Shown here: positions 1 to 56,762 of the stretch, in pieces
Layout of the letters: each line of letters starts with the position of its first letter
Position numbering within the stretch: position 1 is the stretch's first letter
Virus record (IMG/VR): IMGVR_UViG_3300010354_011127
Span: 1-56,762 of that record
DNA: 56,762 bases
From: a virus
Reading direction: 5' to 3' (one strand)
Made by a program: the position numbers and the translations under genes
The notes under the pieces: generated by a model
Databases searched by the model: none
Told to the model about the DNA's origin: nothing
What the model saw: the letters and a program-made list of their open reading frames with translations, nothing else

Positions 1-67
1 TCCTCGTCGAAACCGTGTGTTTATTTAAAAAGAACGGGTTGATCTCTTTAAAGAAAGACACGATAAT

Positions 68-102
68 AAAAAAGCGGCTCTAGGTTTCCCTGAGAGCCGC
101 TT
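68..102 (-). terminator. Rho-independent terminator
   Basis: A 10-bp perfect inverted repeat (AAGCGGCTCT at 72-81 and AGAGCCGCTT at 93-102) with an 11-nt loop. Read leftward, the stem runs into a T run. It lies downstream of the leftward genes at 131-235 and 277-702 and should end their transcript. The first 60 bases of the window hold nothing else I can identify. Confidence 0.8.
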
Positions 103-130
103 GATATAACCGTAACGCTGTACAATTTGG

Positions 131-235
131 TTACATCAAGCCAGCTCCTGTTTCAATTGCCCATGAGCCATCAACCGGGAGACTTTGTCCTGGATTATAG
201 GCTTTCTGGCAATGTGTAAACTGTAAGTGGCTCAT
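131..235 (-). CDS. Small hypothetical protein (34 aa)
   Basis: A 34-codon leftward ORF starting ATG AGC CAC TTA and ending TAA at 131-133. A purine-rich ribosome-binding site (AGAGAG) precedes the ATG. It lies between the 141-aa gene and the terminator, so it fits as the last gene of that transcript. No family is recognised. It is short enough to be fortuitous; support comes from the ribosome-binding site, the gap it fills and the terminator just after it. Confidence 0.5.
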   Translation of the reverse strand: MSHLQFTHCQKAYNPGQSLPVDGSWAIETGAGLM

Positions 236-276
236 TTTACTCTCTGTTGAGTTGTATATTATATATAGCTTCCGAA

Positions 277-702
277 TCACTCAATGCCGAGTTCACGACG
301 GAGAAATTCAGGAGAAAGTGAGTTGGTATACTCTTCACCCTCACCAGAGAAAGCAGCCATGTCAGCAGCAATTGCTTCAGCTTCTTCCTTCTCACGCTTC
401 ATCTTAGCGTTGACCTTCTTCATGATAACAAGACGGTCAGCCTTGATCTTCTCAAGGTCAGCGTCATTCTTCTCGCGAACCTCTACCTTGGCACGCTCCT
501 TAGCGACCTTAGCAGAGATCACCTTGACATTACGTTCCTTAGGCATATCGCCCTTGTCAAGCTTCTTCTTAGCATTATACACATAGACCTGAGCATTAGA
601 CTTAGAGACGTTGAGCATCTCTACAATCTTATTGATAAGGTCTGCCTTAGCGAGGTTAGGATTAGCCACGATAAGGTCCATAACACGATTCACATTCGAC
701 AT
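277..702 (-). CDS. Hypothetical protein with possible helix-turn-helix N-terminus
   Basis: 141 aa. The first 50 residues (SNVNRVMDLIVANPNLAKADLINKI..., then SKSNAQVYVYNAKKKL) read like a small helix-turn-helix module that could bind nucleic acid. Residues 50-110 are a strongly charged, Lys/Glu-rich helix or coiled coil. It has its own promoter (737-764) and a GGAG ribosome-binding site before the ATG. DNA binding is inferred from composition and predicted helix pattern only; no named family is claimed. Confidence 0.75.
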   Translation of the reverse strand: MSNVNRVMDLIVANPNLAKADLINKIVEMLNVSKSNAQVYVYNAKKKLDKGDMPKERNVKVISAKVAKERAKVEVREKNDADLEKIKADRLVIMKKVNAKMKREKEEAEAIAADMAAFSGEGEEYTNSLSPEFLRRELGIE

Positions 703-736
703 ATCAAAATCTCCATTTATTTGTCGTTACAGTGTG

Positions 737-764
737 ATTATAGTCGGTTTCAGAAAAAGTGCAA
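737..764 (-). promoter_or_regulatory. Sigma70-like promoter, AACAGTTGC family
   Basis: Leftward -35 TTGCAC (759-764), 16-nt spacer and -10 TATAAT (737-742), preceded by AACAG. It drives the 277-702 gene and belongs to the family of 13 similar promoters in this window. Confidence 0.75.
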
Positions 765-773
765 CTGTTATTT

Positions 774-869
774 TCACTGTTGAATAGAAGCGATCAAGAA
801 CAACGCAAGAATAAGAGCGTTGTAAGACTCACTCAAAAGATCAACCATGAAAGTACGCAAGAATGCCAT
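774..869 (-). CDS. Small membrane peptide (31 aa)
   Basis: A 31-codon leftward ORF, ATG at 867-869 and TGA at 774-776. The start is preceded by a GGAG ribosome-binding site and a dedicated promoter (894-922). The C-terminal half (NALILALFLIASIQQ) is a hydrophobic segment, so a single-span membrane peptide is likely. Function is unknown. A promoter, ribosome-binding site and ORF in correct order make it more credible than its length suggests. Confidence 0.55.
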   Translation of the reverse strand: MAFLRTFMVDLLSESYNALILALFLIASIQQ

Positions 870-893
870 TTCTTATCTCCAACTTACTGTTAC

Positions 894-922
894 AATTTAG
901 TCCATTTCCGTAATTTGTGCAA
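894..922 (-). promoter_or_regulatory. Sigma70-like promoter, AACAGTTGC family
   Basis: Leftward -35 TTGCAC (917-922), 17-nt spacer, -10 TAAATT (894-899), with AAAAACAG upstream. It sits 25 bases before the ATG of the 31-aa ORF. Confidence 0.65.
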
Positions 923-944
923 CTGTTTTTTTACAGTAACAAAA

Positions 945-1082
945 TCAACGGTTTAGCGAGTAAAAGCACGTATCATATGAATGCTCTATCTGGCACTTGG
1001 CCATAGCATCCTTGTACTGCTCATTCATGAAGTATGCACCGATCGCAGTCAGAATCGCGAACACTACAAACAACTTAGCCAT
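945..1082 (-). CDS. Small protein with one N-terminal membrane segment (45 aa)
   Basis: A 45-codon leftward ORF, ATG at 1080-1082 and TGA at 945-947. The N-terminus (AKLFVVFAILTAIGAYFM) is a membrane segment or uncleaved signal. The C-terminal part has two Cys residues (KCQIEHSYDTC) that could form a disulfide if exported. A CGGAGA ribosome-binding site and its own promoter (1110-1138) precede it. No family is recognised. Confidence 0.6.
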   Translation of the reverse strand: MAKLFVVFAILTAIGAYFMNEQYKDAMAKCQIEHSYDTCFYSLNR

Positions 1083-1109
1083 TGGATATCTCCGTTTCAT
1101 TATTTTATG

Positions 1110-1138
1110 ATAATAACGACATTCCGTAATAAATGCAA
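1110..1138 (-). promoter_or_regulatory. Sigma70-like promoter, AACAGTTGC family
   Basis: Leftward -35 TTGCAT (1133-1138), 17-nt spacer, -10 TATTAT (1110-1115), preceded by TTTAG. It drives the 45-aa gene. Divergent from the rightward promoter at 1209-1237, so about 1140-1210 is the switch point between leftward and rightward early transcription. Confidence 0.65.
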
Positions 1139-1208
1139 CTAAAAAATTACATCAATGATATCAATAGGTTAGCACTAACACCTTGAAATCATTGGATTTT
1201 CTTTTTGC

Positions 1209-1237
1209 TTGCTTTTATTACAGAAATAGCATACGAT
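1209..1237 (+). promoter_or_regulatory. Sigma70-like promoter, AACAGTTGC-related
   Basis: -35 TTGCTT (1209-1214), 17-nt spacer beginning TTATTACAG, -10 TACGAT (1232-1237). The spacer resembles the promoter at 4081-4109. It is 23 bases upstream of the 1261 start codon. Confidence 0.55.
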
Positions 1238-1260
1238 TAGGAATCAACAGGAGAAAACCT

Positions 1261-1440
1261 ATGGAAGTTCGCGAAATTATCATCTCTGTGGAACAACTCA
1301 ATCTTATCAAGGAGTTAATCCAAAATTCTAACTTAGAGAATTATAATGAAGAGAAAAAGGAAGAATTGAAGATGATTGAGGGAATGATTGAGGATATTGT
1401 AGAGAGTAAGGAAGATGTAATGCATGGAATGTGTTACTAA
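1261..1440 (+). CDS. Hypothetical acidic small protein (59 aa)
   Basis: 59 aa when started at 1261, where an AGGAG ribosome-binding site stands 6 bases upstream. A longer in-frame reading from 1183 would run through the promoter and lacks a ribosome-binding site, so it is rejected. The protein is acidic, Glu/Lys-rich and probably helical (EEKKEELKMIEGMIEDIVES). Function unknown. It is the first gene of the rightward early array. Confidence 0.65.
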   Translation: MEVREIIISVEQLNLIKELIQNSNLENYNEEKKEELKMIEGMIEDIVESKEDVMHGMCY

Positions 1441-1480
1441 CTCCTTGTAATTATTGCACAATTTTTTAGGAAAAAAACAG

Positions 1481-1509
1481 TTGATTTAATTACAATCTGA
1501 GCCGATATT
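1481..1509 (+). promoter_or_regulatory. Sigma70-like promoter, AACAGTTGC family
   Basis: -35 TTGATT (1481-1486), 17-nt spacer, weak -10 GATATT (1504-1509). The 16 bases AGGAAAAAAACAGTTG at 1468-1483 recur exactly at 2680-2695 and 4068-4083. Drives the 1537-2557 gene group. Confidence 0.6.
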
Positions 1510-1536
1510 AATAATATGATGAATGGAGATGATGTG

Positions 1537-1785
1537 ATGAACGAACGTGAAGCTCAGGTGTATGGCATGTCGGTGGATACGATCAAAGAAGAGTATATGA
1601 ACTCGATCACTGCAAAGCTCTCTGGACAAGAGATGGTTGTGATGTCGATTCTCTCGGATTGCCAGGAGCTGATCGGTTTGGGTGGTGCTGGTGGTTTGAA
1701 TCCGCGTGCTGAAGAAGTGCGCAAGCAACTGAACGTTGCGAAGTATATTCTCTCGGAAATGATGACTCAGAAGAGGGCTGCTTAA
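1537..1785 (+). CDS. Hypothetical protein (82 aa)
   Basis: 82 aa from the ATG at 1537, chosen because GGAG lies 8 bases upstream; the in-frame ATG at 1516 is too close to the -10 to have a ribosome-binding site. Mostly helical composition with a Gly-rich turn (GLGGAGGLNP) in the middle. No family recognised. First gene of a tightly packed five-gene run extending to 2557. Confidence 0.7.
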   Translation: MNEREAQVYGMSVDTIKEEYMNSITAKLSGQEMVVMSILSDCQELIGLGGAGGLNPRAEEVRKQLNVAKYILSEMMTQKRAA

Positions 1786-1786
1786 T

Positions 1787-2008
1787 ATGGAAAAGATCAC
1801 TAAGATCTATCTGGGACGCGATCGCATCTGCCGTTGTGGTTGCGCAGGTGAGTATACCTACCCTGGCGAACCTAAGTTCGAAAAGCGTGTCAAGCGCTTT
1901 CTGAAGAAGTGGGAGTCCTATAGCCCTTCGAAAGACGATATCTGTGAAGGTGTCTATATGAACCTTTCGTATGGTCAGGATCGCGCTCTTACCGTTTACT
2001 TTGATTGA
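1787..2008 (+). CDS. Hypothetical small basic protein (73 aa)
   Basis: 73 aa beginning one base after the previous stop codon (TAA T ATG). It contains a short Cys motif (CRCGCAGEY) followed by a basic, aromatic stretch (FEKRVKRFLKKW) and an acidic C-terminus. The clustered Cys residues could bind a metal, but there are only three N-terminal ones plus one downstream, so this is a weak inference. No named family. Confidence 0.7.
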   Translation: MEKITKIYLGRDRICRCGCAGEYTYPGEPKFEKRVKRFLKKWESYSPSKDDICEGVYMNLSYGQDRALTVYFD

Positions 2009-2015
2009 GGATAAT

Positions 2016-2201
2016 ATGGTTTTGATGCTCTCAGAGGACTATTTTAAGATGCAAGATGCGTATCTTGATAAGCGTGTTGTGACTAGCAAGTCTAGGCACT
2101 ATCGCATTAAGCGCGCTGATGAGCTGGTTAAGGCTGGCTGGAAGCTTAAATCTCAGCACATTCACCCTGATGGTGGTGTGACTATGACGTTCGTGAGGTA
2201 A
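2016..2201 (+). CDS. Hypothetical protein (61 aa)
   Basis: 61 aa from the ATG at 2016, with a GAGG ribosome-binding site just after the upstream stop; the in-frame ATG at 1971 lies inside the previous gene. Basic in the middle (KSRHYRIKRADELVKAGWKL) with a beta-rich end (GGVTMTFVR). Small proteins of this general form are common in phage early regions. Function unknown. Confidence 0.65.
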   Translation: MVLMLSEDYFKMQDAYLDKRVVTSKSRHYRIKRADELVKAGWKLKSQHIHPDGGVTMTFVR

Positions 2202-2205
2202 GATT

Positions 2206-2403
2206 ATGGAAAACTTTGTTCTGACTTTCACCAACTGCATTCTTGATAATGATAAGGATCAAGAGCTGAATGCAGTCGTGGTGCATACTATCGTCGAAAA
2301 ACATCACTCCGGGAAGGGCTACTTCTCTTGGGATGGCATCCTCGATGATCTCGCTGAAATCATCGGCCTGGAAAAGGCTCGTGATATTCTTTCGAATTGC
2401 TAA
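2206..2403 (+). CDS. Hypothetical protein (65 aa)
   Basis: 65 aa, starting 5 bases after the previous stop with GTGAGG as ribosome-binding site. A beta-like N-terminus (ENFVLTFTNCIL) is followed by a helical C-terminus (WDGILDDLAEIIGLEKARDIL). No family recognised. Same transcript as its neighbours. Confidence 0.65.
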   Translation: MENFVLTFTNCILDNDKDQELNAVVVHTIVEKHHSGKGYFSWDGILDDLAEIIGLEKARDILSNC

Positions 2404-2407
2404 CAAA

Positions 2408-2557
2408 ATGACAGACAAAGAGAAACTTGAAGAAGTCATGAAGCTTTGCAAAGCTTCAAATCAAGATCTATTGCTCCATATGGGCGAGATGACAGCAGAT
2501 GAGCTGAGAACCGTTCGAGCGCTGCTCAATTGGATTAAGAGAATCCTGGAAAAATAA
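2408..2557 (+). CDS. Hypothetical protein (49 aa)
   Basis: 49 aa from ATG at 2408, four bases after the previous stop. A longer in-frame reading from 2270 would lie inside the previous gene and is rejected. The protein is two predicted helices (DKEKLEEVMKLCKASNQDLL, then ADELRTVRALLNWIKRILEK). Function unknown. Last gene before the next promoter. Confidence 0.6.
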   Translation: MTDKEKLEEVMKLCKASNQDLLLHMGEMTADELRTVRALLNWIKRILEK

Positions 2558-2560
2558 CAG

Positions 2561-2591
2561 TTGCTTTTTTTACGAAAGCAGCTATTATAAT
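2561..2591 (+). promoter_or_regulatory. Sigma70-like promoter with dyad, AACAGTTGC family
   Basis: -35 TTGCTT (2561-2566) preceded by AACAG. The -10 is TATTAT (2583-2588, 16-nt spacer) or TATAAT (2586-2591, 19-nt spacer). The spacer carries a dyad, GCTTT with AAAGC, and is nearly the same as the leftward promoter at 28302-28332. About 180 bases follow before the next gene; I see no convincing gene in 2592-2690. Confidence 0.7.
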
Positions 2592-2692
2592 AGATGATTC
2601 GGCTGAGCCTTGAAGGGAGTGTTGGCGAATTCCGTTCTGCTAACCTATTGAAAACATTAAAGAAAAAAAGTGCGTTTTTAGGAAAAAAACAG

Positions 2693-2721
2693 TTGCCATC
2701 TTATTCAGAATAGGCTATTCT
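2693..2721 (+). promoter_or_regulatory. Sigma70-like promoter, AACAGTTGC family
   Basis: -35 TTGCCA (2693-2698), 17-nt spacer, -10 TATTCT (2716-2721), within the second copy of the exact 16-nt repeat (2680-2695). Drives 2749-3376. Confidence 0.65.
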
Positions 2722-2748
2722 AAGGTATAAGATGAGGAGATGGATGAG

Positions 2749-2967
2749 ATGATGACCTTCGAGACGATCAACAAAGACCACTTCATTGCTACTAATAGCA
2801 TCAAATCGGTTCGTATCTCAAAAGTGTATGGTGGCCAGTATATGGTGTTTACTCCTGAAGGCCGCCTGGACGACGACTTTACTTCTGCTGGTCCTTTCGT
2901 AGACTTCGAATCGGCTAAGCGTAACGCAGAGTGCAACGTTGGCATGCAAATTAACTGGAGCATCTAA
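2749..2967 (+). CDS. Hypothetical protein (72 aa)
   Basis: 72 aa from ATG at 2749, which has GAGGAG 9 bases upstream; the in-frame ATG at 2740 is one base from that site and is unlikely. Beta-rich sequence (IKSVRISKVYGGQYMVFTPEGRL) suggests a small folded domain. No family recognised. Co-transcribed with the next gene, which begins one base after its stop. Confidence 0.7.
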   Translation: MMTFETINKDHFIATNSIKSVRISKVYGGQYMVFTPEGRLDDDFTSAGPFVDFESAKRNAECNVGMQINWSI

Positions 2968-2968
2968 G

Positions 2969-3376
2969 ATGTACACCTTCTCTACTGAACTGTTCTCTGA
3001 TCTTCATAAGGATGTCTACGGCTTCCGTCCGCGCGGTCACTGGTTCTATGATGCCGCCACCACTGACGAAGAGCGCCAGGCTGAGTGGGACTATCTGGTC
3101 AAGTGCCTGGACCGGCAGATCGAGGAAGATAATGCCGAGAAGGCAAAGGCTTGGGATAGCTTCCAGGAGCAGGTCAAGCAGAACCTGCGGTTTGGTGCTC
3201 GTAGTGAGCAGGAGGCTATCCGCTGGGTAGTGGAGTCGCTGAACCCGTCTGAGATGGACCTGCGCTATGGTGGCGAATGGGTGTGCTACACGATGGGCTT
3301 GGCTTATGATAAGAGCTATGTCTTCAACCAGGCCTGCAAAGAGCTGGAAAAAAAGTTGGAAAAAGAGGCAGCTTAA
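2969..3376 (+). CDS. Conserved phage hypothetical protein (135 aa)
   Basis: 135 aa from ATG at 2969. The N-terminal motif FSDLHKDVYGFRPRGHWF resembles a small early protein that recurs in many large phages; that is recollection of the motif, not a search. The remainder is helical and charged. Higher GC content and codon use than the AT-rich genes further right. A GGAG ribosome-binding site overlaps the end of the previous gene. Confidence 0.8.
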   Translation: MYTFSTELFSDLHKDVYGFRPRGHWFYDAATTDEERQAEWDYLVKCLDRQIEEDNAEKAKAWDSFQEQVKQNLRFGARSEQEAIRWVVESLNPSEMDLRYGGEWVCYTMGLAYDKSYVFNQACKELEKKLEKEAA

Positions 3377-3379
3377 CAG

Positions 3380-3408
3380 TTGCACTTTTTTCCAAAAACC
3401 GCTATATT
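3380..3408 (+). promoter_or_regulatory. Sigma70-like promoter, AACAGTTGC family
   Basis: TTAACAG followed by -35 TTGCAC (3380-3385), 17-nt spacer, -10 TATATT (3403-3408). Begins within 4 bases of the preceding stop codon. Drives 3436-4061. Confidence 0.75.
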
Positions 3409-3435
3409 TATAATATGAGCAATGGAGAGATAGCG

Positions 3436-3765
3436 ATGATCACGAAAGAGTCCTTGGTTGAGATGATCAACACTGCAGACGAAGTAAAGCGTATGCATAT
3501 TGTAGGCCGTGCTTGCTTGGTGCTGTTCAATCGCCAGCTCGAAGATGAGAAGCAGGCTAACACGACCACCACGACCAACTATCGTGGGTTCACACAGGCT
3601 GATGCTCGTCAGGGCTCTATCACCGCTAAGTTCTTCATCAAGCACAAGATGCTTCACGATTGGCAGGTCGCACAGTGGCTTAAGACTGATGTCCGCGGTA
3701 CTCCTCGCATCGCTAAGTACTGGAAGCAGTTGAACGAAGCTGCTAAGCTGAAGGCACAAGCATAA
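3436..3765 (+). CDS. Conserved phage hypothetical protein (109 aa)
   Basis: 109 aa from ATG at 3436, chosen over 3415 because GGAGAG precedes it. A Thr-rich linker (residues about 42-48) separates a helical N-terminus from a C-terminal segment (FTQADARQGSITAKFF, then KHKMLHDWQVAQW) of a type I have seen in small phage proteins. No function can be assigned. Its TAA overlaps the ATG of the next gene by one base. Confidence 0.75.
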   Translation: MITKESLVEMINTADEVKRMHIVGRACLVLFNRQLEDEKQANTTTTTNYRGFTQADARQGSITAKFFIKHKMLHDWQVAQWLKTDVRGTPRIAKYWKQLNEAAKLKAQA

Positions 3766-4061
3766 TGGAAAACGTCTATCGTCTAAACGGAAGTCTTAAC
3801 TTCTCTGGTTATAACATCCCTGAACACACTCGCGGTGCTCTAGAGCGTTACATCATTCATGGCATCATGCCTGGCGATTTTCTCATATCAGTTCTCACTA
3901 ATGATCTGATGGGTGCTATTAGCAGAGCGGATCATGATAATTCTCAGTGTCTTCGCGATATTGCAGCCTGGATTTATATGCGAGCTCCTGGCCATTGCTG
4001 GGGTGATATCGATGCAATTCGTGAGTATTCTCTATCTAAGCGTGCCGCTAACTCATTGTAA
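3765..4061 (+). CDS. Conserved phage protein of the 'PEHTRGALERY' type (98 aa)
   Basis: 98 aa. The sequence IPEHTRGALERYIIHGIMPG, then a VLTNDL...SRADHDN pattern and a CWGD near the C-terminus, matches a small protein widespread in tailed phages, where many members read HTRGAL(E/D)RY...G..PG.FL..VL.NDL...ADH.N. Function remains unknown in the versions I know. Translation is probably coupled to the previous gene through the TAATG overlap. Confidence 0.8.
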   Translation: MENVYRLNGSLNFSGYNIPEHTRGALERYIIHGIMPGDFLISVLTNDLMGAISRADHDNSQCLRDIAAWIYMRAPGHCWGDIDAIREYSLSKRAANSL

Positions 4062-4080
4062 TCTTTAAGGAAAAAAACAG

Positions 4081-4109
4081 TTGCTTTTATTACAAAAGCA
4101 GCCTAATAT
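4081..4109 (+). promoter_or_regulatory. Sigma70-like promoter with dyad, AACAGTTGC family
   Basis: -35 TTGCTT (4081-4086), 17-nt spacer, -10 TAATAT (4104-4109), with the third copy of the exact 16-nt repeat at 4068-4083. The spacer holds a perfect GCTTTT/AAAAGC dyad around ATTAC. Confidence 0.75.
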
Positions 4110-4135
4110 AAGATATAAGATGAGGAGATGGGATG

Positions 4136-4306
4136 ATGGCTAAGGTTAAGGACTGGTTGATCGAGATGGAAAACATGGTCTATGAAGCTCTGGAGCGCGG
4201 CTTCTCCTCTGAAGATGAGGTGTTTGCTTATGTGAACACTTACATGATCGCTGATAAAGGCTACGTGCATGAGGTACTGGAAAAGTTCCATGCTGGATGG
4301 GAATAA
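4136..4306 (+). CDS. Hypothetical protein (56 aa)
   Basis: 56 aa (57 if the adjacent ATG at 4133 is used); 4136 is preferred because GAGGAG ends 8 bases upstream. Amphipathic helices (KVKDWLIEMENMVYEALERG, then SSEDEVFAYVNTYM) and an acidic charge. It has its own promoter. The opposite strand carries longer antisense readings, but the promoter and ribosome-binding site support this frame. Confidence 0.65.
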   Translation: MAKVKDWLIEMENMVYEALERGFSSEDEVFAYVNTYMIADKGYVHEVLEKFHAGWE

Positions 4307-4310
4307 GTAG

Positions 4311-4339
4311 TTGCTTTTTTAATAAAAGTAGCCTAAGAT
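4311..4339 (+). promoter_or_regulatory. Sigma70-like promoter with dyad, AACAGTTGC family
   Basis: -35 TTGCTT (4311-4316), 17-nt spacer, -10 TAAGAT (4334-4339). The spacer contains the GTTGCTTTT/AAAAGTAGC imperfect dyad. Four bases after the previous stop; drives 4372-5378. Confidence 0.7.
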
Positions 4340-4371
4340 AAGATATAAGCTGAAACAAAGAGGAAATGGAA

Positions 4372-4743
4372 ATGACTGGATCTAGCGAACTGAATGTCTC
4401 TTATCTCCCTGTTTTGGATATGGATATGGTATCTAAGGTGACGGGTTATGATAAGGAGTCTCTCTCTGAGATTAATAAGAGTGGCATTTGGAGAGTGATG
4501 TCTGGTTCTCGCGGCTATCTGGATGAGATTGAGTATATTGGTCCTCTGGATATGGAATGTGTTGCTATTCCTTCTGAGAAGGAATGTTTTGAGATGCTGG
4601 TAAATGAAGATGCTAGTGAAGAAGAGATTGAAGATACTGCTGAGTATGTAGAAGAGTTTTATGGTATTGTTGAACAGAATGAAATGGTAATGTTTAGCTA
4701 TACTGAAGAAGAGTATGATATGTATGTGAAGGTGAAGATCTAA
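4372..4743 (+). CDS. Hypothetical acidic protein (123 aa)
   Basis: 123 aa from ATG at 4372 with an AGAGGA ribosome-binding site; the ATG at 4366 lies on top of that site. Strongly acidic in the C-terminal half (NEDASEEEIEDTAEYVEEFY). Acidic small early proteins often act as protein inhibitors or DNA mimics, but nothing here establishes that. The stop codon overlaps the next ATG (TAATG). Confidence 0.7.
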   Translation: MTGSSELNVSYLPVLDMDMVSKVTGYDKESLSEINKSGIWRVMSGSRGYLDEIEYIGPLDMECVAIPSEKECFEMLVNEDASEEEIEDTAEYVEEFYGIVEQNEMVMFSYTEEEYDMYVKVKI

Positions 4744-5024
4744 TGAACAACTTTAGGGTTGAGATGGTTAAGCACGTTGAGTGCAATCTCTCTGCGAGCC
4801 AATGGGAGCTCTATACAAACTCTTTCCCTCGCGAGGAGATTGAAGCTGTTGCTGATAAGATCAACAAAGACGTCAAGTTTTACTTTAACGAATGCCGTTT
4901 AGGTCGCCAGCAGTTTGTAGCTGCTATGGAGAAGGTCCTAATGCAGTATAAGGAATTTGGCGCTGCAGATACTGAGCCGCGCCGTGTTCTCTGGACGCTT
5001 GCCGAGGAAGCCTACAATGGATAA
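4743..5024 (+). CDS. Hypothetical protein (93 aa)
   Basis: 93 aa, coupled to the previous gene by a TAATG overlap. Predicted largely helical (PREEIEAVADKINKDVKFYF). No family recognised. It overlaps the next start by 8 bases. Confidence 0.7.
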   Translation: MNNFRVEMVKHVECNLSASQWELYTNSFPREEIEAVADKINKDVKFYFNECRLGRQQFVAAMEKVLMQYKEFGAADTEPRRVLWTLAEEAYNG

Positions 5025-5205
5025 CTTTATTAAGATTTTGCTTACTCTTGTATCGCTAACTGCATTCATGCTAGGTCTTATCGTAGGTGTAATGCTAGCT
5101 AGTGAAGGCTACGTTAAGTTTAACAGATATCAGACTGTAGCTAGCCATTCCAAGCAAGACAAGTACAATACTATGGATGAGCTCATTGAGGATGTGCTTA
5201 AGTGA
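5017..5205 (+). CDS. Small single-span membrane protein (62 aa)
   Basis: 62 aa from ATG at 5017, which has GAGGAAG 7 bases upstream. Residues 5-29 (IKILLTLVSLTAFMLGLIVG and on) form one transmembrane segment; the rest is a soluble tail. No family assigned. Its stop overlaps the GTG start of the next gene (GTGA). Confidence 0.65.
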   Translation: MDNFIKILLTLVSLTAFMLGLIVGVMLASEGYVKFNRYQTVASHSKQDKYNTMDELIEDVLK

Positions 5206-5378
5206 ACATCATAGATCTTTTTAAGAAGAAGCCTAAGAAGCTTTCTAGAGAGGAATGGCTAAGGCTGCCAGAGGCTAGGACCTATATCATTCGTCCGACT
5301 AACAATGGCAAGACTGTATGGCCTCTAGTGAGGTCTGCCAGTATTCAACAGATCATATTGAATAAGCCTACCAATTGA
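5202..5378 (+). CDS. Hypothetical basic protein, GTG start (58 aa)
   Basis: 58 aa from a GTG that overlaps the previous TGA (GTGA), a usual coupling arrangement. Lys-rich start (VNIIDLFKKKPKKLSREEW) followed by a compact domain (TYIIRPTNNGKTVWPLVRSA). No family recognised. It is the last gene of the rightward array and its 3' end overlaps the convergent NUMOD3 gene by 11 bases. Confidence 0.55.
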   Translation: MNIIDLFKKKPKKLSREEWLRLPEARTYIIRPTNNGKTVWPLVRSASIQQIILNKPTN

Positions 5379-5862
5379 ACTTACAATTGTCTCCATGCCA
5401 GCGCTTATACATGTTAATCGCCATGGCTTCTCCACAATGAGAGCATGTAAGAAGCTCTCTTTTCTTATGCGCTTCCTGCATTTTAGCACGCGTTTCTTTT
5501 GAGAATGTCTGATATAGATTAGATTTTGTTGCTTTTCTCTTACCGGATCTGTATTGATCTTTAATAGTATTAGAGATCTTATCCTTCGTTTCTTTATTCC
5601 AGGTTTTTCCTAGGCGATATTCGCGTATCTTCTCTCTAGCTTCTTTAGTATGCTTAAAACTTTTTCGCTCTGGTTTCTTTTGAGGATCGAATACGCGATT
5701 AGGATCTTGCAGCGTGTTTCTATGGATAGCTTCGGCCATACCTCTGATATCATCGCGATTCTTTGTCTTAAAGAGTATCTCGGAGTTATTTGGTACTTTG
5801 TCTTCTCTTATATCGAGATAGTATTTCTCATTGTCGAGCTTTATTTTTAATATGTAAAACAC
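5368..5862 (-). CDS. NUMOD3-containing protein, possible homing-endonuclease relative or remnant
   Basis: 164 aa from a GTG start (AGGAG 8 bases upstream). Residues about 68-130 contain repeats of the NUMOD3 type (KHTKEAREKIREYRLGKTWN, then SKETRAKMQEAHKK), the DNA-binding module of GIY-YIG and HNH homing endonucleases. The C-terminus (CSHCG...MYKRWHGDNCK) matches the zinc-binding tail seen after NUMOD3 in phage endonucleases. No GIY-YIG or HNH catalytic motif is visible in the N-terminal 60 residues, so it may be a DNA-binding protein or a remnant that has lost its nuclease. A TATAAATA late-promoter element lies upstream. Confidence 0.75.
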   Translation of the reverse strand: MFYILKIKLDNEKYYLDIREDKVPNNSEILFKTKNRDDIRGMAEAIHRNTLQDPNRVFDPQKKPERKSFKHTKEAREKIREYRLGKTWNKETKDKISNTIKDQYRSGKRKATKSNLYQTFSKETRAKMQEAHKKRELLTCSHCGEAMAINMYKRWHGDNCKFNW

Positions 5863-5914
5863 CCACAGAACTCCTATGTTTTCGTATGATACCTAGTTAG
5901 AATAACTATAGGAG

Positions 5915-5922
5915 TATTTATA
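5915..5922 (-). promoter_or_regulatory. T4-type late promoter element TATAAATA
   Basis: Exact match, read leftward, to the T4 late promoter consensus TATAAATA, 53 bases before the GTG of the NUMOD3 gene. The late sigma factor gene (gp55) is not in this window, so use of this element is inferred. Confidence 0.5.
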
Positions 5923-5956
5923 TAATATATACTTAGAATCAGTAATAGATATGGGA

Positions 5957-5985
5957 AGAGCGCCTTAACGGCGCTCTCTTACTTT
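5957..5985. terminator. Hairpin, probable terminator
   Basis: AGAGCGCC (5957-5964) and GGCGCTCT (5970-5977) form an 8-bp GC-rich stem with a 5-nt loop. It directly follows the stop codon of the leftward gene at 5979. The better T-rich tail (CTTACTTTTT) is on the rightward side, so it may also stop rightward read-through from the early array. Confidence 0.5.
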
Positions 5986-6212
5986 TTAATACAGGTGAAT
6001 GTTGTACCATTCGCTCCGTAGTTCTGGACATCTAATGGCTGTCCGTTTGCTTTTACGCATTCTATCCATCCTACCATTCGTCTCTCATTATCATAATGAT
6101 GCCAGACAAATGCCATTAAAAGGACTGATACTACTGTAGCTGCTACTGTCTGCCAGATATAAAGCCAGAATTTACCATCACCATCAATATTGTTGTAATC
6201 ACGTTCACTCAT
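5979..6212 (-). CDS. Single-span membrane protein (77 aa)
   Basis: 77 aa from ATG at 6212, 8 bases after AAGGAG; the GTG at 6221 touches that site and is rejected. Residues about 18-36 (IWQTVAATVVSVLLMAFVW) are a transmembrane segment; the tail has two Cys residues (ECVK and FTCIKK) that may form a disulfide in the periplasm. No family recognised. Confidence 0.7.
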   Translation of the reverse strand: MSERDYNNIDGDGKFWLYIWQTVAATVVSVLLMAFVWHHYDNERRMVGWIECVKANGQPLDVQNYGANGTTFTCIKK

Positions 6213-6235
6213 TGTATACACTCCTTATATAATAG

Positions 6236-6409
6236 CTACTTAGACTTAATAATTTTAATGCCTTGTCGACTAAGCATCTTATTGAACTCTCGCTTTGTTA
6301 CTGCATACCATGCCCAATGCCCGAACATTCCAGAAGGTTTAGGCTTGAAAGTACTGTATTGCTCTTTCATATATGCATCTAGTTCTTTCTTATACTCTTC
6401 TTCTGTCAT
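6236..6409 (-). CDS. Hypothetical protein (57 aa)
   Basis: 57 aa, with ATGA overlap to the helicase stop codon, so it is probably translated by coupling. Charged and helical (EEEYKKELDAYMKEQY) with aromatic residues in the centre (SGMFGHWAWYAVTKREF). No family recognised. It lies at the downstream end of the helicase transcript. Confidence 0.65.
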   Translation of the reverse strand: MTEEEYKKELDAYMKEQYSTFKPKPSGMFGHWAWYAVTKREFNKMLSRQGIKIIKSK

Positions 6410-7776
6410 ACAAGCAAGTCCTTAAACTTAGACTTCTTCTGTTCAGAATTAGAGTTCAATTGTATTACCTTCTCATCCGGCATAATGTTATCCTGGGCTG
6501 ATTCCTCAACATTATAAAGTCTCATTTTAGCTCTATCAATACCTACAACGAATCGCTTATAGAGTGTCGGATCATTATAGCGGTTCTTTAATTGCTTAAC
6601 CATAATCTGATTGAGATCCTCTAACTCTTCTGATGAGATAAGAGCAAACATTAAGTCTGCTGTTGCTGGGAGACCGAACGATTCTGATGTATCTGTGAGT
6701 TCGACGTCAGAATTACCGTAGCCAGATCTGGTTGTTTGGGTTGCTGATACGACTGGGACGTTGAATTCCACGGCCAATCCTCTGAGCTCTTCTGCGATCG
6801 CCTTGACATATTGATAAGAATTGACGTTTGCACCAGCCCTAATACGAGAACTACAACAAATGTTAAGATAGTCGATATAGATGATATCAGGAGTAAAATT
6901 GCGCTTAATTCTAAGTTCATTGATCAAATGCCTAAAATGTGCAGAGCCAGCTGAAGCAGTTGGATATTCCTTAATAACCAGCTTACCTACAGTCTTCTCT
7001 TTTACACGATTAATTTTCTTATCATATGCTTCTTTAGGTAATACTGTAAGCTCATCTGTGGTAACGTTAAGGAGATTAGCATCGATACGCTCAGCGATCT
7101 TCTCTTCAGACATTTCCATAGTGATATAGAGTACATTCTTGCCCTGTGTCAGATTGTAAGAAGCACAATGACACATGAACAGAGACTTACCAACACCAGT
7201 GCCGGCCAGAGCGATATTAAGAGTCTTACGGACCAAACCGCCTTTCGTAATCTTATTAAAGAATTCCAGGTCGAAGGGAATATGTTCTTCTTTGCGATGA
7301 TAGAAATCAAATCGATCATCGCTATTAAGAAAGTAGTCATGACCGATAGAAATATCAAAGCTAACCCCCAAAGCATCGCTGAGAAGATTGGGGATTGAAC
7401 CAGTGCTGGCAGCTCCGGACTTATCGTCGAGGATCTTAATCGATGCCATAATCGCATTGTAAATTGCTTTCTCTTGGCAGAACTTCTCGGTTGAATCTAA
7501 CAACCATTGCATCTCAGTATTATCTATCTGCAAGTCTTCAATAATACGCTTAGCTTCTTTATAGGTATTCTCACTAAGACCCTCTCGGTTCTTCAATTCA
7601 ATCTGAAGCACCTCTCTCGTAGGAGGGTTGTTATACTTTAAAATGTAATCGCTAATAACCTTATAGACAGTCTTCTCAGATAGATTCTGGAAGTATTCAT
7701 CCTTAAGGAATGGAGTAACCTTCCTACAAAATGCTTCATTGAATATAAGATGTGATAGAATGGTATGCTCAATCAT
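6406..7776 (-). CDS. 41: Replicative DNA helicase, DnaB/gp41 type
   Basis: 456 aa, close to the 475 aa of T4 gp41. It unwinds duplex DNA 5'-3' at the phage fork as a hexamer. The N-terminal helical domain spans residues 1-130, and the RecA-like motor follows with Walker A AGTGVGKS at 191-198. Further downstream are a Walker B region (DIIYIDYLNI), the H3-like ATQTTRSG segment, and a C-terminal KNRYNDP motif typical of the DnaB family. The gene sits in a leftward block with UvsX and the polymerase, as in other T4-like phages. The primase (gp61) is not visible in this window. Confidence 0.95.
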   Translation of the reverse strand: MIEHTILSHLIFNEAFCRKVTPFLKDEYFQNLSEKTVYKVISDYILKYNNPPTREVLQIELKNREGLSENTYKEAKRIIEDLQIDNTEMQWLLDSTEKFCQEKAIYNAIMASIKILDDKSGAASTGSIPNLLSDALGVSFDISIGHDYFLNSDDRFDFYHRKEEHIPFDLEFFNKITKGGLVRKTLNIALAGTGVGKSLFMCHCASYNLTQGKNVLYITMEMSEEKIAERIDANLLNVTTDELTVLPKEAYDKKINRVKEKTVGKLVIKEYPTASAGSAHFRHLINELRIKRNFTPDIIYIDYLNICCSSRIRAGANVNSYQYVKAIAEELRGLAVEFNVPVVSATQTTRSGYGNSDVELTDTSESFGLPATADLMFALISSEELEDLNQIMVKQLKNRYNDPTLYKRFVVGIDRAKMRLYNVEESAQDNIMPDEKVIQLNSNSEQKKSKFKDLLV

Positions 7777-7782
7777 AATGCC

Positions 7783-8145
7783 TCAAGAATAATTAACGTG
7801 AAATGATGCGCTGTAATTAAAATTACCTGGCCCATCAATACTATCATCCATAATAAGCTTTATTGCATATTCAGGCAAGTAATGCTTATATCTTTTGAGA
7901 AGATCTTCTTTTGTGATAAAATTAGCTATAGTCGCCACCCAGGCTCCATGCTTATCTATAAACTCTCTCATAGCTCTAAATTCTGGAGTAGAAGAAGATT
8001 TTACTTTAAAATCCTCATCATAATCTGTTGTATGAGGATACGCTCTAGTAATAAGAATATAAACTGTACGACCTTCACCTGTAGCAAAGTTATCGCTAAC
8101 AATAATCTTGTAAAAATCTCTATCTGCTATTTTAATTTCGTCCAT
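7783..8145 (-). CDS. Hypothetical protein (120 aa)
   Basis: 120 aa between the helicase and the YkgJ-like gene. Mixed alpha/beta composition with a basic central helix (NFITKEDLLKRYKHYLPEYA). I do not recognise a family. It is within the replication block, 6 bases upstream of the helicase start, so a role near replication or recombination is possible but not shown. Confidence 0.7.
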   Translation of the reverse strand: MDEIKIADRDFYKIIVSDNFATGEGRTVYILITRAYPHTTDYDEDFKVKSSSTPEFRAMREFIDKHGAWVATIANFITKEDLLKRYKHYLPEYAIKLIMDDSIDGPGNFNYSASFHVNYS

Positions 8146-8306
8146 AATACAAAAGGTCCAATTTTAAATTCATAATAAACTGTAACTCCAGTATAGTTTA
8201 ACTCTTTCCAAACAAAAAATCTATCTCTAGGATGCCAAATGAATACTAGAGTTTCTGTTTTATATAAAGCTGTACCTCTAAAAACATTATGAGCTAGTTT
8301 CAACAC
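8127..8306 (-). CDS. Hypothetical protein (59 aa), start uncertain
   Basis: An open frame filling the gap between two genes. The in-frame ATG at 8342 would overlap the upstream gene by 56 bases, so a GTG at 8306 is proposed, though no clear ribosome-binding site precedes it. The product is beta-rich and aromatic (ETLVFIWHPRDRFFVWKELN, then VTVYYEFKIGPFVLW). No family recognised. The overlap of 19 bases with the next gene is typical for this block. Confidence 0.45.
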   Translation of the reverse strand: MLKLAHNVFRGTALYKTETLVFIWHPRDRFFVWKELNYTGVTVYYEFKIGPFVLWTKLK

Positions 8307-8799
8307 TATCGGTACTATTTTCAATAACCTTAGTTTGAGCATCGTGTAGCTGTTTCATTGCATGTTGAAATTCTTTTGTGCCATAGTTATGATGGCCTCC
8401 TCCAATTTGCACTCTCATATTAACTTTCTTTTCTAGCGTATAAAGAAATAGCCAATTAAGAACTGTAGAATCTATCTTAGCACCAGCTTCAACCACATCA
8501 ATATAAAGAATATCGTTTATATGTCTAGGAACAATAATAACATTTGATAGAGAAGGCTTCATCCATTCTGGAAAATCTCTTTTAGTATCTATTACCCAAA
8601 CACATTTAAATGTCTGGCAAGGTGAATGAGGCCTATCTTCATAGATAGAGCATCCTTTGCCTAGTAAAGCAAAGTGACAGGGTCTTCCATGCATAAACTG
8701 CTTACCATATGATTGCCCATATAGATAACCTTCACAGCACTTTGTACACCCGTCACAATTACGAACTACTGGGTCAAGTTCGTCTATATCATACATCAT
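8287..8799 (-). CDS. YkgJ-like Cys-rich metal- or Fe-S-binding protein
   Basis: 170 aa. The Cys pattern CDGCTKCCEG (residues 15-24), then CHFALLGKGCSIYEDRP and C..F.C matches the YkgJ family (PF03692), described as a putative zinc- or iron-chelating domain. The characteristic Y-x-x-RP segment before the last Cys pair is present. The reaction is unknown for the family. It overlaps UvsX by 11 bases, so it is part of the replication transcript. Confidence 0.8.
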   Translation of the reverse strand: MMYDIDELDPVVRNCDGCTKCCEGYLYGQSYGKQFMHGRPCHFALLGKGCSIYEDRPHSPCQTFKCVWVIDTKRDFPEWMKPSLSNVIIVPRHINDILYIDVVEAGAKIDSTVLNWLFLYTLEKKVNMRVQIGGGHHNYGTKEFQHAMKQLHDAQTKVIENSTDSVETSS

Positions 8800-9829
8800 C
8801 TTCGTTTGATACTAGCTGTCCAGTTACAAGTGAATACTTATTAGCAATCCATTTAGCAAAGTCAGTTGTTGAAAATAGCTGCTTCCAAACTTCTTTATTG
8901 TCTTCGATATCAGCTGCGCGCATCTTAGGACCAACTTCACCAGTCTCTTTATCGATAACACTATACCATCCATTAGATGGCTTAATAACATACCCACCTT
9001 CAATAGCTAAGTCGAGAAGACCTGACCACTTCTTAATACCGCCTTCATATGATACTGTGATAGGAATCTTTGACTTCTCTTTAACATAACGAGACTTCTC
9101 AACGTTAATGATAAAGTGATAACCATTAATTTCACCGCCATCCTTATCTTGTTGGCGACCGAGAATCCAAATAGTATCAGCTGAGTAATAGATACCCGTA
9201 CCTCCGCCTACAATAGCCTTCGGGTACATACCAATTTCCATATAGGTATGATTGACTACAATAAGAGGAATGTCCTTAAGTGTCAAATGAGGTGTAACCA
9301 TACGGAAAAGAGACTTAAGAGACTTAGCACGAGACATATCCGCAACAGACTTCTCATTGAGAGTATCTTCAACTTCCTTCTTAGATGCTAGGTTACCAAC
9401 AGAGTCAATAACTATAACAACCTTATCATCACGACCAATCTCAGCAAGCTGCTTCATAATATCAAACTTAAGCTGCTCGATATCAGTAATAGGAGTATGA
9501 ATGACACGCTCCATATCAATACCAAACGACTTAAAATATCCTTGAGGAGTACCAAATTCAGAATCGTAAAATAGAAGTACACTATCAGGATATTGCTTCA
9601 TATAAGCACTAGCCATTAAAAGAGAGAAAGCAGATTTAAAATGCTTAGATGGACCCGCAAGAACAGTAAGCCCTGGAGTCAATCCACCATCTACAGTACC
9701 TGATAGTGCTACGTTCACCATAGGAACGTTAGTAATAATCATATCTTTCTTACCATATACTTTAGAGTCTGTAAGCACAGACGTATCTTCAATGGTAGAA
9801 TTCTTAATCAAACGTGCAATGAGCGACAT
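8789..9829 (-). CDS. uvsX: UvsX, RecA-like recombinase
   Basis: 346 aa from ATG at 9829 (AAAGG ribosome-binding site); T4 UvsX has 391. It forms filaments on single-stranded DNA and drives strand exchange for recombination-dependent replication. The Walker A is GPSKHFKS at about 59-66, an unusual form shared by UvsX proteins, followed by a Walker B-like strand (KVVIVIDSVGNLASK) and a RecA loop region with GGGTGIYYSADTIW. The C-terminus is shorter than in T4. It lies between the lipid-remodelling pair and the YkgJ-like gene. Confidence 0.93.
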   Translation of the reverse strand: MSLIARLIKNSTIEDTSVLTDSKVYGKKDMIITNVPMVNVALSGTVDGGLTPGLTVLAGPSKHFKSAFSLLMASAYMKQYPDSVLLFYDSEFGTPQGYFKSFGIDMERVIHTPITDIEQLKFDIMKQLAEIGRDDKVVIVIDSVGNLASKKEVEDTLNEKSVADMSRAKSLKSLFRMVTPHLTLKDIPLIVVNHTYMEIGMYPKAIVGGGTGIYYSADTIWILGRQQDKDGGEINGYHFIINVEKSRYVKEKSKIPITVSYEGGIKKWSGLLDLAIEGGYVIKPSNGWYSVIDKETGEVGPKMRAADIEDNKEVWKQLFSTTDFAKWIANKYSLVTGQLVSNEDDV

Positions 9830-9843
9830 ATTATACCTTTCAA

Positions 9844-10845
9844 TCACTTATCTTTTTCTAAATTGCTTATAAATGTAACCCATGACTGGTGCCATGACCA
9901 TTTATTTAACGCTATTGTACTACATTTTTCTCTTGAAAGCAACATACTTTTTTCTATAGCATGCTCTATATTATTATCCATACAACCTGTAATACCTTCA
10001 TCTATTACATCTATAGGACCCTGAACCGGGTATGCAGCAACAGGAGTGCCACAAAACATTGATTCAAGTAAAACTACTCCAAATGTATCTGATTTACTAG
10101 TAAATACCAAACAGTCTGCAGTTTGATAAAATTGCGCTAGTTCTTCTCCAAACTTATACCCGGGGAAAATTACTTTAGGGTATTTGCGCTGAAGTTCATT
10201 TTTATAAGGCCCGTCTCCTACAACTACTTTTATATACTTGTCTGGAAGACTACAAAATACATCTAAATTTTTTTCTTTAGATATTCTTCCTACAGATACT
10301 AAAAGTGGTATATTTTTAAACTTAGATGTACGAGGCTGAAATATATTTTCATCTGCTCCTCTTGACCAAATTATATGTCTTCTTCCTATTCCATTACTTC
10401 TTAGATAGTCTTCTATTGTTTTTGTAGGACAAAACACTTTTCTTTTATAATGAAACCATTTAATATAAGCTTTAGTAATCCAACTAGGGACACCAGCTAT
10501 ATCTTTCATAAATTTAGACCAGTCAGTATGATATGATGTTGTATATCTTTTATTTCGAAATGTTAATATAAAAGAAGCAGCTAGACCTAAAGGACCCTCT
10601 GTAGCAATATGATATACAGTATTATCTTTGTGTTTTAAAAGTTTATTTAATCCAAGTGGAATAGATAGAGGGATCTCTGGATATGCTTTAACTTTTAAAT
10701 TATATTTAAATAAGCCGGGATGAATAACCTCTACTTGATAACCGTTGAGTCTAGATAGCTCAACCATTTTTTTAAGCGTAGTAACTACACCGCTTACTTG
10801 AGGTTCCCAAGCATCAGTTATTATAACGATTCTTTTAAAGTCCAT
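9844..10845 (-). CDS. GT4 glycosyltransferase, Agt/MgtA-like
   Basis: 333 aa from ATG at 10845 (GGGAG 8 bases upstream). GT-B fold: the N-terminal domain opens with IVIITDAWEPQVSGVVTT, and the C-terminal nucleotide-sugar domain has VSVGRISKEKNLDVF and the E-x7-E type signature FGVVLLESMFCGTP. This matches the GT4 branch of alpha-glycosyl/mannosyl transferases that act on diacylglycerol or similar lipids. It overlaps the 3' end of a PlcP-like phosphoesterase gene by 25 bases. In several alphaproteobacteria a GT4 enzyme of this kind is paired with PlcP and glycosylates the diacylglycerol that PlcP releases under phosphate starvation. Lipid as acceptor is inferred from the pairing. It could instead build a surface glycan. 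Confidence 0.85.
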   Translation of the reverse strand: MDFKRIVIITDAWEPQVSGVVTTLKKMVELSRLNGYQVEVIHPGLFKYNLKVKAYPEIPLSIPLGLNKLLKHKDNTVYHIATEGPLGLAASFILTFRNKRYTTSYHTDWSKFMKDIAGVPSWITKAYIKWFHYKRKVFCPTKTIEDYLRSNGIGRRHIIWSRGADENIFQPRTSKFKNIPLLVSVGRISKEKNLDVFCSLPDKYIKVVVGDGPYKNELQRKYPKVIFPGYKFGEELAQFYQTADCLVFTSKSDTFGVVLLESMFCGTPVAAYPVQGPIDVIDEGITGCMDNNIEHAIEKSMLLSREKCSTIALNKWSWHQSWVTFISNLEKDK

Positions 10846-11582
10846 TTTATAATCTCCCATGAACCATCATCGTTCTCTACTAATGCTGAGCAACTTTCTA
10901 CCCAATCACCGCTATTCATATACATAATGCCATTATTCATTTTACGTATATTTGGATGGTGAATATGCCCACATATTACACCATCTACTTGTTTTGATTG
11001 TGCATATCCAGCTAAATTATCTTCATAATCTGTTATAAAATTTACAGCTTCTTTAACTTTATATTTGGCCCAAGCACTTAACGACCAGTATGGTAAGTTA
11101 AAAATGTTTCTTATTTTAGTTACTATTAAATTTAACATCATAGAAAAATCGTAAGCCCATGAACCTAGATAAGCTAACCATCTTATATTATTGACAACTG
11201 CATCAAACTGATCACCATGCATTACAATGTATGTTTTACCATCTAAACCTTTATGAATAACTTTATCCTGAAGTTTAATATTACCGAATTCATGCTCACC
11301 AAACGATCTAAGAAACTCATCATGGTTACCTGGAAGATAAATTACTTCAGTGTCTTTACGAGCCTTTCTCATCAATTTTTGGATTACATCATTATGTTGT
11401 TGAGGCCAATAAAATGATCTATGAAGTGCCCATCCATCTATAATATCACCTACTAAATAAAGCTTTTCACATTCAACATATTTAATAAAATCTAAAAACG
11501 CCTCAGCCTGACTCATTCTAGATCCTAGATGAATATCTGAAACAAAAATTGATTTATAATGTTTTGTTCTTTTTTCTATCAT
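10821..11582 (-). CDS. PlcP-like metallophosphoesterase
   Basis: 253 aa calcineurin-like phosphoesterase. Metal ligands are visible in order: DIHLG (16-20), GDIIDGW (45-51), GNHDEF (85-90), HGDQFD (122-127) and GHIHHP (205-210). Sequence between motifs (WALHRSFYWPQQHNDVIQKL, and YWSLSAWAKYKVKEAVNFI) looks much more like the alphaproteobacterial PlcP/UDP-diacylglucosamine-pyrophosphatase-like branch than like Mre11 or LpxH. PlcP cleaves phospholipid head groups to diacylglycerol during phosphate limitation. Its start overlaps the stop of the upstream small gene (ATGA). A nuclease or LpxH-like role cannot be excluded by sequence alone. Confidence 0.82.
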   Translation of the reverse strand: MIEKRTKHYKSIFVSDIHLGSRMSQAEAFLDFIKYVECEKLYLVGDIIDGWALHRSFYWPQQHNDVIQKLMRKARKDTEVIYLPGNHDEFLRSFGEHEFGNIKLQDKVIHKGLDGKTYIVMHGDQFDAVVNNIRWLAYLGSWAYDFSMMLNLIVTKIRNIFNLPYWSLSAWAKYKVKEAVNFITDYEDNLAGYAQSKQVDGVICGHIHHPNIRKMNNGIMYMNSGDWVESCSALVENDDGSWEIIKWTLKESL

Positions 11583-11845
11583 TGATTTAAAACTGAATCT
11601 AGTTTTTTGATAAAGTCATTTATTTTATTTTCTCTATCAGGCCATACTATATTCGGTTTATCAGGATTTTTTTTTAAATTATTAAGCAGAGGCATAATCA
11701 TCTTATACATCGTGACAGCTTTATTTTGTGCGACTATTGCTTGGTTTTCTTTTTCTGAAACTGCTTCAGTTAAATCATCTGTAAAGCCAAAACCAAAGTC
11801 AAAATCCATATCAACATCGATAGGTATTACTTTTTTATCTACCAT
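11579..11845 (-). CDS. Conserved T4-like phage protein (88 aa)
   Basis: 88 aa with an acidic aromatic start (PIDVDMDFDFGFGFTDDL) and a C-terminal helix (MIMPLLNNLKKNPDKPNIVW, then PDRENKINDFIKKLDSVL). The same two features occur together in a short protein of T4-like cyanophages next to replication genes, as far as I recall. Function unknown. It sits directly downstream of DNA polymerase, 11 bases from its stop. Confidence 0.78.
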   Translation of the reverse strand: MVDKKVIPIDVDMDFDFGFGFTDDLTEAVSEKENQAIVAQNKAVTMYKMIMPLLNNLKKNPDKPNIVWPDRENKINDFIKKLDSVLNQ

Positions 11846-11856
11846 TTGTTCTCTTT

Positions 11857-14379
11857 CTATGAAAAGAAACTATCAAGTGATGCTTTTTTCTCAACCTGCC
11901 AGCCGATAGCATCAAGGATAGTTTTAATTGGTTCAACGAATGCTTTCTCATATTGAGTATCATAATCAATATATTGATCCATACCTAATTGTCTAGGTAG
12001 TGTGCCTGGACAAGCAAATACATTTTCACGTGTAGGATTAGGCAATTTCATATAACAAAATTTAATCTTATCGCCTTCTTGAATAGACTGAAAACGTGTA
12101 TTAAGCTTTTTCTGCTTAAGTACCCAGTTATAAAGCAAAGCACCTCTAACGTGAATAGGGGTAGCCTTCTTATAGATAGTATTTAGATCTGAATAGTCAC
12201 TCAAACCTTTGCAACCTCTAGGAAACGCAACCTCTTCAAACGGAAGCTGTTTAAACTCACCACGAAACCTCTCAATAAACTTGATAGTTTCTTCTTCAGT
12301 CTCATTCATAATAATCTTAATACACTTCTTAATGTTATCACGGCAAGATGCTGGTGTAGATGAACGAACTGCTTCGATACCCATCATCTTAAGCTTAGGT
12401 TCATTATATTGAACACCCTCGTTATTCCATACGTTAAGAATGTATCGCTTCTTAGCAGTCCATATACCTTTATTAGCGATAGCTTCTCGCTTCATCTTCA
12501 TCTTTTGTTGATACGCATTAACATATTCGCTAAGCTGTCCGTAACACGACTCAATAAAAGGTTCCAAGCGATGTTCACATGCGTGGTCCAAGACTTTGAC
12601 CACCTTTCCAATTTCATCGCTCTCACTAAAGCATTGGTCGACCAGACGCTCAAGCGTAATGTACATAGAGTCAGTATCACATGCAATGACATAGTCTATA
12701 TCTTTCGTTTTAAATAGCTTATTCAAATATTTATTCATCTCTCTTTCAATCCATTTAATAGAGAGCTGACCTGATAGAGTAATAGACTCTGCAAGTTTAT
12801 TATCAAACCAACGGAAATAAGCATTAGACAAAGCACCATATGCTGAGTTAAGTTGGATTTTTTTTGCTAACTGCATATTATGGTTTTGCGCGATAGCCTT
12901 CTCAGTCTCAGGAGTAGGATTCTTTTCGTGAGATTGCTTTGCTTCAATCATTCGCTTCTTATATACTACTCGATCATCATACATCTTCTGCATAAGCTTA
13001 GGTAAGAAGCCTTGATAATCTTTATCAAACATACATCCAGATGCAGCACACGTAACGTTCTGACTAGTAAGCTGATTACGCACTGAAGGTTCGTTTAGAT
13101 AACCGTCAAGTATTTTCTTTACACCCTCATCTCCGTTAATAGATGAGATATGTCCTACATATGTCTCAGGTGAGATGTTATACTGCATAATGAGATGAGG
13201 GTATAGAGAGTTCAAGTCGAATGATACAACCCATTTATGCATACCCACTTGAGGGTCTTTAACATAAGCACCGATAATCTGACGCTCTTTCTCAGTTATT
13301 TTAAGCTGAGGTACCACGATGTTCTGACTAAGTAGATAGTTATGAATAATCACATCCCACATACGCACTGATGTAAAAGTATCTTGATAGTTAACCTTAC
13401 CGTCATACGCGATAGCAAATACCTGATCAATTAGCTTAAGCTTATCATCTAGACGGTCTACTAGATCAACGTCCTTAATGTTATACTCAATAAAGAGTTG
13501 GTAGTTCTTCTTATAAAGATCAAACAAACTCTCGTACTCAGAGTAATCGAGCTTGCGTTCACCAAGCTCAATGTTAGCGATATGATCGAGACGATACGAC
13601 TCTTGCATAGTAAAGGTAAACTTACGATACATCTGCATATAGTCTAGAAGAGATATACCAGTAGGAACGTATACTTGATTATCACGTCCAGCAATAGTAA
13701 CTGTACGCTCTTCTAGTATACCCCAGGGTGAAAGCTTCTTAGCCATACTATCACCTAGTATGCGCTTAATACGGTTAACAATATAAGGAATATCGAAGAA
13801 CTCAATGTTCCATCCCGTAACAATATCAGGAGAGAACCACTTAGAACACCAAACATCAAGAAACTTAGTAAGAAGCTCTTCTTCGTTCTTACATTTAATA
13901 TATTTTACTTTAGGGTTATCAGTAACAAACTCACCACAGCCTAGAACGATATACATATCATTCTTCTTCATAGTGATAGCTGTAATCTCTTTATCAGCTG
14001 TTTGAATGTCAGGGAAGCCTTGATCGGCTGCCACTTCGATATCGATATTTACTTTCGATACCAGCTTAGGATCATAATCGATCTCACCTTTGTAGTAATC
14101 GTTGATAAAAGGATATACAAAGTTGTTAAAGCCATATATCTCAAAGCCTTCAACTTCGTTATAACGCTTAATAAAGTCTCGTGCTTCAGATGGAGAATCG
14201 AAATCAATCCTATCTACAAGCTTGCCTTTAAGGTTACGGTAGACTCCATCACTCTTCTTAGAGTGAATAAACAGATAGGGCTTGCAAGGAATATTGAGCT
14301 GAATACGCTCACCATTCTCATACCCTCTAAGAAGAATATCACCACGATACAGTGAGACGTTCGTGTAAAACTTACTCAT
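11857..14379 (-). CDS. 43: Family B DNA polymerase (gp43)
   Basis: 840 aa; T4 gp43 is 898. It synthesises phage DNA and proofreads. Exonuclease motif I is NIDIEVA with D113 and E115; Exo II is near NIEFFDIPY (191-199). Polymerase motif A is SFDLNSLYP with D388, motif B is KKIQLNSAYG (about 506-515), and motif C is ACDTDS with D568 and D570. All catalytic acids are present. It works with the clamp (53954-54631) and the clamp loader (51973-53327), which lie 38 kb away. Confidence 0.97.
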   Translation of the reverse strand: MSKFYTNVSLYRGDILLRGYENGERIQLNIPCKPYLFIHSKKSDGVYRNLKGKLVDRIDFDSPSEARDFIKRYNEVEGFEIYGFNNFVYPFINDYYKGEIDYDPKLVSKVNIDIEVAADQGFPDIQTADKEITAITMKKNDMYIVLGCGEFVTDNPKVKYIKCKNEEELLTKFLDVWCSKWFSPDIVTGWNIEFFDIPYIVNRIKRILGDSMAKKLSPWGILEERTVTIAGRDNQVYVPTGISLLDYMQMYRKFTFTMQESYRLDHIANIELGERKLDYSEYESLFDLYKKNYQLFIEYNIKDVDLVDRLDDKLKLIDQVFAIAYDGKVNYQDTFTSVRMWDVIIHNYLLSQNIVVPQLKITEKERQIIGAYVKDPQVGMHKWVVSFDLNSLYPHLIMQYNISPETYVGHISSINGDEGVKKILDGYLNEPSVRNQLTSQNVTCAASGCMFDKDYQGFLPKLMQKMYDDRVVYKKRMIEAKQSHEKNPTPETEKAIAQNHNMQLAKKIQLNSAYGALSNAYFRWFDNKLAESITLSGQLSIKWIEREMNKYLNKLFKTKDIDYVIACDTDSMYITLERLVDQCFSESDEIGKVVKVLDHACEHRLEPFIESCYGQLSEYVNAYQQKMKMKREAIANKGIWTAKKRYILNVWNNEGVQYNEPKLKMMGIEAVRSSTPASCRDNIKKCIKIIMNETEEETIKFIERFRGEFKQLPFEEVAFPRGCKGLSDYSDLNTIYKKATPIHVRGALLYNWVLKQKKLNTRFQSIQEGDKIKFCYMKLPNPTRENVFACPGTLPRQLGMDQYIDYDTQYEKAFVEPIKTILDAIGWQVEKKASLDSFFS

Positions 14380-14442
14380 TCAAAAATCCATACTATATTA
14401 TATTGTTGTATTGTAGGGTATATTTAGAATAAAATCAATAGA

Positions 14443-14649
14443 TTATTTGTTTTTAGCTTTAGCTTTACCAGCTTTCATATTAGCCATCCAATGAGCTAAT
14501 TGACCCTTACGCCCACCTTGCTTAGCTATTTTCCTAAGAGTGCTTACAGAAGCTTTTGTAGGAACACCGTGACGTTTACTGTCGCCCTTATCTTGAGGGT
14601 TACGACCGTCTTTAAAGTTCTCTTTAATAAATTCTTTATATGTTTTCAT
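14443..14649 (-). CDS. Conserved basic phage protein (68 aa)
   Basis: 68 aa, very basic, rich in Lys/Gly (NPQDKGDSKRHGVPTKASVS, then TLRKIAKQGGRKGQLAHWMA). The same pattern occurs, as I recall, in short proteins of T4-like cyanophages and pelagiphages. Function unknown; it may bind nucleic acid. A TATAAATA element lies only 5 bases before the ATG, so the late transcript would be almost leaderless. Confidence 0.78.
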   Translation of the reverse strand: MKTYKEFIKENFKDGRNPQDKGDSKRHGVPTKASVSTLRKIAKQGGRKGQLAHWMANMKAGKAKAKNK

Positions 14650-14654
14650 ACTAG

Positions 14655-14662
14655 TATTTATA
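14655..14662 (-). promoter_or_regulatory. TATAAATA late-promoter-like element
   Basis: Exact TATAAATA read leftward, 5 bases before the ATG of the 68-aa gene. If used, transcription would start at or just inside the coding region, so this match may be fortuitous or may serve a shorter product. Confidence 0.3.
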
Positions 14663-14690
14663 AAAGAGAAGAGGGGGAATTCCCCCTCTT
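14663..14690 (-). terminator. Rho-independent terminator
   Basis: A 22-base perfect palindrome (14669-14690) with a 9-bp stem AAGAGGGGG and an AATT loop. Read leftward it is followed by the pyrimidine-rich tail CTCTTTTAT. It begins immediately after the stop of the DUF3563-like gene, so it ends the transcript of the small host-like genes. Confidence 0.7.
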
Positions 14691-14882
14691 TTAATGTTTT
14701 GTTCTAGTAACACCTGTAACTAGTAAATAGTACGGGTTGTAATGTATGTGATGTTGTTTAAACCATTCTCTTTCGAGATGTTCAAAGTGCTCACGACTAG
14801 TTGCTTGACCTAGATAATCGTTCATACGTTCTTCGTATGATCTTGGTGCTAGCTTTTTTAAAAGAGACTTAATAAACTTCAT
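14691..14882 (-). CDS. DUF3563-like small protein (63 aa)
   Basis: 63 aa. The core (RSYEERMNDYLGQATSREHF, then EHLEREW) fits DUF3563, a short alpha- and betaproteobacterial family whose function is unknown. It overlaps the 18-aa ORF upstream (ATGA). It belongs with the DUF1127 gene at 15150-15314 as a host-type small protein carried by the phage. Confidence in the family is moderate because it is short. Confidence 0.7.
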   Translation of the reverse strand: MKFIKSLLKKLAPRSYEERMNDYLGQATSREHFEHLEREWFKQHHIHYNPYYLLVTGVTRTKH

Positions 14883-14935
14883 TTACTAGCTCCTGTAGAA
14901 AGAAAGTCTGCTTCTTCATCTGTATAAGGCCACAT
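14879..14935 (-). CDS. 18-aa micro-protein MWPYTDEEADFLSTGASK
   Basis: An 18-codon ORF with a strong AGGAG ribosome-binding site 7-8 bases before the ATG. Its TGA overlaps the ATG of the DUF3563-like gene (ATGA), and its ATG shares a base with the stop codon upstream. I recall similar short peptides starting MWPYxDxEADFLS in alphaproteobacteria, which supports it, but this is from memory. It may be a leader peptide for translational coupling or a functional small protein. Confidence 0.55.
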   Translation of the reverse strand: MWPYTDEEADFLSTGASK

Positions 14936-15153
14936 TACTTTTCTCCTGTAGGAAACCAAAATTTAGTTTGTGTTTCTACAAAGTGTTTAGTAAGAGTAGT
15001 TGTATTCTCTACAAGCACTTTATAGAAGTCTTGTTGAGCGTCTAAGAACTTAATACAAGCACCATTAACTACAGGATCTTTCACTACTTCATTAGTGAAA
15101 GTCTTTTTAGCATATTGGATCCATAAAGGATAGTCAAATAAGCCTATCATCAC
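14935..15153 (-). CDS. Hypothetical protein (72 aa)
   Basis: 72 aa, mainly helical (QDFYKVLVENTTTLTKHFVE, then TQTKFWFPTGEK). Its look is slightly phasin-like, but too short to claim that family. It overlaps the DUF1127 gene upstream by 4 bases and the 18-aa ORF downstream by one base, so it lies within a coupled cluster of small genes. Confidence 0.65.
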   Translation of the reverse strand: MMIGLFDYPLWIQYAKKTFTNEVVKDPVVNGACIKFLDAQQDFYKVLVENTTTLTKHFVETQTKFWFPTGEK

Positions 15154-15314
15154 GCAGCTCTTTTGGGTTGATAAACTGCACGATAGATATCACATCTTGC
15201 AATACCAATATCAGACAACTCTCTATCAGAAAGTCTATGTAACTCTCCAATAGTTTTTTTCTTGGCTACGTGGTCGCTCCACTTAGCCATTAACTTATTA
15301 ATTTTATGTAACAT
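15150..15314 (-). CDS. DUF1127 (YjiS-like) small protein (54 aa)
   Basis: 54 aa. The C-terminal core TIGELHRLSDRELSDIGIAR is the DUF1127 signature (L..LSD.EL.DIGI.R.DI). DUF1127 proteins are abundant in Alphaproteobacteria, and Arg-rich members have been linked to small-RNA turnover and phosphate or carbon control. A phage copy could redirect host regulation, an inference. It starts directly next to the Hsp20 stop codon. Confidence 0.82.
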   Translation of the reverse strand: MLHKINKLMAKWSDHVAKKKTIGELHRLSDRELSDIGIARCDIYRAVYQPKRAA

Positions 15315-15824
15315 TTACTTTCCCTTATCTTCAGTCAAAAGTTGCTTTGTGGTCACTTTATCTGTTGAAGCAGGGTCGTTAATGTCTACCTTCTTTGGCT
15401 TCTTTGAATCAGGAATAATATTTTCAAGCCAGATCTTGAGCATACCGTTAAGAAGCTCTGCGTTCTTAACTTCTACAGTATCAGCTACTGAGAACTTACG
15501 AGTAAATGCACGGTCAGCAATACCCTTATAAATGTAAGTATTCTTTAGGCCTTCTTCTACTAAATCACTTACTTGAGTGCTACCTGTAATAGTAAGAGTG
15601 CCGTTGGCAGTAGTAATGTCAAGATTATGCTTACCGAAACCAGCAACAGCAAGCTCGATAACATACTTGTTATCGTCTACTTTTACAATGTTGTAGGGTG
15701 GGTAATTAGGAATAGATTTAGCTAGTGTATCGTGTGCTTCTTGGAACTTCTTGAGCATAGGCTCATATCCAACGAAGAACTTATCAACAGGCATATCAAA
15801 AAGTTTATTAAAATCGATAGTCAT
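15315..15824 (-). CDS. Hsp20/alpha-crystallin small heat-shock protein
   Basis: 169 aa from ATG at 15824, which has AGGAGG 7 bases upstream; the extension to 15845 overlies that site. The alpha-crystallin domain runs from about residue 45 to 135 (NKYVIELAVAGFGKHNLDIT, then LNGMLKIWLENIIP), with the hallmark A-x-x-x-NGxL reduced to LLNGMLKI. Holdase chaperone. Hsp20 genes are frequent in marine T4-like phages. It precedes DUF1127 and has its own sigma70-like promoter. Confidence 0.92.
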   Translation of the reverse strand: MTIDFNKLFDMPVDKFFVGYEPMLKKFQEAHDTLAKSIPNYPPYNIVKVDDNKYVIELAVAGFGKHNLDITTANGTLTITGSTQVSDLVEEGLKNTYIYKGIADRAFTRKFSVADTVEVKNAELLNGMLKIWLENIIPDSKKPKKVDINDPASTDKVTTKQLLTEDKGK

Positions 15825-15888
15825 ATGTGACCTCCTATTAAGCAAGGTTATTTGTATAAATCACACCATTATGGCTGTGACATTATTA

Positions 15889-15916
15889 TATATAATGCTA
15901 AACATTAAGATTGCAA
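15889..15916 (-). promoter_or_regulatory. Sigma70-like promoter upstream of hsp20
   Basis: Leftward -35 TTGCAA (15911-15916), 16-nt spacer, -10 TATATA (15889-15894), with TATAAT overlapping further on. The leader of about 60 bases contains no ORF. It would serve hsp20 and the small genes to 14691. Confidence 0.5.
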
Positions 15917-15928
15917 GGGAGACCTATA

Positions 15929-16660
15929 TTATTTCTCAATGTCTGCTATTTGTATTTTGGTTTGGTGATTATGAATAGGACATTTAGCTCCGTCAGGATA
16001 TTTACCTTGAAAATAATGCTTTTGCCAAACACTTCCATCAATAGTTTTATTGCGTTTTCCTTCATTAAATTCTGCTCTACTAGCAGAGAATAAATCGTGA
16101 TAGTTTTTATACTCTAAATTAGATTGTAACATTTCATGTTCTATATAAAAGGTGTCTATACTTCCTCTTTCGATAGGAAAAAAGAAACAAAACGGCTCAT
16201 CTTGCTCAAATATAATTTCTCTATTAGGTTCTGTAATTTGCCAGTTCATAGTAAATGAATAAGGAGCCCAATCGGATTCGTATATACCTGTTAAAGGTGT
16301 GATACCCTCTTTAGGATAATTAGGTGCTCCTGTAATGTATAAATTATAATTCTCAGGAGTCTTAATAAGATGCTCTAAATGAAACGTGATTATACCATGA
16401 CCGAAAACAGAAGCACAATTTTTATTATTAGAGCTCTTTACTATAACATCTTCAATATAGGGGCCTCCTTTCCATATAAAAGATGCTCTATCTTTAAGAT
16501 GTACAGACCATCCGTGCTGATTAGCTATTGTAAGAGGTAAACACCTATATGCATGATTATCTTTAGTATTATCCATCCAAACTCTGTTACGAACGCCTGG
16601 TTTTATTACAACATTTGTATGTTCGTAAATTTGATATATTTTTATTGCTTTACTTGACAT
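15929..16660 (-). CDS. DUF6065-like protein (243 aa)
   Basis: 243 aa. The pattern RCLPLTIANQHGWSVHL near residue 40 and the CPIHNHQTK close to the C-terminus match what I recall of DUF6065, an uncharacterised family of bacteria and marine phages. The His/Cys tail (C-P-I-H-N-H) could bind metal. Function unknown. The gene diverges from the IscA-type gene at 16714, leaving 53 bases between them. Confidence 0.7.
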   Translation of the reverse strand: MSSKAIKIYQIYEHTNVVIKPGVRNRVWMDNTKDNHAYRCLPLTIANQHGWSVHLKDRASFIWKGGPYIEDVIVKSSNNKNCASVFGHGIITFHLEHLIKTPENYNLYITGAPNYPKEGITPLTGIYESDWAPYSFTMNWQITEPNREIIFEQDEPFCFFFPIERGSIDTFYIEHEMLQSNLEYKNYHDLFSASRAEFNEGKRNKTIDGSVWQKHYFQGKYPDGAKCPIHNHQTKIQIADIEK

Positions 16661-16681
16661 TTTTTTAATCTTTATAGATAA

Positions 16682-16689
16682 TATAAATA
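16682..16689 (+). promoter_or_regulatory. T4-type late promoter TATAAATA
   Basis: Exact TATAAATA, 24 bases before the ATG of the IscA-type gene and with an AAGGA ribosome-binding site between them. Good geometry for a late transcript covering 16714-18101. Confidence 0.6.
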
Positions 16690-16713
16690 AGAATATAAAC
16701 CTAAGGATATAAT

Positions 16714-17040
16714 ATGGATGTAATTACACTTACAGAAAGCGCAAAACAGTATTTACTGGGTGCTTGTAAAACTGAAAATAAATCAGCTATTCGCTTAGAG
16801 GTAGTTGGCGGAGGATGTGCAGGTTTCAGTTATAATTATAGCTTTGCTATAGAAAAAGATCCACTAGATATTTCAGTTCCATTAGATGAAACGCACGAAT
16901 TCGTGCTAGATAATACAAGTCTAATGTATGTTATTGGGACTGTGCTTGATTATGAACATAAATTAGGCAGCAGCTCTTTAGTTATTAAAAATCCAAACGA
17001 AGTGTCATCTTGCGGCTGCGGTAAAAGTTTTAGCATTTAA
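16714..17040 (+). CDS. IscA/HesB A-type Fe-S carrier
   Basis: 108 aa, standard length for the family. The three conserved Cys ligands are present: C35 in GGGCAGFSY, and C100 and C102 in SSCGCGKSFSI. A-type carriers receive [Fe-S] clusters from the scaffold and pass them to target proteins in the cytoplasm. Phage copies have been noted in marine T4-like phages. This genome encodes at least 12 radical-SAM enzymes, each needing a [4Fe-4S] cluster, which gives a plausible reason to carry one. First gene of a rightward operon of small membrane proteins. Confidence 0.93.
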   Translation: MDVITLTESAKQYLLGACKTENKSAIRLEVVGGGCAGFSYNYSFAIEKDPLDISVPLDETHEFVLDNTSLMYVIGTVLDYEHKLGSSSLVIKNPNEVSSCGCGKSFSI

Positions 17041-17051
17041 CCGAGGCTAAT

Positions 17052-17330
17052 ATGAATTTTCTACAACTTGTAGCAGACGTTGGGTTTCCGATAGCCGGCG
17101 CGTTAGGTGCTGGCTATTTTGTATTTTTGATGATGAGATTTATTCTTGATGGTGTTATAGGGTCAGTAAAAGGTCTAATGGGAATTATCATGGCGTTAGA
17201 TAATAGAGTAAAGACTATGAACCATGATATTATTCGTATTGATACTTTAATGTCTAATGCTCTAGGATTAAGACCAGATCTAGATAGGATAGCTAGAGCA
17301 GATGGTAAAAATGATGCAAGGAGAGACTAA
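17052..17330 (+). CDS. Small membrane protein, holin-like, paralogue of 17488-17811
   Basis: 92 aa with a single N-terminal transmembrane segment (residues about 9-34, GFPIAGALGAGYFVFLMMRF) and a helical tail (ALDNRVKTMNHDIIRIDTLM). The layout resembles BhlA/UviB holin-like proteins. The gene at 17488 has the same GFPI..A-x-GYF and D-x-x-IRM/MNHD-x-I pattern, so the two are probably paralogues. Holin function is only a guess. Confidence 0.7.
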   Translation: MNFLQLVADVGFPIAGALGAGYFVFLMMRFILDGVIGSVKGLMGIIMALDNRVKTMNHDIIRIDTLMSNALGLRPDLDRIARADGKNDARRD

Positions 17331-17519
17331 ATGTTATTCGTAGATTATTTGTTTTCATTGACAGCTGATCAATCAATTCTATTAGATCCAGAACTATCTC
17401 CGTCCTCTCTTCAAGTTAAAGATGGAGATAAATTTGTAGTAGAAATAGGTAGAGATAAACGAATTTTATTAAGAAAAGTTAGAGGCGATGGAAGAACTCA
17501 ACATAGCGGAACTAATTAA
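17331..17519 (+). CDS. Hypothetical protein (62 aa)
   Basis: 62 aa; the ATG follows the previous TAA directly. Short hydrophobic start (LFVDYLFSL), then a beta-rich basic segment (DGDKFVVEIGRDKRILLRKV). It overlaps the next gene by 32 bases. No family recognised. Its position between two holin-like paralogues suggests a shared role. Confidence 0.6.
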   Translation: MLFVDYLFSLTADQSILLDPELSPSSLQVKDGDKFVVEIGRDKRILLRKVRGDGRTQHSGTN

Positions 17520-17811
17520 TAAGTATGGGTTTCCTATAATCGCTGCAAGCGGTATGGGGTATTTTATTTTCTTTATTTGGAGATGGGCAACTGAAGAAAT
17601 TGACCCTATCTTAAGTGAAGCAAATAGAACGTTGATAGCATTAATAGATAGAATTAGAATGCTTGATAACGATATGATTAGACTAAAACAAAAATTGCAT
17701 GTTGCTTTAGAAATAAAAGATATAGAAATTTCAGAGCACCCTGTAATTAAAAAAGTAGAACCAAAGATAGAAGTTAAACGAGTAAACACATTTGATGAGG
17801 TTACAAAATGA
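17488..17811 (+). CDS. Small membrane protein, holin-like, paralogue of 17052-17330
   Basis: 107 aa. One transmembrane segment (residues about 13-33, YGFPIIAASGMGYFIFFIWR) and a predicted coiled coil (ALIDRIRMLDNDMIRLKQKL). It shares motif order with the 92-aa neighbour. The C-terminal extension is Lys/Glu-rich. BhlA-like architecture; a lysis role is unproven. Overlaps the next gene start by 4 bases (ATGA). Confidence 0.72.
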   Translation: MEELNIAELINKYGFPIIAASGMGYFIFFIWRWATEEIDPILSEANRTLIALIDRIRMLDNDMIRLKQKLHVALEIKDIEISEHPVIKKVEPKIEVKRVNTFDEVTK

Positions 17812-18101
17812 TTAGAATTATTTTAATGGCTATTACTTTAATGTTTCCATCACTAGCGTTCGCATGTCAAGAACTAAAAGAGCCCCCTGCTTTTGAAGAC
17901 TCAGATAATCCTGCTGATACACCTGCTGATTCATCTGATAATCCTGCTGATACACCTGCTGATTCTGACACTCCTGCTGATTCATCTGATAATAATTCAG
18001 GAGAAGAAAATAATGCACCAACAGAATTACATACTGGTGTTATTTCTGATAAAATAGATACAAAAGAATTAAAAGACCTTAAAATAAAACAGGCTGAATA
18101 A
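17808..18101 (+). CDS. Secreted repeat protein (97 aa)
   Basis: 97 aa with a signal peptide of about 19 residues (MIRIILMAITLMFPSLAFA) and a following Cys. It is likely exported; the Cys at residue 20 could be lipidated, although the residues before it (AFAC) do fit a relaxed lipobox. The middle is an acidic Asp/Pro/Ala/Ser repeat (DNPADTPADSS) encoded by direct repeats. Possibly a flexible linker on a surface or spanin-like protein; unproven. The TAA directly abuts the 3' end of the convergent cyclase gene. Confidence 0.65.
   Translation: MIRIILMAITLMFPSLAFACQELKEPPAFEDSDNPADTPADSSDNPADTPADSDTPADSSDNNSGEENNAPTELHTGVISDKIDTKELKDLKIKQAE
17904..17993 (+). repeat. In-frame 33-nt direct repeats
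   Basis: A 33-base unit (17904-17936) encodes DNPADTPADSS and is followed by a second copy from 17937 that is interrupted by a shorter DTPADSS-type unit. The length is a multiple of three throughout, so copy-number change would keep the frame. Not CRISPR: no spacers and coding sense is preserved. Confidence 0.7.
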
Positions 18102-18926
18102 TTACTTTGATGTAGCTCTATAAACTCCATCAAAATCTTTTGGAGGATTAGATTCAATTCGCTCGAGCATCATGTCATAATAGTGCTCGAGTTTTTTATT
18201 GAAACAAAGTTTTAAATCGGCTATATCTTTACGAGCAGCAGCCCAGTTACCTTTATAATAATTTTCTAAAAATCTTTTATGTATTACTAGGTGACTATTA
18301 GCCCAATCAACAGAGTTAATAATTGTAAAGATTTTAACGCCTTCTTTTTTACCTTTAACTGCAATACAATCTAACTCAATAACTCTATAATGTTTTCTTA
18401 CTTGTTCAGCTGTATCAGGTCCAAGTATGATCTGTACACCATAGTTTTTAGATTGTCCTTCCAGTCTGGATGCGAGGTTAACACTATCGCCCAAACATGT
18501 ATAATCAAAACGCTGAGAAGAACCCATATTACCAACAACGACGGTTCCTGTATTAATTCCGAGACCCATACCAAAGGGCGGAACACCTTCTTGAGCAACC
18601 TCTTTATTAAATTCATCTAACTTATCCAGCATTTTAACTGCAGCGGTAACTGCATGTTTAGCATGATCCGGATCATCAAGAGGTGCATTCCAAAAAGCCA
18701 TCTGGGCATCACCAATATATTTGTCCAGCGTTCCTTTTTCTTCTAGAATAGATTGAGTCATTGCAGTCATATATCTATTCATTATCTTAGTAAGACCTTG
18801 TACATCTTTACCGTAGTGTTCTGATATTGCTGTAAACCCTCTAACGTCAGTAAACATAATAGAAAGCTCTCTTGACTCCCCTCCAAGCTTAAGCAAATCA
18901 GGGTTCTTCTGTAGCTTCTCTACCAT
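18102..18926 (-). CDS. Class III adenylate/guanylate cyclase domain (3' part of split gene)
   Basis: 274 aa as an open frame from ATG at 18926. It carries the class III cyclase core: metal-binding IMFTDVRGFTAISE at residues 24-37, GDAQMAFWNAP near 69 and GLGINTGTVVVGNMGSSQR about 123-141, with DYTCLGDSVNLASRLE following. The same frame continues upstream, with no other stop, for 42 codons to a TGA at 19053-19055 and then into a CHASE2 sensor gene. The ATG at 18926 has no ribosome-binding site, and starting there would remove the third membrane segment. So this is best seen as the output domain of one CHASE2-cyclase gene (18102-20132). Product would be cAMP or cGMP. Confidence 0.88.
   Translation of the reverse strand: MVEKLQKNPDLLKLGGESRELSIMFTDVRGFTAISEHYGKDVQGLTKIMNRYMTAMTQSILEEKGTLDKYIGDAQMAFWNAPLDDPDHAKHAVTAAVKMLDKLDEFNKEVAQEGVPPFGMGLGINTGTVVVGNMGSSQRFDYTCLGDSVNLASRLEGQSKNYGVQIILGPDTAEQVRKHYRVIELDCIAVKGKKEGVKIFTIINSVDWANSHLVIHKRFLENYYKGNWAAARKDIADLKLCFNKKLEHYYDMMLERIESNPPKDFDGVYRATSK
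18162..18197 (+). terminator. Rho-independent terminator inside the opposite gene
   Basis: CTCGAGCA (18162-18169) and TGCTCGAG (18184-18191) form an 8-bp stem with a 14-nt loop, followed rightward by six T's (18192-18197). It lies within the C-terminal coding part of the leftward cyclase gene and would end the rightward 16714-18101 transcript. The long loop lowers confidence. Confidence 0.5.
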
Positions 18927-19052
18927 GTCAGGAGATAGATATGTACCAAATTGTTTCTTAATTTGAAGCTTCTGTAGGTATTCTCTAACAAGGCTATTTG
19001 ATATTATTAGTCCATATATAAGAGTTGATGATATTACTATAAATGAACTATC

Positions 19053-19055
19053 TCA
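19053..19055 (-). other. In-frame TGA splitting the CHASE2-cyclase gene
   Basis: The frame reads ...DIRNEL, TGA, DSSFIVISS... with no shift on either side. In related proteins this position after the second membrane segment is commonly Trp, so a TGG-to-TGA change of one base would explain it. TGA is an ordinary stop for other genes in this window, which argues against code reassignment. Options: nonsense mutation, stop read-through, or an assembly error. Confidence 0.8.
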
Positions 19056-20132
19056 TAGCTCGTTTCTTATATCAAAAATATAAAATGGTGCATAACTTAT
19101 TCCGCCTACTAAAGCAACAAACACAGGTACTGTTAATTTAACTGGAAGCTTAGGAACAGTTAGAATTATTATTAAACCAATTACTAATAGAGAAGCTATT
19201 TCTATCATATTAGCAAATGAATAACGAATAGGTGAAGATCCTGAGAATATAGTATAAAGTGTTTGTGCTTGAACTTCATGAGAGAATTTTTCACCATTAG
19301 GAGTAGCTAACACTGACGCAACCCCTGAAGCAGATACACCTACAATAACTAGTTTGTCTTGCACATCTTCTTGTTTAACATCTAAAAAATCTATATGTTT
19401 AAAAACAGTAGAAGAGTCAATCCAGACGCGACCGTTAGCATCAGTAGTAATTGTATTAAACTGTGGGATACGTACAGCTTCAATACCAGACTCTCCAGTT
19501 TTAATTTGGAACGACGGGTCATTAGTTAATACTCTTATAATTTCTAAAGGTAAAGAAGGATATAATTTACCATCTATATTAACAACCATAGGCATTCTAC
19601 GAACAACACCATCAACTTCTGGTGTAGAAGCTATGACACCTACACCAGAAGCTTTATTAGCTAATATAGGTAGTGGACTAACAGCACCAGGCCACATATA
19701 TGCCCAAGGAAGAGGGTCTTGTCCTACAGCTGAAAAGCCTCTTCTAACTGCGTCTGGTTTATCTGCTTTATTAGAAGGGACTTGAGCTATTACTGTACCC
19801 CCTGAAGCTAATTTATCAGCAAACTCTTTATCGCCTCCTGATCTATCTGGTTCAGAAAATAAAACTGGGAATACTATAGCGCCTGCTTGCCAGTATCTTA
19901 ACAGCTCTACAAATCTAGCTAGTTCTTGTCTAGGAAGAGGCCATTGACCTAGTTTATCTAAAGTTTTATCTGAAATTTCAACTACAACAATTTCAGTTAC
20001 TTCTTGTTTTTCTTTTGTGTTTAAAATAAAATCTATAAACTTTAGCTCTAATACTTGTAGAGGGTATGGATTCCAAACTTTAACAGTTATTAGAGATAAT
20101 AAAAGTGTGACTGCTATTATAAAATTTTTCAT
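19053..20132 (-). CDS. CHASE2 sensor domain protein (5' part of split CHASE2-cyclase gene)
   Basis: 359 aa ending at TGA. An N-terminal membrane anchor (FIIAVTLLLSLITV) is followed by a periplasmic CHASE2 domain (residues about 25-290, with DKTLDKLGQWPLPRQELARF and VGVIASTPEVDGVVRRMPMV) and two transmembrane segments (about 300-355). CHASE2-adenylate cyclases have three such segments before the catalytic domain; here the stop falls between the second and third. Reading through it gives a 676-aa protein of normal architecture. The FecR-domain gene nearby is a frequent neighbour of CHASE2 cyclases. Confidence 0.88.
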   Translation of the reverse strand: MKNFIIAVTLLLSLITVKVWNPYPLQVLELKFIDFILNTKEKQEVTEIVVVEISDKTLDKLGQWPLPRQELARFVELLRYWQAGAIVFPVLFSEPDRSGGDKEFADKLASGGTVIAQVPSNKADKPDAVRRGFSAVGQDPLPWAYMWPGAVSPLPILANKASGVGVIASTPEVDGVVRRMPMVVNIDGKLYPSLPLEIIRVLTNDPSFQIKTGESGIEAVRIPQFNTITTDANGRVWIDSSTVFKHIDFLDVKQEDVQDKLVIVGVSASGVASVLATPNGEKFSHEVQAQTLYTIFSGSSPIRYSFANMIEIASLLVIGLIIILTVPKLPVKLTVPVFVALVGGISYAPFYIFDIRNEL

Positions 20133-20134
20133 GA

Positions 20135-20473
20135 TTAATACTGATAAACCGAGAAAGGCTCAGGAGAGCAAGATGAAAGGGTGCAGGTTTGTGATACAGA
20201 TAGGAATTGATCAAGAGGACTTACTTGAAATATAGAAATTTCATAGTCTTTAAATTCACCATTTAAATCAAAATCTAGATAGTGATTACCTCCGGATTGT
20301 ACTACTGTATATGTATTATTGTTATTAGTAGAATTGTTAGCAGTAAAATTTAAGTTACTGTTTCCTAACTGCGTAAAAGACATAACATTATTATATCCGG
20401 ATACATCTAAAATTGCACTTCCAGCATAGCAAGGTGTTGATAAAAGCAATAATGCTATAATATACTTGAACAT
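20135..20473 (-). CDS. Curlin-like secreted protein (112 aa)
   Basis: 112 aa with a signal peptide (MFKYIIALLLLSTPCYAG). The mature part contains Asn/Gln-rich strands (SFTQLGNSNLNFTANNS, and YTVVQSGGNHYLDFDLNGE) like degenerate curlin repeats, then a C-terminal tail with two Cys residues (QTCTLSSCSPEP). It could be a minor curli subunit or nucleator, in the role of CsgB. It starts 8 bases from the stop of the FecR-domain gene and ends 3 bases before the CHASE2 gene. Confidence 0.65.
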   Translation of the reverse strand: MFKYIIALLLLSTPCYAGSAILDVSGYNNVMSFTQLGNSNLNFTANNSTNNNNTYTVVQSGGNHYLDFDLNGEFKDYEISIFQVSPLDQFLSVSQTCTLSSCSPEPFSVYQY

Positions 20474-20480
20474 TTTAGAC

Positions 20481-21575
20481 CTATAATGATTGGTTAATGT
20501 ATATTGTAGTTGTACCAGGGCTGTTTATTATTTGTTTTATATTAATATTATCTTGAGTCAATTCATATGTTAAACTTGAAGTAGTAGAAACATTTATTTC
20601 TGCATAATGATTTACATTTTGTCTGTACAACATTACGCTATCATTTTCAACAATATAATTTAGATCAGTATTCTTATCATATTTAGGTAAAAGTGAATTA
20701 TATTCTACTAATTCACTTTGAAGAAATTGACTGGTTTGAATAGATAATGCATCTTCAAATACATTAACGTCAAGAAAATTAATACTTAATCTATCGGTTA
20801 CTAAATAGTCAGTTTCTAATTCTTTATACTCTAAAAAATCTATTGACAGAAGATCTGTATCTAAAGCAGTCTTTGAATCTTCCTTAGTAACTTCTACTTT
20901 TTTCAAACCTTTAGGAGGTGATACAATTAACATATTGTTAATTTGATTTAAACTCAAATCAAGAATTGCAGATTTGCTAGGATTAGCTTCTCTCGATTCT
21001 ACCGAAGTGGACTCAAATGGTTTAGTAAGCCAAATTTCTCCAGCATCTGTAGATACTACAATACTCCCTACAGTACAGTCTTTGTCTAAATTTTTCCAAC
21101 CTGCAGGACAAGAAGGAAGAAGAACGATAGTTGATCTTCCTAATTCGTCAACAGTAGAAGAAAAATCAGTTCCTCTTACACCAATAGTAGCAGTAGGTGT
21201 TTCAACTGCTACTTGTTGCGGGTTATGTTTAGCTATTTGTCCGGAAGTATACTTTACAGTACCTAAAGCGATCTTAATAGCTAATTTACCAGTATTTTTA
21301 TTAGGATCATAAACAAACGTATCAATAACTAGTTTAGATTGCTCAGTTATATGCACTTGTGTCTGATCTTCAAATGTAATTCCAGCAACAGCATTAGCAG
21401 TAGTGATGGTGTCATCCATCTCTACTGCTGAATTAATAGCTGAAGGAACTACTTCTTTATTTCTTTTAATCTCTGTAGGACCAGATTGTTCTGTTATTGT
21501 TCCTACAGATGAAGCGTTAGTAGTTACTGTTGATATTAATATTGTTATCAGAACCAGTAATAGTCGCATTAACAT
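20481..21575 (-). CDS. FecR-domain secreted protein
   Basis: 364 aa with a signal peptide (MRLLLVLITILISTVTTNA). Residues about 45-150 form a FecR domain (DDTITTANAVAGITFEDQTQ; GTVKYTSGQIAKHNPQQVAV; ETPTATIGVRGTDFSS). The remaining 200 residues are beta-rich with no named domain. In bacteria FecR-domain proteins often stand next to CHASE2-cyclase genes, as here. The role may be periplasmic sensing or assembly of the extracellular fibre. It overlaps the curlin gene by up to 59 bases. Confidence 0.85.
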   Translation of the reverse strand: MLMRLLLVLITILISTVTTNASSVGTITEQSGPTEIKRNKEVVPSAINSAVEMDDTITTANAVAGITFEDQTQVHITEQSKLVIDTFVYDPNKNTGKLAIKIALGTVKYTSGQIAKHNPQQVAVETPTATIGVRGTDFSSTVDELGRSTIVLLPSCPAGWKNLDKDCTVGSIVVSTDAGEIWLTKPFESTSVESREANPSKSAILDLSLNQINNMLIVSPPKGLKKVEVTKEDSKTALDTDLLSIDFLEYKELETDYLVTDRLSINFLDVNVFEDALSIQTSQFLQSELVEYNSLLPKYDKNTDLNYIVENDSVMLYRQNVNHYAEINVSTTSSLTYELTQDNINIKQIINSPGTTTIYINQSL

Positions 21576-22191
21576 AGCTGTCTACATTTCCCCCCTGTTC
21601 AATAACAGCAGTATTTGTAGCACCTACTACATTAAGAATAACGTTATGACCATTAGGTCCTGCTGCCCCAGTTTGATTTAACGTAATGTTATTTCCATTA
21701 CCACCGGAAATAGAAATGTCACTTGATGCTCCAGAAATAGCTGAAGAATCATTGTTAATACTTACTGTATTGTTATCTGACTGGATATCAACAGTTGATG
21801 TTCCACTAGCAGAGTCAATTATTCTTGATAACTCGTTACCGCTTCCTGTAATGGTATCAGTTATGACTACCATGGAACAAGTAGCGCAGAGTAAGCTCAA
21901 GTCGTTACTGTCTCCAGTAATTGTTTGAGTTACTTCATTACCATCACCTTCAATATTCATATCAAGAATATTTGAGTTACCAATTTGATCTATTGTTATT
22001 AAATTACTATTACCATCTATGATGGCTCTACTATTTGCACTTCCAATTTCGTTGCTGTTACCTGTCTGAGTAATAGAAATAGTTGAAGTGTCGCCAATTT
22101 GGTCTATATAGATACTATTTCCTGCTGCATTAGCAACGTTTACCATAATCAAGAATGACAAAAAGGTTGCCAGTCTTGCTAGGAGTTTCAT
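21517..22191 (-). CDS. Curlin-repeat fibre subunit (CsgA/CsgB-like)
   Basis: 224 aa with a 22-residue signal peptide (ends NVANA). The mature protein is made of curlin-type strands with Gln/Asn and Gly: IYIDQIGDTSTISITQTGNS, and NLITIDQIGNSNILDMNIEG; also a Cys pair (LLCATCS) near residue 100. Curlin subunits are secreted through CsgG and form amyloid fibres. Directly downstream of CsgG (10 bases). The regular repeat shape X-x-x-Q-x-G-x-x-N is clear in at least five units. Confidence 0.85.
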   Translation of the reverse strand: MKLLARLATFLSFLIMVNVANAAGNSIYIDQIGDTSTISITQTGNSNEIGSANSRAIIDGNSNLITIDQIGNSNILDMNIEGDGNEVTQTITGDSNDLSLLCATCSMVVITDTITGSGNELSRIIDSASGTSTVDIQSDNNTVSINNDSSAISGASSDISISGGNGNNITLNQTGAAGPNGHNVILNVVGATNTAVIEQGGNVDSYVNATITGSDNNININSNY

Positions 22192-22201
22192 TTTTCCCTC
22201 G

Positions 22202-23053
22202 TTAATTTACCTTTTTTACATTAGGAAGAGTTGAGGGGCTCACAGTTGATTTTTCTTTATACTGCCATAGATCTCTCTTTACACCATCTTTAACCATCTC
22301 TGCAACTGCTTGTTCAATTGCAATACGAACTGCATATGTAGTAGGTTCATTGATGCTATAACCTGCTTCAAATTCTACTGACACAGTGCCTTGATCAACA
22401 AACTTTAACATGTTTCCATCTGCGGATGTGCTAACTACTGATTTAGTTACACCTGATGAAAGTAATACTTCGCCTGTACTAATAGAAATCAGTCTTAATA
22501 TAACTGTGACCTCATCTCTTCTATACATCTTGTCGGCGCCAATACCTAAAACTCTAGCACCTATACCCCCAGTTGTGATATTACTATCATAACCGACTAT
22601 ACCGCCCTCAATCATTACACCAGCTACTACTAAAGGAGGAAGCTTTTGCGCATCTTCTCCTTCGTAGGTCTCTCGCTGGCTTCTTATTAGTTGTCTCTCT
22701 TTAACTAAGTTATCGATACCAACTCTTTCAACTACTTTAAACCATTTGCCACCACCAGCATCTTGTAAAGCTTTAATTAAAAATACTTCTGATCCTTGAG
22801 TAACCGCTGTACTTAAACTAGCATATTCTGCTGATTTTCTCTGACCTGTAAGATCGGAAAATTTATATACAGCTATAGGAACAGGTGGCCCTGCTGGTTC
22901 TTTTAAATAGATTAATTCATTATATCTTTTTTTAGTAGCAACTGGAAGCATTTTTTCTGCTGGTTCTGAGACCGGCTTTCCAAATTCTTTATTAGTTGCT
23001 GTACACCCTGCTAAAACTAATCCTAGTAGAGCTATTGTAATATATTTTACCAT
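22202..23053 (-). CDS. csgG: CsgG-like curli secretion channel
   Basis: 283 aa; E. coli CsgG has 277. A lipoprotein signal ends in LVLAGC with C17 as the lipidation site. The family core follows: IAVYKFSDLTGQRKSAEYAS, then KWFKVVERVGIDNLVKERQL and the IEGGIVGYDSNITTGGIGAR strand pattern, all typical of CsgG. It forms an outer-membrane nonameric channel for curlin export. In a phage it would act in the infected host. The gene overlaps the CsgF gene by 7 bases. Confidence 0.93.
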   Translation of the reverse strand: MVKYITIALLGLVLAGCTATNKEFGKPVSEPAEKMLPVATKKRYNELIYLKEPAGPPVPIAVYKFSDLTGQRKSAEYASLSTAVTQGSEVFLIKALQDAGGGKWFKVVERVGIDNLVKERQLIRSQRETYEGEDAQKLPPLVVAGVMIEGGIVGYDSNITTGGIGARVLGIGADKMYRRDEVTVILRLISISTGEVLLSSGVTKSVVSTSADGNMLKFVDQGTVSVEFEAGYSINEPTTYAVRIAIEQAVAEMVKDGVKRDLWQYKEKSTVSPSTLPNVKKVN

Positions 23054-23493
23054 GCTAAACTTCCTACAGGAACTACTATCTCAGTCACTACACCACCTGG
23101 ATCTGTAATTCTTAATGTTATTTCGTTTCCTAAAGACGACCACTCAATATGATTACCAGCTACGTCAAATTCACCACTAGATGCTCCTCCTTCCTTAAAA
23201 AGCTCTTCAGCAATTTTTTGAGAAAGAGTAGCATAAATTCTTGATTCTAAGTTGTTTAAAAACTTAGCTAAGTTAGTATTCTTAGCATCAGCTGCCGCTT
23301 GAGCTGCTGCTGCTTTTTTATCTTCCGCTAGCTTTAATCTGCGGGTATTTTCTATGTTCTCAATTGTAAGAACATGTTGAGACCACCCCTGACCTGAAAA
23401 GGAAGGGCTGCTAAACTCATGCACTAATTCTGAAGCGTGAGCTTGGAATGATGTTAAACACACAATTCCAGCTAACAAAAACAGTCTAAACAT
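23047..23493 (-). CDS. csgF: CsgF-like curli assembly protein
   Basis: 148 aa with a 20-residue signal peptide (ends QAHA). The mature N-terminus, LVHEFSSPSFSGQGW, matches the CsgF segment that inserts into the CsgG channel (F-x-N-P-x-F-G-G in E. coli). The C-terminal beta part (GNEITLRITDPGGVVTEIVV) corresponds to the CsgF ending. A 20-residue Ala/Lys helix lies between. CsgF couples CsgG to fibre nucleation. It is the first gene of the leftward curli operon. Confidence 0.9.
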   Translation of the reverse strand: MFRLFLLAGIVCLTSFQAHASELVHEFSSPSFSGQGWSQHVLTIENIENTRRLKLAEDKKAAAAQAAADAKNTNLAKFLNNLESRIYATLSQKIAEELFKEGGASSGEFDVAGNHIEWSSLGNEITLRITDPGGVVTEIVVPVGSLAW

Positions 23494-23517
23494 AAATATC
23501 TCCAGTGATTACATTAT

Positions 23518-23525
23518 TATTTATC
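23518..23525 (-). promoter_or_regulatory. Late-promoter-like element GATAAATA
   Basis: Seven of eight bases match TATAAATA, 24 bases before the CsgF start codon, which has GGAG as ribosome-binding site. A possible late promoter for the curli operon. Confidence 0.4.
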
Positions 23526-23583
23526 ATAATAACTACTGGAAATTTACAAAATGATGAGGTGAATATGTAAGAAAGGAAACAAT

Positions 23584-23874
23584 ATGGTTAAACTTGACGA
23601 AAATGCCGCAAAAGATGTAGCAGAAGCTAGAGCTCTTCATGCTGATCAGGTTAAAGCTGGTAATACTTTTGCAATCAACTTTGTGTACTGGTACAGCTGG
23701 TTCTGGGCTATCAGTTCAACAATCTACTTCTTTTGCGTAACATTCCTACCTCTTCCTGAAGGTGGACGCGATTTTGCTAATATTATTTTAGGATTCTTGC
23801 TAGGTACTGCAGTTGCTACTATCATAGGATTCTTTTATGGTAATAGCGATACAACTGGTAAGGATGCTCAATAA
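23584..23874 (+). CDS. Two-span membrane protein (96 aa)
   Basis: 96 aa. Two transmembrane segments: residues about 32-54 (FVYWYSWFWAISSTIYFFCV) and 65-86 (FANIILGFLLGTAVATIIGF). The charged N-terminal helix (ENAAKDVAEARALHADQVKA) is cytoplasmic or periplasmic. Size and layout fit a class II holin, but no family is certain. Its stop overlaps the next ATG (TAATG). Confidence 0.72.
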   Translation: MVKLDENAAKDVAEARALHADQVKAGNTFAINFVYWYSWFWAISSTIYFFCVTFLPLPEGGRDFANIILGFLLGTAVATIIGFFYGNSDTTGKDAQ

Positions 23875-24191
23875 TGTCACCAAAAACATTAGAAAAGGGT
23901 TCTAGATATAACCAGTTTGATAGTGATGGTGATGGAATAGTTTCTGATGATGAATTGACAAAGGCTCAAGCTCTAATTGATATAGAGAATAAAGATAAGA
24001 AAGAAGATCAGCTAAGAATGATGGCATGGGTTGCTATGGGAAGCATGGTAGTATTTACTGCTGTAGCTTTCACATCATTCGTGTCTGTAGAAAGATTAGC
24101 TGCTTTAGATAATCTTCTAAGCATGTTCTATATTGCACAAGCAGGTGTAGTAGCTACCTTCTTTGGTGCAAATGCTTATATGAGCAAGTAA
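23874..24191 (+). CDS. EF-hand membrane protein (105 aa)
   Basis: 105 aa. An EF-hand-like calcium loop is at residues 16-27 (DSDGDGIVSDDE), followed by two transmembrane segments (about 46-68 and 80-102). Calcium binding is predicted from the loop with Asp at 1, 3 and 5 and Glu at 12. Coupled to the upstream membrane protein, so the two may form one complex, for example a calcium-sensitive pore. This is inference. Confidence 0.75.
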   Translation: MSPKTLEKGSRYNQFDSDGDGIVSDDELTKAQALIDIENKDKKEDQLRMMAWVAMGSMVVFTAVAFTSFVSVERLAALDNLLSMFYIAQAGVVATFFGANAYMSK

Positions 24192-24222
24192 TAAAAAAGA
24201 ACCCCGGGGAAACCGGGGTTCT
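24192..24222 (-). terminator. Rho-independent terminator
   Basis: AGAACCCCGG (24198-24207) and CCGGGGTTCT (24213-24222): a 10-bp stem with a 5-nt loop, followed leftward by six T's. It ends the leftward transcript of the 65-aa gene, and it also sits just behind the rightward EF-hand gene. Confidence 0.85.
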
Positions 24223-24224
24223 AA

Positions 24225-24422
24225 TTACGCTACTGACTTAACCTCGAAGTTAAAAAACATTCCATCTCGATTAAGTCGAGATACTGCCTTGATCCAGTCT
24301 TTTGCATCACTCTCAGAGACGAAATGCAAACGGTCTTTGATAGTTAGACCTTTAAGGTTACCCTTGTTAAAGTACTTTTCAAACTCAACAACATACTTAT
24401 ACTGGCCTGGATATACTGACAT
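24225..24422 (-). CDS. Hypothetical protein (65 aa)
   Basis: 65 aa from ATG at 24422, preceded by GGAG; the extension to 24434 covers that site. A small alpha/beta fold is likely (YKYVVEFEKYFNKGNLKGLT, then ESDAKDWIKAVSRLNRDGMF). No family recognised. It has its own promoter and terminator. Confidence 0.7.
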   Translation of the reverse strand: MSVYPGQYKYVVEFEKYFNKGNLKGLTIKDRLHFVSESDAKDWIKAVSRLNRDGMFFNFEVKSVA

Positions 24423-24450
24423 TTCACTCTCCATATTCCCTTATATTATT

Positions 24451-24479
24451 AATATAGGCTATCTCGAATAAAAAATCAA
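24451..24479 (-). promoter_or_regulatory. Sigma70-like promoter, AACAGTTGC family
   Basis: Leftward -35 TTGATT (24474-24479), 17-nt spacer, -10 TATATT (24451-24456), preceded by AAAAAACAG. Same layout as the early promoters in 0.7-4.4 kb. Confidence 0.7.
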
Positions 24480-24487
24480 CTGTTTTT

Positions 24488-24676
24488 TTAAATTATTTTC
24501 AAATATTGTTTGTTATAAACCATTGAAATCTTTACGTTAAAATCTTCTTTTTCAATGAAATATCTATGTTCTAGAAAAGCAAAGTGTCTTTCTGCGTCTT
24601 TTTCTTTATCAAAGCAGTTACGCTCGACTAGTTTTCTTCCTCTCATAACTTGCACTTTATAGAGAGAATTACGCAT
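24488..24676 (-). CDS. Hypothetical protein (62 aa)
   Basis: 62 aa, basic (SLYKVQVMRGRKLVERNCFD, then KEKDAERHFAFLEHRYFIEK). Shape similar to the 65-aa neighbour: a strand, a helix with acidic/basic residues, and a strand. The two could be diverged paralogues, but identity is low. It starts only 3 bases after the stop of the dehydrogenase gene. Confidence 0.65.
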   Translation of the reverse strand: MRNSLYKVQVMRGRKLVERNCFDKEKDAERHFAFLEHRYFIEKEDFNVKISMVYNKQYLKII

Positions 24677-24679
24677 ATG

Positions 24680-25468
24680 TTAACCTCTTACTAATTTATT
24701 AACGATATGAGCCCACTCTGCATAACTATTATGGACATCTGCGTTAATCATCGATTGTGCCATTGCAGATGTATCTTTTGGAAAACAAGACCCACCATAA
24801 CCATACTCTCCATCAGGCCCAGGCTGCATCCAATGACTGTAACCTAGTCTAGGTTCCTTAGAAAGCATATCAGCTACATTGTTGTAGTCACATCCAAGAG
24901 CATCCACATACTTTTTAAGATTGTAGGCTTGAATAGTTCTAGCGGCAAGCAAAGAATTGATAGCAAGTTTAACAATACATGCTTCAACAGGGCTGAAAAG
25001 AACGTTTTTAATTTTAAACTTATCGTTAAACTCAAGATTTAAATTAATAGAATTTGCTCCTCCTGCAATACTAAAAACAGGATTAACAGCATCTTCTTCC
25101 CATGAAGCTTTACGAAGAAGTTCTGGCCATACAGTGATGAAAGGATCTTTATCTAAATAATTTTGAATTGTTTGCGGTTCAAGTGTGCTTCGAATAACTG
25201 TATCACCCCTAAACCAGTTAGATCGAGCTAGATCTATTGCGCTATCAACTATCGAACTATCATACTGAGAAACAGAAGACTGATCAGAAGAAGGAGTAGG
25301 CACACACACTAGATGCCACCCTGCCTTACTCCATACATCTTTATCTACAATTAAGTTCTTAGGGGGGTCATTAATAAAGATGTTATCAGCACTGATACCT
25401 GCATGAAGCAAAGTTTTATTAGTAGCCTGACCAACATACCCAAAGCCAGAAATTACAAAAATAGTCAT
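24680..25468 (-). CDS. Nucleotide-sugar 6-dehydrogenase-like protein, short form
   Basis: 262 aa of the UDP-glucose/GDP-mannose dehydrogenase family; full enzymes have about 390-440. The Rossmann motif GFGYVG is at 8-13, VPTPS at 56-60 and the substrate-binding VEACIVKLAINSLLAARTI at about 161-179. The catalytic Cys is C228 in YGYGGSCFPKD. The C-terminal UDP-binding domain is missing. It may act on a different substrate or as a dimer with another fold. Such short forms occur in marine phages. It precedes the tRNA genes. Confidence 0.82.
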   Translation of the reverse strand: MTIFVISGFGYVGQATNKTLLHAGISADNIFINDPPKNLIVDKDVWSKAGWHLVCVPTPSSDQSSVSQYDSSIVDSAIDLARSNWFRGDTVIRSTLEPQTIQNYLDKDPFITVWPELLRKASWEEDAVNPVFSIAGGANSINLNLEFNDKFKIKNVLFSPVEACIVKLAINSLLAARTIQAYNLKKYVDALGCDYNNVADMLSKEPRLGYSHWMQPGPDGEYGYGGSCFPKDTSAMAQSMINADVHNSYAEWAHIVNKLVRG

Positions 25469-25483
25469 AATATACCTTTAAAA

Positions 25484-25559
25484 TGGTGGGCCCGGCAGGA
25501 CTCGAACCTGCAACCAAGCCGTTATGAGCGGCTGGCTCTAACCATTGAGCTACAGGCCC
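25484..25559 (-). tRNA. tRNA with anticodon CAT (Ile2 or Met)
   Basis: 76 nt including an encoded CCA. Acceptor stem GGGCCTG/CGGGCCC with one T-G pair, D stem GCTC/GAGC, anticodon stem AGCCG/CGGCT with loop CTCATAA, T stem GCAGG/CCTGC with TTCGAGT. The anticodon is at 25524-25526. CAT tRNAs can be elongator Met or Ile2 (lysidine-modified); the acceptor and D arm do not settle which. A phage Ile2 would read AUA, common in its AT-rich genes. Confidence 0.92.
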
Positions 25560-25565
25560 GTAACT

Positions 25566-25658
25566 TTAATTTTTACGATTCTTAGCCCTTGCCTTACGCC
25601 TTTTAGATCCAATCTTACGACGACCCTTGCTAGGGCGATTCTTGTGCGGATGAGGCAT
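25566..25658 (-). CDS. Small highly basic protein between tRNA genes (30 aa)
   Basis: 30 aa with AGGAG 6-7 bases upstream of ATG. More than half the residues are Lys or Arg (motif RRKIGSKRRKARAKNRK). It resembles short RKIGSKKRRMRAK-type peptides I recall from T4-like cyanophages. RNA binding is likely from charge. Being embedded between two tRNA genes, it may bind tRNA or ribosomes; not shown. Confidence 0.6.
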   Translation of the reverse strand: MPHPHKNRPSKGRRKIGSKRRKARAKNRKN

Positions 25659-25680
25659 TTGTAACTCCTATCATAGTAAA

Positions 25681-25757
25681 TGGTGCCCCCAGTCAGATTC
25701 GAACTGACACTACAGAGATTTTAAGTCTCCTAACTCTACCTGTTGGTTTATGGGGGC
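25681..25757 (-). tRNA. tRNA with anticodon TAA (Leu), short variable arm
   Basis: 77 nt including CCA. Acceptor GCCCCCA/TGGGGGC, T stem GTCAG/CTGAC with TTCGAAT, anticodon stem GGAGA/TCTCT with loop CTTAAAA and anticodon TAA. The D arm is weak (three base pairs). The variable arm is only 5 nt (GTAGT), whereas bacterial tRNA-Leu normally has a long one. The ACTTAAAAT loop and GGTAGA in the D loop are typical of tRNA-Leu(UAA). Confidence 0.88.
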
Positions 25758-25763
25758 GTTATT

Positions 25764-25949
25764 CTATTTATTAATTATAGCCAGGACTATAAAAAATGCA
25801 ATAAGAAAAATCCAGAAATACAAATTAATTTTTAGTATTACTGCATAGTTATTTATTGCAATTTTTATTAAAAGAGCTATAATGGTAAATCCAGCTATAA
25901 TAGCTGATATAATAAACAATAGTACTAGAAATACTGCTAGATTGTCCAT
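25764..25949 (-). CDS. Two-span hydrophobic membrane protein (61 aa)
   Basis: 61 aa, almost wholly hydrophobic, with two transmembrane segments (about 4-28 and 36-58). No family recognised. It is 6 bases from the Leu tRNA and overlaps the next gene by one base. Confidence 0.6.
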   Translation of the reverse strand: MDNLAVFLVLLFIISAIIAGFTIIALLIKIAINNYAVILKINLYFWIFLIAFFIVLAIINK

Positions 25950-26158
25950 TATTCTTTTATAAGAAACTGATAAAACTTTTCTGCGGTATCAAGTACGTTT
26001 TCAATAGTACACGGATTTACACCGTAAGCAATCTTAACATGATCTAATGCATAATCAACACTACGCTGTCTCAAATATGAATTACGCTCTTTACGACGCT
26101 CTGCAATTTCTTCTTCTGAATGTCCAGAAGTAACCTGTCCGTTCTCGCCAATAATCAT
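25949..26158 (-). CDS. Hypothetical protein (69 aa)
   Basis: 69 aa, charged helical N-terminus (HSEEEIAERRKERNSYLRQR) and a second helix (PCTIENVLDTAEKFYQFLIK). No family recognised. Overlaps both neighbours by 1-4 bases, so it is within a coupled small-gene operon running leftward from 27260. Confidence 0.65.
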   Translation of the reverse strand: MIIGENGQVTSGHSEEEIAERRKERNSYLRQRSVDYALDHVKIAYGVNPCTIENVLDTAEKFYQFLIKE

Positions 26159-26397
26159 TTCTTTTTCTTCCTCTTGACAGTATTCTTAATATAATGTTTA
26201 TATTCTTCATGAATCATACAATATGATAGGGTACGTTTTACTGCTTTAATGGTCTTAATTAGGTCTTCAACGTCATCGTAAACTTTTACATTATTATTAT
26301 AGTCACATACAAGCGATTCATACCAGCTCTTAAGTTCTTGAACTACAATGGAGTCAATCTGCTCATAAGTCATTTCAATAGTTTTAATATTATTCAT
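26155..26397 (-). CDS. Hypothetical protein, conserved in T4-like phages (80 aa)
   Basis: 80 aa. The TYEQIDSIVVQELKSWYESL start and the EDLIKTIKAVKRTLSYCMIH region resemble a short protein I recall from T4-like cyanophages, usually next to other small replication-region genes. Function unknown. A Lys-rich tail (KNTVKRKKKK) suggests nucleic acid contact. Confidence 0.68.
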   Translation of the reverse strand: MNNIKTIEMTYEQIDSIVVQELKSWYESLVCDYNNNVKVYDDVEDLIKTIKAVKRTLSYCMIHEEYKHYIKNTVKRKKKK

Positions 26398-26636
26398 TAT
26401 TCCATCTCCAATGTCTGCATATACAATTCAAGAAGTGCTTCTTCTTCTTGACGCTCTTCCTTAGACTTACGGCGAAGAGACACAATCTTACGAATAATCT
26501 TTGTATCGTATCCTGTAGCTTTAGCTTCAGTATAAATGTCCTTGATATCGTTTGCAACACCTTTTTTCTCTTCTTCAAGCCTTTCGATACGATCGATATA
26601 GGCCTTAAGAGCATCACGACTTACATTAGTACTCAT
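26397..26636 (-). CDS. gapR: GapR/DUF2312 nucleoid-associated protein
   Basis: 79 aa. The pattern [20 protein letters not shown] and [20 protein letters not shown] with [20 protein letters not shown] is a close match to GapR (DUF2312). GapR proteins bind overtwisted AT-rich DNA as a tetrameric clamp and help replication in Caulobacter. The family is near-confined to Alphaproteobacteria and their phages. A phage copy could guide replication or affect host nucleoid. It has a GGAG ribosome-binding site and slightly overlaps the upstream gene. Confidence 0.93.
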
Positions 26637-26943
26637 AGTTGAGTCTCCATTTCTTTACATAATCAATTTTCTTTTCTGTAGACCAATCTTTAAGGTAGTC
26701 ATTATCTTTATCGAACAGATCAAGCATCTCATCTTCTGAAATAACTTTAGTATCTACAATCTGTTCGCCAATATGCTTTTGTGAAAACTCTTTCACTTCT
26801 TCACAGGTTACACTATCATTGGCCCATTCAATCTCACGGCCTTCGATAGATACGTCTGGATTCATTCGCTGAAGTTCATCAACTGGAATAGCGTAACGCA
26901 TACGATACGATGAGATAGCTGTTACTACAACATACTTAGTCAT
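26626..26943 (-). CDS. Hypothetical protein (105 aa)
   Basis: 105 aa. It begins with a beta hairpin and the phrase [20 protein letters not shown], then an acidic centre ([20 protein letters not shown]) and an aromatic C-terminus. No named family. Overlaps gapR by 11 bases and the upstream gene by 4, so likely co-translated. Confidence 0.7.
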
Positions 26944-27260
26944 TCAGTCCATACCATTCTTGACCAGTCACAATCTTCCATAAGCTCTACATTGTCTGGA
27001 TAACGCTTTTGAAGTTGATCCCACACTCCTGCAGTAGCCATCTTAAGTCCGTATGAATGTTTCGAGCATACGTATACAGATCCTGATTCACCTATGAACC
27101 TATAAACATTATTATCGCTCTCTACATTTTTAATGCCACTGTTTAATTTCCAACTTGATCCATACAAGTAGGAGCTTGCCCATCCTGCAAGCACTTTAAA
27201 AAAAATATCATTATCTTTTTTAATCTTTATAATGACCCATGAGTCAGGTTTATATTCCAT
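26940..27260 (-). CDS. Hypothetical protein (106 aa)
   Basis: 106 aa. Beta-rich start (PDSWVIIKIKKDNDIFFKVL) and a C-terminus with GLKMATAGVWDQLQKRYPDN. No family recognised by me, though the layout recalls small proteins of cyanophage genomes. First gene of the small-gene operon leading to gapR. Confidence 0.68.
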   Translation of the reverse strand: MEYKPDSWVIIKIKKDNDIFFKVLAGWASSYLYGSSWKLNSGIKNVESDNNVYRFIGESGSVYVCSKHSYGLKMATAGVWDQLQKRYPDNVELMEDCDWSRMVWTE

Positions 27261-27284
27261 TTTACACCAAATGAATATTATTAC

Positions 27285-27313
27285 GAAAAAGGGGAGCTGT
27301 TCCCAGCTCCCCT
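27285..27313 (-). terminator. Rho-independent terminator
   Basis: AGGGGAGCTG (27290-27299) and CAGCTCCCCT (27304-27313): a 10-bp GC-rich stem with a 4-nt loop, then five T's leftward. It ends the DUF932 transcript. Confidence 0.88.
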
Positions 27314-27329
27314 GCCTGCTCTGGCTTTA

Positions 27330-28268
27330 TTAAGCAGCGTCAGCGAACTCAATCGCCTTTTCAAGTGCTTGCACTTTACGCTGACGGTTCTGACCGAACC
27401 ACGCAGACTGCAAACGGGTATCGTTGGAATGCCCAAGCAAATGATCTGTAGTATAGGTCACTGCATTGAAAGCCTGCCACCAAGAACCACGACCAAAGTC
27501 AGCCCCGGGCTGCGTTTCCATGACTTCAAGAGCCTGGTTAGCAGGACGAGAAAGGACCTTAGCATTCTTTTCCTTAACCATAGCAGGAAACACAGACTGA
27601 AGATATTCAGTAAGCGAGTCAGAAGTATAACGCTTAGTAGAAAGATGCTCAGCAACTTCCTTATAAGTTGCCATCTTAGTATGAGCAACTCCCAGAGTCT
27701 GCTTAACCATTTCAGCATCAAACTGACGGCGATGGTTAAGACGGACCATAAGATCAGACTTACCAGCAAGCGAAAGAGTCAAAGTATTGTTACATACAAC
27801 TCGAATAGGAGTAAAGCGAATGTCAATACACTTACCGTACTCATGCGGGTTAGAAAACAGAAGATAAGACTCAACCTTATCCCCGCCAAGAATCTCAAAA
27901 GAGTCCTTGACCTTAGCAAGTGCCCATACATTCTTGCCTTCACGAAGAGATCCAGCAGTATGCATTTCCATGTCACCTGCCATCACAAAATCGTTAAAGA
28001 ACTCAAAAGCAGTTTCGTTCTGCACAGGGTTCCAATCACCTGAAACAACCGACAGAATCTTCTTATCAGAAGAACGTACAAGAGCAGAATCCTGAGTAGG
28101 AATCTTCTTGCCATCGATTTCACAGAACGTAGGAATCTTTTCGACAGTCCAGTTAAGTCCTGCCTTATCAAGCATCTGAGCAGGCGTCAGATCATTGATA
28201 ACCTTAGTACCAAGGCCATGCCAGGGAGTCTCTCCAGCGTAAGCCATCGTCTCAACTTCGTGTGCCAT
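27330..28268 (-). CDS. DUF932 phage/plasmid-like protein
   Basis: 312 aa. The start (HEVETMAYAGETPWHGLGTK) and the inner motifs VVSGDWNPVQNETAFEFFND and IRFTPIRVVCNNTLTLSLAG match DUF932 (TIGR03299), carried widely by phages and plasmids. Function is unknown. A GGAG ribosome-binding site and a strong early-type promoter precede it, and a strong terminator follows, so it is an independent highly expressed early unit. GC content is higher than the surrounding radical-SAM genes. A 224-codon antisense frame opposite this gene is a shadow. Confidence 0.93.
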   Translation of the reverse strand: MAHEVETMAYAGETPWHGLGTKVINDLTPAQMLDKAGLNWTVEKIPTFCEIDGKKIPTQDSALVRSSDKKILSVVSGDWNPVQNETAFEFFNDFVMAGDMEMHTAGSLREGKNVWALAKVKDSFEILGGDKVESYLLFSNPHEYGKCIDIRFTPIRVVCNNTLTLSLAGKSDLMVRLNHRRQFDAEMVKQTLGVAHTKMATYKEVAEHLSTKRYTSDSLTEYLQSVFPAMVKEKNAKVLSRPANQALEVMETQPGADFGRGSWWQAFNAVTYTTDHLLGHSNDTRLQSAWFGQNRQRKVQALEKAIEFADAA

Positions 28269-28301
28269 TTCACTTTCTCCATTTCAATTGCACATTACTC
28301 T

Positions 28302-28332
28302 ATTATAATAGCTGCTTTTATAATTAAAGCAA
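28302..28332 (-). promoter_or_regulatory. Sigma70-like promoter with dyad, AACAGTTGC family
   Basis: Leftward -35 TTGCTT (28327-28332), -10 TATTAT (28305-28310, 16-nt spacer) or TATAAT (28302-28307, 19-nt). The spacer GCTTTAATTATAAAAGC shows the dyad. It matches the 2561 promoter almost base for base after the -35. Confidence 0.75.
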
Positions 28333-28341
28333 CTACTTTTT

Positions 28342-28650
28342 TTAGTAGCAAACCTTGCGATAGGTCTGTACCCATTCCCAACCATTCCAGTATTCACCTG
28401 TAAATTCGCGATAGCAGCGAACAGGACGGGTGTAATAGGGGCGCTCTTGATAATAACCGTTGCCATTTGCAATAGCCCCGCCTATAATAAGACCGCCAAT
28501 AAGAGGGAATACCCAGTTATTGTTATTATTATAGTGATGATGGTGGTGAGAGTTTCCATGGCCATATCCATTAATATGGCGTTGGTCTGCTTGTGCCGAG
28601 GTACTATAAATAATAGACGCAGCGGCGATTACTGCTAGAAGTTTTCGCAT
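28342..28650 (-). CDS. Secreted His/Asn/Tyr-rich glycine-zipper protein (102 aa)
   Basis: 102 aa with a signal peptide (MRKLLAVIAAASIIYSTSAQA). A His/Asn stretch (residues 35-45) may bind metal. A glycine zipper (IGGLIIGGAIANG) suits a membrane insertion or oligomer, and the aromatic C-terminus has two Cys residues (RCYREF and VCY). Similar small envelope proteins occur in alphaproteobacteria. It is the secreted gene nearest to the radical-SAM cluster. Confidence 0.7.
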   Translation of the reverse strand: MRKLLAVIAAASIIYSTSAQADQRHINGYGHGNSHHHHHYNNNNNWVFPLIGGLIIGGAIANGNGYYQERPYYTRPVRCYREFTGEYWNGWEWVQTYRKVCY

Positions 28651-28775
28651 CGTTTCTCCATGCGTTTGCGGTCGTAAGAGCCTTTACCCTTACGAGATTT
28701 AACAGTACGCTGATGATACTTTCTATCAGCGAGTGACATTGCAACAAAGTTGCGTTGTTTAGGTTTCTTCTTCAT
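28635..28775 (-). CDS. Small basic protein (46 aa)
   Basis: 46 aa (47 if the adjacent ATG at 28778 is used). Very basic (MKKKPKQRNFVAMSLADRKY, then HQRTVKSRKGKGSYDRKRME). Proteins with DRKY-x-x-R-V...K-x-K-x-RK are frequent small phage genes, function unknown. It overlaps the start of the secreted gene by 16 bases. Its own promoter lies directly upstream. Confidence 0.6.
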   Translation of the reverse strand: MKKKPKQRNFVAMSLADRKYHQRTVKSRKGKGSYDRKRMEKRCENF

Positions 28776-28784
28776 CATACTCTA

Positions 28785-28813
28785 TTTATAGTATGTTTTC
28801 GTTAAAAAAGCAA
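28785..28813 (-). promoter_or_regulatory. Sigma70-like promoter, AACAGTTGC family; overlaps TATAAATA
   Basis: Leftward -35 TTGCTT (28808-28813), 17-nt spacer, -10 TATAAA (28785-28790), preceded by AAAAAACAG. The -10 extends to TATAAATA (28783-28790), so the same site could work with both early sigma70 and a late sigma. It faces away from the radical-SAM cluster. Confidence 0.7.
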
Positions 28814-28862
28814 CTGTTTTTTGTAATTTATAACTATTTGAAATCATTGAGTTTTTTCTGAT

Positions 28863-30263
28863 ATGGCTAATTTTATCATATGGTCTGGCACAGATATTGT
28901 GCATTCTATACTAAGAACAGGTGGACCATACCAGGTTGCTAGCTGGTTACGACAGTACGGATATACTGTACAGGTCATTGATTTCGGTTATAACTTATCA
29001 CCAGATATTATAGCGGAATTAACCGAAAGGTATATTACTAGAGATACTTATGCAATTGGGTGTAGTGCTACTTTCTGGAATTTAGATACAGAAATACAAG
29101 ACGGTGTAAAGAAAGTAGTGATTCCAGTTCCTGAATGGGTGAGTATAGCAAGAAAGAAGGTAGAAAGCAAGTATCCTAATATAGAATGGATTTTAGGAGG
29201 AGCAAATGCTAATTCAGTTTATAGTAATCTAAAATGGCTAAGAATGCCAGATTATGCAGAAAATAATATTTTAAAATATTTTGATGAGAAGTCTGGAGCT
29301 AAGATAGTTAGACCTTCGTTCGATATTAAAAATTTTGTACGCACGTATACAGAAAACGATTATATTAATCCTCATGAAGTTCTTACATTAGAGCTTGGAA
29401 GAGGTTGTGTATTTAAATGTAAATTTTGTAGTTATCCTTACATAGGTAAGAAAAAAGGTACATATACAAGAACGTTTGAAAATCTTCGTGATGAAGTTAT
29501 GTATAACTATGAGCGATGGGGTGTTACAAAATATTATTATACAGATGATACTATTAATGATGATGAGGAAAAACTTAAAGATTTAGTAAAACTTCGTAAC
29601 TCTGTTCCGTTTGAGCTTGAGTGGTTAGGATTTTTAAGAGCTGATCTTTTATGGGCTAAACCACATACTATAGATATGTTAGAAGAAAGTGGATTAAGAT
29701 CCGCGTTTTTTGGTATAGAAACATTTAATCCATACAGTGCTAAACTAGTAGGTAAAAGTTGGTCAGGTACACATGCAAAAGATTTTCTCCCTAAACTCAG
29801 AGAGAGATGGGATAATAAAATTAATTGGCATTTAGGTTTAATATTAGGTATACCTGGATGGACGTATAGTGAGCTTGAAAAAGATATGCAGTGGCTCATA
29901 GATAATAAAATGTATAGATGGAAATGGTGGGCTCTTTATGTTAATCCTGTTTCAGGGAAACTATATCAGAGCGAGTTTGATAGAAACTATAATACATATA
30001 ATATTAAATTTAGACCTAATAATATGATTAATTGGGAATATAAAAATCTGTGGCACGAACATATAAGGATAGCTGCTTTACAAGCTAATGAATGGTGTGA
30101 TCCTCATTGTTGTGTAGGAGGCTGGTTATTAGGTGAACTAAGTGCTACATATCAAAAACCAATGAGTGAAGTTATGAAAATGAACCTAAGCGATGTTAAT
30201 TATACATCTGCTCGTCAACAAGCAAATGGACTGGCTTTAGAATATGCAAAAAAACATTTTTGA
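28863..30263 (+). CDS. Radical SAM protein, B12-binding-like type (A)
   Basis: 466 aa. Residues 1-140 resemble a cobalamin-binding-like Rossmann domain (TGGPYQVASWLRQYGYTVQV), though without a DxHxxG motif. The radical-SAM core follows with C182, C186 and C189 in GRGCVFKCKFCSYPY. Then YYYTDDTINDDEEKLKDL and FFGIETFNPYSAKLVGKS, both shared with the proteins at 32689 and 34464. The C-terminal third is a distinct domain rich in Trp and Cys (NEWCDPHCCVGGWLLG). Substrate unknown. First gene of a three-gene rightward set with overlapping ends. Weak ribosome-binding site. Confidence 0.9.
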   Translation: MANFIIWSGTDIVHSILRTGGPYQVASWLRQYGYTVQVIDFGYNLSPDIIAELTERYITRDTYAIGCSATFWNLDTEIQDGVKKVVIPVPEWVSIARKKVESKYPNIEWILGGANANSVYSNLKWLRMPDYAENNILKYFDEKSGAKIVRPSFDIKNFVRTYTENDYINPHEVLTLELGRGCVFKCKFCSYPYIGKKKGTYTRTFENLRDEVMYNYERWGVTKYYYTDDTINDDEEKLKDLVKLRNSVPFELEWLGFLRADLLWAKPHTIDMLEESGLRSAFFGIETFNPYSAKLVGKSWSGTHAKDFLPKLRERWDNKINWHLGLILGIPGWTYSELEKDMQWLIDNKMYRWKWWALYVNPVSGKLYQSEFDRNYNTYNIKFRPNNMINWEYKNLWHEHIRIAALQANEWCDPHCCVGGWLLGELSATYQKPMSEVMKMNLSDVNYTSARQQANGLALEYAKKHF

Positions 30264-31149
30264 ATATACAAAAAATAATCATCTTAAAATTTATCACGAA
30301 GATGAGTTTAAGGTTGAATTTGGTAAGGTTAAATCACATAAAACATTTAGACAAGAATGTATAAATGTAGCTAAAGAGCTTTACGATAAGCACGGAAACA
30401 AATTAGATCTGCTTTTAAGTGGAGGAATTGATTCTGAAATAATGTTGCTTAGTTTTATAGCTGCTGGCATTACTCCTAGAGTTACTATAATAAGATATGA
30501 GCGCAATCTTAACATGCACGATATTAACTATGCATTAAGGCTATGCGCAAAGTATGGAATATCTCCTGATATATTTGATATAAACGTAGAGATGTTTTTT
30601 AAAAATTCAGTTGTAGAGATGGCATATAGGACTAAATGTAATAGCCCTCAACTTAATCTTCTTGCTTATTGTATAGAAAAAATTAATAGTATACCTGTGT
30701 TAGGAATGGGGGAGAATTTTCTTTCTAGAAAATATGAAGGTGAAACAAAATATAGTTTGCAAGTATATGATATAGAACAAGAAAAAGAAACTAGACTTGC
30801 ATTATATTTTCAAAATAAAGAAAAAGAAATTATTCCTTCATTTTTTCAATATACACCAGAGTTAATGCTTTCGTTTTTACAGCGTGAGTCGGTTTATAGA
30901 TGGGTAGAGACTGCTAAAAAACAAAGATATCTTAATATTAATAAAGTTAAATGTCAATTAGCTATGGAAGAGTTTGATTTAGAGCCTAGACCTAAATTAA
31001 CAGGATTTGAATTATATTCCGATCTTGATAAAGAATATAGAGATAAAATTGCTTCATATTCTAATAGAGTAAAGATGACAGAATTTACAGATTATATTAA
31101 AAAGTTTGATGTTCCTCTTCTTAGAGAATTAAATTATGAACAAAATTGA
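30244..31149 (+). CDS. PP-loop ATPase, asparagine synthase-like
   Basis: 301 aa. The PP-loop SGGIDS is at 59-64 in LDLLLSGGIDSEIMLLSFIA, so it should adenylate a substrate carboxylate or carbonyl and release pyrophosphate. It resembles the synthetase half of asparagine synthase without an N-terminal glutaminase. No Cys/zinc motif at the C-terminus, unlike the two QueC-like genes. Overlaps the upstream radical-SAM gene by 20 bases and the SET gene by 14, implying coupled expression. Confidence 0.85.
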   Translation: MQKNIFEYTKNNHLKIYHEDEFKVEFGKVKSHKTFRQECINVAKELYDKHGNKLDLLLSGGIDSEIMLLSFIAAGITPRVTIIRYERNLNMHDINYALRLCAKYGISPDIFDINVEMFFKNSVVEMAYRTKCNSPQLNLLAYCIEKINSIPVLGMGENFLSRKYEGETKYSLQVYDIEQEKETRLALYFQNKEKEIIPSFFQYTPELMLSFLQRESVYRWVETAKKQRYLNINKVKCQLAMEEFDLEPRPKLTGFELYSDLDKEYRDKIASYSNRVKMTEFTDYIKKFDVPLLRELNYEQN

Positions 31150-31684
31150 TTTAATAAAGTTTATTAACAATAATAAAATATCATTAGGTATTGCTAGTAC
31201 AAAAACTGAACTAAGAATAGTTGATAAAAATATAGGTCATGGAAGATTTGCTTTAGAGGATATACATCAAGATGAAGCTGTTTATCGTATAGGAGGAATT
31301 TGGTTATCTCATGATGAACGTCAAGAGTTTAAAGAAGATTATTTCCATTTAATAGACAAGCTATATTTTTTTCAAGGGGGGCTATCTCCTGATTTAAACG
31401 GTTCACATAATCATAGTTGTGAGCCTAATTGTTATTTAGAAGATAATACAATTAGAGCAATAAAGGACATAAAAAAAGATGAGCATCTAACAGTAGACTA
31501 CTCATCTTTCATTAATCATAATTATGTGATATTAAATAAATGTGGGTGCGGTTCACCTAATTGTAGAGAAGTTGTTACTGGTTTAGATTGGCTTATATAT
31601 GATCTTCCAAGTAAATATAATTTTAAAGTTAGTAGTGAGATACTGAGACACTATTTAAATATTCAAAAAGAGAAGCATAGTTAG
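31136..31684 (+). CDS. SET-domain methyltransferase
   Basis: 182 aa. SET signatures are clear: IGHGRFALEDI at about 33-43, NHSCEPNC at 92-99 and HLTVDY at 117-122, then a post-SET-like CGCGSPNC at 136-143. SET enzymes transfer methyl groups from SAM to lysine side chains. This one may target a cluster protein, ribosomal protein or host chromatin protein. Its 3' end overlaps the convergent aminotransferase gene by 56 bases. Confidence 0.9.
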   Translation: MNKIDLIKFINNNKISLGIASTKTELRIVDKNIGHGRFALEDIHQDEAVYRIGGIWLSHDERQEFKEDYFHLIDKLYFFQGGLSPDLNGSHNHSCEPNCYLEDNTIRAIKDIKKDEHLTVDYSSFINHNYVILNKCGCGSPNCREVVTGLDWLIYDLPSKYNFKVSSEILRHYLNIQKEKHS

Positions 31685-32696
31685 AAGCTGTACTAGTAAA
31701 CATAGGGCATACAATAATTGTATTAATATAGTTACGTACTAGATAGTTAAGCTTTTTTGCTTCTTTACGAGCTTCTGGACCATCCTTAACATCAATACCA
31801 ATAGCTAGTCCGTATTGTCTAGTATTAACTTTTAAGTATTTGTCAAACCCTTTAGCAGTCTTGCTAACAGGGTATTTTTTATATAACTCTAAAACCTTTA
31901 AAAGTGCAGCGCATGCCAGCGGATGTCCTGAAGTTGTATAGCCATAATTAAACACCTCATTAGTTTTATAGATTTGATCTGCTACTTCTTCACTAACCAT
32001 TGTAGCTGATAACGGAAACATACCATTAGTAAGACCTTTGCTAGCAATAAGAATATCTGGTTTAAAGTTTCTTAAAGCATAAGCAAGATCACCTCCTCGT
32101 CCTAATGCAGTAACTGTCTCATCATAAGCAATTAAAAATCCATACTTACGTTTTAATTCAAATGCATAATTAATAGTCTCCCAGCTAGTTTCATGCACAC
32201 CTGAATTAACTTTAAGAGGCTCTATAACTAAAAGAGCTGTATTATGATCTATATCACCAAGATTTAATTTATTATTAACGAAATTAAGCTTTGTAGCACC
32301 GTGATAGCTATTAGTTAAAGTAACTAAATTAGTTTTTCTACCATTAAAACAAAACCTTGCAATATAACTAGCTGTATCTATAGCATCTGAACCGCTATTA
32401 CCAAAATAAACTTTACTATAGCCAAACAGCTTGGTTATTTCATCAGCTGCTTTTTCGGTAACGTCAGCATAGGACCAAAAATGGTTAGGGTAGAAGTGTA
32501 ACTTCTCCATTTGTTCGACGACTGCATCTTGAATTTCTTTGTTGCAATAACCATAATTTACATTCCATAATCCACTAGTTGCATCGAAATAAGATTTACC
32601 TTCACTATCTACTATTATATCACCATACCCTTTTTTAAATTCTACAGGGGTATTAAATTTATAATGATTGGTATAGCTTAGTATTTGCTTAGACAT
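31629..32696 (-). CDS. Class III PLP aminotransferase
   Basis: 355 aa, shorter than the usual 420-450. PLP fold: FGNSGSDAIDTAS (98-110), AYDETVTALGRGG with D192, and the Schiff-base lysine K220 in ILIASKGLTNG. Family members use a side-chain amine donor on substrates such as glutamate semialdehyde, diaminopelargonate or amino sugars. The N-terminal pyridoxal-binding part seems complete, the C-terminus short. It follows radical-SAM protein E, with start overlap. Confidence 0.9.
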   Translation of the reverse strand: MSKQILSYTNHYKFNTPVEFKKGYGDIIVDSEGKSYFDATSGLWNVNYGYCNKEIQDAVVEQMEKLHFYPNHFWSYADVTEKAADEITKLFGYSKVYFGNSGSDAIDTASYIARFCFNGRKTNLVTLTNSYHGATKLNFVNNKLNLGDIDHNTALLVIEPLKVNSGVHETSWETINYAFELKRKYGFLIAYDETVTALGRGGDLAYALRNFKPDILIASKGLTNGMFPLSATMVSEEVADQIYKTNEVFNYGYTTSGHPLACAALLKVLELYKKYPVSKTAKGFDKYLKVNTRQYGLAIGIDVKDGPEARKEAKKLNYLVRNYINTIIVCPMFTSTASNYASLFEYLNSVSVSHY

Positions 32697-34467
32697 TTAT
32701 TTGATCAAACTTAATTTTAGACCATGAGTTTCGCATACTCTTATCAGGCGGAAATGCCCACTCTTTATTACTCTGCGGACATATAGACAGCCCGTTATTG
32801 TTAACTATATCTGAATGGTATTTAGCGACCCACTCGATATTTCTTCTATAAACCTCGCCCGGAACAACCTGCGACTTAAGAACATTTTTAGCATTTTTAT
32901 GTGACAGTCCAAAACTTCTTAATCTTGGATAAGCCCAAAAACTAACATTATAGTCGCTATGTCTTTCAAACTGAGTTATTGAATGTTCTGACATCATATC
33001 TTCCCACTTCAATGCAATCTCCTTACATTGAGGTAGATCTAATGTATCATGTCTCCAATAATAATCAGGGTTCCATCTTACTTCTCTAATTCCAAACTTG
33101 CTAGAGTTTTCTGAAAACTCATTAGATGTGCGACCCCCTTCATCACTTACAAAAAGTATTTCATATTGTGCTTTGTCGAGATATTTTTGTTCTTTAAGCC
33201 AACGTGCAGTATCCATTAATGATTCTTCTGTTTCACCTACAAGCCCAATAATGAAGCTAGCTAAAATAAAAACATCATCTTTACATGTTTCTCTTAACCA
33301 TCTAATAATATCTTTAATTTTATCTGGGTGTAATCCTTTACCGGCAATTTTAGCTGCTGTATGATTAAATGTCTCCACACCCAAGAACATACCTCTACAG
33401 CCCATGTCAAGCATTTTTTCTAGCATCCACGGATACTTGTAAAACATATCAGGGCGAGTATAAGCTATCCATTCTATATTAAATGGTAGACTCTTAATAA
33501 CATCATGCATCATATTAATTTTTGCAGGACTATCATTCACAGTGTCATCAGTTAGCTGGTAGCCTGTAGTACCAAAATTTTCATAATTATAGATAAGTTC
33601 TTCTCTAAGAATTTTTGGATCTTTAATAACTGTGCCGCTATGATCATAGAAACAAAACTTACAACCAAAACGACAACCTTTAGAAATTTCTAGCGGAAGC
33701 CATTCACCTGGCTGAATAGCATCGTTTCTTGTCCATCTAGTACTATTAATTAAAGCGCCTTTACCTGCTAAGGCAGGCTCATTAATAAACTTTACACCTT
33801 GTTTTTCAAATACTTGTTTTTCATCTAAAGTATTATTTAAAAAATTAACAATAGTTTTTTCACCATAACCATGAAACGCGTAGCTTACATACCTACGCAT
33901 AGCTTCTGGAAGATCAAATTTTTTCTTTTGAGTGATATGTTGTTTATAAAAAGTATCTACTAATGCTCCACCAATAATAATCTCTGCGTTAGGAGCTATA
34001 TTTTTTATTTTAGCAAACCAATCTAAACATTCTTGATGGCTAAAATGCCATAAATTAAAATCTTTTTGTTTAGGATTAAATGGATTATTTAAGAATGTGA
34101 TACTTAGAGCAACATACTTAGTATCTGGTGTAACTAGCTGCTCAAATACTTCAAAAAAATTATCTAATTTAGTAAAATAATCTAATACTACTACATCCCA
34201 ATCAGGACATTTTTCACGAATATTTGATGCAATAGTATAGGGGCCCATATAACGAGTCCAAAAATTATATTTACTTGAGCCTACGTATTTACCTGTAGCG
34301 TAATTACTGTTTGATTTAGGGTTATATACTACATCTAACAGTTTATCTAATTTTGCATGGTTAATCATATCTTCTCTCTCTTCCTCTTCTAGAAAGTGAG
34401 AGCGAAATTTTGTACCTCCTGTACCACGCACATCATAGATATCACTTAAAATAATTATTCGGCTCAT
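32689..34467 (-). CDS. Radical SAM protein, B12-binding-like type (E)
   Basis: 592 aa, the longest of the set. An extended N-terminal region (residues 1-200, including EIIIGGALVDTFY) looks like a B12-binding-like Rossmann domain. The core has C265, C269 and C272 in SKGCRFGCKFCFYDH. YQLTDDTVNDSPAKINMM and MFLGVETFNHTAAKIAGKGL are paralogous to the proteins at 28863 and 34464. Substrate unknown. It may methylate or rearrange an unactivated carbon, as B12-type members do. Confidence 0.92.
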   Translation of the reverse strand: MSRIIILSDIYDVRGTGGTKFRSHFLEEEEREDMINHAKLDKLLDVVYNPKSNSNYATGKYVGSSKYNFWTRYMGPYTIASNIREKCPDWDVVVLDYFTKLDNFFEVFEQLVTPDTKYVALSITFLNNPFNPKQKDFNLWHFSHQECLDWFAKIKNIAPNAEIIIGGALVDTFYKQHITQKKKFDLPEAMRRYVSYAFHGYGEKTIVNFLNNTLDEKQVFEKQGVKFINEPALAGKGALINSTRWTRNDAIQPGEWLPLEISKGCRFGCKFCFYDHSGTVIKDPKILREELIYNYENFGTTGYQLTDDTVNDSPAKINMMHDVIKSLPFNIEWIAYTRPDMFYKYPWMLEKMLDMGCRGMFLGVETFNHTAAKIAGKGLHPDKIKDIIRWLRETCKDDVFILASFIIGLVGETEESLMDTARWLKEQKYLDKAQYEILFVSDEGGRTSNEFSENSSKFGIREVRWNPDYYWRHDTLDLPQCKEIALKWEDMMSEHSITQFERHSDYNVSFWAYPRLRSFGLSHKNAKNVLKSQVVPGEVYRRNIEWVAKYHSDIVNNNGLSICPQSNKEWAFPPDKSMRNSWSKIKFDQINV

Positions 34468-35996
34468 ACTAAACCATTCTTTTGTAAATAAATGTTGGCT
34501 AAACTTTTATAGTTGTCTGCATGTTGTTTAATCCATGTCTTGTTATTTTTATTAGCAGACAATAACTCTCTATGATTGAATCCTAAATTACTACAACGGC
34601 TATACCCGAGATATGAAGTCATAATACGCCTTTGCCAAGCATCACTTTTTTGTGTTTCTTCTATCATCTCAATTAAAGCAGATTTAGTCATATCATTGTT
34701 AGACCAATCTTCAATATACACTCCATTATTATTTAGTTCCATAGAAATCTTATATCCATACTTCTCTGGATTCTTTTGAATCTTACTATAGTCAATAGTA
34801 TATTCTTTTTCCTTATTGTAAGTACCAATATATAAAGGAGTTATCTCCCATGCATTAAGCCATGGCTGTGTTTCTGTCCAATTAACAAGTTCTTTACATG
34901 ACTGTAATGATTCGCCTGGTAATCCAAGTATGAATCCGCTACCCATTACTACATCATCTTTCCATTTAGACTTACATAAGTCTAATGATTTTTCAATAAT
35001 ATCTCTTTTAGTTACTTTACCAATAAGAGGACCCACACTATCATTAACAGTTTCAATACCCCATTGTATAGATCTACATCCACTTTCATAAATGAGATCT
35101 ACCATCTCAGGTTTTGCTTTAATAAGGTCTAATCTTCCAAATCCAGACCACGTAATCTTAAAAGGTAAATTTGTAAACACTTTATGAATCATCTTTAACT
35201 TATCCATATTTTCATTAATTTGAAAATCGGTAAGCATATAATGAGTAACATCAAACATATAGTAGTTATAAAGTAACTGCTGTCTTAAGTTGTCAGCTTT
35301 AACAGTCCAAGTATTAGTTTTCTTTTTAGTGTAATCACAGAACGCGCATTCGAACGGGCATCCTCTTGAAATTTCAAGCGGCAGGGCTTCTCCTGCAAAA
35401 ATATTGTCGTCGACTGCCCAATGTATTTTGCTAGTGTTAAAAACATTCTCTTCTATATTTCCATAATCTAGTTCTGATTTAATTCTATTAGGTAAAATCT
35501 CTTTATTTTTTAATGAGTTAGCAATACTTACTACAGCTTTATCAGCCATTCCGCCTACCCATATATCTACAAAAGGATACTTCTTCTGTAGTGATTGTTT
35601 TTGTGCTACCTTCTGTCCACCGACAATTATTTTAAGATTATTATATTTTTGTTTAGCATAACTAAACCATTCGTTTAATTCTTCTGGAGTAAATGGAAAA
35701 TAAACATTCCACATATTATTTTTACGTGTTCTACTATCAGACTGCCAATGTTGTTCCCACTCATCTGGCTTTAGAGTGCTAAAATGAGTTGAACTAAACC
35801 CTAAAAATAAAGTATCTTTAGTTACAAAATTATCAATAGCGGCTTTAAACATACTAAAATTAAAGTGACTGAAAAAATCAATCACCTTAACATTATATCC
35901 AACTTCTCTAAGTCTAGATGCAACAGTATAAGCTCCTGCATCTCTGCCCCAACCTATACTACCGTTGCATTCCGTAAAAATTACTACATCAGCCAT
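34464..35996 (-). CDS. Radical SAM protein, B12-binding-like type (F)
   Basis: 510 aa. N-terminal Rossmann-like domain (YTVASRLREVGYNVKVIDFF) and radical-SAM cysteines C213, C217 and C220 in SRGCPFECAFCDYTKKK. Shares YMLTDFQINENMDKLKMI and IQWGIETVNDSVGPLIGK with the two other B12-like proteins. Overlaps the neighbouring radical-SAM gene by 4 bases (ATGA) and the GNAT gene by 8. Confidence 0.92.
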   Translation of the reverse strand: MADVVIFTECNGSIGWGRDAGAYTVASRLREVGYNVKVIDFFSHFNFSMFKAAIDNFVTKDTLFLGFSSTHFSTLKPDEWEQHWQSDSRTRKNNMWNVYFPFTPEELNEWFSYAKQKYNNLKIIVGGQKVAQKQSLQKKYPFVDIWVGGMADKAVVSIANSLKNKEILPNRIKSELDYGNIEENVFNTSKIHWAVDDNIFAGEALPLEISRGCPFECAFCDYTKKKTNTWTVKADNLRQQLLYNYYMFDVTHYMLTDFQINENMDKLKMIHKVFTNLPFKITWSGFGRLDLIKAKPEMVDLIYESGCRSIQWGIETVNDSVGPLIGKVTKRDIIEKSLDLCKSKWKDDVVMGSGFILGLPGESLQSCKELVNWTETQPWLNAWEITPLYIGTYNKEKEYTIDYSKIQKNPEKYGYKISMELNNNGVYIEDWSNNDMTKSALIEMIEETQKSDAWQRRIMTSYLGYSRCSNLGFNHRELLSANKNNKTWIKQHADNYKSLANIYLQKNGLV

Positions 35997-36432
35997 CTAT
36001 TTTATAAATTGCATAACAATTTTTTGCACTAGTTTCTGTTTCGAAAAAATCACTTGCTCTATCAAAGCCTGCTTTATAGTATGCATATAAAGAAGTGTCT
36101 CTAGGAACTGTCCATACAATAGAGCAATCTTCTTCTTTTGCTTGGTTAATAGTAGCTTCTAAAAGTTTAACTGCAACACCTCTGTTTCTAAATTCAGGTA
36201 ATACAAAAAGACCTCTTGATCTATAATCAGTATCGCTTGTTTTATGGCCGCTATTGACTCCTATAATGTTACCATCTATACTATACCCAAAATAAGTAGG
36301 TTTATATTTTTTATAGATTGATATATCATACCCTTTAGGAAATAGCATAGAGCTCATAAGAGGTATTTGTCTTCCTGGCCACAATTGCTGCCAAAAAGGT
36401 ATAATATTTAATTCATCAATAATTTCAATCAT
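35989..36432 (-). CDS. GNAT-family N-acetyltransferase
   Basis: 147 aa, standard size. The acetyl-CoA loop is in LFVLPEFRNRGVAVKLLEAT, with the R/Q-x-x-G-x-A pattern read as RNRGVA. Then IVWTVPRDTSLYAYYKAGF follows the usual C-terminal strand and helix. Acetylates an amine, on an unknown acceptor, perhaps the amine made by one of the aminotransferases. Coupled to both neighbours by short overlaps. Confidence 0.88.
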   Translation of the reverse strand: MIEIIDELNIIPFWQQLWPGRQIPLMSSMLFPKGYDISIYKKYKPTYFGYSIDGNIIGVNSGHKTSDTDYRSRGLFVLPEFRNRGVAVKLLEATINQAKEEDCSIVWTVPRDTSLYAYYKAGFDRASDFFETETSAKNCYAIYKIDG

Positions 36433-37013
36433 TTATCTACACAGAATACTAAGTGAGTTCTATCTTTCTTGCCTGCATTAACTGCTGTATGAGGTAATAA
36501 TGTGTTAGCAATATAAGCTTTACCAAAAGGAAAGCGATATATTTGATCGTCAATAACCATAAAGCTATCAGGGTTAGTTATAATAGGTATATGAAGTCTA
36601 GGTGTCTCATCTACATGCATTGATAGACAGGTTTTATATTTCATCATCATAAACCTACCTCTATAAGCCCCATATTGTTGTTTTACTTTTTCTACAACAT
36701 GCCCAATATAGTTGCCCTTAAATATATCACAAGTTACATCAAATAATTTTTCACTTAAAACTACATCTCTCTTAGGAGGCTCACTATGAATTTTAGAATC
36801 AAAATTATCCCAATCATATATTAAACTATTACAAGATTCTGTAATCTGTCTAATACCATCTGCTTCTTGACGGCACTGAACTGCAATTTGTCTAGCATGT
36901 TTTTCTAGTAAACTATTCATAGAGTATTCTGTACTGTATGTTACTCTAAAATTATTAAACGCTTCAAGAAGCATATCATAGTCTATATCTAAATCAATCT
37001 CTTTTACGTGCAT
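36429..37013 (-). CDS. Aspartyl/asparaginyl beta-hydroxylase-like oxygenase
   Basis: 194 aa. The Fe(II) triad is seen in H133-x-D135 (CLSMHVDETPRLHIPI) and H175 (LLPHTAVNAG), with R185 (KKDRTHLVF) as the 2-oxoglutarate partner. Order and spacing match the Asp/Asn beta-hydroxylase (PF05118) branch. It would hydroxylate an unactivated carbon using Fe(II), oxygen and 2-oxoglutarate. The start abuts the radical-SAM gene upstream (shared base). Confidence 0.85.
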   Translation of the reverse strand: MHVKEIDLDIDYDMLLEAFNNFRVTYSTEYSMNSLLEKHARQIAVQCRQEADGIRQITESCNSLIYDWDNFDSKIHSEPPKRDVVLSEKLFDVTCDIFKGNYIGHVVEKVKQQYGAYRGRFMMMKYKTCLSMHVDETPRLHIPIITNPDSFMVIDDQIYRFPFGKAYIANTLLPHTAVNAGKKDRTHLVFCVDK

Positions 37014-38116
37014 TATCTTCTCTTTGGTATCTTACTATCAGCTGAACTAACACAGCTAGGACTAATACAAGGCATAGGTTTACTAAACAACTTAAACCCA
37101 GTTTCAATATTACCTAAAGGTTCATCTTTACAGCTATAACTACGTTTAATACTTCCATCAGGCTCTCTAATAATTATACCTTGATAGCCAGCATTACAAG
37201 ACCAACCTTTAAATTTATTAAAATTAAAAGCGTTAAATCTCTCTGCTTGATCCATATACCACTTCTTGCCTTTACTGTCAACAAGTTCTACTTGAAAACG
37301 CTGTGGTATATCTTTATCTTCTGGAAGTTGACCTTGAGGTAATTTATAATTAGGTTTAGGTCTTGCTACATATTTATTCTTAACATCTGTATAAGCTCTT
37401 TGTGGCATACCATTATGAAGAGCTTTAAGCATATCAGGAGTATAACCGTCTACTACTTTACTTGCTGTAGGATCGCTTTGTGGTTTAAGAGTAACATTAA
37501 TACCTTGATTGTGAAAGAATAGAGCATTATCCCAACACTTATCAAACCACTCTGGTACCATAACCATATTAATAGTTACTTGTACGTCATGCTCTTGACA
37601 TAGAATTAACTTATCAGCAAAATCTTGCATCTTTTGTGGTGTGTTAACATGCTCAAGATGTAGACTAGCAGTAATACTAGCTCTATGAAACTTAGAAGCA
37701 ATATTACAGTACTCTTTAAACCATTCAAGTTTCCTTGAACAGTTAGATGTCATGTGAATAGAAGTGTAATTAGTATTGCTGATATCAGCAGCCAGATGGC
37801 TAAGAATATCATTATATCCTGGATGAAAAGTAGGCTCACCACCACTAAAGCTAAAATGAAAGCTATTGAATCCATTCACTCTTGCTTGCTTTTTAATTTC
37901 ATCTATTGTCCTTAAACAGAGCTCGGTCGGTCTATGATCTTTTTTATCTGAACGAGCATAAGGCCAGCAGTAGGAGCATTTGTAATTACAAAAACGTCCT
38001 AGCAACCAGCTTACTGTAAACATATCTCTATATAAAAGAGTTCTTTGACCGTGACTTACAATATCATCAAACGGGATTTTTGTAAAGTCGTAATCGCTCC
38101 ATTTCAAATCAGTCAT
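37013..38116 (-). CDS. Radical SAM protein, SCxYC/GGEPT group (I)
   Basis: 367 aa. Radical-SAM cysteines C43, C47 and C50 in GRFCNYKCSYCWPY, then GGEPT at 92-96. An extra C-terminal Cys set (WSCNAGYQG, SYSCKDEP, MPCISPSC) suggests a second iron-sulfur cluster, SPASM- or twitch-like. Same subgroup as the genes at 38781, 42422 and 46920. Twenty-seven bases separate it from the sulfotransferase-like gene, the largest gap inside the leftward cluster. Confidence 0.92.
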   Translation of the reverse strand: MTDLKWSDYDFTKIPFDDIVSHGQRTLLYRDMFTVSWLLGRFCNYKCSYCWPYARSDKKDHRPTELCLRTIDEIKKQARVNGFNSFHFSFSGGEPTFHPGYNDILSHLAADISNTNYTSIHMTSNCSRKLEWFKEYCNIASKFHRASITASLHLEHVNTPQKMQDFADKLILCQEHDVQVTINMVMVPEWFDKCWDNALFFHNQGINVTLKPQSDPTASKVVDGYTPDMLKALHNGMPQRAYTDVKNKYVARPKPNYKLPQGQLPEDKDIPQRFQVELVDSKGKKWYMDQAERFNAFNFNKFKGWSCNAGYQGIIIREPDGSIKRSYSCKDEPLGNIETGFKLFSKPMPCISPSCVSSADSKIPKRR

Positions 38117-38143
38117 TGTGTGCCCTTAAAAGTATATTGTATA

Positions 38144-38788
38144 CTAAGGAATAATAAAATCAACTAATATTTCATCAAAAATTTTTTTTGCATGATCATG
38201 TAATAAAAATTTTTTTGTGTAATCAATGTTCGACTTATGTGATATGAAATTGTAATTTATGCTCACTTTAAAATATGAACTTAGAAATTCGTCTGTTAAA
38301 TCCTCATAAACTAGGTGGCTATCAGTTTGAACAAGATTTAATAAATCTTGCCATTTTAGAAAATCTTTTATAAAACCTTTTTGTCCTGTAACAAGCTCTT
38401 TAAAAAATAAGTCATGAAATTCTGGTGTATGGCATGTATAGCTTATAAACTGATTAAATAGTTCTCTTCGAGTTAGTTTTATTATTTCCCAGTCCTTATA
38501 AAAATTAAAAAACCAATCATGGTAATTTTCAATTTGATCTAAAAATACTTTAATAGAGTATTCTCTTCCTGCTAATCTTTCAGATTCTAGAAAATTTATT
38601 TTATCTTCTAATGAAATAAATGAAAGATTGTCAAACTTAATATTTTCTTTATTAAAAAATTCAACCCCTCCAAATTGATCTTGAAGATAGTTCATTTGAA
38701 AATATTTTTTGTTATGCTCAGTTATATATTGTTGAACCCACGAAGATCCAGATCTAGCTAACGTAAGTAATATTTTTCTTTTATTCAT
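38144..38788 (-). CDS. Sulfotransferase-like protein
   Basis: 214 aa. The N-terminal LTLARSGSSWVQQYI fits the 5'-phosphosulfate loop, and the KDWEIIKLTRRELFNQFISY stretch fits the 3'-phosphate-binding segment of PAPS sulfotransferases. The rest is helical. It would move a sulfate from PAPS to a hydroxyl or amine. Sequence is divergent, so the family call is moderate. AT-rich coding, like the adjacent gene at 38781. Overlaps that gene by 8 bases. Confidence 0.72.
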   Translation of the reverse strand: MNKRKILLTLARSGSSWVQQYITEHNKKYFQMNYLQDQFGGVEFFNKENIKFDNLSFISLEDKINFLESERLAGREYSIKVFLDQIENYHDWFFNFYKDWEIIKLTRRELFNQFISYTCHTPEFHDLFFKELVTGQKGFIKDFLKWQDLLNLVQTDSHLVYEDLTDEFLSSYFKVSINYNFISHKSNIDYTKKFLLHDHAKKIFDEILVDFIIP

Positions 38789-39779
38789 AAATAAACTTTT
38801 TCGATGATTCTAGTAAGCCATGACACCCGCAAATACCTTTTTCACATACAATTCCATCTTCAAAAAATATAAAATCGTTAGTAAAATTTAAATTATAAAT
38901 GTTAGAATTAAAAAGTTTTTGACCACAACTCATTGTGCCTACATTTCCGTCTGCGTGTATTTGTATAAATTCTTTAGGAGCAAAACACTTATAACCTTTC
39001 CAGGTGCCGTTTAAAGAAAATTCTTCTATTCTATTTAATTCTATTTTATTATTTTTAGTAATTAAATAATGTTTTAAACTAACTGGTATATTACTTTTAT
39101 TTCGTTTTACAATATACTTTGTTTCATGCACTTTTTGAATTTCTAAAATATCTAATATTTGTTCTTTAGAAAAATCTAAAAAAATAGAATTAGGTCTAAA
39201 TGAATCTCTTATTTTTAGAAAAGACAATTTTATATTAAAAATTTTATTCTCTGTAAAATAATTACTTAATTCTAAAAAGTATTTTATAGCTTCGTCGTAG
39301 TTATGTTTACCTATCATAACATTAACAAGACTTATCTTATCTAAAAATAAAGACAACTCTTTAATATGATTAATATCACTATATTCAGAGTGAAATGAAA
39401 TAGAAATACTATCAAACAGGTTTTGATTATTTTTCCACCAATTTATAGGTCTACTCCCATTTGTAACAACTGAAATAAAATTGTTTGTAAAAGCTCTAAT
39501 GTAAGTAATTAGTTCTTCTAAATTTTTATATAAGGTGGGCTCTCCTCCTGCTAAGTGCCATATAACAAATTTGTCTGAGTTATTACTTATTTTAGAATTT
39601 AAAAATATTAAATTATCTTTAAGCTGTTGATTGAAAATTGGAAATTTAAAATTACCTTCATTAGCCCCGTCAAAACAATAAGAACATCTATAATTGCATA
39701 CGTTACCTAGCATCCAATCTATATAACCGTAATTAACTTTTCCTAAAACTTTAGTAACAAGTTCATCATTAAAGTACAT
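38781..39779 (-). CDS. Radical SAM protein, SCxYC/GGEPT group (K)
   Basis: 332 aa. C28, C32 and C35 in GNVCNYRCSYCFDGANEG, GGEPT at 78-82, and a Cys-rich C-terminus (TMSCGQKL, VCEKGICGCHG) for extra clusters. It belongs to the same paralogue group as proteins I, O and T. Its 5' end overlaps a PP-loop ATPase gene by 11 bases. Substrate unknown. Confidence 0.92.
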   Translation of the reverse strand: MYFNDELVTKVLGKVNYGYIDWMLGNVCNYRCSYCFDGANEGNFKFPIFNQQLKDNLIFLNSKISNNSDKFVIWHLAGGEPTLYKNLEELITYIRAFTNNFISVVTNGSRPINWWKNNQNLFDSISISFHSEYSDINHIKELSLFLDKISLVNVMIGKHNYDEAIKYFLELSNYFTENKIFNIKLSFLKIRDSFRPNSIFLDFSKEQILDILEIQKVHETKYIVKRNKSNIPVSLKHYLITKNNKIELNRIEEFSLNGTWKGYKCFAPKEFIQIHADGNVGTMSCGQKLFNSNIYNLNFTNDFIFFEDGIVCEKGICGCHGLLESSKKFIYE

Positions 39780-40626
39780 TTACTTTACCAAATTTATTTT
39801 TAAACTTTAACAACCCGTTTTGTTCTAACGCCCAGTTTCTTTCTTGACACCAATAACATTCAGTGTTACAATCTTCTAATAAATCAACATTATTATCCCA
39901 ATTAGAATAGTCAATACCGCTAATATATGCTTCGCACGAGCGAGTTATATTTAAAAGATCTAAAAGATTTCTATCTTTATATTGCTTAATAACCCATGAT
40001 TTGTCAGTGTAAATAAAAGGATTACAATTATAACTATTAAGAGGGTTAGCTTTTCCTAATAATTTAAAAGACGACTTTTCAGAACCATCGCAATCTATAT
40101 CTCTTGATCTAACACGGTTATCAAAATTTATAGGAGGGTTACGGGTAGTAGCGTTGTAATTAATATCGATATTATATTTTGCAGTTATAAAATAACAATT
40201 TTCATTAGTTAATACAACATCTCCACCTGTAAAATCTATTATTTCTTTTTTAGCATATGCGTCATTTTTATCTACAAATACTACATGCTCTACTAACGTT
40301 GGAATAAGAGCTTCATGTCTAGTAAAATTAATATTATTAAATTTAGTTACAAAATAGTTATACACACCTTTACCTATTGTTTGCTGCCAAGGTGCTTTTT
40401 CCCACTTTCTTATAAATTGTAAGACATGCACTTCTACATCTAGATTGTTTTCAGTAATATATTCACATAGAAGATAAGATAGAAGAGCAGAATCTGCTCC
40501 TCCTGACATCCAAATGAGAATACGCTTACTATCTTTTAAAAATGGAATAGGTAATCCATCTATATTAAAAAAATTAAAATTATTTTTATATCTGTTTGCG
40601 TTATAAGCTTCAACAATTTTACTCAT
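39769..40626 (-). CDS. QueC-like PP-loop ATPase (L)
   Basis: 285 aa from ATG at 40626, chosen because it gives an ATGA overlap with the previous stop codon. PP-loop SGGADS at 41-46 (LIWMSGGADSALLSYLL). A C-terminal Cys set (TRSCEAY, then CNTECYWCQERNWAL) matches the zinc-binding tail of QueC/ExsB enzymes (C..C...CxxCxxR). QueC turns a carboxylate into a nitrile using ATP and ammonia. Whether this one makes preQ0 or acts on another acid is unknown; no QueD or transglycosylase gene is visible here. Confidence 0.82.
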   Translation of the reverse strand: MSKIVEAYNANRYKNNFNFFNIDGLPIPFLKDSKRILIWMSGGADSALLSYLLCEYITENNLDVEVHVLQFIRKWEKAPWQQTIGKGVYNYFVTKFNNINFTRHEALIPTLVEHVVFVDKNDAYAKKEIIDFTGGDVVLTNENCYFITAKYNIDINYNATTRNPPINFDNRVRSRDIDCDGSEKSSFKLLGKANPLNSYNCNPFIYTDKSWVIKQYKDRNLLDLLNITRSCEAYISGIDYSNWDNNVDLLEDCNTECYWCQERNWALEQNGLLKFKNKFGKVNVL

Positions 40627-41291
40627 ACTAACCGTCCAAATCCCCACCAACGCTCAGCGCAAAAAAAACAATTTCCGCAATGCTCTTCTTTATCTGAAAA
40701 TGCTTCACAACTTCTTGTATATGGATACAATCTTTCCATTGCATCATGCTGTCGGTATGCAGCAGCTACTGCTTTTTTATTTGATTGACCAAAAGGTAAA
40801 ATATTAAAATTATTAGATCTGTACTGAGTATAATCTCTTACTTTATCTCTAGAATCAATACTCTTTAATACTTCCAACAAGTCTATATTAATTTTTTTAT
40901 AGTTGTCTATAAAAAATTGCTTCATCTCTTCTGCCGGGGGGTTCATAGTTAGCCCTGAATACATAAGCGCAGGGTTATATTTTTTAATAGCTTGATCAAC
41001 AAGCTCATCTTGATAAGAAACGTAATCATCAGGATCATGTTTAATACTAATAGTCATATGATCTATAGGAACTTTACCAGTTAAATCATAAACGCGTTTA
41101 ATTATTTTTTGCGCAAAAGGAATATAGTACGGTTTTTTATCTGTATTAAGAGTAACAACTATTAAATTTACATCTTTATTATTTGCATACTCTTTACATA
41201 AAACATAATAAATAAGAGAAGAATCAGCACCCCCGCTTAACTTAACAACTATGTTATGCTTACCTTCAGGTAATTTTTTAACTATATCCAT
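40623..41291 (-). CDS. QueC-like PP-loop ATPase (M)
   Basis: 222 aa. PP-loop SGGADS at 19-24 (VVKLSGGADSSLIYYVL). C-terminal zinc-like motif TRSCEAFSDKEEHCGNCFFC followed by AERWWGF, close to the QueC C-terminus. The two adjacent copies (L and M) share motifs but differ in length, so they probably act on different substrates or as a pair. It overlaps the twitch radical-SAM gene by 14 bases. Confidence 0.84.
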   Translation of the reverse strand: MDIVKKLPEGKHNIVVKLSGGADSSLIYYVLCKEYANNKDVNLIVVTLNTDKKPYYIPFAQKIIKRVYDLTGKVPIDHMTISIKHDPDDYVSYQDELVDQAIKKYNPALMYSGLTMNPPAEEMKQFFIDNYKKINIDLLEVLKSIDSRDKVRDYTQYRSNNFNILPFGQSNKKAVAAAYRQHDAMERLYPYTRSCEAFSDKEEHCGNCFFCAERWWGFGRLV

Positions 41292-42429
41292 ATTTTTTAT
41301 TTAAAACCTCATAAAGTTCAGGGTTATAATCTTTTAAAGAGATGTTATAGAAGTTATCTAATATTTTTGTATTTTTTAAAAACATTTCCCATTTATCAGG
41401 AGCATACTCTCTTTCGTCTAATATGTTGTTTATATATTTACTGGCTACTTCATCTTCGCTATTTTTATCTCTTAACCATTCTGCTAGATCAACTGGGATA
41501 AAAGAGAGAGACATTTCTTGATTTCGAACAAAATCTAATCGATAATCAACATTATATTTTTTATATTGTTCTAACGAAATTCCTAATTTATTTGCATTGT
41601 AAGTAGATATAACTGAATGCACACCAATCTCAGCATTTGGCCACACTTCAATATATTTAAGAAGATTATTCCAAACCTCTAAATATGAGCTACCAAATCT
41701 CTGGTAATCATTAGCTTTTGAATATGTATCAAAACTAACTCTAAGTTTAAGAAGTTTAAACTTACTTAACTTGTCAATCAATTCATTAGATAATTTATGA
41801 GTACCGTTAGTAGCAATAAAAAGAGTGATATTTTCAGGGGCTATTTTGCTAATAATATAATCAATAAATTTATTAAAGTTAGGAGACATAAACGGCTCTC
41901 CTCCTAACAATTTTATTTCTTGTAATTTAGTTATATCAATTTTATCCAAAAAAGAAAAATCTATTTCTAGTTTTTTATAGGCTCTATAATCGTTTTTATT
42001 CCATGAATATTTTGATAGCTCTTGATCTCTCAAGATTAACTTTGTACTAAAATTGCTACTGCACATTCTACATTGAAGATTACAAATATTATCTAAAGAA
42101 AGTTCTAAATATCTCATTTCTTTAAATTTATTATCTTTAAATTCATCACCCTCTTTTAAAAAGAAATGTTTAGCATAATTTCTATAAGAACTTATATTGT
42201 TGTCTTCTTCAAAATAACACTTTTTACATTGCTCTATTTTTTTACCGAGCAACATATCTTCTCTAATTTTACTATATTCTTGAATATTAAGTGCTTCTAT
42301 TCCATTTTTATTTAAAGAAGCTAAACTTATATTAGGTTTAGGAGACTGAAATCTACAGCAGGGAATTATTTGCTGCGTGGTAGAAATACAAACATGCGTC
42401 CAAGGCAACACACAAAAAGAATCATTCAT
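41278..42429 (-). CDS. Twitch-type radical SAM protein (N)
   Basis: 383 aa. N-terminal auxiliary motif FCVLPWTHVCIS...CCR (C6, C14, C24, C25) followed by CKKC at 68-71. Then the radical-SAM core has C116, C120 and C123 in DNICNLQCRMCSS, and GGEPF is at 176-180. The Cys-before-core order is the hallmark of the twitch-type group, shared with S, U and V. Substrate unknown. Overlaps the next gene by 8 bases. Confidence 0.92.
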   Translation of the reverse strand: MNDSFCVLPWTHVCISTTQQIIPCCRFQSPKPNISLASLNKNGIEALNIQEYSKIREDMLLGKKIEQCKKCYFEEDNNISSYRNYAKHFFLKEGDEFKDNKFKEMRYLELSLDNICNLQCRMCSSNFSTKLILRDQELSKYSWNKNDYRAYKKLEIDFSFLDKIDITKLQEIKLLGGEPFMSPNFNKFIDYIISKIAPENITLFIATNGTHKLSNELIDKLSKFKLLKLRVSFDTYSKANDYQRFGSSYLEVWNNLLKYIEVWPNAEIGVHSVISTYNANKLGISLEQYKKYNVDYRLDFVRNQEMSLSFIPVDLAEWLRDKNSEDEVASKYINNILDEREYAPDKWEMFLKNTKILDNFYNISLKDYNPELYEVLNKKYGYS

Positions 42430-43597
42430 TTAAAATATCACGCTGTTTTAAAATATTAATTATTGAATTAGCTTTGTCAAGCTTTTGAACATCTTTTTGA
42501 AAAATTGGTTCTAAATTATTTATGCTAGATTTAAAAATTTCACTAGCAACATGCTCGTCTGCAGCTTTTGAAGCGCATAAACCACACCCGCAATATGTTT
42601 TAGGGCATTTAATAACATTAAAAGTATTATTAGATAGTTTATCTTCTAAATTTTTAATTATAGATTCAAAATCGCTAGCTTTTCCTATAGGACCTACTTG
42701 CCCGTCTAAATTTACCTGACATGTTTGGTGATGCCACACACCGTCTATTTCACTATTAATAAAAAGGAAATACCAGTTAATCATACAATTCCAACCATAA
42801 AAATTATTGTCTGGAACAAATGACCCTGGTTGCCATTCATTATCAATAAGCAAATTTAATTTTTTATTAGCACAGCAAGGTCTTCCAATTTTTGTGGCTA
42901 CTTCACAAGATTTTGCTTCGATGTTTACAATTTGATTTTTATTGCGCCAGTAATCTTTAAACCATTGAAGCTGCGTATCACTATAAACGTGTGCAGTTCC
43001 ATCCTTAACATCTTCTATGTTATTTGAATCACCTATAACTCTTGGTGTATACCTAACACCTAAACTATCAAACCAGTTAGCTACTGAAATACAGTCATCA
43101 AAATAATCTTTATGAAACATTAGATTCACTCTAAAGTTATAATTATTTTTATGCATTAATTCTATGTTATTATGAACTAATATTTTTTCTTGTTCAGTCA
43201 TTTCTGCGTGATAACTTATAGTGCAACTACTTACATTGTCTATAATTAATTTGCATTTTCTCTCGCTATAACATCCATTAGTAGTAATGTTAGTAGCTAT
43301 AGATTTATATTTTTGCTTAGCATATTCTATAAAATCAAAAAAATGAGGATTTACTGTTGGTTCTCCTCCAGTGAAAGCAAGAGAAGTTCTTTTGGGAATT
43401 TTGCGATACTTATTTAACAAACTTGTATAACGAGCAACACCATCAAGTGTATTTTTAAGTGTTTGTAAATCTGCGTTTGGCGACCAATTATTTCTATGAT
43501 GAGGTCCACAATAAGAACATGTAAAGGTACACCTTCTACCTAAATCCCAAACTACACTAAAAGAGTCGCTATTTTCTTGCTTAATTGCGCGGAACAT
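42422..43597 (-). CDS. Radical SAM protein, SCxYC/GGEPT group (O)
   Basis: 391 aa. C23, C27 and C30 in GRRCTFTCSYCGPHHR, then GGEPT beginning at 77. Two or more Cys clusters after the core (RPCCANKK, NCMINW, TCQVNLDG, CPKTYCGCGLC) suggest one or two auxiliary [4Fe-4S] centres. Same group as I, K and T. Overlaps the oxygenase gene by 17 bases. Confidence 0.92.
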   Translation of the reverse strand: MFRAIKQENSDSFSVVWDLGRRCTFTCSYCGPHHRNNWSPNADLQTLKNTLDGVARYTSLLNKYRKIPKRTSLAFTGGEPTVNPHFFDFIEYAKQKYKSIATNITTNGCYSERKCKLIIDNVSSCTISYHAEMTEQEKILVHNNIELMHKNNYNFRVNLMFHKDYFDDCISVANWFDSLGVRYTPRVIGDSNNIEDVKDGTAHVYSDTQLQWFKDYWRNKNQIVNIEAKSCEVATKIGRPCCANKKLNLLIDNEWQPGSFVPDNNFYGWNCMINWYFLFINSEIDGVWHHQTCQVNLDGQVGPIGKASDFESIIKNLEDKLSNNTFNVIKCPKTYCGCGLCASKAADEHVASEIFKSSINNLEPIFQKDVQKLDKANSIINILKQRDILNE

Positions 43598-44258
43598 CTA
43601 CAGAACCAAACCCTATTATCGATCTTTTAAATTCAGTTGATATATCTGGTAAATTATCTGTTGATAAAAACCAGGAAGAAGAATGCCATCTTCTAGTATC
43701 AAAAACACACATAGAGCCTACTTCCCACTCGTATAAAGATTTTATTTTTAAATCTGCATATTCTCTATAATATTGTGTACCTTTAGGGTTATATTTCAAT
43801 ACTTCTTCATCATATACCCAGCTATCTCTGTAATTAATCACTTCATTAGTATCTTTATATCTCATTTCACCTTTACGGTATATAAGCTTACGAGGCACGC
43901 TTTCAACTCTATCGTAAAAAATTGTATAGGGTTGTTTGCAATTCCATTTAAGCGGGATTATAACTCCTACATCAAGTCTACAATCTATATCTTTATTCCA
44001 CGGAGTTAATTCAAAGTCAGTATGAAGACCGGCAGGTTCACCTGATTGAAAATATTCAAAATTCCAATTAAGGTTTGCTTTAATATTGTTATTAAGATAT
44101 GACTCTAATTGTTTTTTAATATCGTTTTTTATAGGAAAAAATAAGTTAAAGTTCTTACTTCCTGTAGTTTTAACATCTTCGTGAGATAAAACTTCTTCAG
44201 ATTTATTAATATGATAATTTAAATTATGATTAAAATTGTATTTACCAAATTTATACAT
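43581..44258 (-). CDS. Fe(II)/2OG oxygenase-like protein
   Basis: 225 aa from ATG at 44258, which has AGGAAA 6-7 bases upstream; the longer start overlies the preceding gene. The metal triad is H79-x-D81 (GLHTDFE) and H192 (RRWHSSSWF), with an Arg in FKRSIIGF as the likely 2-oxoglutarate contact. Central jelly-roll strands (GVIIPLKWNCKQPYTIF) agree with a dioxygenase fold. It would hydroxylate, desaturate or cyclise a product of the cluster. Confidence 0.78.
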   Translation of the reverse strand: MYKFGKYNFNHNLNYHINKSEEVLSHEDVKTTGSKNFNLFFPIKNDIKKQLESYLNNNIKANLNWNFEYFQSGEPAGLHTDFELTPWNKDIDCRLDVGVIIPLKWNCKQPYTIFYDRVESVPRKLIYRKGEMRYKDTNEVINYRDSWVYDEEVLKYNPKGTQYYREYADLKIKSLYEWEVGSMCVFDTRRWHSSSWFLSTDNLPDISTEFKRSIIGFGSVDVPRN

Positions 44259-44259
44259 T

Positions 44260-44784
44260 TTATTTCCTAATAACAAAAGAACCTTTACATTGATCGATTA
44301 CTTTAAAACTAGAAACAGCCTTTTTAATATCATCGCCATATTTTTTATGGTTAAAATTTCTTCCTACTATTACACCACTTGTAGATAGCATATTATATGC
44401 TTTATCATAAACTGCAGTCCAGTCAATATTTTTACTTATTAATCCTAAACTGATTATATCAAATTTTTGCTCTGAATAAAAATTTTCAAAATACATTTCA
44501 TACGTTTCTGCATAAGGACAATTTTTAACAAACATTTCTTTAGTAATTATCTCTTTAAGATTATCTTTTTCAAAATAATCTTTATTCCAGTCTATTTGCA
44601 GTCTTACTTGCTCTTGTTCCCAAGGATCTACAGCATAATACTTCCAGTTAGGATGTAAATTGTAAAGATAAGAAAACATTCTACCGTTTGCTGCACCTAC
44701 TTCTAAAATAGAACCAGAATCTTTGTTCATATACTTTGATACAAGTTCTATCTCTATTTCAGTAATCCACCCTTCTGCAATCAC
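44260..44784 (-). CDS. Class I SAM-dependent methyltransferase-like protein
   Basis: 174 aa. Motif I is ILEVGAANGRMFSYL (25-39), followed by a YYAVDPWEQEQ acidic loop after the second strand. Substrate-binding parts are short, so it is a minimal methyltransferase of the FkbM/class I type. It may methylate a small molecule in the cluster. It lies immediately before the oxygenase gene and couples to the PLP gene at 44781 by an ATGA overlap. Confidence 0.78.
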   Translation of the reverse strand: MIAEGWITEIEIELVSKYMNKDSGSILEVGAANGRMFSYLYNLHPNWKYYAVDPWEQEQVRLQIDWNKDYFEKDNLKEIITKEMFVKNCPYAETYEMYFENFYSEQKFDIISLGLISKNIDWTAVYDKAYNMLSTSGVIVGRNFNHKKYGDDIKKAVSSFKVIDQCKGSFVIRK

Positions 44785-45689
44785 GCTTCTGTTCTTTCTA
44801 TTGTGTTTAGACCTTTATCTGACCCTCTCTCATCATAAACACCTTCTATAAGAAGTCTGAGTGGTGTTCTAATACCTAATTGAGACCCGTTGTGCCAACC
44901 AACATGTATGCTGTTAGATTCTTTTAAATTAAAATCTTTACATACTTTTGAGTATAAATCAGAATAATTATTCCACCAATAGTCTGGGCCAAATTTATTA
45001 ATCATTTCTACCCCTATCCACATATCACTTACGTTTACATAACCATAGTCGTTCATAATAGATATAGGACCTGTAGTAATATTTCTTGAATATCTAATAC
45101 CGATACGCTGACTTCCCATTCCATATGCTTTAGAAAGTGATACACTTACAGATAATATTGCAGGGTGACTTACATCAAAATTAAAATTTCTACATTGACC
45201 GAACCATGCGCCGTCTATATGTACTTGTATATTATTTTTTAAACAATAATCTAAAGTTTCATCAAAATCTTTTATAATATTAGTTGTAATACAAGAAGGG
45301 TATGATACAACTAATACATCCCCTTCTAAAAGTTCTTTATAAGATGTAATTTGCTTTACGTTTGAGTTGGTAAGCCTGCGGTGATATTTGTATTCACCTT
45401 TAAAAACTGCAATTCTTTTACCATATAATAGATGTAATTCGTCTAATTGATGTGTAGTTCCTAGTATAACATCTTTTCGATTAAAAGAATCTAAATTATT
45501 ATACTTAACTTGTTTATGTTCTTTTATCCATTTATCTACATATGATATAAAGTATTTTGTATATTCATGAGGATCTTTAGGATAATTTTTCATATCCATA
45601 TTACATCTTGCTCTGGTAAAACAAGAAAGATACATAGGTCTTTGACGTTTTGTACCTAATATATCAAATGTAAGGTCATCATACTTCAT
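44781..45689 (-). CDS. PLP-dependent fold I enzyme, aminotransferase-like (R)
   Basis: 302 aa. The VVSYPSCITTNIIKDFDETL strand and VHIDGAWFGQCRNF place D159 over the cofactor ring, and SLSKAYGMGSQRIG gives K187 as the PLP lysine. This is the class I/II aminotransferase or decarboxylase layout but with a short N-terminus and no obvious small-domain end. The reaction cannot be fixed from sequence. It overlaps the twitch radical-SAM gene by 11 bases. Confidence 0.8.
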   Translation of the reverse strand: MKYDDLTFDILGTKRQRPMYLSCFTRARCNMDMKNYPKDPHEYTKYFISYVDKWIKEHKQVKYNNLDSFNRKDVILGTTHQLDELHLLYGKRIAVFKGEYKYHRRLTNSNVKQITSYKELLEGDVLVVSYPSCITTNIIKDFDETLDYCLKNNIQVHIDGAWFGQCRNFNFDVSHPAILSVSVSLSKAYGMGSQRIGIRYSRNITTGPISIMNDYGYVNVSDMWIGVEMINKFGPDYWWNNYSDLYSKVCKDFNLKESNSIHVGWHNGSQLGIRTPLRLLIEGVYDERGSDKGLNTIERTEA

Positions 45690-46929
45690 ATTTGTCTAAC
45701 CAAGGCCATAATAATTTCCAGTTAGTATTTCTAATTTTATCCAATCTATCTAACTCTTGTTTAAGTATTCTAATTTCATGTTTATTTTCATTATGAGCAT
45801 TAAATGATTTATTAAACCCGTCTAATTTAACAATAAAATCTTTGTCATTACTAAACGATATAGCTTCATTAATTTTTTCTGTAAAAAAATCTTTCGAGAA
45901 AATACCAGGATGCCAATGATTGCCGCCTGCAATAGAAATACTATGACGTAATTGTCGGATAGTCTGCCATTTTTTTACTTTTTCACATAGTTGAGGAAAC
46001 GTATCAAACGTAAGAGACGTAAGAGTGCTGTGCAAGACTATTTTAATTTCTGGATAATCATTTATTAAAATATTAAAGTTTTCTTCCCACTTATTTAAAT
46101 TTAACCCATATCTAATGTATTCAATTTGAGGCCCCCAACAATCAAAACTACAAAAAAGTGTAAGAGATTTTATCTTTTTTAATTTAATAAGATTAGAAAA
46201 ACTATTTAAAATATCTTTAAATTTTTCTGGTTCCACTTTTAAATTAGAAAATATATTTATTTCTAAATCTGGACATTCGTTATTGTTAAAGAATTCTATA
46301 TTTTCTACTAACTCTTGCTGATAAAAAGGTTCTCCTCCTAATATATTATACGATTTTAGTTTAGAAACATTTTTTTCAAACCATTTCCAGAAAGCAACTT
46401 TCATTGCTGAATAAGTCTTTCTTCCTTCTCTTAATTTTTCTAGTCTAAATTTATTTTTATCAAAATTATGTTTTAAATCTTCTGCTTCCCATTTACTACT
46501 AAATAGACTATTACAATATATGCAACTCATATTACATAAATTTGTAAAATAAACCTCTAACATTGTGGGGGTGGTTATGCTAGAACGAGGATTGCTTTTT
46601 GTTTCTTCTGTGACATATTGAGAATTATAAGATCTATTAATAATATGTCTATCGCTAAGGCCTCCTGCATCTTCTATTTTTTTACAATAATTGCATCCTA
46701 CATGCTCAGTTTCTTCTGGCCACTGACCATTGAACATAGACTCCCTAGCTTTAATTTTTGAAGGAGTATTATGAAAACTATCAAAAGTCTCTGGTGTTAT
46801 AATATCGTTTGATACAACTCTATGACAACTCTGACTAACACTGTTGTACAGTCTTACAGTACTCCATCCTAATTTGTACATACAAACAGGATCTTTTAAA
46901 TTGTAAGTGTCAAGAAGATTTAACTCCAT
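45679..46929 (-). CDS. Twitch-type radical SAM protein (S)
   Basis: 416 aa. N-terminal Cys pairs (C16, C35, and C79/C82 in GCNYC) precede the core C132, C136 and C139 in TNLCNMSCIYCNS. GGEPF in ILGGEPFYQQ follows. The N-terminal motif lacks the FC-x-LPW of proteins N, U and V but keeps the order of clusters. Substrate unknown. It overlaps the radical-SAM gene upstream by 10 bases. Confidence 0.9.
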   Translation of the reverse strand: MELNLLDTYNLKDPVCMYKLGWSTVRLYNSVSQSCHRVVSNDIITPETFDSFHNTPSKIKARESMFNGQWPEETEHVGCNYCKKIEDAGGLSDRHIINRSYNSQYVTEETKSNPRSSITTPTMLEVYFTNLCNMSCIYCNSLFSSKWEAEDLKHNFDKNKFRLEKLREGRKTYSAMKVAFWKWFEKNVSKLKSYNILGGEPFYQQELVENIEFFNNNECPDLEINIFSNLKVEPEKFKDILNSFSNLIKLKKIKSLTLFCSFDCWGPQIEYIRYGLNLNKWEENFNILINDYPEIKIVLHSTLTSLTFDTFPQLCEKVKKWQTIRQLRHSISIAGGNHWHPGIFSKDFFTEKINEAISFSNDKDFIVKLDGFNKSFNAHNENKHEIRILKQELDRLDKIRNTNWKLLWPWLDKYEV

Positions 46930-47813
46930 TTTTCAACAACCGCATCTAGTTTACAAGGGCAAGCTTCATAAGTACACACTATTGGTGTATCTGGCAGTTT
47001 ATATTCTTTAAATATGTTGCCTATAATACCACCTACCTTTTTAGTACATCTTTTAATATCACCGTTAGGATCTACCATAAGTCTTTTTATGCCTGCAGTA
47101 CATGTATAACCTTTAAATTTATGCATCTGTCTATCTAGTACAGACATAAACCTAATAGGTTCACCATTAAAATGTAATGTTTGAGGTATTTTCCAGTTAA
47201 TACCAAATGGTTTCATTTTATTAAAACTATTATTTTGAATCCATTCTTTTTGTTCGTCTGTATAATTAAAGTATGAATGTCCGTTAATAGATGTACGAGT
47301 AAATTTAGGAGTTACTTCTATGTTTAACGGTTTGAGTCTCTCATACAGCGCTTTAGCACGTTCAAAATTATCAGGCACTACCATTAAAGGAACTGATACT
47401 GAAGCTTTGTGTTGCATTATCTCTGCAACTTTTACAAAATGATCATCATCAGCAAACTCATGATGCCAAGATAGAAATACAAAAGCATTTTGTGTTTTAA
47501 ATTTGCTCCAATAATTAAGAGTGCGCGATGCATTAGTAGCATACTCTACAAATACATCATCACTGCTAATATAATCTACAAACTCTTGAAATCTGGGCCA
47601 CAGAGTAGGTTCACCTCCTAATACTTCAACATATACGTTTTTATTATTTTCTTTCACTTTACTAATAAGTTTGGTATATGCTTCCCAGTCATCTGGCCAC
47701 CTATATGACCCATCTCTGTGATAATCGTTGCAGTAAGAACATTTATAATTACAAACGTTATGTAAAAATAAAGTAACTATACAACAATCAGGATTTTCGT
47801 TCGTAATATGCAT
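46920..47813 (-). CDS. Radical SAM protein, SCxYC/GGEPT group (T)
   Basis: 297 aa from ATG at 47813; a TTG nine codons earlier would also work. Core C21, C25 and C28 in HNVCNYKCSYCNDYHR, then GGEPT. C-terminal set CTAGIKRL, RCTKKVGG and CTYEACPCK suggests auxiliary iron-sulfur clusters. Very close in shape to I and K. Its 5' end overlaps the end of the twitch gene U by 26 bases. Confidence 0.92.
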   Translation of the reverse strand: MHITNENPDCCIVTLFLHNVCNYKCSYCNDYHRDGSYRWPDDWEAYTKLISKVKENNKNVYVEVLGGEPTLWPRFQEFVDYISSDDVFVEYATNASRTLNYWSKFKTQNAFVFLSWHHEFADDDHFVKVAEIMQHKASVSVPLMVVPDNFERAKALYERLKPLNIEVTPKFTRTSINGHSYFNYTDEQKEWIQNNSFNKMKPFGINWKIPQTLHFNGEPIRFMSVLDRQMHKFKGYTCTAGIKRLMVDPNGDIKRCTKKVGGIIGNIFKEYKLPDTPIVCTYEACPCKLDAVVEKWS

Positions 47814-49131
47814 CAAAGTATTTTGTAAATTGAGGGACAATTTTTCTCACATCTTGGTTTCTAATTTTATCCAGTTTAGCGGTTATATCAATAAAATCAG
47901 TAAAATGAGGATCGTAGTATCTTTCAGAGTTCATAAAACGAGAAACACCATTCAATAGTTTACAGAAATCTTTATATACATCTTCTGGTTGACACTTAGC
48001 CCATTCTTTATACTCTGCAAAATGTACATCTACTTGTTGTTTTATCTCGTCTGGAAGACACTTAACATTATAATGTCTAGGTGCGTGACACATATGGTGA
48101 GATATTACTTTACGTACACCTCTTATAGTATTAAATCTATTAAGCTTACTATCTGTTAATTTCCATTTCATAAATTCTGGTAAATGAAATATATTAATAG
48201 GTGTTACAGTAAATGCAAACCAGCCTACTAAATTAATATCCGTATTAGTATCCAACTTAAGCAAATTTTCATAGACACTATCCCAATTTGCTGGGGTTCT
48301 CTGATATTCAAACACATCACCAAACCCGTCAATTGATGCACCAATTCTAATCTGCTTAAAGTTTTTCCATAATTCAAGAATACGTGGTGTAACGTTTGTT
48401 AAATTAGTATTATACTCTATAACTACCTCTTTAGAATTACCATTATAAATTAAACGCTCTAAAGAATCAATATGTTCTTCAATAATAAGAGGTTCACCTC
48501 CTACTATATAAAACTTTTTAGCATTTTTTGTATATTTTTCAAATTGATGCCAGTAATGATTAGAGTTTTTAAACCAATCGTATTGATCTGTTACCCATCT
48601 ACCTTTTTTATTTTTAGTAAGTACTATTGTATCATGAGTATCTTTATACTTGTTAGTTTTGTATAATTCTACATAATCACTAAACCATGTATGTGATTCA
48701 GTAGGAGCACACATACGACATTTTAAATTACAAAAATTACCGTATCTAATATCAAAATAATCTATAGGAATCTCTTCTGCATTAATAGTACCGTCTTCTA
48801 ACGTTTTATCTTTAATATTTTCCTCTACAGTATTCCAGAGTTCTGATTCATACTCTCTTCTACTTCTAATACCATTTACTTCTTCTTGTCGGCAGCGCTC
48901 ACACTCAGAATGCCATTCACCCTTAAGCATAGTAGCTCTTACTTCTTTTAGTGTAGAAGAGTTTCTAGCTTCATTAATATCATCTCTACCGATATTAAAT
49001 GCAGTACCGTCCTCTTTTCTAAGAATACCTCTATTTTTAGTATATGAATTGGCGTTACAGCAAATGCGCATATCACCATTATTGCGCAGGTTAACTGAAT
49101 TCCAAGGCATAGGACAAAACGTCTTACTCAT
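47788..49131 (-). CDS. Twitch-type radical SAM protein (U)
   Basis: 447 aa. N-terminal FCPMPWNSVNL...CC (C6, C24, C25) and CERC (77-80), then core C134, C138 and C141 in GNFCNLKCRMCAPT, and GGEPL in YIVGGEPLII. Strongly similar in layout to V (49124), so they are probably a recent duplication pair. Overlaps V's 3' end by 8 bases. Confidence 0.93.
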   Translation of the reverse strand: MSKTFCPMPWNSVNLRNNGDMRICCNANSYTKNRGILRKEDGTAFNIGRDDINEARNSSTLKEVRATMLKGEWHSECERCRQEEVNGIRSRREYESELWNTVEENIKDKTLEDGTINAEEIPIDYFDIRYGNFCNLKCRMCAPTESHTWFSDYVELYKTNKYKDTHDTIVLTKNKKGRWVTDQYDWFKNSNHYWHQFEKYTKNAKKFYIVGGEPLIIEEHIDSLERLIYNGNSKEVVIEYNTNLTNVTPRILELWKNFKQIRIGASIDGFGDVFEYQRTPANWDSVYENLLKLDTNTDINLVGWFAFTVTPINIFHLPEFMKWKLTDSKLNRFNTIRGVRKVISHHMCHAPRHYNVKCLPDEIKQQVDVHFAEYKEWAKCQPEDVYKDFCKLLNGVSRFMNSERYYDPHFTDFIDITAKLDKIRNQDVRKIVPQFTKYFDAYYERKS

Positions 49132-50527
49132 AATTTTTTAACCAATCAAAATCAGGAAATATTTCATAGAAGTTCAAACCACGGGTATCATCTATACGTT
49201 TAATCCATTCTGCAGTCTCTGGTAATCTTTGACTCCAGTCTTCTTTATTCATAAAGTTTAGAATACTTTTATATCTTTTAATACTATAATTCTCACTAAA
49301 CCACTTTTCTTTACTTACAGTGTCAGGTATGCCTGTTGCAAGTTTCCAGTTTTCTTCTAACCAAGGAAAGAAATCGTTTTCGTATTTGTCAACGACTTTT
49401 TGTTTAAACTCTTTAGGCAGGACTTTAACGTTAAGCTGAGGAGGGTAATACGCAAAATGGGTATTAATAGTTCCAGCACCGTATGGATATTTATTGATCT
49501 TTTTAAAGCCTTGAGTAAGTTTCCACTTTATAAAATCTGGAAAATAGTATATGTTTAATGCCATCAAGGTACAAGCTATTGTTACTTCTACATTATCAGG
49601 GGTATTATCAAGAATGTGTAAGTTATTTTCTATAGTCTTCCAATCAGTAGGATAACGAATATATTCGTTCTGCTTGCCTAATGCATCTATAGAAAAATGA
49701 AATTTAACTAACCTAAAATGCGACCAAAGCTCGAAAAGCTTTTCAGGCAATTCAAGCCCGTTAGAGTTATATCTAAGTTCAATTTGGCTTGCATATCCTC
49801 TTTTGATACACTCTTCCAGAAGAAGATAATGTTCTTTAATGATAGTGCTTTCACCACCAGCAAAGTATAGTTGATACATATGAGGAATCTGCTCATAAAG
49901 CTCTTCCCAGAATGTAGGATTATTAAGATGCCAGTTATAGCTAGCACCACCTACTTGGCCCTTCATATGCCAATTACTATTACGTTTTAAATTTTCATTT
50001 TCAATCTTAGGATAAATTTCATTCCATTCTTTTACCCAACCTGAACTATCATGCGGTGAACACATAACACATGCAAGCTGACATTTAGAACCTAGTCTAA
50101 GATCTAAATATCTAATTTTTGCTGGAATAGAACCATCTTCTTTAGTCTCCGATACTATCTCATTAAGATCAAATATCTTACCCCAGTAATCAGTTTCCCA
50201 TTGACGTTTACTGATAACACCTGCTTCTTCTTCTTTATAACATTTGAGACAAGAAGTTGGCTTTTCACCTTTAAGCATTGTTTTACGCACGTTGCACATG
50301 TACTCATTATTCCACGCATCATTAAGTGATGTGTGGTTGAGATTTGCTGGCATATTATTTTGATTCTTAACTATACCTGCATTACCACCATTAACACGCT
50401 TACTACTATCAGGATCTTGTACTCCTGATGCATTAGCTGTGCAACACACACGCATTGAACCGTCTGGTCTTGTGCTTAAATGTACCCAAGGTAAAGCGCA
50501 GAATGTAGATGATATTTTATTTTGCAT
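49124..50527 (-). CDS. Twitch-type radical SAM protein (V)
   Basis: 467 aa from ATG at 50527 with AAGGA upstream; the longer start at 50566 would overlap the previous gene by 50 bases. N-terminal FCALPWVHLSTRPDGSMRVC with a second C, then CLKC and the core C149, C153 and C156 in GSKCQLACVMCSPHD. Instead of GGEP it has AGGEST (YFAGGESTI). Paralogue of U. Substrate unknown. Confidence 0.92.
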   Translation of the reverse strand: MQNKISSTFCALPWVHLSTRPDGSMRVCCTANASGVQDPDSSKRVNGGNAGIVKNQNNMPANLNHTSLNDAWNNEYMCNVRKTMLKGEKPTSCLKCYKEEEAGVISKRQWETDYWGKIFDLNEIVSETKEDGSIPAKIRYLDLRLGSKCQLACVMCSPHDSSGWVKEWNEIYPKIENENLKRNSNWHMKGQVGGASYNWHLNNPTFWEELYEQIPHMYQLYFAGGESTIIKEHYLLLEECIKRGYASQIELRYNSNGLELPEKLFELWSHFRLVKFHFSIDALGKQNEYIRYPTDWKTIENNLHILDNTPDNVEVTIACTLMALNIYYFPDFIKWKLTQGFKKINKYPYGAGTINTHFAYYPPQLNVKVLPKEFKQKVVDKYENDFFPWLEENWKLATGIPDTVSKEKWFSENYSIKRYKSILNFMNKEDWSQRLPETAEWIKRIDDTRGLNFYEIFPDFDWLKNYE

Positions 50528-51587
50528 TAACAAATTGTTCCTTAAACGGATCAAACTCTTTACCACATTTCTCAGAGCATACTTTCAGTTTACCTTCTGC
50601 TACTGATCGAAGCCCCCAGCTTACTTCTATATCTTGAAATACACCATTATTAAGCACATCTTTAATACCGTGTTTAAGAACGTTTATTCTATCTGTATCT
50701 TTAATAAATTGCCACACCTGTTCTACTTTAGGATCTTTATGCCACCACTTATACATACGGGAAGCAGTCCAGCAACAAGGCATTGCTAGACCTTCAGCAG
50801 TAATAAAAATACTTTTTTGTTCTTTTACTTTACAAACTATTTCTGTTGTATCATAATAGTTAGATAGACTACCATGCTTATCTATAGTATTATTAATTTT
50901 ATTATTAAGAGGTGTATCTACTGGTTTTAGATCATATTGATCGTTACCTTTACGATCTTTTACAGTATGAGTATCTTTAAGAGATGTTTTTGCTGTACTA
51001 TAGAATCTAGATGTTTTCTTTTCTACAAAAGTTTTTACACCTAGATTAACTGATAATTTTTTTGCTTCTTCTACTTGATGTGCATTATGATCAAATATTA
51101 AATAATCCCATATAGCGTTACCTCCAGCATCAATAAAACTGGTAAGAGAGCTCATTACATTATCCCATTGAACACCTCTTCTGTAGATATGATTAGTATC
51201 TTCTAATCCATCTATAGAGAATCTTACCATCCCCTTCGGGCCTAATACTTTAGCAAGATCTCGCCACCATTGCTGATTTCTAGCACCTGCATTGGTATTC
51301 ATGCTTAGTTTCATGTTAGGGTTATGTGTGCGAAAGTAATCAAATACTTCTAGAGTATCATTAGCAATAATAGGATCACCTAAATTACCACACATATACA
51401 TGTAGTTAAGCTGCTTAATAAAAGCAGGCTCAAATATTTGCTTACAATTTTCTAAGGAGAGTTCAGCTAAAGAAAGATGGGGGTTGATTAAGCCCCCATT
51501 TTGATTTCTGTCACACATCGGACAGGAAGCTTGACACTTTTGAGTAATTTCTAAATGAACTACTCTAACATCATCATAATTATACAT
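50517..51587 (-). CDS. Radical SAM protein with SPASM-like C-terminus (W)
   Basis: 356 aa. Core C18, C22 and C25 in TQKCQASCPMCDRNQNG. GxGDP (MCGNLGDPII) replaces GGEP. The C-terminal cysteines (IVCKV, AMPCCWTAS, KVCSEKCGKEFD) look like a SPASM-type auxiliary domain. It is the gene next to RegA, 18 bases away, so it may be transcribed with the clamp-loader genes. This member shares least with the other eleven. Confidence 0.9.
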   Translation of the reverse strand: MYNYDDVRVVHLEITQKCQASCPMCDRNQNGGLINPHLSLAELSLENCKQIFEPAFIKQLNYMYMCGNLGDPIIANDTLEVFDYFRTHNPNMKLSMNTNAGARNQQWWRDLAKVLGPKGMVRFSIDGLEDTNHIYRRGVQWDNVMSSLTSFIDAGGNAIWDYLIFDHNAHQVEEAKKLSVNLGVKTFVEKKTSRFYSTAKTSLKDTHTVKDRKGNDQYDLKPVDTPLNNKINNTIDKHGSLSNYYDTTEIVCKVKEQKSIFITAEGLAMPCCWTASRMYKWWHKDPKVEQVWQFIKDTDRINVLKHGIKDVLNNGVFQDIEVSWGLRSVAEGKLKVCSEKCGKEFDPFKEQFVNAK

Positions 51588-51605
51588 AACAAAAACTTTA
51601 TATAG

Positions 51606-52010
51606 TTATCTTCCACCTATAGTATATTTAGTAATAAGATTCCAGCTATTCTTTTCTTTGAAAGGAATAATTTTAATCTGATTAAGGGGTGCAATAGGAT
51701 TTAATATTTTACTGTTATCAACAACTTCTATTAATTCCCATTCGTCTAGAAGCGTAACAATTCTGTTACGTCTAGCAATATCACCTTCTGAGAAGGTTGC
51801 TTCTTTACCGTCAAGCATAAACAACTCTTTAAAATGCACAATATAATATTTGCCTTGTTTATGTAGAATATGGCATGACTGATAAAGAGTGTTGTCTTTT
51901 TTTGACGCTAAGCCGATTCGAGATAAAGTTTCGCGAACTTTGAGAAAATCTTCAGCATTCTTTAATCTCACTTCAACTAGCTGACTTAGATCGAAGCTCA
52001 TTATTACCAC
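51606..52010 (-). CDS. regA: RegA translational repressor
   Basis: 134 aa; T4 RegA is 122. The stretch EDFLKVRETLSRIGLASKKD and LYQSCHILHKQGKYYIVHFK almost repeats the T4 sequence. RegA binds mRNA near start codons and lowers translation of early genes, including the clamp and loader. The gene order 45-44-62-regA, with a vWA gene inserted, is preserved. It overlaps gp62 by 38 bases. Confidence 0.95.
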   Translation of the reverse strand: MVIMSFDLSQLVEVRLKNAEDFLKVRETLSRIGLASKKDNTLYQSCHILHKQGKYYIVHFKELFMLDGKEATFSEGDIARRNRIVTLLDEWELIEVVDNSKILNPIAPLNQIKIIPFKEKNSWNLITKYTIGGR

Positions 52011-52386
52011 CTTTTGTTATTCTTATTCTTATAAGGTCGAGCTGTTCCCTTGATAGCAATTTTGCTATCTCAGTAGCTCTTAAATAGTTTACTTTAAAAT
52101 ATTCCTGAATAACGTCTATATCTAAGTTTTCCTGGCGCTTATGCCACTTAGAGAAACGCTTTCCAGTGCGTATACTATTTAGGTAATAGTCGTTTTGGAG
52201 TTTAGAATCAATATGAGCTGCTTTATTCATCTCATTTGAGTAAAGCACTGTATCGATATGATATGAGAATGCTTTATTAATAATAAAAGGTATATATTGC
52301 TTCTCAGCAAGATCAGGGTTGTCAGATGCTCTAATGATGTCTTGCTTTTTGCCATTAATAGCGTTAACAAAATCAAACGGATTCAT
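51973..52386 (-). CDS. 62: Clamp loader small subunit (gp62)
   Basis: 137 aa; shorter than T4 gp62 (187) but like the cyanophage form. PFDFVNAINGKKQDIIRASD, QYIPFIINKAFSYHIDTVLY and GKRFSKWHKRQENLDI fit gp62, the non-ATPase subunit that completes the clamp-loading ring with gp44. It starts one base before the gp44 stop and overlaps RegA. Confidence 0.9.
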   Translation of the reverse strand: MNPFDFVNAINGKKQDIIRASDNPDLAEKQYIPFIINKAFSYHIDTVLYSNEMNKAAHIDSKLQNDYYLNSIRTGKRFSKWHKRQENLDIDVIQEYFKVNYLRATEIAKLLSREQLDLIRIRITKGGNNELRSKSAS

Positions 52387-53327
52387 TAGATAAACTCAAC
52401 AGTAATCATACACTCAGTTAAGAATGCAGTTAAGTTAATTTCATGATCAGCTACAAATGCAGCTTGATATTGATACTTACTAATAAGTACAACTAGTTCA
52501 GGAATAGAACTAGGTTTAATATACTGATAGGCTTGATCATAAAACTTGCGAAATACAGATGTAGAATCTGAATCACTATTCTCACCTACCCATTTACGCA
52601 TCTCTGCAAAGTTTTTAGCTTTAAGCATTGATATAAGACTTTTAAAATTCTCTTCACTAAGATTAATAAAGATACCAGAATCAATGCTACCTGTAGCAGA
52701 ATAACGTTGAAGCTCATTAAGAACTCGACGCCAATCAGGTACATGTTTATTAATTAGTTCAGCAACTACTGATTTATCATAACTTATATTTTCTTTATCA
52801 AGAATACCTACTACGCGCTTGAAAAACTGCATAGCAAGTTTAGGTAAATCTGTTTTAGCAATCTTAAACTCTACGACAGAGCACCTAGAATGTAGCGGTT
52901 CAATAATTCGATTTTTAAAGTTGCATGTAAGGATGAATCCGCAATTTTTGGAATATTCTTCCATGAAATTTCTAAGTGCGGGTTGGGTTGAATTTGCATT
53001 AAGGTAATCTGCTTCGTCAAGGATGACGTATTTTCGTCCCCCACTAAAAGAGATACTTGAGGCAAACTGCTGAATTTCATTTCTAAGCGTGTCGATGTTG
53101 CCATTCATACTCCCGTTAATAACAATATAATCACACCCAATCTGTTCCAACATAGCGCGAGCCACGGTCGTTTTACCAACGCCGGGCCCGCCTGTAAGAA
53201 GTAGATTAGGAATTTCACCGCCAGCAATAAACTGCTTAAAAGTTTGCTTTAAGCTGTCCGGCAACACACAATCATCTATAGTCTTGGGACGATACTTTTC
53301 GACCCACAAGAATTCATCACGTACCAT
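52386..53327 (-). CDS. 44: Clamp loader ATPase subunit (gp44)
   Basis: 313 aa; T4 gp44 is 319. AAA+ protein: Walker A LTGGPGVGKTTVA, Walker B VILDEADYLN, and the SRC motif (LHSRCSVVEF) with the arginine finger. Loads gp45 on DNA at primer junctions. It precedes gp62 with one base shared and follows the vWA gene. Confidence 0.96.
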   Translation of the reverse strand: MVRDEFLWVEKYRPKTIDDCVLPDSLKQTFKQFIAGGEIPNLLLTGGPGVGKTTVARAMLEQIGCDYIVINGSMNGNIDTLRNEIQQFASSISFSGGRKYVILDEADYLNANSTQPALRNFMEEYSKNCGFILTCNFKNRIIEPLHSRCSVVEFKIAKTDLPKLAMQFFKRVVGILDKENISYDKSVVAELINKHVPDWRRVLNELQRYSATGSIDSGIFINLSEENFKSLISMLKAKNFAEMRKWVGENSDSDSTSVFRKFYDQAYQYIKPSSIPELVVLISKYQYQAAFVADHEINLTAFLTECMITVEFI

Positions 53328-53360
53328 TTTTTCACCATTTTCATAATATAAAATAAAAGA

Positions 53361-53954
53361 TTAGACTGATGCTTTAGTAGCAGACATCTTATCTTTGTCA
53401 GTAATATTTACTGCAGTACCTGCAGTAGTATATGCTACAGTAGCGTCAGCTAGACTACCCATCATATACGATCTAAGGTTATTTGTAGTAATATTTGTAA
53501 ACTTATTATACGCTAGCCCGAGATCAGATGCAACTGAATCTACCTTATCAAAGTTTGCTCCGAGAAAAACAACTTCCCAGTTTTTCTTTTCAAAGTCTTT
53601 AATCTTAGCTTTAATCTGTTCACGAGTATGCTCTCTTGAGCAATTCTCAAAACCATCTGTCATTACGACAAGAATAGTTTTATCGCTATTATCTTCAATT
53701 GCACGATTCATAATACGTGCACAAGAATCATAAAGAGGAGTCATACCTCTAGGATGCGATTCTTTCTCACCAATATCCTTCCACTCTTTTACACTAGAGT
53801 TACGAAGAACATCATAGCTTTCATTATCAAAAGTTGATAAAAAGATCTTGGTCTTTTTGTCAAGCTTTTTTACGTATGCATTAATAGCGCCAATTGCTTC
53901 ATTCCAAAGACTTGACATAGAACCTGATCTGTCAAGTAGAATATATACGTTCAT
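53361..53954 (-). CDS. von Willebrand factor A-domain protein
   Basis: 197 aa. MIDAS residues are complete: D8, S10 and S12 in LLDRSGSMSS, the Thr in PRGMTPLYDS, and Asp in VVMTDGFEN. Metal-dependent binding of a partner protein is likely. It stands between the sliding clamp gene and the clamp loader, sharing a base with the clamp stop codon. That place suggests a link with the replisome, but no partner is known. Confidence 0.88.
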   Translation of the reverse strand: MNVYILLDRSGSMSSLWNEAIGAINAYVKKLDKKTKIFLSTFDNESYDVLRNSSVKEWKDIGEKESHPRGMTPLYDSCARIMNRAIEDNSDKTILVVMTDGFENCSREHTREQIKAKIKDFEKKNWEVVFLGANFDKVDSVASDLGLAYNKFTNITTNNLRSYMMGSLADATVAYTTAGTAVNITDKDKMSATKASV

Positions 53955-54631
53955 TAATTTTCATCCTTATTAAATGTGCTATTAGCTTCTGTTGCAATAT
54001 AATAGATTACATTATTAGACTTAAATTGTGCTAGTCCGCGCGATGTAATCTTTACTTCATAGTTAGCAGAAATTAACTTAATAATATTTTCTGCTTTAAT
54101 TAACATATTAAAAGTATGATTAGTCTCACCTACCTCAATACTGAATACATCAGTAGTTGGATTCTTTGAATTAGTAGCAGTGACGGTAATGTTCGCACCA
54201 TCACCAGTCACTGCAATTTCCGGCAACTGAAGAACACCTGCAGCCCTTACGACGCGCTGAAGTTCTTCTTGAGAAATGGAGAACTCAATATCTGCTGTCG
54301 GAAAATTAATATCCTTATTAGGATCTGGTGCAATAACCATAGATGGGTCTGCATATGTATAGCTTACTGATTGTCTACCTGAGACAATCTTAACTGACAT
54401 ATCACCAAACTCAAGCTCTGGTTCCTTGAAGAGAGATACTACACCAAGAAACTTATTCAATTCATAGATAGCAAATTGCTTTGGAAAAGTTTCTTCTACG
54501 TTTGCTTTAGCGTACACGGAACGTGATTGCGGGGCAACAGTAGTAAGAATATTACCTGGGTTAACAAGCAAGTTATTATTAATAACTGAAAAGTTCTTTA
54601 AAATATTAATAGTCTGTTCACTAAGTTTCAT
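53954..54631 (-). CDS. 45: Sliding clamp (gp45)
   Basis: 225 aa; T4 gp45 is 228. LSEQTINILKNFSVINNNLL and FAIYELNKFLGVVSLFKEPE are typical of gp45, with a beta-rich remainder (GNILTTVAPQSRSVYAKAN). It is the trimeric processivity ring for gp43 and also the activator of late transcription in T4. First of the replication genes in this right-hand block to be made after the glycosyltransferase gene. Confidence 0.93.
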   Translation of the reverse strand: MKLSEQTINILKNFSVINNNLLVNPGNILTTVAPQSRSVYAKANVEETFPKQFAIYELNKFLGVVSLFKEPELEFGDMSVKIVSGRQSVSYTYADPSMVIAPDPNKDINFPTADIEFSISQEELQRVVRAAGVLQLPEIAVTGDGANITVTATNSKNPTTDVFSIEVGETNHTFNMLIKAENIIKLISANYEVKITSRGLAQFKSNNVIYYIATEANSTFNKDEN

Positions 54632-54647
54632 AACAAATATCCTTTAA

Positions 54648-55505
54648 TTACTTCTTATTCTTTAATAGCGCTGGATCAGCAGTAGCTGATGCACCAATAG
54701 AAGCAAGAGCGGGAAGCTTACCATTGAATGTATAGAAGCCTGAATGCGCCATATGCATCCACGGACAAATCCATACCTTACCGCCCATCTTACGTACGTT
54801 TTGACAGAAGAGATAATCTTCTGATAGATAGCGCTTAGATGCAGGATCAATCTCTGCTTGGAAATACATTCCAATCTCACGCGACCCATCAAACGCAGCA
54901 GTACGAACATGATCAGGCTTATACATAATTTCTGGATAAGCTGCCGCATACTGATCAAACGTCTTCTTACGAATCATCATAAATCCAGTACCAATCTCAA
55001 GAACCTCTGCAGGTTCATCAAGACGAATTTCCTTAGACTTAGCACCATTCTCAATAACTGGATTGAATACGAAGTCGCCTACAAAATCTTCAAGCACGTT
55101 AGGATCTTTATCAGCAACACCCTTATCGACAGCTTGCTTTACCTTTTCCCATGTAATACACTTTTTAGGATAAGGTCCACCGATAACATCATACGGTGAA
55201 TCATCGTCCTGTAATGCAAGAAGTGCAATTACGTCTTGAGGATTAAATCCAATATCTGAGTCAATAAACATAAGATGTGTAAAGTCAGAACGCAAGAATT
55301 CATCCACGCAATAGTTACGTGCACGAGTAATAAGTGATTCGTTAAATAGGAAGTATGATCGCATTTCAATACCATACTTTACTAGCATCGATGTCAAATC
55401 ACACATAGAGCGAGTGTACATACCTGTACAAGCACCACCATACATCGGGGTAGCAATAAAGAGCTTTTTCTTTCTTAGCTCTTCAAGTTCAATTTTAATT
55501 TCCAT
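54648..55505 (-). CDS. Glycosyltransferase-like protein (GT-A fold)
   Basis: 285 aa. The start (KLFIATPMYGGACTGMYTRS) and the metal-binding D-x-D in HLMFIDSDIGF suggest a GT-A nucleotide-sugar enzyme. SEDYLFCQNVRKMGGKVWIC, followed by HMAHSG, gives the acceptor-side acid and the late His. Proteins of this type are found in T4-like cyanophages close to the clamp gene. Acceptor unknown; could be phage DNA or a surface glycan. Confidence 0.82.
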   Translation of the reverse strand: MEIKIELEELRKKKLFIATPMYGGACTGMYTRSMCDLTSMLVKYGIEMRSYFLFNESLITRARNYCVDEFLRSDFTHLMFIDSDIGFNPQDVIALLALQDDDSPYDVIGGPYPKKCITWEKVKQAVDKGVADKDPNVLEDFVGDFVFNPVIENGAKSKEIRLDEPAEVLEIGTGFMMIRKKTFDQYAAAYPEIMYKPDHVRTAAFDGSREIGMYFQAEIDPASKRYLSEDYLFCQNVRKMGGKVWICPWMHMAHSGFYTFNGKLPALASIGASATADPALLKNKK

Positions 55506-55519
55506 TTTTTATTTCCTTA

Positions 55520-55708
55520 TTACCACGAACCATCATCAATGATGAGTTCTATTCTTAACATTAATATTCTAATAATTAAATGATGCATCTTTGGTCCTAA
55601 ATCATTAGGAGGAAAATAATTAAAGTGAATTTTCCATCTATATGGATTTAGAGTAAATGTTATTAATAGGTTTGACCACTTAAGATAATCAATTATATTT
55701 TTGATCAT
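55520..55708 (-). CDS. Conserved phage protein (62 aa)
   Basis: 62 aa from ATG at 55708, inside the 3' end of the upstream gene (20-base overlap). The pattern WSNLLITFTLNPYRWKIHFN, then FPPNDLGPKMH and IDDGSW resembles a short protein of T4-like marine phages, as I recall. Beta-rich. Function unknown. Confidence 0.68.
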   Translation of the reverse strand: MIKNIIDYLKWSNLLITFTLNPYRWKIHFNYFPPNDLGPKMHHLIIRILMLRIELIIDDGSW

Positions 55709-56198
55709 GCGCCTTACCGATACCGTAATCTCCATCATATTTCTTAAGAGATTGAGACTTAAATAATAGGAATTGCCCTACTCGAGTACCCTTCTTAATA
55801 CGGGCAGTACCTCTAGTTACATGAAGTGCGCCAGCCATGACACCATTATAACCTGAATCATATAACCCGCTAGTAATATATACACCATTACGATTAAGAG
55901 TAGAACGAGTAATAACCCACCCCGCTTCATCAGCTCCCACTGAAATAATATTTTCCATAATTACTTCATATGAGCCAGGGTCAAGAGTATAATAGCCGTA
56001 CTCATCTGGATATACTTCAGTAGAACCTCGATGAATTTTTGTCTCTTTGCCATCATCATCTTCACCGATAACAAAAGTATTTTGATTAATAGAGAAAATT
56101 TTACTCACTCTAAGATCTACAGCATTAGGTTGAATATCTGCTTCAACTAAATTAGTAAGAGAAGATCCAGTCTCTTTAGATGCAATATGAATCATCAT
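55689..56198 (-). CDS. dCTP deaminase/dUTPase-fold protein
   Basis: 169 aa. Family motifs: IQPNAVDLRVSKIF near the start, WVITRSTLNRNGVYITSGLY with the substrate-binding Ser/Arg, DSGYNGVMAGALHV, and KKGTRVGQFLLFKS. The C-terminal YDGDYGIGKAHDQKY looks like the mobile arm of a trimeric enzyme. It would lower dCTP or dUTP. Without the catalytic Glu position confirmed, deaminase and dUTPase cannot be told apart. Confidence 0.82.
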   Translation of the reverse strand: MMIHIASKETGSSLTNLVEADIQPNAVDLRVSKIFSINQNTFVIGEDDDGKETKIHRGSTEVYPDEYGYYTLDPGSYEVIMENIISVGADEAGWVITRSTLNRNGVYITSGLYDSGYNGVMAGALHVTRGTARIKKGTRVGQFLLFKSQSLKKYDGDYGIGKAHDQKYN

Positions 56199-56201
56199 GA
56201 A

Positions 56202-56762
56202 TTATATTCCAAAATAATAAGGGTTTTCTACTGTTTTAAAGGTATCAATTGACATTATACCTTCACCTGGCAAAAATTGCCAGATAATATTAGGCATTAG
56301 CGATTCTGAATCGTTAAATTTAGTTGAGGATATGTTGTGCTCTTTATCAATAAAAAGCGGTGATATCTCATTACGAAACAATCTCAATCCATCACGCTCA
56401 CTATAGTATACGCATGAAAATGTACCATCTATATTATTTATATTGCCTTGATAAACATACTGATGGAGAATTAAATAAGTATCCCAAGAAAGATAATCTA
56501 AATCACCATTTTCAATAAAAACGGTATTACGTGACATATTTTTTACACAATGATCTTTAATAATACCATTATGCCAAAGACTATGCACGCCTATAGTAGC
56601 CGGGTGTATAGTGTTAGCTCTTTTATTACCTGTAGTGGGAGCTTGCATATGTGCTATTGCATAATGCCCTTCAGGTATATTAATGTCATTAATAGGCAAT
56701 TCACCTAAATCTTTCTGCATAAAGGTGATTTGTCTTTTAAGGATATCATAGTATGAAAAAGA
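56202..56762 (-). CDS. Class II glutamine amidotransferase-like protein, partial
   Basis: At least 187 codons, and open to the window edge: the frame continues without a stop past the internal ATG at 56720, so the true start lies beyond 56762. AIAHMQAPTTGNKRANTIHP and LWHNGIIKD match the Ntn-hydrolase glutaminase fold, with IDGTFSCVYYSERDGLRLFR as the next strand pair. The nucleophile Cys should be near the missing N-terminus. It could supply ammonia to a PP-loop enzyme such as the ones in the 30-41 kb cluster; not shown. Confidence 0.78.
   Translation of the reverse strand, partial: SFSYYDILKRQITFMQKDLGELPINDINIPEGHYAIAHMQAPTTGNKRANTIHPATIGVHSLWHNGIIKDHCVKNMSRNTVFIENGDLDYLSWDTYLILHQYVYQGNINNIDGTFSCVYYSERDGLRLFRNEISPLFIDKEHNISSTKFNDSESLMPNIIWQFLPGEGIMSIDTFKTVENPYYFGI

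Follow-up and report, generated by a model that had tools for sequence, protein, structure and literature searches.

Gene organization of the locus

The window analysed here, i.e. a 56,762-nucleotide (56.8 kb) stretch of viral DNA covering positions 1 to 56,762 of IMG/VR record IMGVR_UViG_3300010354_011127, carries a gene for a calcineurin-like phosphoesterase followed by one for a GT4 glycosyltransferase, both lying between the genes for a family-B DNA polymerase and the recombinase UvsX (Table 1). A preliminary description made from the letters had noted the 25-base overlap of the two genes and their polymerase and UvsX flanks, both of which stand, but had missed a small ORF between the polymerase and the phosphoesterase, a 52%-identical relative of which is present in locus L015, again between PolB and UvsX. 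The longest possible GT4 reading frame runs from 9844 to 10860 (338 aa), with an alternative ATG at 10845 (MDFKRIV...); we placed the start at 10845 because a Shine–Dalgarno-like sequence precedes it by 8 bases and because it aligns with the starts of related proteins, and it is this choice that gives the 25-base overlap.

Table 1. Genes and sequence features of the polymerase-to-UvsX region (window positions)
Feature	Position	Strand	Basis
UvsX recombinase, downstream; 4-base overlap with GT4 stop	8789..9847	-	E=4.6e-87
Agt/GTcp-type GT4 (predicted diacylglycerol glycosyltransferase), 333 aa	9844..10845	-	ORF list, Pfam, tree, residues
Phosphoesterase/GT4 reading-frame overlap, 25 bases	10821..10845	-	sequence
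Shine–Dalgarno-like GGGAG, 8 bases 5' of GT4 ATG at 10845	10854..10858	-	sequence
PlcP-type calcineurin-like phosphoesterase (predicted phospholipase C), 253 aa	10821..11582	-	ORF list, motifs, Pfam, tree
88-aa ORF between PolB and PlcP; 4-base overlap with PlcP start	11579..11845	-	ORF list
Family-B DNA polymerase (T4/cyanophage-like), upstream in packed run	11857..14379	-	PHROG DNA polymerase, E=0

All genes from the polymerase to UvsX lie on one strand, with no more than about 11 bases between neighbours or with overlaps of 4–25 bases, and this tight packing makes it likely that they share a single early transcript. The polymerase is closest to that of cyanophage S-RIM8 (52%), which is too distant for a host to be named. 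Between positions 8000 and 15400 a promoter scan returned fewer promoter-like sites than the shuffled mean, and a terminator scan returned 12 terminator-like sites compared with 2.8, mostly one hairpin near 14.67–14.69 kb counted in both orientations; neither scan is informative about the phosphoesterase–GT4 pair. A perfect strong hairpin, AGAAGAGGGGGAATTCCCCCTCTT, terminator-like both ways, is located at 14667-14692, just upstream of the polymerase gene.

The phosphoesterase is assigned to the PlcP type

The phosphoesterase matches the Pfam family Metallophos (E=4.9e-12) and, as had been claimed from the sequence, contains every calcineurin-type motif (SDIHLG, GDIIDG, GNHDE, MHGD and GHIHH), with complete metal motifs at D16-H18, D46, N86-H87-D88, H122 and H206-H208; residues D16, H18, D46, N86, H87, H122, H206 and H208 are invariant among 28 aligned proteins. 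Its best 80 bacterial relatives in a genome scan are all proteobacterial, with 51–59% identity over nearly the full length, and nearly all are named Alphaproteobacteria (Rhizobium, Agrobacterium, Bradyrhizobium, Mesorhizobium and Roseibium).

In a maximum-likelihood tree of 94 proteins (73 on the PlcP side and 21 LpxH), the LpxH proteins, set off by a very long branch, formed one group with 100/100 support. The window protein fell on the PlcP side, inside a viral clade of six that is starred in the tree. Position 87 separates the same two sets, being His (GNHD) in all viral and bacterial PlcP proteins and Arg (GNRD) in all 21 LpxH. Among 299 Pseudomonadota genomes the window phosphoesterase matched PlcP genes at 1e-48 to 1e-101, but separate genes in the LpxH range at only about 1e-8 to 1e-10. 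Several genomes have PlcP and LpxH as distinct genes (G014, G022, G061, G065, G069, G101 and G137 among others), and in genomes such as these the window protein matches PlcP at 1e-52 to 1e-83 and LpxH at about 1e-10 at best. It had been proposed that grouping with LpxH or with nucleases would speak against a lipid-remodelling role; the 100/100 split, the separate genes and the lack of any better nuclease match place the protein elsewhere, as a PlcP-type enzyme of the COG2908 kind rather than LpxH and a predicted phospholipase C.

The glycosyltransferase is assigned to the Agt/GTcp type

The GT4 protein matches the Pfam family Glycos_transf_1 (E=1.2e-20), and it is confidently predicted to adopt a GT-B fold (mean pLDDT 90.9), which on fold comparison resembles BshA/MshA/PimB-type GT-B enzymes, a similarity at superfamily level that does not decide the subfamily. 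In seven alphaproteobacterial genomes its best matches lie at 1e-63 to 1e-72 and ordinary GT4s at 1e-11 or weaker, so that the genome-best match is ahead of other GT4s by over 40 orders of magnitude; in one alphaproteobacterial genome a second Agt-like gene scores 6e-52. The best-scoring bacterial GT4 gene is often found directly 3' of plcP. A tree of 84 proteins united the viral, plcP-adjacent and genome-best GT4s in one clade (63 rows, 95/98 support), within which the viral proteins occupy branches of their own. Second-tier GT4s and the Escherichia coli proteins WaaG, WaaB, WcaC, WcaI and WcaL, the latter on very long branches, fell outside this clade, so the grouping with O-antigen enzymes that had been named as a refuting outcome was not seen.

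Mutagenesis of the SAR11 enzyme GTcp has shown that G16, G82, G85, H104, R163, R190, K195, D256, T257, F258, G259, E264 and W320 are needed, that D256 is irreplaceable by Glu (D256E loses >90% of activity) and that, in a docked model, H104, R163 and W320 contact diacylglycerol (Wei et al., PMC8231724). All 13 of these residues have a counterpart in the window protein (G19, G84, G87, H106, R162, R187, K192, D253, T254, F255, G256, E261 and W318), matched by motif and order against the published numbering rather than by a letter-by-letter alignment with GTcp. The unusual catalytic Asp (window position 253) is kept in 24 of 26 viral and 35 of 37 bacterial relatives, and 14 of 16 other GT4s have Glu in its place. 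The reference proteins SMc00171, Atu2297 and GTcp were compared via named relatives and published residue numbers, and Roseibium (formerly Labrenzia, among the genera of the published clade) was represented by L151. Taken on scores, tree and residues, the window GT4 is of the Agt/GTcp type and a predicted diacylglycerol glycosyltransferase.

Alternative assignments of the two enzymes

Automatic family names would suggest quite different functions. The best NCBIfam match of the phosphoesterase is LpxH (56 bits), the best PHROG match is a ‘DNA repair exonuclease’ family (45 bits) and the nearest solved fold is again LpxH (TM 0.5–0.6, 17–22% identity), from which one might read the protein as a UDP-2,3-diacylglucosamine hydrolase of lipid A synthesis or as a nuclease. 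However, against the curated LpxH models it reaches only 56 of the 134 bits and 46 of the 190 bits required, and since no PlcP structure was present among its PDB matches, LpxH is the nearest solved relative by default; the fold fixes the superfamily without settling the subfamily. Together with the tree, the Arg that LpxH has in place of His87 and the separate LpxH gene in genomes that hold PlcP, these scores led us to reject both names, and we regard an LpxH or nuclease function as extremely improbable. The name ‘lipopolysaccharide transferase’ for the GT4 was likewise rejected on score, tree and residues. A GT4 acting on some target other than diacylglycerol, such as phage DNA bases, lipopolysaccharide or O-antigen, with its adjacency to PlcP incidental, has in its favour the great diversity of the GT4 family, the presence in the window of a short UDP-glucose-dehydrogenase-like gene and the fact that T4-like phages carry DNA glucosyltransferases close to their replication genes. 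These T4 enzymes, however, belong to other GT families, and clade, essential residues and gene pairing all indicate Agt: Trp318 and Arg162, the equivalents of which are reported diacylglycerol contacts in GTcp, are kept, and the E. coli lipopolysaccharide and colanic-acid GT4s lie outside the clade. Such a target is accordingly very unlikely, and we proceed with the PlcP and Agt/GTcp assignments.

Distribution of the pair among viruses

Scanning viral sequences with the GT4 as seed yielded 73 loci, which were pooled with ten PlcP-seeded loci; PlcP lay upstream of the GT4 in 70 of the 78 GT4-bearing loci, with the two genes overlapping in 50. Because the same order recurs across tens of viral contigs, the pairing is no accident. 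As seeding on the GT4 could inflate the pairing count, a further scan was started from PlcP alone and matched at least 577 viral stretches. Among the 77 distinct best loci examined, an Agt-like GT4 was found just downstream of PlcP in 36 and was absent from 37, the other four ending too early (36/73), and because about half of these viral PlcP loci lack an adjacent Agt-like GT4 the pair is not obligatory. In some of these 37, such as L370, L377 and L384, the place of the GT4 is taken by a GT2-family glycosyltransferase (Pfam Glycos_transf_2) of about 236 aa that overlaps PlcP. The glycosyltransferase partner of PlcP thus seems to be interchangeable, as in the several bacterial plcP arrangements reported previously (Sebastian et al., PMC4796936). 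A GT2-family glycosyltransferase also overlaps or abuts the viral PlcP in L379 and L386, and in two viral contigs (L329/L330) a 356-aa ORF with no Pfam match lies directly 3' of PlcP. In L385 (3778-6065), a contig classed as viral that may be host DNA, the genes after PlcP encode a PstS-type binding protein and a putative porin.

Viral copies occur mainly within replication and nucleotide-reductase blocks, with NrdB, NrdA, ThyX, RuvC, SegE and PolB as recurrent neighbours; none of these six was found in bacterial plcP loci searched identically.

PlcP and GT4 identities co-vary among 24 viral pairs (r=0.72), a value reached in none of 2000 permutations, and the window is an outlier to this relationship. 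Its PlcP is nearest to those of L002/L003/L018/L019 (62–69%), but its GT4 is nearest to those of L012/L015 (70–71%), the PlcP proteins of which are just 52% identical with that of the window. On these mismatched relatives, the simplest reading is at least one exchange of partners between phages, which would suggest that the two genes are selected as a functional unit and not passively co-inherited.

Comparison with the bacterial plcP–agt operon

For bacteria, Sebastian et al. (PMC4796936) reported that plcP most often has an agt homologue as its neighbour, that a plcP mutant of Phaeobacter is complemented by the SAR11 PlcP and that E. coli with the SAR11 Agt produces MGDG and GADG. In the 299 Pseudomonadota genomes we found the GT4 in 84, PlcP in 92 and both in 77, compared with 26 expected if they were independent; 61 adjacent same-strand plcP–GT4 pairs were present, in 59 of these genomes, and in 36 bacterial loci, too, the GT4 immediately followed plcP on the same strand. 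The comparison with PlcP and Agt drawn in the preliminary description was well chosen, as the gene pair is that of the known bacterial operon (PMC4796936). Compared with the alphaproteobacterial systems (PlcP SMc00171/PB7211_983, Agt Atu2297 and GTcp PB7211_960), the viral genes belong to the same families in the same order (PMC4796936; PMC8231724), share their tight spacing or overlap and have the same essential GT4 residues.

There are nevertheless clear differences. The viral pair is flanked by DNA polymerase and UvsX or embedded in groups of nucleotide-reductase genes, whereas the bacterial loci are chromosomal and Pho-regulated, and the viral GT4s, on their own branches, are only 34–41% identical with plcP-adjacent bacterial GT4s. 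In addition, a Pho-box scan of the window showed no enrichment (12 loose matches compared with 14 expected) and found no Pho box for the pair, although such a box is a trait of the bacterial regulon rather than of the PlcP enzyme. With these differences in mind, the window genes are best explained as a phage version of plcP–agt, the operon with which bacteria remodel their lipids under phosphate stress.

PlcP-type genes in isolated phages and the name ‘lpxH’

Homologous PlcP-type phosphoesterases are encoded by two isolated T4-like phages, Pelagibacter phage Mosig EXVC030M (QOI69083.1; 46% identical) and Synechococcus phage S-SRM01 (QPX48289.1; 34% identical, on a long, uncertain branch), although both genes are annotated as the LpxH-type ‘UDP-2,3-diacylglucosamine hydrolase’. 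No Agt-like GT4 was found in the examined surroundings of either gene; in Mosig, a SAR11 phage, PlcP adjoins a PstS-type gene. Genes named ‘lpxH’ have also been reported from surface viromes of the Eastern Mediterranean (PMC10653327) and among viral transcripts of Lake Baikal (PMC9611531), and ‘LpxH’ together with a glycosyltransferase from phosphate islands of HIMB59 bacteria (PMC10734472). We hypothesize that these may be misnamed PlcP, and the name ‘lpxH’ on viral genes calls for a fresh look.

Both enzymes and their operon are already known in bacteria, as are phage phosphate genes as a kind, but in the open-licence literature we found no report of a viral plcP–agt pair.

Proposed function of the pair

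Given the assignment of both proteins to their families by tree and residues, and the order and placement of their genes, it is very likely that the pair performs lipid-remodelling chemistry. We infer the activities of these particular proteins, the timing of their expression and any benefit in phosphorus from sequence, and propose the following scheme. The pair would be co-expressed with DNA polymerase and UvsX early in infection, when PlcP would cut host phosphatidylethanolamine (PE), phosphatidylglycerol (PG) and phosphatidylcholine (PC) at the glycerol–phosphate bond to give diacylglycerol and a phosphorylated head group. The GT4 would then add glucose, galactose or glucuronic acid from a UDP-sugar to the diacylglycerol, and the resulting phosphorus-free glycolipid would refill the membrane and keep toxic diacylglycerol from accumulating. 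The preliminary description suggested that the phage may free phosphate from host membrane lipids, which needs correcting: PlcP yields phosphorylated head groups and diacylglycerol, and free phosphate requires a further phosphatase. Host enzymes (phosphatases or glycerophosphate use) would have to convert the head groups into usable phosphate, and part of the membrane phosphorus might in this way become a source for phage DNA, with the membrane intact until lysis.

Whether this chemistry serves phosphorus supply is a separate question. The placement of the pair with polymerase, UvsX and nucleotide-reductase genes suggests that the pair acts early and in connection with DNA synthesis, and hence in phosphorus supply, a purpose that we consider about evenly balanced. 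The same enzymes and the same chemistry would also serve if host lipids were remodelled for the sake of the membrane itself, a change in surface charge or curvature blocking superinfection or rival phages, conferring resistance to membrane-targeting defences or setting the timing of lysis. Aminolipid composition has been linked with phage attachment in Ruegeria (PMC9938194), and phages are known to change the membrane lipids of their hosts (PMC12282109). The lack of the Agt-like GT4 at about half of the viral PlcP loci also fits such a purpose, as does the GT2 enzyme overlapping PlcP at some of them, since the head group made may then matter. In contrast, the genes that recur nearby are those for ribonucleotide reductase, thymidylate synthase and polymerase rather than lysis or receptor genes, and PstS-type genes lie beside PlcP in Mosig and L385. 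On this evidence a purpose in the membrane itself, the main rival reading, seems rather unlikely. Phosphorus supply, for its part, would bring a different benefit in a glycolipid-rich cyanobacterial host.

Phage DNA is rich in phosphorus, which raises the question of its source where water is poor in phosphate. The phosphate genes known from phages work on uptake; the pair described here would tap the membrane, a large bacterial store of phosphorus. The cyanophage auxiliary genes pstS, phoA and phoH share with the pair a proposed purpose, phosphorus for phage DNA, but take up or release external phosphate, whereas PlcP and GT4 would exploit the membrane of the host cell itself. The lipid desaturases of cyanophages (Roitman et al. 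2018, cited in PMC12282109) are another case of phage genes directed at the membrane lipids of the host, but they alter fatty-acid unsaturation, in contrast with head group and phosphorus content in the case of PlcP and GT4. The presence of the same pair in many related viruses suggests that phages may mine the host membrane for phosphorus. If the pair does tap membrane phosphorus, the lipid change in infected cells should be detectable by lipidomics as mono-glycosyl or glucuronosyl diacylglycerol, and glycolipids measured in low-phosphate waters may stem in part from infected cells. A broader reading, to which we give slightly less than even weight, is that many aquatic T4-like phages carry a mobile, exchangeable module of PlcP and an interchangeable head-group glycosyltransferase (Agt-like GT4, or GT2 in some) that during infection turns host membrane phospholipid into phosphorus of phage DNA, and that the ‘lpxH’ of surface viromes is largely PlcP.

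Other genes in the window

At 24680-25468 the window encodes a UDP-glucose-dehydrogenase-like protein of 262 aa with the motifs GYVG and GGSCFPKD, which apparently lacks the UDP-binding domain at its C terminus. An active enzyme could provide UDP-glucuronate, one of the Agt/GTcp donors.

A phage sensor-cyclase and curli-export set lies side by side at 18102-23053, consisting of a cyclase catalytic domain (18102-18926), CHASE2 (19053-20132), FecR (20481-21575), a curlin-repeat protein (21517-22191) and CsgG (22202-23053). A fused CHASE2–cyclase of 676 aa is encoded shortly downstream of PlcP in viral locus L318. Upstream of the polymerase, at 15929-16660, there is a DUF6065 protein (Pfam 4e-77).

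Finally, about a dozen radical-SAM proteins, several with SPASM domains, form a nearly unbroken run at 28863-51587 in low-GC DNA (26–34%) between replication genes, which is very unusual for a phage. Within this run are a class-III aminotransferase (31629-32696), an Asp/Arg hydroxylase (36429-37013), a QueC-like protein (40623-41291) and a methyltransferase-like protein (44260-44784), and the whole looks like a peptide- or small-molecule-modification cluster.
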